Shown here one piece after another: positions 1-41,683 of a stretch of 41,683 nucleotides of DNA (its first letter is position 1; every line of letters begins with the position of its first letter). The notes below the pieces were generated by a model. It saw only the letters and a program-made list of their open reading frames with translations, was not told where the DNA came from and searched no databases. The stretch is from Flavobacteriales bacterium. GTDB lineage: Bacteria > Bacteroidota > Bacteroidia > Flavobacteriales > BACL11. The position numbers and the translations under genes are program-made. The stretch covers positions 3,951 through 45,633 of the forward strand of contig NZRO01000037.1 in assembly GCA_002696275.1 (NCBI GenBank), read 5' to 3'.

Positions 1-485
1 TTATAATACATACCAAGTTCTTTATATCTTGAAGCAGGGGTCATCTCTGGATTAGAAAAATATCGTTCCTCTGAAACATCCCAGGCATCTCTAAATTCGG
101 AGATATCTTCTTTAATATTATATCTTTTAACATGTTGATATCCCGAATACGCTCTCTCTACAGGATTTCGTAACATGATGATTATCTTAACATCATTTCC
201 CAAGTATTCTTTTATCTTAGGAATTACAATTTCAGGATACATCAAATACATTACTGATGACTCTCCTCTATATTTTAGATTTTCACCATCTAAAAATAAC
301 TTTTCATATGCTATTTTTTCAGATACGCCAACTGATATTCTTTCTGTACCAATCTCATTATTTATTAAAAAATGAGGTTCCTTTGGATCACACATAAATA
401 CATCATGGTGTTGATTTAAATAATTATGCAAAGATGTAGTACCACTTTTTGCTGCTCCTACTATTAATAAATTTGGTTTAGCCAT
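1..485 (-). CDS. Sulfotransferase family protein (C-terminus truncated by window start)
   Basis: Reverse translation from ATG at 485 gives MAKPNLLIVGAAKSGTTSLHNYLNQHHDVFMCDPKEPHFLIN...VKIIIMLRNPVERAYSGYQHV; it carries the PAPS 5'-phosphosulfate loop (GAAKSGTTSL) and 3'-phosphate motif (RNPVERAYSGY). Open at position 1. Confidence 0.88.
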   Translation of the reverse strand, partial: MAKPNLLIVGAAKSGTTSLHNYLNQHHDVFMCDPKEPHFLINNEIGTERISVGVSEKIAYEKLFLDGENLKYRGESSVMYLMYPEIVIPKIKEYLGNDVKIIIMLRNPVERAYSGYQHVKRYNIKEDISEFRDAWDVSEERYFSNPEMTPASRYKELGMYY

Positions 486-1393
486 TATTTTGTCCAATGA
501 GTTACATCTCTATTAATTATTTTAGATAATTTCTGAACATCCTCCTTAAAATCATTTTTTAATTTTTGTCGAGTATTCACATTCATTTCTACGACCTCCT
601 TTGTTGAAATGTTTACCATCTTCTTTCTAAAGGAATATCTAATTTTCTTTGGAATTAAAATTTTTAACAACGACTTAAACCAATTAGTCTTCATAAAAAT
701 ATATTTTATGTATTTATTCTTCCATCTTTTTCCTCCAACATTGTGTCTTGTTATAAAATCTATATTTTCATCTTTATTCAATTCTAAAAAATCAAATGTT
801 TTAATCATTTCTTGTTCGGTGTTATCTCTAAAATCTTCATATAATATAATATGAACATTTTTAAATGAATTTTTAAATGCTCTCACCATTCTAGAATACA
901 TACCCATATCTTTATACATTACCATTGGAGTCAGATGAGGATCTAAATCTAATCTATTATCTTCTATTTCCAAAGCTTTTTCAAAAGTATACTGCTCTTT
1001 AAATCCTCTAGATACATGATGAAATGCAGAATATGCTCTATCTACAGGATTTCTTAACATGATTATAATTTTAATGTCTTCTCCTAAATATTTCTTTATA
1101 TTTTTAATAGAATGATTGTAATAATACAAGTATAGAACAGTAGATTCACCAATTGCTTTTTCGTCTTTAACAGAATCAAATAAAGAAATATATTCTTCCC
1201 AATTCCAAACTCCATAATGCAATCTATGCTCTACCAAATCTTTAATGAAAAACCTAGGCTCCTTCACCTTAATTCCTTTAGTATTATAAGATGGCATAAA
1301 AACATCTTGATGTTGATTTAAATAATTATGTAAAGATGAGGTTCCACTTTTAGCGGCTCCCACAATTAAGAAGTTAGGAAGTTTTCTTTTCAT
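485..1393 (-). CDS. Sulfotransferase family protein
   Basis: 302 aa; GAAKSGTSSLHNYLNQHQDVFM and IIIMLRNPVDRAYSAFHH motifs; paralogous to the gene at 1-485; TAATG stop/start overlap with it. Confidence 0.9.
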   Translation of the reverse strand: MKRKLPNFLIVGAAKSGTSSLHNYLNQHQDVFMPSYNTKGIKVKEPRFFIKDLVEHRLHYGVWNWEEYISLFDSVKDEKAIGESTVLYLYYYNHSIKNIKKYLGEDIKIIIMLRNPVDRAYSAFHHVSRGFKEQYTFEKALEIEDNRLDLDPHLTPMVMYKDMGMYSRMVRAFKNSFKNVHIILYEDFRDNTEQEMIKTFDFLELNKDENIDFITRHNVGGKRWKNKYIKYIFMKTNWFKSLLKILIPKKIRYSFRKKMVNISTKEVVEMNVNTRQKLKNDFKEDVQKLSKIINRDVTHWTK

Positions 1394-2718
1394 CTGTTAA
1401 TAAATGGAATATAAAAGGTATAAAAACCAAACTTTTGTTTTACTACAAGAACCATACTAAAGTTCCAAACTATTATACTGGACATTGAAGCCATAGCCGC
1501 TCCATTTATACCATATTCTGGGATAAGGATTAAGTTTAAAACTACATTTAAAATTGCACCAAGTAAAAGAATTCTTGCATAAATATTTTGATTTCCCGTC
1601 ATTTGTAAAATGTTTCCCACAGAACCCGAAAAGGAACTTATTAATCTACCGCAAGATAAGAAGATAAATGCAGTTACACCAACTTTAAATTCTTCTCCAA
1701 ATAATCCCAAAAAAAACTCAGGAAAAATAAAGAAAATAATTACTAAAGGAATAGAAGACCAAAAAATCATTTTTGTAGATTGATGAACAACTTTTTTCAA
1801 TCCTAACATATCTTTTTTAGCATACATTTCAGCAAATTTAGGAGAAGCTATACTATTTACAGACATTAGTGCAACAGCTGCAAACATTGATAATTTAAAT
1901 GCAGTATGATATATTCCAACATACTCTGTAGTCGTCATAGATCCTAACATTAGTTTATCTGTCCATGCCATTATAAACTGAACAGATTGAGCAAACATTA
2001 ACGGAATAGATATCTTTAAAATCTGAGAATAATTTAAAATCTCTAGTTCAGCTTTTTCTGCTCCAAAAGATTTTTTATTTAAATGATATCTGAAAGAGAA
2101 AAATGATAAAAGCGAGACAACCAATAATGAAACTAAATATGCATAAATTGGAACCTCATCATCTTGAATAAACTGATATATAATTAGAACGGAAACAATT
2201 GTAAATAAAGATTGAGACATTCTATAGAAAAAGGAAAACTCTGCGATTTTCTTCAATCCTCTTAAACTCTGATAGTGTAACATGAAAAAAGACATCGGTA
2301 ACACAAAAAATGCATTTAACTTAATATATTCCACTTTTGCGTTAATTAGGTCTGCAATAGGTTGTGCAAGAATATACATAAAAAATGAGGAAAGTAAAGA
2401 AGAAATTATTAAAATAAATACTACTTTTCTTCTAAATTTTAAAATACTCTTCCATTTATTCTGAGATGTAAAAGAAGCTATAAACCTTATTGAAGTTGTA
2501 TCTAAACCGAGTTTGGACAACAGAGTAAAAAGTCTCAAAACAGTAATTGCTAGAATATATTCTCCTAATCCATCTGCTCCAAATAGATGCGCAATGATTA
2601 ATGTTAATAGGTAACCAGTAGCTAAGCCTCCAAATCTTAAAAAGAACGAAAATCCGCTTCCTCTTAATAGTTCAGAAAAATCTTTGTCTCTTAGAGCTAA
2701 TTTTAACTTTTCTTTCAT
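1390..2718 (-). CDS. Wzx-like oligosaccharide/polysaccharide flippase
   Basis: 442 aa, many hydrophobic segments typical of the polysaccharide_synt/MOP superfamily (GSGFSFFLRFGGLATGYLLTLIIAHLFGADGLGEYILAITVLRL); 4-bp overlap with the downstream sulfotransferase. Confidence 0.85.
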   Translation of the reverse strand: MKEKLKLALRDKDFSELLRGSGFSFFLRFGGLATGYLLTLIIAHLFGADGLGEYILAITVLRLFTLLSKLGLDTTSIRFIASFTSQNKWKSILKFRRKVVFILIISSLLSSFFMYILAQPIADLINAKVEYIKLNAFFVLPMSFFMLHYQSLRGLKKIAEFSFFYRMSQSLFTIVSVLIIYQFIQDDEVPIYAYLVSLLVVSLLSFFSFRYHLNKKSFGAEKAELEILNYSQILKISIPLMFAQSVQFIMAWTDKLMLGSMTTTEYVGIYHTAFKLSMFAAVALMSVNSIASPKFAEMYAKKDMLGLKKVVHQSTKMIFWSSIPLVIIFFIFPEFFLGLFGEEFKVGVTAFIFLSCGRLISSFSGSVGNILQMTGNQNIYARILLLGAILNVVLNLILIPEYGINGAAMASMSSIIVWNFSMVLVVKQKFGFYTFYIPFINR

Positions 2719-2722
2719 TAGC

Positions 2723-3517
2723 TTATTTTACCAAGAACCAAGGGTTTAGAAGATCTTCTTTATTATATTCTACGGGTTTTTCAGAATTAAATTGCAAAAC
2801 CTGAAATCCAGCCATTCTACAAATAGCGTCTCCAGCTGCAGTATCCCACTCCATAGTTGGAGCATACCTAGGATAAGAATCTGCTTTTCCTTCAGCAACC
2901 ATACATAATTTTAAAGACGAACCTACTGAAATTACCTCCACATCTCCGTACTCATGTTTTTTCTGATTAATAAATTCTTCTGTCTCTTTCGACATATGTG
3001 ATCTTGATCCCACAATTACATATGAATCTCTTTTTGAAAATATAGGTAATGAAATCGATTCTGATATTAAGTTTTCTACATTATCTATACATTTGCTACA
3101 TCCAGATTTTTTGTAAGAACCAATACCTTCAAGAGAAAAATATAGATCTTCTTTAACAGGGACATAAATAACACCCATAATCGGATTACCTTTATAAATT
3201 AAGGCAATATTTACCGTGAACTCACCATTCCTCTTTACAAACTCCTTAGTTCCATCTAATGGATCTACTAACCAAGAATATTCCCATTTTTTTCTTACTA
3301 AATAAGGTGTTTTAGCACCCTCTTCACTTAAAATTGGTAAATTTGTTTTTTTAAGAAAACTATCAATTACCGCATTACAATTTTTGTCCGCTAAAGTTAA
3401 AGGTGATTTATCAGCTTTATGCTCTACAGCAAACTCTGAATCATACACTTTCATTATAGCTTGCCCTCCTTTAAAAGAAGCGTTTATTGCTATTTTTAAT
3501 AACTCACTAAAATTCAA
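2723..3517 (-). CDS. cysQ: 3'(2'),5'-bisphosphate nucleotidase CysQ
   Basis: 264 aa inositol-monophosphatase fold motifs: PILSEEGA, WLVDPLDGTKEFVKRNGEFTVNIALI, MEWDTAAGDAI. Confidence 0.92.
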   Translation of the reverse strand: MNFSELLKIAINASFKGGQAIMKVYDSEFAVEHKADKSPLTLADKNCNAVIDSFLKKTNLPILSEEGAKTPYLVRKKWEYSWLVDPLDGTKEFVKRNGEFTVNIALIYKGNPIMGVIYVPVKEDLYFSLEGIGSYKKSGCSKCIDNVENLISESISLPIFSKRDSYVIVGSRSHMSKETEEFINQKKHEYGDVEVISVGSSLKLCMVAEGKADSYPRYAPTMEWDTAAGDAICRMAGFQVLQFNSEKPVEYNKEDLLNPWFLVK

Positions 3518-3535
3518 TCTTTTACTTTTTTATTT

Positions 3536-4243
3536 TTATTCCTTTTTAAAAATTTTTAATGCATTTGATGTCCCAACTCGAGTAGCTCCAGCTTCAATCA
3601 TTTGTATAAACTCAGAAAAATTCGACACTCCTCCTGATGCTTTTATTGGTAATTTTCCTGAAACAGAATTCATTAGTTTTACATCTTTGATAGTTGCTCC
3701 AAAACCTCCATAATATCCTGTTGAAGTTTTTACAAAAACTGACTCACAAAAATCTGGAAAATTTTCACTTACAATTTTTGAAATACGTTTCGTAATTCCA
3801 TTAATTTCTTCTTTTGAAAGAGCTCCCGTTTCAATAATCCACTTTACTGTTTTTTTATTTTCATATCCTATCCTGGTTCCTTCAAGTATATCCTTGTCAA
3901 ATTTATCGAAACGCTTTTGTTTGTATATATTATAATCTGAAACATAATCAATGTCGTCAACTCCTAATTCGATTACTTCTATTGCTTGAGTAATTTTTTC
4001 TTCGGTTGATGAATCTCCAAAAGGAAAATCTATAACAGTTCCAACTAAAACATTTGATTTAGATTTTTTAATCAACTCATTTGCTAAGCTAATATACATA
4101 GGACGAATCATAACTAACTTAAAATTATGCTTAATTGCCTCATTAACTAAATTCTCAACTATCATCTTATTTTGATCTTCAGATATTAGCGCTTGTTCCG
4201 CTGTTTTTAGATAAGTTGAATCTAAATAATCTTCAATTTTCAT
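3536..4243 (-). CDS. deoC: Deoxyribose-phosphate aldolase
   Basis: 235 aa; YLDSTYLKT N-terminus, VGTVIDFPFGDSSTEEK, active-site lysine region VFVKTSTGYYGGFGAT, IKASGGVSNF. Confidence 0.88.
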   Translation of the reverse strand: MKIEDYLDSTYLKTAEQALISEDQNKMIVENLVNEAIKHNFKLVMIRPMYISLANELIKKSKSNVLVGTVIDFPFGDSSTEEKITQAIEVIELGVDDIDYVSDYNIYKQKRFDKFDKDILEGTRIGYENKKTVKWIIETGALSKEEINGITKRISKIVSENFPDFCESVFVKTSTGYYGGFGATIKDVKLMNSVSGKLPIKASGGVSNFSEFIQMIEAGATRVGTSNALKIFKKE

Positions 4244-4259
4244 GTTCCAAAATTTCTCA

Positions 4260-4267
4260 CAAATCTA
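4260..4267 (-). promoter_or_regulatory. Bacteroidota -7 element (TAGATTTG) upstream of the deoC-cysQ-flippase-sulfotransferase operon
   Basis: Plus-strand caaatcta = minus TAGATTTG, matching TAnnTTTG, about 17 nt upstream of the deoC ATG. Confidence 0.5.
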
Positions 4268-4315
4268 ATAATTTTATACCATATTGATAACAATTTACTT
4301 TTCAGTTATTTTTAT

Positions 4316-4323
4316 TAAATTTG
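4316..4323 (+). promoter_or_regulatory. Bacteroidota -7 element (TAAATTTG) upstream of cysC
   Basis: taaatttg matches TAnnTTTG; 12 nt upstream of the cysC ATG at 4336. Confidence 0.45.
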
Positions 4324-4335
4324 ACAACTTAATTT

Positions 4336-4944
4336 ATGAAAGAGGAAAAAGAAAATATATTCACGATTTTTGATGATATTCTTCAAAGAGAAGATAAAGA
4401 ATCTTTACTACAACAAAGATCAATAGTGATTTGGATGACAGGACTTTCTGGATCTGGAAAAACAACTGTTGCTAAAGGAGTAGAAAGATATCTACATAAT
4501 ATTGGAATATTAAATCAGATTCTTGATGGGGATAACATTCGAGTGGGAATAAGCAACAATCTCACTTTTTCTTATAAAGATAGAGAAGAAAATATCAGAA
4601 GAATTGCTGAAGTAAGTAAGTTATTTTTGAACTGCGGTATTGTAACTTTAAATTGTTTTGTAAGTCCAACAATTGAGATAAGAAACATTGCTAAAGATAT
4701 TATTGGAGAGGAAAATTTTATTGAGGTCTATATTAATGCATCATTAGAAAGTTGTGAAGAAAGAGATATAAAAGGTCTTTACAAGAAAGCAAGAACAGGA
4801 GAAATTAAAGATTTTACTGGAATTAGCGCACCATTTGAAGCTCCAGAAAATCCTGATATAGTAATAAACACAAATAAACTTTCGATTGATGAATCGATAC
4901 AGAAAGTTTTAGACTATATTTTACCGATAATTAAAAATAAGTAA
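4336..4944 (+). CDS. cysC: Adenylyl-sulfate (APS) kinase
   Basis: 202 aa; P-loop GLSGSGKTTVAKG, LDGDNIRVGISNNLTFSYKDREENIRRIAEV, CFVSPTIEIR, DFTGISAPFEAPENPDI. Confidence 0.92.
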   Translation: MKEEKENIFTIFDDILQREDKESLLQQRSIVIWMTGLSGSGKTTVAKGVERYLHNIGILNQILDGDNIRVGISNNLTFSYKDREENIRRIAEVSKLFLNCGIVTLNCFVSPTIEIRNIAKDIIGEENFIEVYINASLESCEERDIKGLYKKARTGEIKDFTGISAPFEAPENPDIVINTNKLSIDESIQKVLDYILPIIKNK

Positions 4945-4946
4945 AA

Positions 4947-5852
4947 ATGAGTTCATATAATTTAACACACTTAAAGGAATTAGAATCTGAGGCTATTTTT
5001 ATATTAAGAGAAGTAGCTGCTCAATTTGAAAAGCCTGTAATGCTTTTCTCTGGAGGTAAAGATTCTATTATTATGTTTCATTTAGCAAGAAAAGCATTTT
5101 ACCCAGGAAAAATTCCTTTTCCACTAATGCATGTAGACACTGGTCATAATTTCCCTGAAACTCTTAAATTTAGGGATAGATTAATGGAAGAAACTGGGGA
5201 AAATCTTATTGTAAAATATGTACAAGATTCTATAGACAGAGGAACTGCCGTGGAAGAAATAGGTCTGAATCCATCTAGAAATGGACTTCAAACCGTTACT
5301 CTCTTAGAGGGATTAGAAGAAGGAAAATATGATTGTGCAATGGGTGGAGCTAGAAGGGATGAAGAAAAAGCAAGAGCCAAAGAAAGATTCTTTTCTCATA
5401 GAGACGAGTTTGGTCAATGGGATCCGAAAAACCAAAGACCCGAATTATGGAATCTATTTAATGGGAGGAAGAGAATCGGGGAACATTTTAGGGTATTCCC
5501 TATCTCAAATTGGACCGAAATGGACGTATGGCAATATATATTACATGAAAGCATTGAATTACCTTCCCTGTATTTTTCTCATAAAAGAGAGGTTGTTAAT
5601 CGTGATGGTGTACTTCTTGGAAAATGTGATTATATCACTCTAAAAGATGGAGAAAAATGGGAGGAGAAAACAGTAAGATGTAGAACTATTGGAGATATGA
5701 CGTGTACAGGTGTTTCTGAATCAACAGCTAAAACCCTAGAAGATATTATTGAAGAAGTTGCATCTACAAGAATAACAGAAAGAGGAGGTAGAGCTGATGA
5801 TAAAAGATCCGAGGCTGCTATGGAAGACAGGAAAAAAGAAGGGTATTTTTAA
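4947..5852 (+). CDS. cysD: Sulfate adenylyltransferase subunit 2
   Basis: 301 aa; PP-loop FSGGKDSIIM, MHVDTGHNFPET, CAMGGARRDEEKARAKERFFSHRDEFGQWDPKNQRPELWN, TERGGRADDKRSEAAMEDRKKEGYF C-terminus. Confidence 0.95.
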   Translation: MSSYNLTHLKELESEAIFILREVAAQFEKPVMLFSGGKDSIIMFHLARKAFYPGKIPFPLMHVDTGHNFPETLKFRDRLMEETGENLIVKYVQDSIDRGTAVEEIGLNPSRNGLQTVTLLEGLEEGKYDCAMGGARRDEEKARAKERFFSHRDEFGQWDPKNQRPELWNLFNGRKRIGEHFRVFPISNWTEMDVWQYILHESIELPSLYFSHKREVVNRDGVLLGKCDYITLKDGEKWEEKTVRCRTIGDMTCTGVSESTAKTLEDIIEEVASTRITERGGRADDKRSEAAMEDRKKEGYF

Positions 5853-5863
5853 AAATAAAGAAA

Positions 5864-7132
5864 ATGATCGAAACGAAAGGATATTTAGATATGGAGTTAT
5901 TACGCTTCACAACTGCAGGAAGTGTAGACGATGGAAAAAGTACATTGATCGGTAGATTACTGTATGATAGTAAAGCCATCTTTGAAGATCAGATGGACAT
6001 TTTAGAAGAGACAAGTAAACAAAGAGGAGAAGAAGGAATAAATCTTGCACTTTTAACTGATGGATTAAGATCAGAACGAGAACAAGGAATTACTATTGAT
6101 GTTGCTTATAGATATTTTGCAACGCCTAAAAGAAAATTTATTATTGCGGATACTCCTGGACATATACAGTATACAAGAAATATGGTTACTGGGGCCTCTA
6201 CTGCAAATCTAGCTATTTTACTTGTAGACGCAAGAATCGGGGTAATAGAACAAACTAAAAGACATGCTTTTATTGCTTCTTTACTACAAATTCCTCACAT
6301 TGCAGTTTGTATCAATAAAATGGATTTAGTAAATTATGATAAAGAAGCTTATGAGAAAATTAAATCAGATTTTCAAAGATTCTCTGCTAAGTTAGAGATT
6401 AAAGATGTTCACTTTATACCAATATCTGCACTTCATGGGGATAATGTTGTAGATAGATCCAGTAGAATGGATTGGTACGAAGGATCTACATTAATGCATT
6501 TATTAGAAAACATTCATATTGGATCAGATCATAATCATGTAGACTGCAGATTTCCTGTACAATTTGTTATCCGCCCTCAGTCAAAAGAATATCCTGATTA
6601 TAGAGGATACTCTGGTAGAGTTGAAGGAGGAGTATTTAAAGAGGGAGATGAAATTACTGTTTTACCTTCAGGATTTACTTCAAAAATCAAATCAATTGAC
6701 ACATTTGATGGCCCTATTAAAGAAGCTTTTTCTCCAATGTCAATTTGTATGACATTAGAAGATGATATCGATATTAGCAGAGGAGATATGTTAGTTAGAG
6801 AAAATAATCAACCAAATGCAGAACAAGATATTGATGTGATGATTTGTTGGATGAACGAAAGAAAAATGATTCTTAGAGGAAAATATACTATCAGACATAC
6901 TACTCAAACCGCTAGATGTATTGTTAAAGATGTAAAATACAAAATGGATATTAATACTTTACATAGAGATGAAGAAGATAAAGAAATTGGACTAAATGAT
7001 ATTGGGAGAATATCAATCAGAACAACTAAACCTCTTTTCTTTGACAGTTACAGAAGAAACAGAAATACTGGAAGTATCATTCTTATAGATGAAGCAACAA
7101 ATGAAACAGTTGCAGCTGGTATGATTATATAA
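5864..7132 (+). CDS. cysN: Sulfate adenylyltransferase subunit 1 (GTPase)
   Basis: 422 aa; GTPase motifs TAGSVDDGKSTLIGRLLYDSK, ADTPGHIQYTRNM, CINKMDLV; GITIDVAYRYF; no fused CysC domain. Confidence 0.95.
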   Translation: MIETKGYLDMELLRFTTAGSVDDGKSTLIGRLLYDSKAIFEDQMDILEETSKQRGEEGINLALLTDGLRSEREQGITIDVAYRYFATPKRKFIIADTPGHIQYTRNMVTGASTANLAILLVDARIGVIEQTKRHAFIASLLQIPHIAVCINKMDLVNYDKEAYEKIKSDFQRFSAKLEIKDVHFIPISALHGDNVVDRSSRMDWYEGSTLMHLLENIHIGSDHNHVDCRFPVQFVIRPQSKEYPDYRGYSGRVEGGVFKEGDEITVLPSGFTSKIKSIDTFDGPIKEAFSPMSICMTLEDDIDISRGDMLVRENNQPNAEQDIDVMICWMNERKMILRGKYTIRHTTQTARCIVKDVKYKMDINTLHRDEEDKEIGLNDIGRISIRTTKPLFFDSYRRNRNTGSIILIDEATNETVAAGMII

Positions 7133-7149
7133 AACTTATTAACTCTCAA

Positions 7150-7176
7150 AAAAACATTTGAAAATCAAGTGTTTTT
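7150..7176. terminator. Bidirectional Rho-independent terminator between convergent cysN and tonB
   Basis: aaaaacatttg-aaaat-caagtgttttt, 11-bp stem with one G:U, located between convergent CDSs. Confidence 0.7.
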
Positions 7177-7196
7177 AAAAAAACTAAATTTTTAGT

Positions 7197-7886
7197 TTAT
7201 CCTAAAGTACATTTAATAGGTACCGTATATTTTACAGGAACTGGTTTTCCTATTTGTTTGCCTGGAGCAAAAATTGGAAAGTCTTCCACAACATCGATAC
7301 ATGCTTTATCAACATGCTTGTCTAGTCCTCTTAATATTTTGACTCTTCCTACTTTACCATCCTTTTCTACAACAAATTCTAAAATTACTCTTCCCTCTAC
7401 TCCATTTGCCTTAGCTATCTCAGGATATCTAAAATTTCTTGCGATATACTTCATGATTTCAGTTTGAGTACAAACTTCATCTGTACAATCACCCCACATT
7501 GGCATCTGCTCTACAGAAATAAATGGCTCCGAAAACTCCTCTTCTTCCATTTCCATCATTTCATCCTGATCAGTTTCCGCGTCCTCAACATCTAATTCAA
7601 TATCTAACTCCTCATCATCTTCTTTAATCTCAATTTCCTCCGGAGCTTCTGGTGGTTTTTCCTCTGGTGGAGGTGGTGGTTTTACTTCTTCAGGTCGTGT
7701 AATTTCAATATCCTCTTCATCTAATGCGTCCATCTCTAAGTCTCCAAAACCATCTATGGTTAAGCCATCATATGACTTGTATTCATACGCTCCTATTACT
7801 AAAAGTAAAGAGATAATTAAGCCAATTTGTAAGAAAATACCTTTTTTCTTTTCTAAATCAACTTTAGGGTTCTTCTTTAATTTCAT
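7197..7886 (-). CDS. tonB: Energy transducer TonB
   Basis: 229 aa; N-terminal TM segment, PPPPPEEKPPEAPEE proline-rich stretch, C-terminal TonB domain (RYPEIAKANGVEGRVILEFVVEKDGKVGRVKILRGLDKHVDKACIDVVEDFPIFAPGKQIGKPVPVKYTVPIKC). Confidence 0.9.
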   Translation of the reverse strand: MKLKKNPKVDLEKKKGIFLQIGLIISLLLVIGAYEYKSYDGLTIDGFGDLEMDALDEEDIEITRPEEVKPPPPPEEKPPEAPEEIEIKEDDEELDIELDVEDAETDQDEMMEMEEEEFSEPFISVEQMPMWGDCTDEVCTQTEIMKYIARNFRYPEIAKANGVEGRVILEFVVEKDGKVGRVKILRGLDKHVDKACIDVVEDFPIFAPGKQIGKPVPVKYTVPIKCTLG

Positions 7887-7890
7887 AGTC

Positions 7891-8268
7891 TTAAGATATT
7901 AAGTTTTTATATTCTTCTGCAGAAAGTAAACTGTTTAAGTCTGTATCATCAGATATAGTAGATTTAATAATCCAACCTTCATTATAAGGTGATGTGTTGA
8001 TTAACTCAGGGGAATCTTCAAGTTCCATATTAAATTCTATAACTTCACCACTAATGGGCATAAACAAATCAGAAACAGTTTTAACAGCCTCTATAGTTCC
8101 AAAAACTTCTTCTGATTCTAATTCCTCACCTTCAGTGTCTACCTCTACAAATACGATATCTCCAAGTTCACTTTGAGCAAAAGATGTAATGCCAATTATT
8201 GCGACATCACCATCAATCTTTACCCATTCATGATCTTTTGTATATTTTAAATTTTCTGGAATATTCAT
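7891..8268 (-). CDS. gcvH: Glycine cleavage system H protein
   Basis: 125 aa; KYTKDHEWVKIDGDVAIIGITSFAQSELGDIVFVEV and lipoyl-lysine region GTIEAVKTVSDLFMPISGEVIEFN. Confidence 0.95.
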   Translation of the reverse strand: MNIPENLKYTKDHEWVKIDGDVAIIGITSFAQSELGDIVFVEVDTEGEELESEEVFGTIEAVKTVSDLFMPISGEVIEFNMELEDSPELINTSPYNEGWIIKSTISDDTDLNSLLSAEEYKNLIS

Positions 8269-8313
8269 ATTTAAATTTTTTACAAAAATACACTTTTACA
8301 TCAGTTATCAAAA

Positions 8314-11300
8314 TTATCCAGCTAAAGTAAATCTCAAACTAAAACCTGCATTTGTAATAGCTCCAGGATAACTAGTTGTTATAAATGGGTTTGTTATTAC
8401 TTTATCGTAGAACATCTTTAAATTTAACCTTGAATTTACAACATAATCTGCTGAAAATTTAATACTAATAGTTTGTTGCCCCATCGTAGTTTGCTCGTCA
8501 TTTTCTACTATTTTTCTAATAACTGTTTTGTTATTTCTGATATTTAAATCTAATTTAATATCAAGATCTGAAGATATCTTTTTTCCTCTTCCACCAGAAC
8601 GAAATCTAAACTCCAAATCTTTTAATCTGTATCCTGTCCCGATAACATACTCACTTCCTTTTATTTCTGTCAATTGATTATTTGATAAAGAAAGATTTAA
8701 AGTTCTGTTCTTTTTTATTTCTAATTTCGTAATTAAACTGCTTTTCCAAGTCATATCTAATTTAATTAACGGAGAAAACTGTTCATTAATTGTAACCTGC
8801 CCAATTTCGTATTGAGAAAAGAAATTTCCTGTATTAGGATTTATACTAGATGACCATCCCGAACCATTATCTTCATAGTCTAAACTACTAACATATGAAC
8901 CTACAGTATAGGTACTTCTATAAGCATGTCCTAAACTAAATGTTTGAAACTTCTTCTTGATAAATTTAATTTGCATTAACCCATCATAATTTATTCTCCA
9001 ATTTGGAAGGGGAATTGAAGGCGTAGAACTTAATGAAACTCCAAGGGCATCTTTTCCTGAATATGCAGCTAAAAAGGCTGGTATTATCACATCCTGAGAA
9101 GCAGCTCCGTATCCCTCAGGATATCCTGTTGAATCAATTATACCAGAATAATTTGGATTTTGTGATGCAATTCTTCTTGCTATCTCATTTCTATAATTTC
9201 GAAACTTCTGAAATGTTAAAGATTCAGAATTATCATTATCACGATTAAAGGCTGTCCCCCAAGAAATAAAAGAAATAGAATATTGCCCTTGCTGCATTTC
9301 AGAGAAACTAGCAAACATATTGTCATCAGAAGACCAACGATAATACTCTTGCTGATTCATTGAGTTATTTTTGTTGGCGGTAAGTTCTATTCTAAACTTA
9401 TTAAAAGGTTCTAAAGTGCTTCTCAACACTAAATTAGTTGAAGCGTTTCTTTTATATAAAGTATTAATATTTTCATTTTGCGTAAGCCAACCTTTTTCTC
9501 CTGCTGTTGTAATTAATTCTCTCTGGCTTCCTAAAACAAAAGGAATACCAGGTGCAATTTCCCCCCATTGTTGCCCAAAAAAGTTTGCTTCTGGCAAAAA
9601 GCCTGGAATAAATGTTCCTTTATTATGAGTAAGATTTATAGAAATATTCTTGACTCCTAAAACAAATCTAGCTGCATGTTTTATAATTACAAATCTATCT
9701 TTCTTTTTTTCTTCCTCTTCTTTTTCAGTTTCTTTATTAGTTCTTGATGTTCTGCCTCTAACCCTTTGTTTTCTTTTATTTGAAGCTAGGATCTTTTTAA
9801 AATATGGTACTTTATTATATAATGATGTCATATTTATTTGTCCATTATATTGAATGTTATTGGAGTTTTGGATGTTATTTCCTAGATCATCAAGTGCGAT
9901 TGGAGCAGATGTCCAATCAAAATTTGCGCTGTATCTTGTATTCAAACTCAAGAAATTGGTTAGTGGTATTTTATTTAATGGTAACTGGTAATTTACTGAG
10001 ACATCATGATGATACATTGTAGGCCTCCCTCCTTGCCAGAAATTATTCCAAACAGTATCTCTATTTTCTTTAAAGTATATATAATCTCTATCCATTCTGC
10101 CTTCTGGTTCATCAATACTTGCTTGATTTCGTGCAGAAAAATCTACTTTTAATGTTCTAGTTAAATCATATTTAAACTCATATGACTTATTCCAATTGAA
10201 ATATTTATTATAAGTTGGTTCAATTAACATATAAGAATTATTTACATTTCTTAATAAAGTTATATTGTACATTCTATCTAAATCAGTTCTAAACGAAAAA
10301 GACTTTGGCATGGAATAAAAATTAATATCTTTAATTAACCTAGCATAAGGACCCTTACCAATTTTTAATTTTGAAAATGGCTTAATATTTTTAGGTCGAG
10401 TATTAAAGTTATAGGTAATCGCTCCCCTATAAGTTTTAGTTCTATTTTGTTCTGTATTAATGTTACGGATGAAATCCTCTATCCTAGAATAGGACACAGT
10501 AAAGTTCTCCAAATCGTATAGTTTTGGTGATTTTGTTTTACCAGAACTTGCTTTGTCTTGTGTTGATAGCTTTCTAACATTTGTAAAATTTATACTATTT
10601 CTACTCACATAATCTTGAGCAATATGTTTTAAAGAATCTCTTTCATTTTTAGATTCCATTGTTTGTAATGTGGTATTAAACAAAATATCAGGATCTAACG
10701 GATTGTATTGAGGATTACTTATGTGCTCAGAAGAACTAATATGCATGGGTATTTTTACTCCAAATTTTTCTGGAAAAAACTTCCCTAAATCTAAATTAGA
10801 TGATAAATCATATTGATAATTATCCGATTTTTGACGTTCATTTACTTTCTTTTCAATAGAACCAAATCCAATAGTACTCATACTTCCAGACATTGTAACT
10901 GTACCAAAATCTGCTAGTCTTGTCGTAAATCTAGCATTTGCAGCCCAACCACCATACTCATCAAAATCTGTTAATCTAAGCTCATTTACCCATATCTGCC
11001 CACATTTAGCCAATCCATCATCTTCAGAATCTAAAGATGTTTTTTTGGGGTTTCTAACTCCCAGCATAATAGTTTTTACCCTACTTAGATTTGGATTCCC
11101 AACCACAGTAATTTTTTTACCTCCTGTAAGATAAACTAAATATGGGGTTGAAACATCTACACCTGAAAAATTTCTTTCTTGTTTTGCAGCTTGAAACTGC
11201 TCAAACTCTATATCTATATTATTTTCAATAGGCCATACTTCTAGTCTTCCATTCTCTCCATAATTTGTTGCTTTTAAAGGAATTTCATATTCATAATAAT

Positions 11301-14300
11301 TTGATGTAAAATCTGTTCCTAATCTAATAAAACAAGAAAGATCTCCATCATTAAGATTATCTTCTGCTCCCTCTGCATGAACAAACATTTTCAATCGTTT
11401 ATAAGCTCTTACATCTAAATCAGAGGTTTTATAAGCCGCTCTTGAATCTCCATCTGCTAAATCACACACTTTCAATACTAAAGATTGTTCATTATCTTTT
11501 CTTGAAATAGTTGTGGTTTGATCTATATTTTGCTCAATTCCTGGGGGAAGAACATAATTAATAGGATATCTTTGACCGTTCTCTTCAATATTTACTGAAG
11601 ACACATCAAAAAGAGTTTCGTCATCAATATCATTAGGAATATATTCTCCTCCTTGAGTTAAATCTAGATTATATCTTCTCCATTCTCCTCTTACTAACTC
11701 TAAGGTAGCGAATCTACAAATAATTGGTTCTGAGAAATCAGATAAAATCATTCTCATAAATCTAATTGATTTAAAATCTTGAATACTCCCAACTACTTTC
11801 TCTGGATTATAAACAGGAACTCTAAATTGATACCACTTAATTGGTCTAGAATCTCCATTTTTTGTTGTAACACTTGTTTCTAAAATATCTGAAATATAAG
11901 GATTACTTATATCCATTGTCTGTGGAGATAATCTGACCTTATATTGAAAATAACTTTCAGATTCTCCAAGGGTATTATCTCTATTAATATCTTCTGAATT
12001 TGGAAGTGAAGTTGATGAGGTGGAATATGATTCAATAGACTGCTCCGTAGTTGCCGAATTTCCATCAGGATTATTAAAGTCTTTATATCTTTCTAATAAA
12101 GGCTTCTCTACATTATCAAAATCTGTCCCCATATAATAATGAAAATTGTCTCCAGAAGGATCGTTTATCGCATTATTATATGCCTCTGATGAAATCCCTA
12201 AAGCTGGATTATTTGCAATTTCATCAATATAATTCTCGGCAAAAAATAATCTTTCATCTTCATCTCTCAAACCGTCCAAACCTACATCCTGAAACTCCCT
12301 TGCTAAAGGGTCGTTATCAAATGCATCTACAATAGAATAAGATGTCGGAACTCTTCCCCATGCCGTGGTATCTACATCTACAACTGTTTCATCAATAGGC
12401 AATCCATTTTCAAAACTTTTATATCCATCTTTTAAAACATCCTCAGAAACATTTCCTAATTGAATATATAAATCTCCTCCTGAATGTGAAATATTACCAT
12501 CTTCGGAGTTAAAAGGATCCATCATCCAGAATTCAACAAACTCAATATTTGCAGCTTCAAAATCATTGGTTTCTATCTTCCTCATAATCCCAGCCCAGTT
12601 ATTTTGAGGATTCATCAATGTTCCATCTGAATTTAATCCACTTATCGTATAATTATAAGGACCTCTTTCATCTGGGTAATAAGCTAAATCTAAAATAGAC
12701 ATATTGGTTATTTGACTACCATATTGAGGATCTTTATTTGGGAATACCTCTTTTTCTAAAATTTCCCTAGTATAATGATAGGATTGTTGAGCAATCTGAT
12801 TTCCATTTGGTAATGTAATTTTATTATTAACGCCAGGAGGTGTATTAGATGTTGATCGAAAAAATACTGATGGATCAATAGTATACCATGCTAACTTTGC
12901 TCTTTTAAATCCTAATCTAAGGTCATTATTTAAAATAGCATTTTCAAAAATGTTATTTTGACCCTGTGGTATTGATGCCAAATGCCAGGATCTAACATTT
13001 TTTATATCTATAGTACTTCTACTTGCTTCAAAATCATCAATATAAGATGTTCCTCCTTCTCCATTGTCAATTCGTTTATGATGACCAGGTATCAATTTAG
13101 CAATTTCAGCAGTTGCTATTATTCTAGATTTAGCCTTTGTTTCTAAAAATGGTAGTCTATCTACCATTTTTGTAATAAATAAAGATTCTGTTTGATATGT
13201 TCCATCTAAACCTAAAATAGTATTAGATATTGGCTCATCTCCAGCGTTAATTTTATTTACATACGGAGATTCAGACAGCTTTAACAATGTTCCTCCTAAA
13301 ATAAAGTCCTTATTTATTTCATACTCTGTATGGAAACCAATTAATGTTTTATTCTGTATTCCAAACATGGCATTATTCTCTAAGGAAATCTTAATTGGAA
13401 TTCCAGAATTTAAAATTCCTTCATCAATTATTGTCACCCTGCCAAGCATATAATCTACAGTATAATGTTGGTTTTCTATTAGTTTCTGTGATCCCGCAGT
13501 TACAGTTACCGATCCCTCAGGAACGTTCATAGCATTTAATGAAATTTCTGAACCTGATGAGGACTTATATGAACCTTTTAATCTAAATTTGTTGAGTTCA
13601 GGATACTTCTGAGCAACTGTTAATGTTGAATCGTATAAATAATCGTATACATATTTATCTGCAATATCATTATCATTAAAATTAGTTCGCAGATCTTCTC
13701 CAAAAGGTTGCAATACTGGAAAAATAATTCTTCCATTGGAAGATCTAGCTGTTAAGCCTTCTATAAAATCAAAAACTCCATCTGAAACTATATCTTGTTG
13801 CTGATTTAAATTATCTAAATTTAACAATTTTATAATAGGGACTCCATTAACACTTCCTTCAGGTATGTAATTGGTAAGACCTCCTGACTCTTCTGTATTT
13901 TCGTATATTACATCTAAAACAAATTCATTAGAACTCATTTGATAGGCTCCTAAAGCGTAAATATTTTTCATCATCAATTCCCAATTTTTAAGGGAAGGAG
14001 AAAAGGTTGTTCCTTTTAATAGTTTTAATATTAAGGCATTAGGAGCGTTAGGTCCGTTCGAAGTTAATTCTCCAACTTGATAAGTTTGATTTCCAATAGT
14101 ATATTGAAACGCTACTGCTAATACTTCATCATTATTTAAGGCTTGATTTAAAGATATATATCCTAATTGAGGATGCAAAGTATATTCTGTTTCTTTTAGT
14201 TTTCTAGCTCTCTCTAACTTTTCATAGTCCTGCCCTCCAATAAAATTTATACTTAAATTTGAAGGAATTGCCAAAATATTATTCACTTGATTTACATCTC

Positions 14301-15477
14301 TTATACCAGCAAATTGATTAAGTAAATGTTGATACATATCGTTTGCTTGATCATTATCTGGATAGTTCCCTCCTAATGATGTGGTAAAAAAGGTGTTTTG
14401 AATATTCCCATATGTTTCTCCTAAATCTAGGAATGAAATAATATTTCTACTATTATCTGTTTCACCGGTTTTGTTAGTTATCCATACCTCAACTTTTGTA
14501 ATATTTATTGGTGAATTTACAAATGGTAGGTTCTCTAATGCTGTGTTATAATTATCTTTGAAATAATGCGATAAGAAAAAGTGTTTATTAGATTCATATT
14601 GATCAGCATAAATATCAAACTCTGAAGTTTGAGCTCCACCTGTCACCTCTACTTCTGATGTAGTAGACCTTTGTTGAGACAAAATCCCTGTAAAAGTAGT
14701 TCTACCAAATTGAAGCTGGGTTTTAATTCCCAATAAACTCTGAGACCCTGTGATTAAAGTACCGTTTAGAGGCAAACTAACGTTTCCAACCTCAATTTTT
14801 TTTATAATTTCATCTTCAAACCCCGTGTATTCTAACTTCATATCATTTTCAAAATTGAATGTAGCTTCTGTATTAAAATTAGTAGTTAACTTTAACTTTT
14901 CTCCAATTTTTCCAATAACATTCATTTGGATTTTCTCTTGAAAGTCAAATGATGTGGTTTTTCTTTGTTTTACCGTGTAGTTTGGATTATCTAATCTGTT
15001 TACTCTTAACGAAAATATTAATTCTGCAGAACCTTGAGGCCTAATATCTACTGTATTTCCTCCAAAAACTTTATCAAAAGTTTCTCCTCCAACATATAAT
15101 TTAGGCAACCCATAACTTTGTTGCGTTGATGTTTGCCTATCCCTAGTTCTAAGATCCCAATGATTCTTCATCATTAATTCAAGTTGATAATCTAAATACT
15201 CCTGAAAAGTCATTATTTTCTGTGAAAATAAATCTGTTTTACCTATACGCTGATATAAAATATATTTATCGGTATCCTCATCATAAACTACTTCTTTTGA
15301 AAAATCTTTTGGGAAGTTCATATACAATCCTCCATACTGATTAGAAGGAAAAGGGTAGCTTAAAGTAGTGTCTGTTATTGATGTATCTACTAAAAGATAA
15401 ATTGATTTTGCGTCTTTACTTGAGAAAAGTAATAGAATTATAAATAATAAAAATATATACGAATTTCTTTTATTCAA
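8314..15477 (-). CDS. sprA: Cell-surface protein SprA, type IX secretion system outer-membrane translocon
   Basis: 2387-aa single ORF. Size, N-terminal signal, repeated beta-barrel character and ruvA/gcvH neighbours match SprA; sequence such as NPNYTVKQRKTTSFDFQEKIQMNVIGKIGEKLKLTTNFNTEATFNFEN is SprA-like. Confidence 0.93.
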   Translation of the reverse strand: MNKRNSYIFLLFIILLLFSSKDAKSIYLLVDTSITDTTLSYPFPSNQYGGLYMNFPKDFSKEVVYDEDTDKYILYQRIGKTDLFSQKIMTFQEYLDYQLELMMKNHWDLRTRDRQTSTQQSYGLPKLYVGGETFDKVFGGNTVDIRPQGSAELIFSLRVNRLDNPNYTVKQRKTTSFDFQEKIQMNVIGKIGEKLKLTTNFNTEATFNFENDMKLEYTGFEDEIIKKIEVGNVSLPLNGTLITGSQSLLGIKTQLQFGRTTFTGILSQQRSTTSEVEVTGGAQTSEFDIYADQYESNKHFFLSHYFKDNYNTALENLPFVNSPINITKVEVWITNKTGETDNSRNIISFLDLGETYGNIQNTFFTTSLGGNYPDNDQANDMYQHLLNQFAGIRDVNQVNNILAIPSNLSINFIGGQDYEKLERARKLKETEYTLHPQLGYISLNQALNNDEVLAVAFQYTIGNQTYQVGELTSNGPNAPNALILKLLKGTTFSPSLKNWELMMKNIYALGAYQMSSNEFVLDVIYENTEESGGLTNYIPEGSVNGVPIIKLLNLDNLNQQQDIVSDGVFDFIEGLTARSSNGRIIFPVLQPFGEDLRTNFNDNDIADKYVYDYLYDSTLTVAQKYPELNKFRLKGSYKSSSGSEISLNAMNVPEGSVTVTAGSQKLIENQHYTVDYMLGRVTIIDEGILNSGIPIKISLENNAMFGIQNKTLIGFHTEYEINKDFILGGTLLKLSESPYVNKINAGDEPISNTILGLDGTYQTESLFITKMVDRLPFLETKAKSRIIATAEIAKLIPGHHKRIDNGEGGTSYIDDFEASRSTIDIKNVRSWHLASIPQGQNNIFENAILNNDLRLGFKRAKLAWYTIDPSVFFRSTSNTPPGVNNKITLPNGNQIAQQSYHYTREILEKEVFPNKDPQYGSQITNMSILDLAYYPDERGPYNYTISGLNSDGTLMNPQNNWAGIMRKIETNDFEAANIEFVEFWMMDPFNSEDGNISHSGGDLYIQLGNVSEDVLKDGYKSFENGLPIDETVVDVDTTAWGRVPTSYSIVDAFDNDPLAREFQDVGLDGLRDEDERLFFAENYIDEIANNPALGISSEAYNNAINDPSGDNFHYYMGTDFDNVEKPLLERYKDFNNPDGNSATTEQSIESYSTSSTSLPNSEDINRDNTLGESESYFQYKVRLSPQTMDISNPYISDILETSVTTKNGDSRPIKWYQFRVPVYNPEKVVGSIQDFKSIRFMRMILSDFSEPIICRFATLELVRGEWRRYNLDLTQGGEYIPNDIDDETLFDVSSVNIEENGQRYPINYVLPPGIEQNIDQTTTISRKDNEQSLVLKVCDLADGDSRAAYKTSDLDVRAYKRLKMFVHAEGAEDNLNDGDLSCFIRLGTDFTSNYYEYEIPLKATNYGENGRLEVWPIENNIDIEFEQFQAAKQERNFSGVDVSTPYLVYLTGGKKITVVGNPNLSRVKTIMLGVRNPKKTSLDSEDDGLAKCGQIWVNELRLTDFDEYGGWAANARFTTRLADFGTVTMSGSMSTIGFGSIEKKVNERQKSDNYQYDLSSNLDLGKFFPEKFGVKIPMHISSSEHISNPQYNPLDPDILFNTTLQTMESKNERDSLKHIAQDYVSRNSINFTNVRKLSTQDKASSGKTKSPKLYDLENFTVSYSRIEDFIRNINTEQNRTKTYRGAITYNFNTRPKNIKPFSKLKIGKGPYARLIKDINFYSMPKSFSFRTDLDRMYNITLLRNVNNSYMLIEPTYNKYFNWNKSYEFKYDLTRTLKVDFSARNQASIDEPEGRMDRDYIYFKENRDTVWNNFWQGGRPTMYHHDVSVNYQLPLNKIPLTNFLSLNTRYSANFDWTSAPIALDDLGNNIQNSNNIQYNGQINMTSLYNKVPYFKKILASNKRKQRVRGRTSRTNKETEKEEEEKKKDRFVIIKHAARFVLGVKNISINLTHNKGTFIPGFLPEANFFGQQWGEIAPGIPFVLGSQRELITTAGEKGWLTQNENINTLYKRNASTNLVLRSTLEPFNKFRIELTANKNNSMNQQEYYRWSSDDNMFASFSEMQQGQYSISFISWGTAFNRDNDNSESLTFQKFRNYRNEIARRIASQNPNYSGIIDSTGYPEGYGAASQDVIIPAFLAAYSGKDALGVSLSSTPSIPLPNWRINYDGLMQIKFIKKKFQTFSLGHAYRSTYTVGSYVSSLDYEDNGSGWSSSINPNTGNFFSQYEIGQVTINEQFSPLIKLDMTWKSSLITKLEIKKNRTLNLSLSNNQLTEIKGSEYVIGTGYRLKDLEFRFRSGGRGKKISSDLDIKLDLNIRNNKTVIRKIVENDEQTTMGQQTISIKFSADYVVNSRLNLKMFYDKVITNPFITTSYPGAITNAGFSLRFTLAG

Positions 15478-15487
15478 TTTTCTTATT

Positions 15488-16063
15488 TTACCCTAAAGAC
15501 TTTCTTACTAATTCTTCAACAGTAATTTCTCCAGTATGGTTTTTAAACACTTGTTCCATCTTTTTTTCTGCTGATTTTTTAGTAAATCCTAAAGCTAGCA
15601 AAGCAGATAACGCTTCTTCTTTGATAGTATTGTCCTGAGTAAACAATAAATCTGAAACTTCTTTGCCTTTACCAACCTTATCTTTAAGATCAATAATTAT
15701 TCTTTGTGCTGATTTTCCTCCAATTCCTTTTACATTTTGTATAGCTCCTACATTTGCTGAAATAATATAATGTACTATTTCCTCTGCGGAATAAGTGGAT
15801 AAAATCATTCGAGCTGTACTAGGTCCTACACCTGAAACTGAAATCAAATGTCTAAATAACTCTCTTTCATCAGAAGTGTAAAAGCCAAATAAAGTATGAG
15901 AATCCTCCTTTACAGATAAATGCGTAAGCAACTTGCAGTTTTCTGTTTGAATTGCAGTATAAGTTTGTAAAGATATATGTAATTTATATCCTACCCCATT
16001 GCAGTCGATTACTACATATGTTGGGGTTTTTTCTACTAATCTTCCGTATATATGTGATATCAT
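15488..16063 (-). CDS. ruvA: Holliday junction branch migration protein RuvA
   Basis: 191 aa; [75 protein letters not shown]. Confidence 0.95.
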   Translation of the reverse strand: MISHIYGRLVEKTPTYVVIDCNGVGYKLHISLQTYTAIQTENCKLLTHLSVKEDSHTLFGFYTSDERELFRHLISVSGVGPSTARMILSTYSAEEIVHYIISANVGAIQNVKGIGGKSAQRIIIDLKDKVGKGKEVSDLLFTQDNTIKEEALSALLALGFTKKSAEKKMEQVFKNHTGEITVEELVRKSLG

Positions 16064-18336
16064 TTATTTGTTATTTGAGCATCAACAACCGCTAAAGTAA
16101 TCATATTTACAATTTCTCTTACGGTACTTCCTAATTGCAAAATATGAACGGGTTTTTTCATCCCAACCAAAATTGGCCCTATAGAATCTGTATCTTCTAA
16201 TTCTTGAATTAGTTTATATGCAATATTTCCCGACTCTAAATTTGGGAAAATTAATGTATTTGCTGGTTTTTCAGAAAGTTCAGAAAACTCGAACAAGTGT
16301 TCTATTTTCTCATTATTCAAAGCAAAGTCAGCCTGAATTTCTCCATCAATAATTAAGTTTGGGTTATTTTCTTTTATTCTTGCAGCAGCTTTTGCCATTT
16401 TATCCGATTCTGGAGTGCGACTTGATCCAAAATTTGAATAACTTAACAATGCAATTCTAGGTTTAATTCTTAAAGATTTTATTGCGTTTGACACTAACTC
16501 TGTAATTTCTATAATATCATCTTCTGTAGGATTAGCATTTACTGTTGTATCCGCTAAAAATAAATTACCTTTTCTAGTATTCATTATATACATTCCTAAA
16601 ACCTTTTTCACATCGTCTCTTTTTCCTATCACTTCTAAAGCTGGTTTGATGGTATTTGGATAATTTCTGGTAATCCCAGAAATAAGAGCGTCAGCCTCTC
16701 CTATTTCTACCATCATGGATCCAAAATAATTTCTTTCTCTCATTAATTTTGTCGCCTCAAATTTAGTAAGTCCTTTTCTTCTTCTTTTCTGCCACAAATG
16801 AAGACCAAATTCCTCTCTCTTTTTTACTTGTTTTGTTTCTTTTGGGTCAATTATCTCTGCATTTTCTATTTCTATAGAGAATTCCTCTATTAAGTCTTTA
16901 ATCTTTTCCCTTCTTCCAAGTAAAACAGGACTAAGAACAATACCTTCATCCACCGCCTGTTCAATCGCTTTAAGCACTTTATAATGTTCAGCCTCCGCAA
17001 AAACAATTCTTTTTGGATTTCTTCTTGCTCTATTTGTTAATTGCCTAATTAGTTTATTATCATTTCCAAATCTTTTATCAAGTTCTTGTTCATATTTTTT
17101 CCAATCCTCAATAGTAAGTTGAGCTACTCCAGTACGTACTGCAGATTTTGCTACAGCTGGAGCAACTGCTGTAATTAAGCGTGGGTCTAGCGGTTTTGGA
17201 ATTATATAATCTTTACCAAAAGAGATCGCATTATCATCATATGCTAAATTAACCTCATCTACTACAGTTTCCTTTGCTAATTTAGCAATAGCTTTTACAG
17301 CAGCTAATTTCATGTTTTCATTTATTTCTGTAGCTCTTACATCCATAGCTCCTCTAAAAATATAAGGAAAACCTAATACATTATTCACTTGATTAGGGTG
17401 GTCTGACCTTCCTGTAGCCATTATGATATCATCTCTGCTCTCCATTGCATCTTTATATGAAATCTCAGGTTCTGGATTTGCCAATGCAAAAACAATAGGC
17501 CTTTTAGACATAGACATGATCATTTCTTTACTTACAACACCACCTTTTGAAAGACCTAAAAACACATCAGCGTTCTTCATAGAGTCCTCCAATGTTTCAA
17601 CTCTTCTATTTGTAGAGAATAATTTTTTTTCTGGAGTTAGATCCTCTCTCTTATTTGAAATAACTCCTTTACTATCTAACATTATTATGTTCTGTTTGCT
17701 TACACCAAGAGCAATATAGAGTTTTGCACAAGAAATAGAAGCCGCTCCAGCTCCATTAATAACTACTTTAATTTTATCGATTTTTTTCTTTACAATTTCT
17801 AGCGCATTAATTAATGCCGCTGATGAAATAATCGCTGTTCCATGCTGATCATCATGCATGATTGGAATATTTAAATCTTCTTTAAGTCTCCTCTCTATCT
17901 CAAAACATTCTGGAGCTTTTATATCTTCAAGGTTAATTCCTCCAAAAGTAGGTGAAATTGCTTTTACAGTATCCACAAATTTATCTACATCAGTAGCGTC
18001 TATCTCTATATCAAAAACATCAATATCCGCAAAAATCTTAAAGAGTAAGCCTTTCCCTTCCATGACGGGTTTTGAAGCTTCAGGCCCAATATTCCCTAAC
18101 CCTAAAACTGCTGTTCCATTAGAAATAACCGCTACAAGATTTCCTTTTGCTGTATATTTATATACATCATTTTTATTTTTACCTATTTGAATACATGGCT
18201 CAGCTACTCCAGGAGAATATGCTAAGGATAGGTCTCTTTGTGAAGCATGTTCCTTGGTTGGAATTACCTCAATCTTTCCAGCTCTTCCTCTGCTATGATA
18301 TTCTAGAGCTGCTTTTTTACTTAATTTTCTTGCCAT
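16060..18336 (-). CDS. maeB: NADP-dependent malic enzyme with C-terminal phosphate acetyltransferase-like domain (MaeB type)
   Basis: 758 aa; [56 protein letters not shown]-terminal PTA-like domain ([42 protein letters not shown]). Overlaps the ruvA start by 4 bp. Confidence 0.93.
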
Positions 18337-18353
18337 AGGCTAAATTTTAAAAA

Positions 18354-18361
18354 CAAATATA
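18354..18361 (-). promoter_or_regulatory. -7 element TATATTTG upstream of maeB-ruvA-sprA
   Basis: Plus-strand caaatata = minus TATATTTG, matching TAnnTTTG, 17 nt upstream of the maeB ATG (18336). Confidence 0.55.
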
Positions 18362-18373
18362 CTGATTACATAT

Positions 18374-18404
18374 AAAAAAAACCCCCTTATTCCTAAGGGG
18401 GTTT
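18374..18404 (-). terminator. Rho-independent terminator of the minus-strand T9SS protein gene
   Basis: aaacccccttattcctaagggggttt: perfect 11-bp stem, 4-nt loop, followed on the minus strand by an 8-T run; about 20 bp past the stop codon at 18423. Confidence 0.92.
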
Positions 18405-18422
18405 GAGGATATAATAAACAAA

Positions 18423-19118
18423 TTATTTGTTAATAATTAATTTTTTAATTTTTATAATTTTACCGTTCTCTACAAGATTACCAAAATAAATTCCTTTATG
18501 TAAATCTCCTAAATAAATTGACCTTTCTCCAGCTCCCTTTAATTCTATTATCTTTACAACATTTCCTAGTACGTCTGTAATTTGTAAATTAGAAGGTGAA
18601 TTTAAATTATACTGAAAATTAGTATATTCCTTAGAAGGATTTGGGTAAAAAGATCCTATTTTTTCAATTTTAGATATTTGTTCATCTGTTGAAATTCCTG
18701 TAGCTCTGTATGTTATGGTTACACATGTTCTGTCATTAGGATCTGAATCCAAATAAAAACAATATTCTACTATCGCGGTATCTGACACTCCCCAAGGTTG
18801 ATAATGTCCGGTAAAACCGTTACTTTTATCTCCAGGATTTATAGTATCAGCCTTAGTGGAGATTAAAGTTGAAGCTCCATAACATGTTCCAGCCCAACAA
18901 AAATCATTTGTTCCAGTTTGATTTTGTTGAATTACATTTTTTTCACAATAGACAATTGCTATGTTAGAAGATATGTTTTTGACTGAAAGAGCAGCTTCTA
19001 GCTGAAACTGTGATGGATCTCCGTATACAACGCTATCTCCAGTAACATCTAAACTATTTTGTGAGTTAGAGATGATAACAGTGAAGATAAAAAATATTGA
19101 TAGTAAAATCCTTTTCAT
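18423..19118 (-). CDS. Secreted cysteine-containing protein with T9SS type A C-terminal sorting domain
   Basis: Start trimmed to MKRILLSIFFIFTVIISNSQ (signal peptide). Ig-like central region with Cys residues (VYCEK, DFCWAGTCYG, VEYCFY, RTCVT); C-terminal sorting domain GSFYPNPSKEYTNFQY...GIYFGNLVENGKIIKIKKLIINK. Confidence 0.82.
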   Translation of the reverse strand: MKRILLSIFFIFTVIISNSQNSLDVTGDSVVYGDPSQFQLEAALSVKNISSNIAIVYCEKNVIQQNQTGTNDFCWAGTCYGASTLISTKADTINPGDKSNGFTGHYQPWGVSDTAIVEYCFYLDSDPNDRTCVTITYRATGISTDEQISKIEKIGSFYPNPSKEYTNFQYNLNSPSNLQITDVLGNVVKIIELKGAGERSIYLGDLHKGIYFGNLVENGKIIKIKKLIINK

Positions 19119-19214
19119 ATTATAATTTTTAGCTAAATTAAGAAAATAATAGTTCATCATAGTTGTATATTTCAAATTATTGATGAAATTTTACGAATAA
19201 ATTTAATAATTGGT

Positions 19215-19222
19215 TATATTTG
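19215..19222 (+). promoter_or_regulatory. -7 element TATATTTG upstream of the Omp28-like T9SS protein
   Basis: tatatttg matches TAnnTTTG, 38 nt upstream of the ATG at 19261. Confidence 0.55.
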
Positions 19223-19260
19223 CATGTATTAAATTAAAGTTAATTATTAAATATATAAAT

Positions 19261-20961
19261 ATGAAAAAAATTCTATTATCGGCTTTTGTTTTAGTTTCCT
19301 TCCTGACATTTGCCCAAACAAACGTTAGTACCACTCCTGAAAACAAAAATGTTGTTCTTGAAGAATTCACGGGTATTTCGTGCGGATACTGCCCTGATGG
19401 TCATGTTGTCGCACAGGGGATAAAGGATAATAATCCTGGTGATGTAATGTTAATAAATATTCACGCAACTAGTTTTGCCAACCCTCAAGGACCCGGAACT
19501 GATTTCAGAACAACTGAAGGAACTGCTATAAATGCTTATTGGCAAAATGGCTCCGCTCCGATGGGTACAATTAATAGAAATGCCTCTCCTATGGGTAGAG
19601 GAAGTTGGGCTGGCGCAGTTTCAGCAGAATTATCTCAACCATCTCCAGTGAATGTGTGGTCAGAAGCTATAATTGATATGGGAACAAACACTTTAACGGT
19701 CAATGTTGAAGTTTACTATACAGGATCTCAGACAGTAACATCCAATAAAATTAATGTTGCTGTACTTCAAAATAATATTGAAGGTCCTCAATCTGGAGCA
19801 ACCACTTATAATCCTGCAGCTGTTTTAGCAAATGGAAACTACAATCATACTCACATGCTTAGGCATTTAATTACTGGCACTTGGGGAGATGATATTACAA
19901 ATGTATCTCAAGGACATTACGAAACAAGAACTTATACTTGGAATATACCATCAGATATTAATGGTGTTGATGTTGACCCAACAAATCTTGAAATTATTAC
20001 TTTTATAGCTGAGGGACAACAAAACATTTTAACTGGTGATTACGCAAACACATCTATAGTGTTCCCAAATGCATACGATGCTAATTTAACAAATACAACA
20101 GCTACTGATATTATGTGTGCTTCATCTGGAACAGATTTAGAAGTAACATTCAAAAATTATGGTAACATTGCACTAACATCATTAGATATTAATTATTCAA
20201 TTAATGGAGGCACTACAACAACTTACCCATGGACTGGTAATTTAACATCAGGTGGGACAGAAACTGTTACAATTTCTCAAATTTCTGTTACTCCAATTAA
20301 CACTAATAATGTTGATGTTTCAATTTCAAATCCAAATGGAAATACGGATCAAAATGTAGCAAATAATGATATGTCTACAACTTTTAGCGGTATGTACGAG
20401 GCTCCGAACGGACAAATAAGCATAGATGTAACAACAGACAATTATCCAAGTGAAACAACTTGGGAACTTAAAGAAAATGGAGTTATTATTGCTACTGGAG
20501 GGCCTTATTCTTCAACCGGACCACAATCAACTTCATACGCTACAATTACTTCAGGAAATTGTTATACTTTTGTTATGAAAGACTCTTATGGAGATGGTAT
20601 CTTAGCTCCAGGTAACTACAAGGTTAAAGATGTTAATAATGGAACCATAATTTGGGGAGGAACAAATTCTCCGGCTGGAAACTTCACAACAGAAGAGACA
20701 AGTTACTTTGAAACTGAATCTACTTCTGTTTCTGTTGAAGAATTTAACTCAGAAATTTCTATTTACCCAAATCCTGCAAAAGATAATATTTATGTAAATG
20801 GTGAATTTGACAAAATAAAACTATACAATGTGTTTGGTAAATTAGTTTTTGAGGGAACAGATAATGTAATAAATACTAAAAATTTATCTAATGGTATATA
20901 CATTGTTAATTTAAATACAAAAGATAATATGGTTACAAAGAAAGTAACTATTTCTAAGTAG
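19261..20961 (+). CDS. Omp28-related protein with T9SS type A sorting domain
   Basis: Start trimmed to MKKILLSAFVLVSFLTFAQ. Omp28-like N-domain VVLEEFTGISCGYCPDGHVVAQGI with CxxC; C-terminal SIYPNPAKDNIYVNGEFDKIKLYNVFGKLVF...GIYIVNLNTKDNMVTKKVTISK. Confidence 0.85.
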   Translation: MKKILLSAFVLVSFLTFAQTNVSTTPENKNVVLEEFTGISCGYCPDGHVVAQGIKDNNPGDVMLINIHATSFANPQGPGTDFRTTEGTAINAYWQNGSAPMGTINRNASPMGRGSWAGAVSAELSQPSPVNVWSEAIIDMGTNTLTVNVEVYYTGSQTVTSNKINVAVLQNNIEGPQSGATTYNPAAVLANGNYNHTHMLRHLITGTWGDDITNVSQGHYETRTYTWNIPSDINGVDVDPTNLEIITFIAEGQQNILTGDYANTSIVFPNAYDANLTNTTATDIMCASSGTDLEVTFKNYGNIALTSLDINYSINGGTTTTYPWTGNLTSGGTETVTISQISVTPINTNNVDVSISNPNGNTDQNVANNDMSTTFSGMYEAPNGQISIDVTTDNYPSETTWELKENGVIIATGGPYSSTGPQSTSYATITSGNCYTFVMKDSYGDGILAPGNYKVKDVNNGTIIWGGTNSPAGNFTTEETSYFETESTSVSVEEFNSEISIYPNPAKDNIYVNGEFDKIKLYNVFGKLVFEGTDNVINTKNLSNGIYIVNLNTKDNMVTKKVTISK

Positions 20962-20984
20962 ATTTTTTTAGATTATTAATTTTC

Positions 20985-21015
20985 GAAAAGCTCAACATTG
21001 TTGGGCTTTTCTTTT
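20985..21015 (+). terminator. Intrinsic terminator/attenuator between the Omp28-like gene and the tlpA-like gene
   Basis: gaaaagctcaac-att-gttgggcttttc: 12-bp stem with one G:U pair, followed by TTTT; ends 16 nt before the next ATG. Confidence 0.85.
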
Positions 21016-21030
21016 ATAAAAAACAAACAA

Positions 21031-21537
21031 ATGAAAAAGAAACTCCTTATATCTATAATCACCCTTTTTTTAATAAGCACTAATTCTATTGGACAAGAAA
21101 GGAACTTACCTTCAGTAAAAGTAAAAGACTTGAAAGGAAAATCAATTGAATTTCAAAGCATTGAAAATGACGGAAATCCAATTGTAATTAGCTTTTGGGC
21201 TACTTGGTGTAAGCCTTGTAAAAAAGAACTCAATACTATTGCTGAAGTATATGAAGATTGGCAAGATGAAACAGGTGTGAAATTAGTTGCTGTTTCTATT
21301 GATGATAGTCGTTCAGCATCAAAAGTAAAACCATATGTAAATGCATCTGCATGGGAATATGATGTTTATATTGACTCCAACAGAGAATTAGCTCGATCGA
21401 TGGGTGTATCAACTGTTCCTCATACCTTCTTAGTTAATGGAGATGGTAAAATTGTATGGGAACACAAAGGATACATAGATGGGGATGAAGATGAACTTTA
21501 CGAACAAATAGAACATATTGCTGAAAAACAAAAATGA
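21031..21537 (+). CDS. TlpA-like thiol-disulfide oxidoreductase
   Basis: Start trimmed to MKKKLLISIITLFLISTNSIGQ; thioredoxin motif VISFWATWCKPCKKELNTIAEVY; STVPHTFLVNGDGKIVWEHKGYIDGDE. Confidence 0.92.
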   Translation: MKKKLLISIITLFLISTNSIGQERNLPSVKVKDLKGKSIEFQSIENDGNPIVISFWATWCKPCKKELNTIAEVYEDWQDETGVKLVAVSIDDSRSASKVKPYVNASAWEYDVYIDSNRELARSMGVSTVPHTFLVNGDGKIVWEHKGYIDGDEDELYEQIEHIAEKQK

Positions 21538-23204
21538 AGAATCTAATTATTATATTACTTTTAATTCTATCTTCAAAGATTTCGTTTTCACAAGATGTTT
21601 ATAGTCCTCTAGAAATTCGTGGAAATTTTGAAACTAATCTGCAATCTTATTTTGTGGACTCTTCAATTGGAGCAAATGAACCTACTCCAGAAAGAGTGTT
21701 AAATAATGCTTACTTAAACTTACTTATAACAAAAGGAAATTTTACCTCTGGACTTAGATATGAAAGTTATTTAAATGCTCTAAAAGATTACGATCCTCAA
21801 TATAGGGGAAATGGAATTCCTTTTCGATTTATTTCATATGTATCTGATGGATTAGAGGTTACCGTTGGTAATTACTATGAACAATTTGGAAGCGGATTAG
21901 CTTTAAGAACCTATGAAGACAAGGGTCTTGGAGTTGATAATGCTCTAGATGGACTAAGATTAAAATATTCTCCATTTAATGGTCTGAATGTTACTAGTTT
22001 AATTGGAAAAAGCAGAACTTATTTTGATTATTCCGAAGGTATTATTAGAGGAATGGATGCTGAAATAGTATTAAATGAAATCAAAGGACTTGAGAATTCT
22101 AAAATGTATTCAATAATGGGAGCAAGTTTTGTTAGTAGATTTCAAAGAGATAATAATCCCTCATTCGTACTGCCAGAAAATGTCGCGGCTTTTGCCTATA
22201 GAGCAAATCTTAGCTACGGAAATATTAATTATTACGCAGAATACGCTCACAAAATAAATGATCCTGTGGGTAGTATGGTGCAATCTGAAAATAATTACGC
22301 AAATGGAAAAGCTATTGTCAATAATATTTCATATTCTCAAAAAGGATTAGGGATAACTTTTGAAAGTCACTTTGTTGATCACATGGAGTTCCGATCGGCA
22401 CGTGCTAAAAAGAAAGAATACATAATAAATTATATTCCTACTTTAAGTAAACAACATACTTATACTTTATTAGCAATGTATCCTTGCGCGACACAAGCAG
22501 AAGGAGAATTTGGGTTTAACACAAATATATTCTATAAAATACCAAAAAAGAGTTTTCTAGGAGGAAAATACGGAACTAAATTAAACCTTAATTTTGCAAG
22601 AACTAATAGTATTCAAGGAGGAACATCCTTCTTAAATGATATTGATAGTTTAACACATAGCGCTGCATTGTTTAAAATTAAAGGAGAGACTCTTTATTTT
22701 TCAGATTTCAATTTAGAAGTCAATAAAAAAATAAATAAATCTATAAAAACCAACTTTGTTTTAGCTAAACAATCATACAATAAAGATGTGTTAGAGGGAA
22801 AGACTATTGGAGAATATGGTGTCATTAAATCAACAATAGCTATTGCTGATGTAAGTTATAAGATAAAAAAAGGTCATACTGTCAGAATAGAATTACAAAC
22901 TTTAAGATCTCAGGATGATCCCAATGCTCAGAAAAAAGGAGATGGTGACTGGCACATGATACTTACGGAATATACAATCTCTCCGAATTGGTTTTTTGCA
23001 ATTCAAGATATGTATAATTATGGTAATTATGATCAAGAAAAAAGATTGCATTATGCAAATGTATCTGTAGGATACTTAAAAGGAGCCAATCGATTTGCAA
23101 TTGGATATGGAAAAAAAAGAGCGGGTATTTTCTGTGTGGGAGGAGTGTGTAAAGAAGTGCCTTCTTCAAATGGATTTAGTTTAAATATTTCTTCAAATTT
23201 CTAA
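21534..23204 (+). CDS. DUF6029-like outer-membrane beta-barrel protein
   Basis: 556 aa, signal peptide, alternating beta-strand pattern, GNYYEQFGSGLALRTYEDKGLGVDNALDGLRLKYSPF; C-terminal FAIGYGKKRAGIFCVGGVCKEVPSSNGFSLNISSNF. ATGA overlap with tlpA-like gene. Family name from memory. Confidence 0.7.
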   Translation: MKNLIIILLLILSSKISFSQDVYSPLEIRGNFETNLQSYFVDSSIGANEPTPERVLNNAYLNLLITKGNFTSGLRYESYLNALKDYDPQYRGNGIPFRFISYVSDGLEVTVGNYYEQFGSGLALRTYEDKGLGVDNALDGLRLKYSPFNGLNVTSLIGKSRTYFDYSEGIIRGMDAEIVLNEIKGLENSKMYSIMGASFVSRFQRDNNPSFVLPENVAAFAYRANLSYGNINYYAEYAHKINDPVGSMVQSENNYANGKAIVNNISYSQKGLGITFESHFVDHMEFRSARAKKKEYIINYIPTLSKQHTYTLLAMYPCATQAEGEFGFNTNIFYKIPKKSFLGGKYGTKLNLNFARTNSIQGGTSFLNDIDSLTHSAALFKIKGETLYFSDFNLEVNKKINKSIKTNFVLAKQSYNKDVLEGKTIGEYGVIKSTIAIADVSYKIKKGHTVRIELQTLRSQDDPNAQKKGDGDWHMILTEYTISPNWFFAIQDMYNYGNYDQEKRLHYANVSVGYLKGANRFAIGYGKKRAGIFCVGGVCKEVPSSNGFSLNISSNF

Positions 23205-23208
23205 TATT

Positions 23209-24111
23209 ATGAAAAAAAATATTTTATATAGTGTAATTATTGGATTTTTAATAATTCTGTACTCATGTGATGTTATTGAAGGTGATTACATGACCGCTGG
23301 AACAACTAATCCAGTTGATACAGCTTCTGTTGTGAAAAAGGTATTAATTGAAGATTTTACGGGTCATAGATGTCCTAATTGTCCTTCAGCTGCTGCAGAA
23401 TTAGATGCGCTAGAAAATGCATATGGAGATAGGGTAATTGGAATAGCTATTCACCCACATTCAAACTTTTCAATTCCAAATCCTTTATCATCTTCACAAT
23501 ATACATACGACTTTCGAACATTAGATGGCGATAATATTGATGATATGTTCGATATGACAAGCGTTGGACTTCCGGTAGGAATGATAAATCGAATTGGATT
23601 TAATACCAACCACCAACTTTCCAAAGAAGAGTGGGGAGAAAAAGTTCAAGAAGAACTTGAGAAAGATCCTATCTTTAGAATTAATATTAACTCAAATGTG
23701 TCTAATGGAATTGGAAATATAACTTTAGAAGTTGAATCATTAACCAATTTAAACAGTTCATATAACATTGTTTTATGCCTCACTGAAAATAACATTATAC
23801 AATGGCAAAAAAACATTGACATAGATAATGAAGAATATAATCACAAACACGTCCTCAGAAAAATTCTAAACACAACATTTGGTGAAAGTATTGGAGACAG
23901 TTTTAATTCTGGTGACACATGGGACAAAAATTACACAGTGAACATCTCAGAACTGGAAAATCAAAATGAAAATTATTCATTAAATACATCATTTATGGGT
24001 AATGGAAACTGTACTGGATGGATTGAAGAGGATATGGAAGTAATAGCTTATATTTATAATAACTCTAATTATGAAATAGTACAAGCTGAAAAAACATCAC
24101 TAATAAATTAA
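23209..24111 (+). CDS. Omp28-related lipoprotein
   Basis: 300 aa; lipobox-like IILYSC; VLIEDFTGHRCPNCPSAAAELDALENAYGDRVIGIAIHPHSNFSIPNPL, thioredoxin-like CxxCP motif. Confidence 0.82.
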   Translation: MKKNILYSVIIGFLIILYSCDVIEGDYMTAGTTNPVDTASVVKKVLIEDFTGHRCPNCPSAAAELDALENAYGDRVIGIAIHPHSNFSIPNPLSSSQYTYDFRTLDGDNIDDMFDMTSVGLPVGMINRIGFNTNHQLSKEEWGEKVQEELEKDPIFRININSNVSNGIGNITLEVESLTNLNSSYNIVLCLTENNIIQWQKNIDIDNEEYNHKHVLRKILNTTFGESIGDSFNSGDTWDKNYTVNISELENQNENYSLNTSFMGNGNCTGWIEEDMEVIAYIYNNSNYEIVQAEKTSLIN

Positions 24112-24115
24112 TGAA

Positions 24116-25078
24116 ATGAAAAAAAAAATATTAATATTTTTCCTAGGATTTATATTTTCAAAAAATCTTTCTGCTCAAATAAATAGCATAAACAATACTG
24201 ATGATGCCTCAGCACTTCTTGAGTCATACTTTTCTCCACTTGCTGAAGCTTTTGGTTCAGGACTTAATAATGGATGGTATAATACAGCAAAACCTCATAA
24301 ACCTTTAGGGTTTGATGTTACATTTACATTAAACACCGTTAATATACCTGAAGAGATGCTTACTTTTGATCCTTCTTTAATAACAGGAAATAACTTTTCA
24401 GGTAATGAAACTCCTACTATTCTTGGTGCTGGAGATGGTTCATTAATTACATATGCTAACACATATGAGTTTCAAATGCCGAACCAAGGGAAAATAAATA
24501 AAAATTTAATTCCAGTACCAATGCTTAATGCGGGAATAGGTTTAATAAAAAAGACTGAACTAGATATTAGATATTTACCGAACTACAATTTTTCGTTAGG
24601 GTTTATAGGTAAAGGATCTGTTAATCTTTGGGGGGTAGGTTTAAAGCATGATTTAATGCAATATATCCCAATTGTTGGAAATAAAATTCCTTTAGATTTA
24701 TCATTTCAATTTGGACATACTAGTTTAAATACAAATTTTAATTATGAACCATCTCTTGGAATTAAACAAGATGTTGATTTAAATATAAGATCAACAACTA
24801 TCAACTTAATAGCTTCTAAAAAAATACTGATTTTCACTGGACACGCAAGTGTTGGATACAATTCTAACCAAACAGTATTTAACACTAATACTAATGGAAA
24901 ATTTAATTTTGGTGATAATGAATTTAATATTCCAATAGATTTTGATTTTGATGGACTAAATAAATTTAGAACAAATTTAGGGGTTAAAGTAAACCTTGCA
25001 CTTTTAGCAGTTCAAATAAACCATACCTTCTCGGAATATCCTGTAACCACCATAGGAGTTGGAATAGGACTTAGATAA
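24116..25078 (+). CDS. DUF6588-like outer-membrane protein
   Basis: 320 aa with signal peptide; DDASALLESYFSPLAEAFGSGLNNGWYNTAKPHKPLGFDVTFTLN; beta-barrel C-terminus. Family name from memory. Confidence 0.6.
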   Translation: MKKKILIFFLGFIFSKNLSAQINSINNTDDASALLESYFSPLAEAFGSGLNNGWYNTAKPHKPLGFDVTFTLNTVNIPEEMLTFDPSLITGNNFSGNETPTILGAGDGSLITYANTYEFQMPNQGKINKNLIPVPMLNAGIGLIKKTELDIRYLPNYNFSLGFIGKGSVNLWGVGLKHDLMQYIPIVGNKIPLDLSFQFGHTSLNTNFNYEPSLGIKQDVDLNIRSTTINLIASKKILIFTGHASVGYNSNQTVFNTNTNGKFNFGDNEFNIPIDFDFDGLNKFRTNLGVKVNLALLAVQINHTFSEYPVTTIGVGIGLR

Positions 25079-25079
25079 A

Positions 25080-25670
25080 ATGAAAAAAAAATTTTTATTT
25101 CTTTTTATTATTTTGATTTCTAATAATGTAAAATCACAAAACTTTAAGGGAGGTTTAATTGGAGGAGTATCAACAAGTCAGGTTTCAGGAGACAATTTGT
25201 CCGGATACAATAAAGCTGGATTATTCTTAGGTGTATTTACTCAACTTCCTGTTTCTGCAATTTCAAACATAAAGATGGAAATGAATTTTATTCAAAAAGG
25301 AAGCAGAAACCCTAAAATGAATAAGAACGGAATTCCTGATATATCTACTTCTTATCTAGAAGTACCTATTTCATTGAATTATAATCAAAATGAGTTATTA
25401 TCGATAGAATCTGGCATTCAAATAGCTTTCTTGCTAAGTTCAAAAGATAATGATGTTAATGGATCTGTAAATTCTGATCCTCCTTTTGACAAAACAGACA
25501 TAAGTGCTTTTATAGGTATGTATTATCATTATTCTGAAAAAATATCACTAAATACAAGATTTGGAAATTCAATTTTACCAATAAGAGGATACGATACAGA
25601 AAGAATTTTTATTTTTAAAAGAGGTCAATACAATACTGTGTTGAGCTTTACAATACATTATATAATATGA
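25080..25670 (+). CDS. Small outer-membrane beta-barrel protein (PorT/OmpW-like fold)
   Basis: 196 aa; signal peptide MKKKFLFLFIILISNNVKSQ, FKGGLIGGVSTSQVSGDNLSGYNKAGLFLGVF typical of Bacteroidota beta-barrel proteins. Confidence 0.7.
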   Translation: MKKKFLFLFIILISNNVKSQNFKGGLIGGVSTSQVSGDNLSGYNKAGLFLGVFTQLPVSAISNIKMEMNFIQKGSRNPKMNKNGIPDISTSYLEVPISLNYNQNELLSIESGIQIAFLLSSKDNDVNGSVNSDPPFDKTDISAFIGMYYHYSEKISLNTRFGNSILPIRGYDTERIFIFKRGQYNTVLSFTIHYII

Positions 25671-26230
25671 AAAAACACAAAATTGTCATAGCGGTAACAG
25701 GTGCAAGTGGTTCTATTTATGCAAAAGTTTTATTCGACAAATTAATTCATTTAAGCAATCAAATTGAAAATATAGGTGTTATAATGTCTGATAATGCTAA
25801 ATTTGTTTGGCAAGAAGAATTAAAAAATACTTCTTATAAAGAATATCCATTCACCTTTTATAATAAAATGGATTTTATGGCTCCTTTCGCTAGTGGTTCC
25901 GCAAATTATAATTCCATGATTATTTGTCCTTGTTCAATGGGCACCTTAGGAAGAATTGCTGCTGGCATTTCAAATGATTTAACCACTAGAGCTGCTGATG
26001 TAATGCTTAAAGAAAGAAGAAAATTAATAGTAGTAGCAAGAGAAACTCCACTTAGCTTAATTCACATTAATAACATGAAAAAAATTACTGAGTCTGGAGG
26101 AATTATTTGCCCAGCCACACCTTCTTTTTATAGTAAACCAACAAATTTTGAGGAGTTATCCGCAACAGTAATTGACAGAGTATTAACACTCTCAGGATTA
26201 CAAAATAAATCTTTTAGTTGGGGGGAATAA
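25667..26230 (+). CDS. ubiX: UbiX-family flavin prenyltransferase
   Basis: 187 aa; IVIAVTGASGSIYAKVLFDKL, MIICPCSMGTLGRIAAGISNDLTTRAADVMLKERRKLIVVARETPLSLIHINNM. Confidence 0.93.
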   Translation: MKKHKIVIAVTGASGSIYAKVLFDKLIHLSNQIENIGVIMSDNAKFVWQEELKNTSYKEYPFTFYNKMDFMAPFASGSANYNSMIICPCSMGTLGRIAAGISNDLTTRAADVMLKERRKLIVVARETPLSLIHINNMKKITESGGIICPATPSFYSKPTNFEELSATVIDRVLTLSGLQNKSFSWGE

Positions 26231-26280
26231 CAATAAATTTAGAATATTTGTGTTATTGTATTGTAAATATAAAATAACAA

Positions 26281-26466
26281 ATGCTAGAATTCACTAAAAA
26301 GATTCTTTCAAAAGTAAGTTTTGACAAGGATTTGTTTAAAAAAGAACTTAAAAAAAGTACAAGGTGGATGAGTAAAAAAGAATTAACTCACCTTAAAATA
26401 TGGGCACTAACAAGTTTTTCTCAATACAAAAAAGTAATAATTGATGTATTCGACACTATAAGTTAA
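26281..26466 (+). CDS. Small hypothetical protein (61 aa)
   Basis: [61 protein letters not shown]; lies in the free space after ubiX, same strand, protein-like composition. No homology search possible here. Confidence 0.6.
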
Positions 26467-27473
26467 AATAGAGAGCTTTGGTCTGGAGACTTAAACCTAC
26501 CTAGATGCTTAAATGCTTTATCTGTCGCCTGTCTTCCTCTAGGGGTTCTCATTAGATATCCTTCCTGAATGAGATAAGGCTCATACACTTCTTCAATTGT
26601 TCCTGACTGTTCTCCAACTGCTGTGGCAATAGTAGTTAATCCAACTGGGCCCCCTTTAAACTTGTCAATAATTGCAGATAAAATTCGGTTATCCATCTCA
26701 TCTAATCCATTTTCATCTACATTTAATGCATTTAATGAATATTGAGTAATTTCTTTATTAATATTTCCGTCTCCTTTTACTTGTGCAAAATCACGAACTC
26801 TTCTTAATAAGGCATTTGCAATTCTTGGTGTCCCTCTACTTCTACCCGCAATCTCTAATGCAGCATCCTTAGTAATAGAAGCATCTAATATAGAAGATGA
26901 TCTATTAATTATATCTGAAAGAAGAGGTTTTTTATAGTATTCTAATCTTGAATTTATTCTAAATCTTGCTCTTAATGGTGCGGTCAGTAGTCCAGATCTT
27001 GTGGTTGCTCCAATTAAAGTAAAAGGATTAATCTTTATCTGAACAGAACGGGCATTTGGACCGGATTCAATCATAATATCAATTTGATAATCTTCCATTG
27101 CTGAATATAAATATTCTTCTACAATTGGATTTAATCTATGAATCTCATCAATAAATAAAACATCTCTTTCATCTAAATTTGTTAATAGACCTGCTAAATC
27201 TGCTGGCTTATCTAATACAGGTCCGGAGGTTGTCTTAATGCCAACTCCTAATTCATTTGCAATAATATAAGATAGAGTTGTTTTTCCTAGACCAGGAGGT
27301 CCATGAAGCAATACATGATCTAAAGCGTCTGATCTCTCTTTCGCAGCTTGTATAAAGATTTTCAAATTATCTACAATCTGATCTTGACCTTTAAAATCAT
27401 CAAAACCTTTTGGTCTTAATACCTGTTCAAAATCTTCAGGTTCAAGTTCATTATTTTCAACCTCGTTATTCAT
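26463..27473 (-). CDS. ruvB: Holliday junction branch migration DNA helicase RuvB
   Basis: Start trimmed to [37 protein letters not shown]; Walker [51 protein letters not shown]. Confidence 0.96.
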
Positions 27474-27478
27474 TAATA

Positions 27479-27486
27479 CAAATGTA
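27479..27486 (-). promoter_or_regulatory. -7 element TACATTTG immediately upstream of ruvB
   Basis: Plus-strand caaatgta = minus TACATTTG, matching TAnnTTTG, 5 nt upstream of the ruvB ATG. Confidence 0.4.
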
Positions 27487-27500
27487 AGAAAGTAATTTAT

Positions 27501-27529
27501 AAAAAAAGGGTCAGAACTAACCGACCCTA
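27501..27529 (-). terminator. Rho-independent terminator downstream of actF
   Basis: Minus strand TAGGGTCGGTTAGTTCTGACCCTTTTTTT: AGGGTC/GACCCT stem plus a T7 run, about 25 bp past the actF stop. Confidence 0.88.
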
Positions 27530-27551
27530 TAAAAAATATTAACAATAAATC

Positions 27552-28796
27552 TTATGTGTGAAGATGTTTACTTTCGTCTAAGAACGGGTGATTTTTAGTT
27601 TCTAATGGTGCTTTAGTAAGAGCGTTAAAAACAACATAAATAAATAATCCAAAGAAACCTAATCCCATACCAATTTCAGTAAACCCTATATGACCTTCTT
27701 TATTTAAGACTCCAGGCGTAACTAACAGATATGAATTTAACCAATGTCCAATTAAAATAACAATACATACAAAAATTAATCTAGAATTATTTCTCTTTGC
27801 ATCTCTACTCATTAAAAGTATAATAGGAAATAAAAAGTTTATGGCTACTCTAAACCAAAATAAAAATTTATAGTTTTCTACTTCAAGTCTAGCAGTAAAG
27901 TAAGCTACTTCCTCTGGGATATTTGAATACCAAATTAACATAAATTGAGAAAACCACATATAGGTCCAAACTAAAGAAAATGCAAAAACATATTTCCCCA
28001 AATCATGAATATGGCTTTCATTAACCGACTCTAAATATCCTAATCTTTTGAGATAAAGCGTTATTAACAAAATGGAAACAAAACCTATTACAGCCCACTC
28101 TGAGAAAACATACCATCCAAATAATGTACTAAACCAGTGTGTATCAATAGACATAATCCAATCCCAAGAAGCGATTGAAGAGGTAATTGCAAAAAAGACC
28201 ATAAACCAAGCTGAAGTTCTAAATCCCTTATTATAATTTTCAAGGCCTCCATGTTTATCTTCATTTAGAGATAATTGTTTTAATTTTCTACCAAAATACA
28301 CCCAACCAAGTATATATATTACAGATCTAATTAAGAAAAATGTTGTGTCTAAAAAAGCTGCCTTCCCAGCAATAATTTTATCATATCCAGGATTTAAAAT
28401 TGGATTACCCTTCTCATCTAGGATTTGATTTCCTAAATCGTCAAGAAGAAATTTATCCATAATTCCATCAGCCATCCAGTGGTAAATATGATTTCCTCCG
28501 AAATGCATTACTGCGGTAACCATAATTATCAACATAATAATTCCAGAGATAGGTAAAAAAGATATAATAGCTTCTGGCACTCTCTTTAAAACAATAGACC
28601 ATGAAGCTTCAGCTACATACTGTAATGCTATAAAAAATACTGCAAACACTGAAATTCCTAAGAAAAAATAAGTATTAAACAGTAAACTTGGCCACGCGGA
28701 ATGAGCATCATTGACAAATCCTAAAATTAATGCAGTTACTCCAATTATCATTAGTCCAAATGATAAATTTCTAGCATTTTTGGTTATTGTAAACAT
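27552..28796 (-). CDS. actF: Alternative complex III subunit ActF (quinol:cytochrome c oxidoreductase membrane subunit)
   Basis: 414 aa multi-TM protein; FRTSAWFMVFFAITSSIASWDWIMSIDTHWFSTLFGWYVFSEW; operon position. Confidence 0.88.
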   Translation of the reverse strand: MFTITKNARNLSFGLMIIGVTALILGFVNDAHSAWPSLLFNTYFFLGISVFAVFFIALQYVAEASWSIVLKRVPEAIISFLPISGIIMLIIMVTAVMHFGGNHIYHWMADGIMDKFLLDDLGNQILDEKGNPILNPGYDKIIAGKAAFLDTTFFLIRSVIYILGWVYFGRKLKQLSLNEDKHGGLENYNKGFRTSAWFMVFFAITSSIASWDWIMSIDTHWFSTLFGWYVFSEWAVIGFVSILLITLYLKRLGYLESVNESHIHDLGKYVFAFSLVWTYMWFSQFMLIWYSNIPEEVAYFTARLEVENYKFLFWFRVAINFLFPIILLMSRDAKRNNSRLIFVCIVILIGHWLNSYLLVTPGVLNKEGHIGFTEIGMGLGFFGLFIYVVFNALTKAPLETKNHPFLDESKHLHT

Positions 28797-28811
28797 TTTT
28801 ATAAGTTTTTC

Positions 28812-29396
28812 TTATTTATTTTTTTGTAGTTTTTCTTGAATGTAATATACAATTTTCCATCTTTCTTGTTCACTTAGTAAATAAGAATGTGGTCCCATAG
28901 CATTTAAACCATATGTAATGGAATGAAACAAATGCCCCTCCTTTAAATCTCTCATATTTCCACCAGTTCTTCTAATTTGAATTGAATCTGAATAAGATGG
29001 AATAGCTGAATATACAGGATGATCTACAGAACCTTTTCCATCTCCATTTATTCCATGACAATGAGAACACATCATCACATACAAACCTTTTCCTTGATCT
29101 AATGTTTTTTCAGTCTTTACAAAAGAGGTTGGATATGTTGATTCTAAACCAGCTCTTAAATAGTCTTCATTTGAAGAACTATAATTAAAGGTTGACAATT
29201 TACCCCTAGCAACAGTACCAAGGACTGGTTTTGAATTGTAGTTTTCAATATTGTGCTCAGATTGAGCTCCAATACTTGGCGACCTATACATATCAGGCAT
29301 ATATTCAAATCCTGGGTTATTGGTTGAATCTGAAGTACAAGCAAAAAATATTGAAAGTACAGTAAAAATTCCTATATTATAAAAAAGTCTCTTCAT
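28812..29396 (-). CDS. actE: Alternative complex III monoheme cytochrome c lipoprotein ActE
   Basis: Start trimmed to MKRLFYNIGIFTVLSIFFACTSD (lipobox); YMPDMYRSPS, MCSHCHGINGDGKG heme motif. Confidence 0.88.
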   Translation of the reverse strand: MKRLFYNIGIFTVLSIFFACTSDSTNNPGFEYMPDMYRSPSIGAQSEHNIENYNSKPVLGTVARGKLSTFNYSSSNEDYLRAGLESTYPTSFVKTEKTLDQGKGLYVMMCSHCHGINGDGKGSVDHPVYSAIPSYSDSIQIRRTGGNMRDLKEGHLFHSITYGLNAMGPHSYLLSEQERWKIVYYIQEKLQKNK

Positions 29397-29403
29397 AATC
29401 ATA

Positions 29404-29919
29404 TTATTTTTCATTAATTTCAGAAGCCCCAGTCTTTGAAAGTAAGTCTTTAACTTCTTTTGTACTTCCTTCTATTTCAAATTCAATTAAAAATTTATCA
29501 TCAGTTGTTCGAGGATCTGGGTTTTCTGATTTGGCGCCAGGAAACAGTCCACATTTAATTAAATATGTAATAGACATTAAATGTGCAGCAAATAAAACAG
29601 TACATTCAAACATTACAGGAACAAATGATGGTACATTATGATAAAATGTGAAATTTGGTTTGCCTCCAATATTCATTGGCCAATCAATAATCATAATATT
29701 ATAAATCATCAATCCAGCAAATGTTATTCCTAAACAGCCATAAACAAATGCAGCTATAGCCATTCTTGTTTCTTTCAGCCCAAGTGCCTTGTCTAGTCCA
29801 TGAACTGGAAATGGGGTATAAACTTCTTTTATATCTATGTTGTTTGATTTGATTTCCTTTACTGAATTCAGTAAAACATCTTCATCATCAAAAATTCCGT
29901 ATACAGTTTTTCTAATCAT
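29404..29919 (-). CDS. actD: Alternative complex III subunit ActD (DUF3341)
   Basis: 171 aa; VYGIFDDEDVLLNSVKEIKSNNIDIKEVYTPFPVHGLDKALGLKETRM, two TM segments, GGKPNFTFYHNVPSFVPVMFECTVLFAA. Confidence 0.92.
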   Translation of the reverse strand: MIRKTVYGIFDDEDVLLNSVKEIKSNNIDIKEVYTPFPVHGLDKALGLKETRMAIAAFVYGCLGITFAGLMIYNIMIIDWPMNIGGKPNFTFYHNVPSFVPVMFECTVLFAAHLMSITYLIKCGLFPGAKSENPDPRTTDDKFLIEFEIEGSTKEVKDLLSKTGASEINEK

Positions 29920-31297
29920 TATTTTTATTTTTATATTCAGAACCTGAAGATTTTACAATAGTTTTTAACTCGGCTTGTGCTATTACAGGAAATGTCCTTG
30001 CGTACAATAAGAAAAGAACAAAGAAAAATCCAATTGTCCCTAAATAAATTCCAATATCAATAATGGAAGGAGAGAACATCGACCATGATGATGGCAAAAA
30101 ATCTCTATGTAACGATGTAACAATAATCACAAAACGTTCAAACCACATACCAATATTTACAAAAATTGACAGAATAAAGGTAGCTATAAAACTCTTTCTT
30201 ATTGCATTAATCCAATATAGTTGAGGGGTTAAAACATTACAACCCATCATTATTGCATACGACCACCAATATGGACCAGTAGCTCTGTTTAAGAAAGCAT
30301 ACTGTTCAAACTCTACGCCTGAATACCATGCCATGAATAATTCTGTGATATACGCTGTTCCTACTAGTGAACCTGTTAACAGAATTATAATATTCATATA
30401 TTCTATATGTTTTATAGTAATATAAGCTTCCAAATTAACTACTTTTCGCATGATAATTAAAAGTGTTTCCACCATTGCAAATCCAGAAAATAAAGCTCCA
30501 AGAACAAAGTATGGAGGAAAAATAGTTGTATGCCAACCAGGAATAACTGAAGTTGCAAAATCCATTGAAACAATTGAATGTACTGAAAATACAAGAGGTG
30601 TTGCTAATCCAGCTAATACTAATGAAACCTCTTCAAATCTTTGCCAATGTTTAGCTTTTCCACTCCATCCAAATGATAAAAAAGAGTATAATTTCTTTTT
30701 CATTGGAGAGGTTTTCTCATTAAATCTATCCCTCAACATAGCAAAATCTGGAATTAGTCCAATATACCAAAACACAACTGATACTGAAAAATATGTAGAG
30801 ATAGCAAAAACATCCCATAATAATGGTGAATTAAAATTTACCCATAATGAACCAAATTGGTTAGGGATGGGAAATACCCAGTAAGCTAACCAAGGTCTTC
30901 CCATGTGTATTAAAGGAAATAAAGCTGCTTGCGCAACTCCGAATATAGTCATTGCTTCTGCAGATCTATTTATAGACATCCTCCATTTTTGACGAAACAA
31001 TAACAATACAGCGGATATTAAGGTTCCAGCGTGACCAATACCAATCCACCATACAAAGTTTGTAATATCCCAAGCCCAATTAACTGTTTTATTTAGACCC
31101 CAAGATCCAATACCTGTACCAATTGTGTAAGCCATAGATAAAACACCCCAAATAAACATTATAAAAGATATGGAAAAAAGAATCCACCAATATTTATTTG
31201 CTTTTCCTTCAACAGGCTTAGATACATCTAATGTAATATCATGATAGGATTTTTTACCTAGTATTAACGGATCTCTAATTTCAGATTCTTTTTGCAT
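29912..31297 (-). CDS. actC: Alternative complex III subunit ActC (NrfD-like membrane quinol-binding subunit)
   Basis: 461 aa multi-TM; TNFVWWIGIGHAGTLISAVLLLFRQKWRMSINRSAEAMTIF. Confidence 0.93.
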   Translation of the reverse strand: MQKESEIRDPLILGKKSYHDITLDVSKPVEGKANKYWWILFSISFIMFIWGVLSMAYTIGTGIGSWGLNKTVNWAWDITNFVWWIGIGHAGTLISAVLLLFRQKWRMSINRSAEAMTIFGVAQAALFPLIHMGRPWLAYWVFPIPNQFGSLWVNFNSPLLWDVFAISTYFSVSVVFWYIGLIPDFAMLRDRFNEKTSPMKKKLYSFLSFGWSGKAKHWQRFEEVSLVLAGLATPLVFSVHSIVSMDFATSVIPGWHTTIFPPYFVLGALFSGFAMVETLLIIMRKVVNLEAYITIKHIEYMNIIILLTGSLVGTAYITELFMAWYSGVEFEQYAFLNRATGPYWWSYAIMMGCNVLTPQLYWINAIRKSFIATFILSIFVNIGMWFERFVIIVTSLHRDFLPSSWSMFSPSIIDIGIYLGTIGFFFVLFLLYARTFPVIAQAELKTIVKSSGSEYKNKNND

Positions 31298-31306
31298 AGA
31301 TTTAAA

Positions 31307-34255
31307 TTAAGATTTATTTCTAACTTTAGTTTGATAAAATACAGATGGTGCAACATTTAAATGATCAAGTAAATCATATTTACGAGGATCATTTTTTAAG
31401 TTATAAATTTCATGTGATGAATCGTTTGAGTCTCCGAAAATAATTGCATTTGTAGAACACACTGATGAACATGCAGTTTGCGCATCATTATCATTGACTT
31501 TTGATCCTGATTTTTTAGCATTGAGTTTAACTTCTTGAATCTTTTGAATACACATACTACATTTTTCAATGACTCCTCTAGACCTTACTACTACGTCTGG
31601 ATTTAGAACCATTTTCCCATAATCATCGTTCAGATTATAATCAAATTTCTCATTATCTGAATATTTAAACCAATTAAATCTTCTCACTTTATATGGACAA
31701 TTGTTAGCACAATATCTTGTTCCAACACATCTATTGTAAGTCATATGATTTAGTCCCTCAGCACTATGTGTTGTGGCAGCTACAGGACAAACTGTTTCGC
31801 AAGGAGCATGATTACAATGTTGGCACATTACTGGTTGGAAAACAACTTCTGGATTCTCCGAGGGATCTTCCATTTCAGAATACATATCTATTGCTGAAAT
31901 TTTCTCTTCAGCAGATCTTTCTTTTGTCATTTCAGATGAGAAATATCTATCAATTCTCAACCAATGCATATCTCTAGATTTTCTAACCTCCTCTTTTCCT
32001 ACAACTGGAACATTATTTTCTGCATGACACGAAACTACACAGGCAGCACATCCAGAACATAAAGATAAATCAATAGACATATTCCAAAAATGACCTGTTT
32101 TGTGATCATGATCATCCCAGAGTGTAACTTGATCAGAAGTTTTTGGTCCATCATGAGTATAATATTTTTCTCTATGATTTCCTGATGATGGATCATTTAT
32201 AAAATCTGCCAGAGTTGTTTCTTTTACAATTTCTCTCCCCATCATAGTATGATGAAGTTGAACTGCAGCAAATTCATGAATACCTTCCACTAAAGTAATT
32301 TCGGCTATCCCCCCGTTTAATAAAGGATATGCATTATGACCTACTCCATCACCACATTTCCCAGCATGAGTTCTTCCATATCCTACAGATAAAGCTACGG
32401 TTCCGATTGCTTGTCCTGGTTGAATCATCACTGGAACATTCTCTAGAGTTTTATCTCCAACCGTAATATTTACCAAGCTACCATTCAAAGCTCCATTAGA
32501 AACATTCCAATTTTTTACTCCCAAATCACGAGCAGTTGAAGCAGACATAGTTAAATAGTTATCCCAACTTGCTCTTGATAATGGATCTGGCAGTTCTTGT
32601 AACCATGGGTTGTTGGATTGTGTGCCATCTCCCATAGAAATTTTCTCTGATACTTCAAATTCAATCCCTTTAGAAGAAGGAATAGAGAATGAAGGAACTG
32701 AGAATTTTGATTTTAAAGAATATTCAATTTTATTCATAGTAAAATAACCATCATGAAGTTTTTCTTCCCAAGATGAATACAAATTCTTTAGTACATCATA
32801 ATATGTTTCTGAAGATCCAATCCAAGTAAGTATAGAATCTTGAAATTGCCTTCCATTAAACAAAGGATTAATCGTAGGTTGCATTAGAGTATACTCACCA
32901 TTTGATGGATTTGCATCCCCCCAACTTTCTAAGTTGTGATTATCAGGGCATATATAATCCATTTTGGATGAGGTTTCATCCATAAATAATGATGTAGAAA
33001 CTTTTAGTCCAACTTTTGACAAACCTTTGTTAAACTCATCAGCATTTACTAATGTATAACTTGGATTTGTATTATATGTAATAATTGCATCTATGGTTCC
33101 AGCATTCATATCCGCAATTAATTGAGCAACACTCTCATCGTTTCCTTTTCTAAGATAAGATGGGTTACTCATATCTACTGTATAATTATAGTTTCCTAAT
33201 TTATTATTAATAGCGTTTACTAATAACTGAACATCTTTATCATTTGAATCGCAAACTATTATAGAGGATTTCGCGTTTTTCAGTGAATTGACGATTTTAG
33301 CAATTCTTTTATCAGGATTTGATCCATTTAAAGCATTGTATAAATTAGATAATAATCCCGCTTGTTCAGATGGCCTTATTTGTATTCTTTCATCCGCATT
33401 AGAACCTGTAAGTGTTAATGTAGATTCTATTTGATAATGTTTAGACATATTTCCATGTTTAGGATTTCTCCTTTTTGAATATTTTTTCTCATTATCAGGA
33501 TCTCCCCAATTACCCATAAAATCTGCTCCAAATGATACAATTACTTCTGCTTTATCAAAGTGATATGTTGGCAAGGCTCTTACTCCGAAATTTTCTAAGT
33601 TAGCCTCTAACATTCCATTAGAAGATAAAGCATCCATTTGTATATGAGTTACATTTCTAAATTTATTTGAAAAATCTGCAATTACACTTTCTGTAGACGG
33701 ACTAATTATTGTTGAACTTAAAAGTGCTATTTTACCTCCTTTAGAGGAAATAACATTAAGTTTTTCTAAAATCTCAGAATCAACAGTATCCCAATCTGAT
33801 TCTTCTCCACTTTTCATTGGATTTTTTAGTCTTGAAGAATCATAAAGAGATAAGACAGAAGCTTGTACCCTTGCATTTGTAGATGTTTTATTTGGTTCTA
33901 ATTTAATTGGCCTTCCTTCTCTTGTTTTCACTAAAACAGAGGCAAAATCATGACCATCATAAATAGTAGAAGCGTAATAATTCGCGATACCCGGAACAGT
34001 TTCTTCAGGTTTTACTACATAAGGAATTACTTTATTTACAGGAGTTTCACATGCCGCTAAAGTTGCAGCGGCCGTTGAAAACCCTAAAAATTTTAAAAAA
34101 TCTCTTCTAGAGGTAGATGATTTGTTTATATCAGGATCGGATAAAAACTCATCTACAGGAAGTTCGTCAACAAATTCATTCTGGGCTAATTTTTCAATAA
34201 TAGGATCATTATTTAATTCCGCTAAGCCTTTCCAGTATTTTTTTGTATTTGTCAT
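31307..34255 (-). CDS. actB: Alternative complex III subunit ActB (Tat-exported molybdopterin-oxidoreductase-like and Fe-S domains)
   Basis: Start trimmed to MTNTKKYWKGLAELNNDP; Tat motif SRRDFLKFLGFSTAAATLAAC; ferredoxin-type cysteines CSGCAACVVSCH, CQHCNHAPCETVCPV, CVGTRYCANNCP, CSMC. Confidence 0.94.
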   Translation of the reverse strand: MTNTKKYWKGLAELNNDPIIEKLAQNEFVDELPVDEFLSDPDINKSSTSRRDFLKFLGFSTAAATLAACETPVNKVIPYVVKPEETVPGIANYYASTIYDGHDFASVLVKTREGRPIKLEPNKTSTNARVQASVLSLYDSSRLKNPMKSGEESDWDTVDSEILEKLNVISSKGGKIALLSSTIISPSTESVIADFSNKFRNVTHIQMDALSSNGMLEANLENFGVRALPTYHFDKAEVIVSFGADFMGNWGDPDNEKKYSKRRNPKHGNMSKHYQIESTLTLTGSNADERIQIRPSEQAGLLSNLYNALNGSNPDKRIAKIVNSLKNAKSSIIVCDSNDKDVQLLVNAINNKLGNYNYTVDMSNPSYLRKGNDESVAQLIADMNAGTIDAIITYNTNPSYTLVNADEFNKGLSKVGLKVSTSLFMDETSSKMDYICPDNHNLESWGDANPSNGEYTLMQPTINPLFNGRQFQDSILTWIGSSETYYDVLKNLYSSWEEKLHDGYFTMNKIEYSLKSKFSVPSFSIPSSKGIEFEVSEKISMGDGTQSNNPWLQELPDPLSRASWDNYLTMSASTARDLGVKNWNVSNGALNGSLVNITVGDKTLENVPVMIQPGQAIGTVALSVGYGRTHAGKCGDGVGHNAYPLLNGGIAEITLVEGIHEFAAVQLHHTMMGREIVKETTLADFINDPSSGNHREKYYTHDGPKTSDQVTLWDDHDHKTGHFWNMSIDLSLCSGCAACVVSCHAENNVPVVGKEEVRKSRDMHWLRIDRYFSSEMTKERSAEEKISAIDMYSEMEDPSENPEVVFQPVMCQHCNHAPCETVCPVAATTHSAEGLNHMTYNRCVGTRYCANNCPYKVRRFNWFKYSDNEKFDYNLNDDYGKMVLNPDVVVRSRGVIEKCSMCIQKIQEVKLNAKKSGSKVNDNDAQTACSSVCSTNAIIFGDSNDSSHEIYNLKNDPRKYDLLDHLNVAPSVFYQTKVRNKS

Positions 34256-34280
34256 ATTCTTATGTAAATCAAATCTTAAA

Positions 34281-35531
34281 TTAATAGTGGCACTTTCCAC
34301 ATTCTAATCCTCCAATCATATCAACAGTGAAGTTTTCTACACCCTCATGCTTTTCTTTAATATTTTTATGCATTTCAGTATAGTAATCATTGCCTTCCAT
34401 ATCTACTTCTTTTTGCCTGTGACAATCAATACACCATCCCATTGTTAGAGTAGGGTGATCGAATTCAATACCATCTTTTATATTGTAATCAATTTTATTT
34501 AATTCTTCAGCTGTTGCAACCTGACCTACTGTCTTTTCCTGCATATTTCCATGACACTGTTGACACTCTAATCCTCCAACTGTAACATGTTGTGCGTGAT
34601 TAAAATAAGCATGATCTGGTAAATTATGAACTCTTATCCACTCTATTGGTGTTTGTTGATAAGTATCTAATTTATTCCAATCAAAATCATCAGTTTCAAT
34701 ATCTAAACCAAATGATTTCCAGATTTTTCCTATTTCATTTTTCGCTTTATCATCTCCTCCCTTAACAACAGCGTGACAATTCATACAAACATTAGCAGAG
34801 GGAACTCCTGAATGAGCACTATTTTTAGCGCTAGAATGACAGTAATTACAATCAACCCCATTAAGTCCAGCGTGGAGTTCATGAGAAAAAGCAATTGGCT
34901 GGTCTGGTTGATACTTTTCGACAACTCCAACTCCCATCATCAAATTATATAACAAATACATTAAAGAGATAAATAAAACAAATCCTATAATTATTTTATT
35001 TCGGTTGATAGTAACATAATTCTTGAAAGATTCAAACACTGTCTCCGTCGGAAGAGACAGACTTTCTTTTAGATTATTTTTTACAGAGACAAGAACTAAA
35101 ATTAATAAAAATAAAATTAAAGTTACAATCAACAAAATAATAACTGGATTAGTTGATTCTTCTTCAGCAACTTCTATTGAAGTAACAACTTCCTTCACTT
35201 CTGGCACATACCCATCAACATAATCTAAAACCTGTTTAATCTCTCCTGCTGTGAGAGCTTGAGCAGGCATTTCTAACACGCCAAAGTCAGCGGGATTTTG
35301 AACATATTTAACTAATGTTCCTAGTGGGTCATCAGTACTTACAAATCTATCACTAGATAACCATTCCTTCGCGTCCGGACCAATTAATTTACCTCCACCT
35401 ATAGTATGACAAGCTGCACAGTTAGATTTAAAAATTTGTTCTCCTTCAGACTGGGCTGCCAAATTAATATTTAGAAAAAATAAAATTACAAAGACGAATT
35501 GACTTAGAAAGAATCTCTTATATAGTGTCAT
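34281..35531 (-). CDS. actA: Alternative complex III multiheme cytochrome c subunit ActA with N-terminal cytochrome c domain
   Basis: 416 aa; six CxxCH motifs (CAACH, CNYCH, CMNCH, CQQCH, CIDCH, CGKCH); signal peptide and internal TM segments. Confidence 0.92.
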   Translation of the reverse strand: MTLYKRFFLSQFVFVILFFLNINLAAQSEGEQIFKSNCAACHTIGGGKLIGPDAKEWLSSDRFVSTDDPLGTLVKYVQNPADFGVLEMPAQALTAGEIKQVLDYVDGYVPEVKEVVTSIEVAEEESTNPVIILLIVTLILFLLILVLVSVKNNLKESLSLPTETVFESFKNYVTINRNKIIIGFVLFISLMYLLYNLMMGVGVVEKYQPDQPIAFSHELHAGLNGVDCNYCHSSAKNSAHSGVPSANVCMNCHAVVKGGDDKAKNEIGKIWKSFGLDIETDDFDWNKLDTYQQTPIEWIRVHNLPDHAYFNHAQHVTVGGLECQQCHGNMQEKTVGQVATAEELNKIDYNIKDGIEFDHPTLTMGWCIDCHRQKEVDMEGNDYYTEMHKNIKEKHEGVENFTVDMIGGLECGKCHY

Positions 35532-35556
35532 ATTTAAAAATTCAGAATTTTGAATG

Positions 35557-35564
35557 CAAATTTA
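35557..35564 (-). promoter_or_regulatory. -7 element TAAATTTG upstream of the act operon
   Basis: Plus-strand caaattta = minus TAAATTTG, 25 nt upstream of the actA ATG. Confidence 0.5.
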
Positions 35565-35663
35565 ATACTTTATGAGATTAGAGAATTTGAATTCTGTAGT
35601 AAATCTGTAAAAAAAACTAATTTATAATCATTCTAAATAACGGGGTTTGAACAGAAAATGTAG

Positions 35664-35680
35664 TAACATTAATAATGTTA
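35664..35680. promoter_or_regulatory. 17-bp inverted repeat TAACATT-AAT-AATGTTA, candidate operator
   Basis: Perfect 7-bp arms with a 3-nt spacer, in the divergent region between actA and the SPOR gene, upstream of TATATTTG at 35690-35697. Confidence 0.4.
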
Positions 35681-35689
35681 TATTTTTTT

Positions 35690-35697
35690 TATATTTG
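35690..35697 (+). promoter_or_regulatory. -7 element TATATTTG upstream of the SPOR-domain gene
   Basis: Matches TAnnTTTG; 5 nt before the ATG at 35703. Confidence 0.4.
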
Positions 35698-35702
35698 GTA
35701 AC

Positions 35703-36125
35703 ATGAAAAAATTGACTTTAATTGCACTTTTTATACTTTCAAAAGCATCTCATAGCCAGGTAATATCTGGTAAAATTTCTGAAATTAATCATTCAAAAAT
35801 AGAAATAAATTATGAGGAGGGAATTAAAGAATTAATGGAAAAACACAAACAAATAAATAAACTAAACAATGGAATAAAGGGTTTTTGTGTTCAAATATAT
35901 TTAGGAGATAATAGAGAAAAAGCTCAAAAAACAAAATATAATTTCATGAAAAAATTTCCAGAAATAAAAAGTGTTCAATACGAAAGAATAAGCCCTAATT
36001 GGAAAGTAAAGGTAGGAAAACTAAGAACAAAACTAGAAGCTGAAAAACTCAAAAGCATAATAAATTCTGAGTATCCAAATTGTTTTATTACTGAAATTAT
36101 TGTACCCCTAGGGGGGTTTGACTAA
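35703..36125 (+). CDS. SPOR domain-containing protein
   Basis: 140 aa; signal peptide [22 protein letters not shown]-like [60 protein letters not shown]. Confidence 0.85.
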
Positions 36126-38692
36126 AGTGTTCGTTTTACTTCCACCTCCTCATATCCTTCTATAATATCGCCTATCTTAATATCATTATAATTTTCAATA
36201 GAAAGACCACATTCATATCCTTTCTGAACCTCCTGGACATCTTCCTTAAATCTCTTTAAAGAAGAGAGTTTTCCAGTATATACTACTACACCGTCTCTAA
36301 TAATTCTCACACCTGTTTTTCTATTCAACTTACCATCTAAAACCATACATCCAGCGATGGTTCCAACCTTAGATATTTTAAAGGTTTCTCTAATCTCAAT
36401 ATTACAAACAATTTGTTCTTCAAAGTCAGGTGATAACATTCCTTCCATTGCAAGTTTAATTTCCTCAATTGCTTTATAAATTACAGAATATAATCTTACA
36501 TCAATCTGCTCTGTCTCTGCTAGTTTACGAGCTTTTAATGATGGACGCACTTGAAACCCAATAACAATAGCATCAGAAGCTGAAGCTAACATAATATCGG
36601 ATTCGGAAATTTGTCCAACTGCCTTCTGTATAATATTTACTTTAATTGAATCAGTTGAAAGCTTCTCTAATGAATCAGATAGCGCTTCGATAGATCCATC
36701 TACATCTCCTTTTACAATAATATTTAACTCCTGGAAATCTCCTAACGCAATCCTTCTACCAATTTCATCTAATGTAATATGCTTTTGAGTTCTAACAGAC
36801 TGCTCTCTTTGTAATTGCATTCTTTTAGTAGCAACTTTTTTTGCTTCTTGTTCACTTTCCATTACATTAAATACATCTCCTGCAGTAGGAGCTCCGTTTA
36901 ATCCTAATAAAGTAGCTGGAGTTGATGGGCCAGCCTCTTTTATAGGATTACCTCTTTCGTTAAGTAAAGCTTTTACCTTACCAGAATATGATCCCGCTAA
37001 GACATAGTCTCCTACATTAAGAGTTCCTTTTTGAACTAAAATTGTGGTCACATATCCTTTCCCCTTATCTAAAGAAGCTTCAATAACTGAACCTACAGCA
37101 GGCCTATTAGGGTTAGCTCTCAGTTCTAGCATTTCAGATTCCAATAATATCTTTTCTAATATTTCCGCAACACCTAAACCTGTTTTCGCAGAAATATCTT
37201 GAGATTGAATTTTTCCTCCCCAATCCTCTACTAATAAATTCATTTCTGCTAACTCTCCTTTAATCTTATCAGGGTCAGAAGTTTCTTTATCAATCTTATT
37301 GATTGCGAAAATGATTGGAACATCTGCAGCTTGAGCATGACTAATAGCTTCTTTAGTTTGAGGCATTACTCTATCATCTGCAGCAATTACAATCACTACA
37401 ATATCTGTAACTTTAGCACCTCTTGCTCTCATTGCTGTAAAAGCCTCATGACCAGGAGTATCTAAAAATGAAATACGCTTTCCATTAGGAAGTGTTACCT
37501 CATAAGCACCAATATGTTGAGTTATTCCCCCAGCTTCACCTGCAATAACATTAGCCTCCCTGATGTAATCTAGCAATGAGGTTTTTCCATGGTCAACATG
37601 CCCCATTATAGTTACGATAGGAGATCTTTCTAGTAAATCCTCATCTTTATCTACATCTTCTATTTCGATTGACTCTTGCACATCAGCTCCTACAAACTCA
37701 ACTTCAAAACCAAAATCTTCTACAATAATTTGAAGAGTTTCTGCATCTAATCTTTGATTCATTGTAACCATAAACCCTAATGACATCAATGATGAAATAA
37801 TCTCGTTTACTGGCACTTCCATCATTGTAGAAAGTTCATTAGCTGTTGCAAATTCTGCAATCTTAACAATTTTACTTTCTATTCTTTCTTGTAGTTCCTG
37901 ATCCGCGATTTCTTTATGAGCTTGTCTTTTTTCTCTTCTGTTTTTCACAGATTTCTTTTTTCCACTTCCTTGAAGCTTCGCTAATGTTTCTCTAATTCTT
38001 TTTTGGGCTTCTTCGGGAGATATTTCAACATCTGCTTTTTTTGTCTTAACTTTACTCTTTACAAATTTCTTTGGATTTACTTTATTTGTGATCCTTTTTC
38101 TTTTCTTCTTTTGTTCTTTCGCATCTACACTAGAAGATGTAACGGATTTCTTTTTAGTATCTAATTTATCTAAATCTATTTTTTTTCCGGTGATTTTTGG
38201 ACCAGAAAGCTTTTCAGCTTCTGCCTTTATAATCCCCATATCCTCATCGGAACTAGTTTGAGATTCATTTGTCTGTTTCTCTGCAATTTTTTCTTCTAAA
38301 ATATCCTTCTTCTTTTTATTTAACTCTAAATCAATCTTACCTAAAACTTTTACATCATTTTTTACTTCTTGTTGTTCTTTTGCCTTTTTTTCCTTGACAA
38401 TTTTTTCTGATTTTTTCTTTTCTTCTGCCTTTTTAATTCTTGACTGCTCCTCAATTATTCTTTGTTCCTCTCTTTCTGCTTCTCTTGCTTTTGAAGCTAT
38501 ATCTGCAGCAATTTTTGCTTTTAAATCAGGTTGAAATTCTCCCAACAAATCCATATACAAATCATGAGAAATTTTAGAAGACGGCTTAATTCCTTCCACC
38601 CCCTTGTTTCCAAGGAAAGAAAGAATTCTATCTAAACTCACATTGAATTCCTTAGCTAATTTATTTAACCTAACACTTTTCTTTTCAGACAT
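36122..38692 (-). CDS. infB: Translation initiation factor IF-2
   Basis: 856 aa; charged N-terminal extension; [67 protein letters not shown]. Confidence 0.97.
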
Positions 38693-38710
38693 ATTTAATT
38701 TATCTATAAT

Positions 38711-39952
38711 TTATTCTTCAAATTCCGATTTTAAAATACTTAGCACACTATCAACTGTTTCTTGTTCTAAATCTGTTCTTTTTACAAGATCTTCAGGGCT
38801 AATATCTAATACGCTTCTTGCAGAATCACATCCAATTGCTTGCAAAGTTTCAATTACCCATCCATCTATTTCATCAGAAAATTCTGAAAGAGCAACATCA
38901 TCTTCAAATCCTTCAGTATCTCTATAAACATCAATTTCATATCCAGTTAATTCTCCAGCTAATTTAATATTATATCCTCTTTTTCCAATTGCTAGTGAAA
39001 CCTGATCTGGCGACATAAATACATTGGCTGTCATTTTCTCTTTGTCAATTTCAATAGAAGTAACTTTTGCGGGACTTAAAGCTCTTGAAATAAGTAGGTT
39101 CATATTTTCGGTAAAATTAATTACATCTATATTTTCATTTCTTAATTCTCTTACAATTCCATGAATTCTAGATCCTTTGACTCCTACACACGCTCCTACT
39201 GGATCGATTCTATCATCATAAGATTCTACCATTACCTTAGCTCTTTCACCTGGCATTCTGACAACCTTCTTAATAGTAATAATTCCATCAAATACCTCTG
39301 GAACCTCCATTTCAAACAATCTCTCAATAAATTCTGGTGCTATCCTTGATAAAACAATATGAGATTTATTATTTCTTAATTCAGCAGATTTAACAACCGT
39401 TTTAACACTATCTCCCTTTTTAAAAAAATCTCTAGGAATCTGCTCAGATTTAGGCAAGATTAAATCGTTTCCTTCATCATCCTGCAATAAGATTTCATTC
39501 TTCCAAATCTGATAGACTTCTGCATTTACAATCTCTCCAATCCTGTCTTGGTAATTCTTTAGAATCTCATCTCTATGTAAATCATTGATCCTGCCTACAA
39601 GGTTTTGTCTTATAGAAAGTACTTGTCTTCGTCCAAACTCTGACTCAAAACTTACTTGTTCTGACACTTCTTCTCCAACCTCATAATCATCCTCAATATT
39701 TAATGCATCAGATAACTTGATTTGAGTATTTTCATCTTCTAATTCATTATCTGCAACTACCTCTCTGTTTCTCCAGATCTCTAAATCTCCTTTGTCAACA
39801 TTTATAATTACATCAAAAATTTCTGCACCATCATATTTCTTTTCTAAAACAGTTTTAAAAACATCTTCTAGGATGCTCATCATAGTCTCCCTATCAATAT
39901 TCTTAACTTCCTTAAACTCTGAAAACGAATCAATTAGATTTTCAACATTCAT
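38711..39952 (-). CDS. nusA: Transcription termination/antitermination factor NusA
   Basis: 413 aa; VVRMPGERAKVMVESYDDRIDPVGACVGVKGSRIHGIVRELRNENIDVINF, SPDQVSLAIGKRGYNIKLAGELTGYEIDV. Confidence 0.96.
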   Translation of the reverse strand: MNVENLIDSFSEFKEVKNIDRETMMSILEDVFKTVLEKKYDGAEIFDVIINVDKGDLEIWRNREVVADNELEDENTQIKLSDALNIEDDYEVGEEVSEQVSFESEFGRRQVLSIRQNLVGRINDLHRDEILKNYQDRIGEIVNAEVYQIWKNEILLQDDEGNDLILPKSEQIPRDFFKKGDSVKTVVKSAELRNNKSHIVLSRIAPEFIERLFEMEVPEVFDGIITIKKVVRMPGERAKVMVESYDDRIDPVGACVGVKGSRIHGIVRELRNENIDVINFTENMNLLISRALSPAKVTSIEIDKEKMTANVFMSPDQVSLAIGKRGYNIKLAGELTGYEIDVYRDTEGFEDDVALSEFSDEIDGWVIETLQAIGCDSARSVLDISPEDLVKRTDLEQETVDSVLSILKSEFEE

Positions 39953-39960
39953 TTTATTTA

Positions 39961-40413
39961 TTATTTAAATTTTAATACCAATTTTGTTTCTTTTATTTTT
40001 TCTTTTGGAATTTCAATCTTTTCGATAATTAATTCCTTTTTCTTTTTTTGTTTAGTTTTTGTTTCTAAAACCAAAACATCATTGTAAGCAATTAATGTTC
40101 CTTTATATCTATCTCCATTAGTAGATTTAATTTTCACCTCTCTACCGATATTCTTCTGATATTGTTCTTTTACTTTAAATGGCTTATCAATACCTGGAGA
40201 ACAAACTGTTAATTGGTAATCTTCAATATCTCTATCTAAATTACCCTCAATATGTCTACTAACCTTTAAACAATCATCAATTACAACACCTTTATCTTTA
40301 TCAAAAAGAACTATGATTTCACTTGCAGCACTTATCTTTACATCTACTAAGAAATAACCTAATTCTTTTATTTTTTCTAAAGCTAACTCTGTTACTCTTT
40401 CCTTTGAAATCAT
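39961..40413 (-). CDS. rimP: Ribosome maturation factor RimP
   Basis: 150 aa; VSRHIEGNLDRDIEDYQLTVCSPGIDKPFKVKEQYQKNIGREVKIK; upstream of nusA-infB. Confidence 0.93.
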   Translation of the reverse strand: MISKERVTELALEKIKELGYFLVDVKISAASEIIVLFDKDKGVVIDDCLKVSRHIEGNLDRDIEDYQLTVCSPGIDKPFKVKEQYQKNIGREVKIKSTNGDRYKGTLIAYNDVLVLETKTKQKKKKELIIEKIEIPKEKIKETKLVLKFK

Positions 40414-40420
40414 ATTCTAA

Positions 40421-40446
40421 TAAAAGAAGGGGCTAACTGCCCCTTC
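40421..40446 (-). terminator. Rho-independent terminator of the FnIII/T9SS gene, located in the rimP leader
   Basis: Minus strand GAAGGGGC-AGTTA-GCCCCTTCTTTTA: 8-bp stem then TTTT; ends about 8 nt before the rimP ATG. Confidence 0.87.
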
Positions 40447-40507
40447 CGTCTTTCTTACATTAAATTCTTAGCAAAAATACAACTTTTTATAGAACTATCA
40501 AATTTAT

Positions 40508-41683
40508 TTACTGTACAACTACTCTTTTACTTACAAACGAGTCATCTGTTTTAATCTGCACCATGTAAATTCCCTTTGGATAGTCTGACAAATTAACTTG
40601 TTTTGTAAACTCTCCTACAAATAATTCTTTATTTTCTAATTCAATAATTTTTCCAAACGCGTCTACAATAGTTAATTGGAAACTATTTACTTCTTCTGAA
40701 ATAAATGAAATGTTAAATACTCCTCCATTAGGATTTGGATAAATATTTAAATTATTTATTAAATCTATATCTCCCGCGGAAATCCTGATAGAAGACAGTG
40801 TAGTAAAGTATTGCCATGAGTTGAATGCAGAAACATTTGAAGATATTGCATCACACTCAGATCTAACTCTCCATTTATAATTTGAAGACTGAGATAGATT
40901 AGATAAAGAAAGTAAATTTGTTGGTGTAAATTCTACAGTAAGAGGGCCTCCAATTTTTCTCCACTTAATTTTATAACTAACAGCTCCAGAAACAGGATCC
41001 CAAATAAGATCTGCTGATGTAGAAGATATATTAGTAGTATTAGCATTTAACGGAACTGTACATGCAGCTGAAATACTAAATGTTTCTGTAGAGCTCCAAG
41101 AGGATGTTGAATTAGCTGAACAATGTGTTCTTACCTCCCATTCATATGTTGTACCAAGGCTTAAATTATTTATTGTTCTGTTGGTTGAAACAATATTATA
41201 TACATATAACCAATTTGTCGTACCTTGAATTCTTCTCCTTAAATCATATTTAGTTGCATTTTGAACCTGATTCCAGGATAATGAAACAGATGTACCAGAT
41301 ACAACACTTGTCAAACCATCAGGAGTGCTACATGGCACAATAGGAGTTAAGGTAGTAAATAATTGTGCTGAAGTCCAGTTAGAGGTATTAGTCCCCGCAG
41401 CGTCACATATAGATTTTACTTGCCACTTATAAGTTGTTGTAACATCTAAACCTACTAAATTAATCGAGTTTGTATTTGTTGTATCAAATATCCAAATATT
41501 AGATGAATTTTCTCTATATCTAATTCTATAACCCCAACTTCCTGCGACATTATCCCAAGTCAATGTAGCGCTAGAAGTATCAATATTAGTAGTATTTGGA
41601 TTTTGTGGCTTGACACAAGGAATTAATGTTGTAAATACCTCAGAAGATGACCATGCAGATACAGATGAACTATCTGAACTACA
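40508..41683 (-). CDS. Fibronectin type III repeat protein with T9SS type A sorting domain (N-terminus beyond window)
   Basis: Open through the window end in frame (CSSDSSSVSAWSSSEVFTTLIPCVKPQNPNTTNIDTSSATLTWDNVAG...); repeated FnIII motifs (W..V..A..Y.L..R....W, Y.W.V...C); C-terminal NIYPNPNGGVFNISF...GIYMVQIKTDDSFVSKRVVVQ. Confidence 0.88.
   Translation of the reverse strand, partial: CSSDSSSVSAWSSSEVFTTLIPCVKPQNPNTTNIDTSSATLTWDNVAGSWGYRIRYRENSSNIWIFDTTNTNSINLVGLDVTTTYKWQVKSICDAAGTNTSNWTSAQLFTTLTPIVPCSTPDGLTSVVSGTSVSLSWNQVQNATKYDLRRRIQGTTNWLYVYNIVSTNRTINNLSLGTTYEWEVRTHCSANSTSSWSSTETFSISAACTVPLNANTTNISSTSADLIWDPVSGAVSYKIKWRKIGGPLTVEFTPTNLLSLSNLSQSSNYKWRVRSECDAISSNVSAFNSWQYFTTLSSIRISAGDIDLINNLNIYPNPNGGVFNISFISEEVNSFQLTIVDAFGKIIELENKELFVGEFTKQVNLSDYPKGIYMVQIKTDDSFVSKRVVVQ

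Follow-up and report, generated by a model that had tools for sequence, protein, structure and literature searches.

A candidate T9SS-linked extracytoplasmic thiol-redox module conserved across Bacteroidota

Bacteroidota export thioredoxin-fold proteins such as HBP35 and Omp28, but where would these proteins obtain electrons, and with which partners would they work? In the literature that we searched, we found no known electron source or partners for them. A stretch of 41,683 nucleotides from a Flavobacteriales bacterium, which we call the window, points to a TlpA in the periplasm, a barrel in the outer membrane, and an exported protein with a cysteine pair as candidates, and some genomes add DsbD. 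An original prediction, made from the sequence alone, held that four genes in the window form an extracytoplasmic thiol-redox module linked to T9SS, and that the periplasm, outer membrane, and cell surface could exchange electrons or disulfides. Our analysis supports the module; the passage of electrons or disulfides is still an inference.

All four genes and their motifs are present on the plus strand, and their sequence, coordinates, and spacing were described correctly. (Codons of the CGYC, CKPC, and CPNC motifs were located by reading the sequence.) Omp28A (19261-20961) is a T9SS-exported protein with an N-terminal thioredoxin-like stretch that contains CGYCP (codons for CGYC at 19381-19392), an Omp28 domain, and a type A T9SS sorting tail. 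It is followed by a TlpA/ResA-like periplasmic thioredoxin (21031-21537) with a cleavable signal peptide, WCKPC (codons for CKPC at 21208-21219), and cis-Pro 130. The third gene (21534-23204) encodes a DUF6029 outer-membrane beta-barrel (PF19494) with 24 predicted membrane strands, and its last loop, which is predicted to be extracellular, carries the CVGGVC hairpin (residues 534-539, with Cys534 and Cys539; 23133-23150). The fourth is the lipoprotein Omp28B (23209-24111; PF11551), which has a thioredoxin-like N domain (CPNC, codons at 23371-23382, and cis-Pro 122) and a beta-sandwich C domain. The ATGA overlap between TlpA and DUF6029 (21534-21537) and the 4-bp gap between DUF6029 and Omp28B were also as predicted.

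The grouping of the genes needed correction. A hairpin resembling an intrinsic terminator (20985-21011, plus strand; 12-bp stem, 3-nt loop, and T tail), which had been missed, lies between Omp28A and TlpA and divides the first gene from the other three. Terminator-like sites in the region are no more numerous than in shuffled sequences, and the position and stem length of this hairpin are typical. Furthermore, the tight run continues unbroken past Omp28B on the plus strand through a DUF6588 protein (24116-25078; PF20230), which adjoins Omp28B in close relatives only; a small OMP_b-brl_2 barrel (25080-25670; PF13568), which is a frequent downstream neighbor; and UbiX (25667-26230). Also overlooked were a fifth partner, divergent from Omp28A, and a linkage to DsbD in other genomes. 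The fifth partner, FCW (18426-19118, minus strand), is a T9SS cargo protein of 231 amino acids whose C-x(3,4)-C pair reads CWAGTC (18882-18899, minus strand; identified from a family scan and alignment).

The 1.79-Mb assembly has four copies of Omp28 and one of DUF6029; given these copy numbers and the recurrent adjacency across the phylum, the four-gene arrangement is far beyond chance. Of 180 loci, 153 have TlpA beside DUF6029, and 168 have Omp28 or a second thioredoxin no more than three genes away from DUF6029. In a sample of the phylum, each of these two patterns was seen in 27 of 30 families. In 20 further genomes, all from a single family, DUF6029 adjoins TlpA and an Omp28 gene comes next beyond TlpA, while the other partners change place. 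The set is also present in the genome of Hymenobacter duratus (L167), a cultivable environmental bacterium. DUF6029 is present in 49 of the 53 genomes with Omp28 (Fisher test, 3e-31), and this association persists within families (stratified z = 6.5); it is also present in 33 of the 39 genomes with FCW (2.5e-16). One kind of partner can take the place of another: there may be an Omp28 lipoprotein, a T9SS-exported Omp28, or a pair comprising a thioredoxin lipoprotein and a thioredoxin with a T9SS tail. The prediction that the genes would co-occur in other genomes thus held, as both linkage across the phylum and genome co-occurrence, and the module is conserved across Bacteroidota and apparently undescribed.

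T9SS tails are found on module partners in many lineages, and SprA is present in 67 of the 68 genomes with DUF6029. The association with T9SS is in part confounded with phylogeny; in addition, the barrel occurs together with an Omp28 lipoprotein in one genome (G230) that gave no match to SprA.

PF19494 matches the DUF6029 protein above its cut-off and over its full length (560 bits, 1-538 of 538). An AlphaFold2 model (24 strands, pLDDT 90.6, pTM 0.85) predicts the features of an outer-membrane beta-barrel: an even number of strands, short turns alternating with long loops, and a C-terminal aromatic residue (Phe). Because the odd loops of the model total 203 residues and the even ones just 46, Cys534 and Cys539 are predicted to lie in an extracellular loop. 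This cysteine pair, which the original prediction had pointed out, is the family's most conserved feature. CxGGxC is invariant in the 67 members of one alignment (A2) and is found in 79 of 80 rows of an alignment from across the phylum; we rejected the sole exception (L143) as a false match, so all 79 true members have the motif. A Foldseek search for relatives of the fold gave only generic large barrels (TM at most 0.48), with MtrB among the weak matches at rank 5.

The TlpA protein meets the expectations for the superfamily: an AhpC-TSA/Redoxin fold (PF00578 is among its Pfam matches), WCxPC, a proline at the cis-Pro position, and a signal peptide. W59, C60, P62, C63, and P130 are invariant across 43 aligned sequences. 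It scored 96 bits against the specific ResA model, which has a cut-off of 170, so we assign it only to the TlpA/ResA-type superfamily.

Both Omp28 proteins exceed the gathering cut-off of PF11551 (34.9), with 80.8 bits for Omp28A and 76.9 for the other. Neither reaches the cut-off of 150 for NF033782, the NCBIfam model for Omp28 family lipoproteins (144.4 bits for Omp28B and 107.7 for Omp28A), and we consider them to be relatives that lie outside that subfamily. The absence of a thioredoxin fold in Omp28 had been named as a result that would refute the prediction. The AlphaFold2 model of Omp28B has an N-terminal thioredoxin-like domain (pLDDT 90.2) with the order E45-50, CxxC 55-58, H58-75, E76-82, H105-114, P122, and E123-126 (E, strand; H, helix). 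As modeled, Omp28B has the core of a thioredoxin-fold oxidoreductase, with CxxC (RCPNCP) at the start of a helix and a cis-Pro, although the cis state of P122 was not taken from coordinates. Its best match among solved structures (Foldseek) is HBP35, which its sequence profile also recovers (E = 2.9e-9), along with thioredoxins; Omp28A (ISCGYCP) shares the CGYCP motif with HBP35. Conservation of the CxxC among orthologs held as well: C55, C58, H82, and P122 of Omp28B are invariant in 66 aligned neighbors, all 66 of which match NCBI's "Omp28-related selenoprotein" model.

Omp28A and FCW both have the C-terminal match that marks type A cargo of T9SS (Por_Secre_tail or TIGR04183; Omp28A matches both, with 47.6 bits for Por_Secre_tail), and the T9SS-tailed members of Omp28 are predicted surface proteins. 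Surface exposure of the lipoproteins is only inferred. The lipobox of Omp28B (YSC) leads into CDVIEGD, and the family signature is C-D-x-[IV]-[ED]-x-P. The published signal for surface-exposed lipoproteins of Bacteroidota (LES) resembles QKDDE, SDDDD, or SDDFE at +2 to +6. We did not find it in the Omp28 lipoproteins, which have an acidic stretch with a different pattern; a periplasmic orientation of the lipoprotein is therefore possible.

FCW was found in 82 of the loci that we scanned, is single-copy in its own genome, and has invariant cysteines (C74 and C79 in 34 aligned sequences). We conclude that it belongs to the module's set of genes and represents a previously unnamed family of small T9SS cargo proteins in which the C-x(3,4)-C pair is invariant.

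What might these proteins do together? On balance, we favor a dedicated extracytoplasmic thiol-disulfide module that serves the outer membrane and cell surface and is probably reducing. Electrons would pass from cytoplasmic thioredoxin to DsbD in the inner membrane, and from DsbD to TlpA in the periplasm. TlpA would then reduce the CxGGxC hairpin of DUF6029, the outer-membrane Omp28 thioredoxin-fold proteins (lipoprotein, T9SS cargo, or both), or both kinds of protein. DUF6029 and/or Omp28 would in turn act on surface disulfides, and the cysteine pair of FCW is the best candidate for a substrate or shuttle. The analysis shows that the parts are present, with their predicted folds and invariant cysteines; that they are linked and co-occur across the phylum; that several of them bear T9SS tails; and that DsbD is linked to them in two genera. 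Which way electrons flow, whether the parts touch one another, whether the outer membrane is crossed, and what the final acceptor is are matters of inference, as there are no measurements of redox state or electron flow. DsbD is an inner-membrane importer of electrons, and WCxPC TlpA proteins together with DsbD usually reduce rather than oxidize. The reducing direction is favored by four loci from two genera (L064, L267, L268, and L269) in which a full-length DsbD lies directly 3' of DUF6029, although these might reflect a single event; in the bacterium's own genome, DsbD is present but unlinked to the module. Against this reading, TlpA is periplasmic whereas the cysteines of the barrel are predicted to be extracellular, and how the two would meet is unexplained; that no role in oxidative stress was found for HBP35 (PMC2907840) also counts against it.

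A bolder reading, which we consider possible, sees in DUF6029 the first barrel to act as a thiol-based conduit or docking site across an outer membrane: reducing equivalents from DsbD and TlpA would travel by way of the barrel and the CxGGxC hairpin that it carries, and reach surface thioredoxins exported by T9SS. If true, Bacteroidota would control extracellular disulfides. More generally, the module may give these bacteria a means to regulate the sulfur-based redox chemistry of their cell surface. It suggests a testable role for DUF6029, Omp28, and the unnamed cargo family, and it makes the maintenance of redox state at a Gram-negative surface a question open to genetics.

The main rival, which remains possible, is that TlpA and Omp28 assemble, proofread, or repair structural disulfide hairpins in DUF6029 and in T9SS cargo such as FCW, without any delivery of reducing power to the surface. 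DUF6029 and FCW each have a single C-x(3,4)-C pair, which is invariant and would suit such a hairpin, and both pairs are conserved whatever the type of partner. Also, dedicated folding catalysts are often encoded beside their clients. This explanation does not account for the export by T9SS of thioredoxin-fold partners beyond the periplasm, where help with folding would be needed, and the usual role of WCxPC TlpA and DsbD as reductants, not oxidants, counts against it. We consider it unlikely that DUF6029 is instead a barrel for export or uptake (of polysaccharide, heme, or iron) in which the thioredoxin-fold proteins serve as accessory subunits for binding or redox, for example by loosening a ligand of heme or metal. 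In support of transport, HHpred likens DUF6029 to Wzi-type barrels near polysaccharide-export genes (PMC9603273), HBP35 is a hemin-binding protein whose mutant shows poor growth when hemin is lacking (PMC2907840), and an HBP35-like protein of Muribaculaceae was tied to iron by its neighborhood (PMC13404670). But among the neighbors that we inspected (the annotation was not exhaustive), we saw no recurrence of genes for transporters, TonB-dependent receptors, or polysaccharides, the Foldseek matches described above are only generic, and hemin binding by HBP35 is independent of its CxxC (PMC2907840).

The genes might also be linked by history alone, as part of a stable gene order near sprA-ruvA, with no common task. 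Across Flavobacteriales, the order sprA-ruvA-maeB-module-ubiX-ruvB is indeed kept, including genes without a functional tie. Outside of that order, the set still stays together while its flanks and internal order vary, and both Omp28 and FCW track DUF6029 across genomes (Omp28 within families as well), which makes this explanation very unlikely.

Among known systems, HBP35 of Porphyromonas gingivalis (PDB 5y1a) is a surface thioredoxin that is exported by T9SS and active in vitro, with no role in oxidative stress found (PMC2907840). Like Omp28, it combines T9SS export, a thioredoxin domain with CGYCP, and a second domain; for Omp28 itself, disulfide reductase activity and hemin binding could be inferred by this analogy only. 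Unlike the module, HBP35 has been studied as a hemin-binding protein, and no barrel partner has been described. In one family, four HBP35-like matches are encoded immediately downstream of DUF6029. We rejected hbp35 of P. gingivalis itself as an example of this locus: a TlpA neighbor appears to be absent, because the list of thioredoxin-family genes in PMC2907840 has none beside PG0616 (our class-wide and family searches for HBP35 did not reach Porphyromonas). The Omp28 family (PF11551) and the "Omp28-related selenoprotein" (NF045500) belong to the same family as the proteins studied here, and a selenoprotein branch fits with redox catalysis, but they have been described as outer-membrane lipoproteins, not as parts of a redox module. 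An "Omp28-related" protein of Paraprevotella clara that is involved in trypsin degradation (00502; PMC9477747) was dropped as a thioredoxin, as its authors' model has WD40 and Ig domains.

MtrCAB is a conduit for electrons across the outer membrane, with multiheme cytochromes threaded in a barrel. The likeness would be a large barrel that serves redox chemistry across the outer membrane; the fold match to MtrB is weak and generic, and, by reading the sequences, we found no CxxCH heme motif in the four module proteins, so the module does not fit this type of conduit. In Gram-negative bacteria, relays from DsbD to TlpA, ResA, or CcmG end in the periplasm (in cytochrome c maturation and similar processes). 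These relays share with the module a periplasmic WCxPC TlpA; in them it is fed by DsbD, a supply that is only proposed for the module, where DsbD is part of the gene run in two genera. They lack an outer-membrane barrel or exported thioredoxins. Finally, although the Etrx1/Etrx2-CcdA-SpMsrAB2 system of Streptococcus pneumoniae (PMC3914529) is Gram-positive, without an outer membrane, barrel, T9SS, or Omp28, it resembles the proposed module in having a membrane importer of electrons, thioredoxin-fold lipoproteins at the surface, a surface client, and reducing power outside of the cytoplasm.

The original prediction was of a candidate T9SS-linked thiol-redox module of four genes, and the genes, their motifs, coordinates, and spacings all held when we re-read the sequence. 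Omp28A, a T9SS-exported Omp28 protein (19261-20961), has a thioredoxin-like start (VLEEFTGISCGYCP), contains a PF11551 domain, and ends in a type A T9SS tail. It is followed by the periplasmic thioredoxin TlpA (21031-21537), the outer-membrane beta-barrel DUF6029 (PF19494; 21534-23204), and the lipoprotein Omp28B (23209-24111). The last three genes overlap or almost touch, and downstream the run takes in DUF6588, a small barrel, and UbiX, as far as 26230. A terminator-like hairpin lies 3' of Omp28A and 5' of TlpA (20985-21011), which suggests, from sequence alone, that Omp28A may have its own transcript. The assembly encodes one copy of DUF6029 and four of Omp28.

DUF6588 and the small outer-membrane barrel (24116-25670), which prolong the tight run, recur beside Omp28B in relatives. 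Immediately upstream of the module are SprA (the T9SS translocon), RuvA, and MaeB (8314-18336, minus strand), and this order is kept upstream of the module in many Flavobacteriales loci. Elsewhere in the window, cytochrome c and multihaem/4Fe-4S proteins have the layout of alternative complex III (27552-35531, minus strand). Genes for a sulfotransferase, a polysaccharide flippase, APS kinase, a PAPS-reductase-type protein, and an EF-Tu-type GTPase (488-7129) likely form a sulfate-activation cluster, as inferred from gene content.

The prediction also required that these genes occur together in other genomes, and this held for TlpA, DUF6029, and Omp28. We examined 180 DUF6029 loci: 80 from a phylum sample and close relatives, 80 from a named scan (in which the CVGGVC region was one of two seed patterns), and 20 more from one family. 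TlpA directly adjoins DUF6029 in 153 of the 180, and Omp28 or a second thioredoxin is within three genes in 168. Because a few genomes are present in both samples, the loci are not fully independent. At the level of families (first set), TlpA was found in 27 of 30, as was a second thioredoxin-fold partner. Among the named-scan loci, the gene immediately upstream is TlpA in 62/72, and the one immediately downstream is Omp28 in 71/76. In the 20 additional genomes, TlpA always adjoins DUF6029, a divergently transcribed Omp28 always lies just past TlpA, and genes for T9SS-Omp28 and FCW (a small T9SS cargo) were found on either side. In one locus (L082, genome G226), DUF6029 is broken into two ORFs (372 and 219 amino acids), the former without cysteines; this could be a frameshift, a pseudogene, or an assembly error.

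Among 248 genomes sampled across the phylum, 49 of the 53 with Omp28 also have DUF6029, versus 68 overall (Fisher's exact test, P = 3e-31), and the association survives stratification by family (z = 6.5). For example, in one family of 16 genomes, both are present in 7 and both are absent in 9. Most genomes with DUF6029 and no Omp28 belong to one family, in which Omp28 is replaced by two thioredoxin-domain proteins: a lipoprotein and a protein with a T9SS tail. SprA was found in 67/68 genomes with DUF6029 versus 191/248 overall (not corrected for phylogeny). In genome G230, which has no SprA match, the partner is a 689-amino-acid lipoprotein in which both the Omp28 domain and the CxxC site occur twice (L080:3393-5459, minus strand).

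A possible fifth member is the FCW cargo (18426-19118, minus strand), a 231-amino-acid protein encoded divergently from Omp28A, with a T9SS tail and no other Pfam domain found. Its core profile has relatives in 82 of the scanned loci, mostly two to three genes away from DUF6029. A C-x(3,4)-C pair ([FI]C[WFY]...C[YF]) is present in every one of the 34 members aligned and closely resembles the barrel's CVGGVC. FCW is single-copy in its own genome, and DUF6029 is present in 33 of the 39 FCW genomes of the phylum sample (P = 2.5e-16), including some with the two genes on separate contigs. Four genomes of one family (G049, G111, G146, and G186; f9) have FCW and no DUF6029 match.

The cysteines are strongly conserved. 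We aligned 80 proteins chosen by the whole-length Pfam model for DUF6029, and both CxGGxC cysteines are present in 79; they are among the few residues common to all true members of this divergent family. The one row without them (L143) was rejected, as it is not a DUF6029 protein. In TlpA and in the downstream Omp28, the CxxC and the cis-proline position are invariant, as is His82 of the latter, so the expectation that CxxC is conserved among Omp28 orthologs held. The lipid cysteine is present in at least 90% of the downstream Omp28 proteins. The thioredoxin fold expected for Omp28 was supported by an AlphaFold2 model of Omp28B (66-row alignment; pLDDT 90, pTM 0.84), in which the predicted N domain resembles thioredoxin, with a helix starting at the CxxC, and is followed by a beta-sandwich. 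The DUF6029 model (67 rows; pLDDT 90.6, pTM 0.85) has 24 predicted membrane strands, and no near fold relative was found among solved structures. Long versus short alternating loops usually mark the extracellular versus periplasmic sides of a barrel. Here the loops total 203 versus 46 residues, which places the CxGGxC, by prediction, in the last of the extracellular loops, where it sits on a small hairpin.

How a periplasmic TlpA might meet these cysteines can be viewed in several ways, all tentative. TlpA could reach the predicted external cysteines through the wide lumen, or the CxGGxC hairpin might fold inward to TlpA. Alternatively, TlpA may never reach them, and Omp28 would be the barrel's true partner. 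A conserved acidic signature follows the lipid cysteine of the Omp28 lipoproteins. It does not match the published lipoprotein export signal, so a periplasmic orientation is possible for these proteins. In that case, the periplasm would be where Omp28B encounters TlpA, with the T9SS members alone on the outside.

The direction of electron flow is inferred from DsbD, without any measurement of redox state. A complete DsbD is encoded next after DUF6029 in four loci (L064, L267, L268, and L269) from two genera of one family; in the two proteins analyzed with Pfam, we found the N domain, the transmembrane domain, and the C-terminal thioredoxin. DsbD takes electrons from thioredoxin in the cytoplasm and passes them to thioredoxins in the periplasm, so this linkage tips the balance towards a reducing role. 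At L064, a single locus combines DsbD and TlpA with the barrel, an Omp28 lipoprotein, and a protein that has a T9SS tail and a CGYCP stretch of the Omp28 type; in this last protein, Pfam identifies just an adhesin domain and the tail.

In the open-access literature that we searched, DUF6029 is mentioned in a single paper, as a possible polysaccharide porin, based on remote similarity (PMC9603273), and we did not find Omp28, TlpA, and Bacteroidetes together in any one paper (subscription papers and supplements were outside the search). Within that scope, the combination is likely undescribed, and its parts are of known kinds. The top match in PDB for the Omp28B model is HBP35 of Porphyromonas gingivalis (E = 8e-13, TM 0.61), which is also retrieved by the sequence profile of Omp28B (residues 29-271, E = 2.9e-9). 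A 2026 preprint, whose accessible text does not describe the Omp28/TlpA/DUF6029 module, proposes for an HBP35-like protein of Muribaculaceae a role in the protection of surface proteins and in assisting iron transport (PMC13404670). HBP35 itself is exported by the T9SS, and its measured thioredoxin activity depends on both active-site cysteines (PMC2907840).
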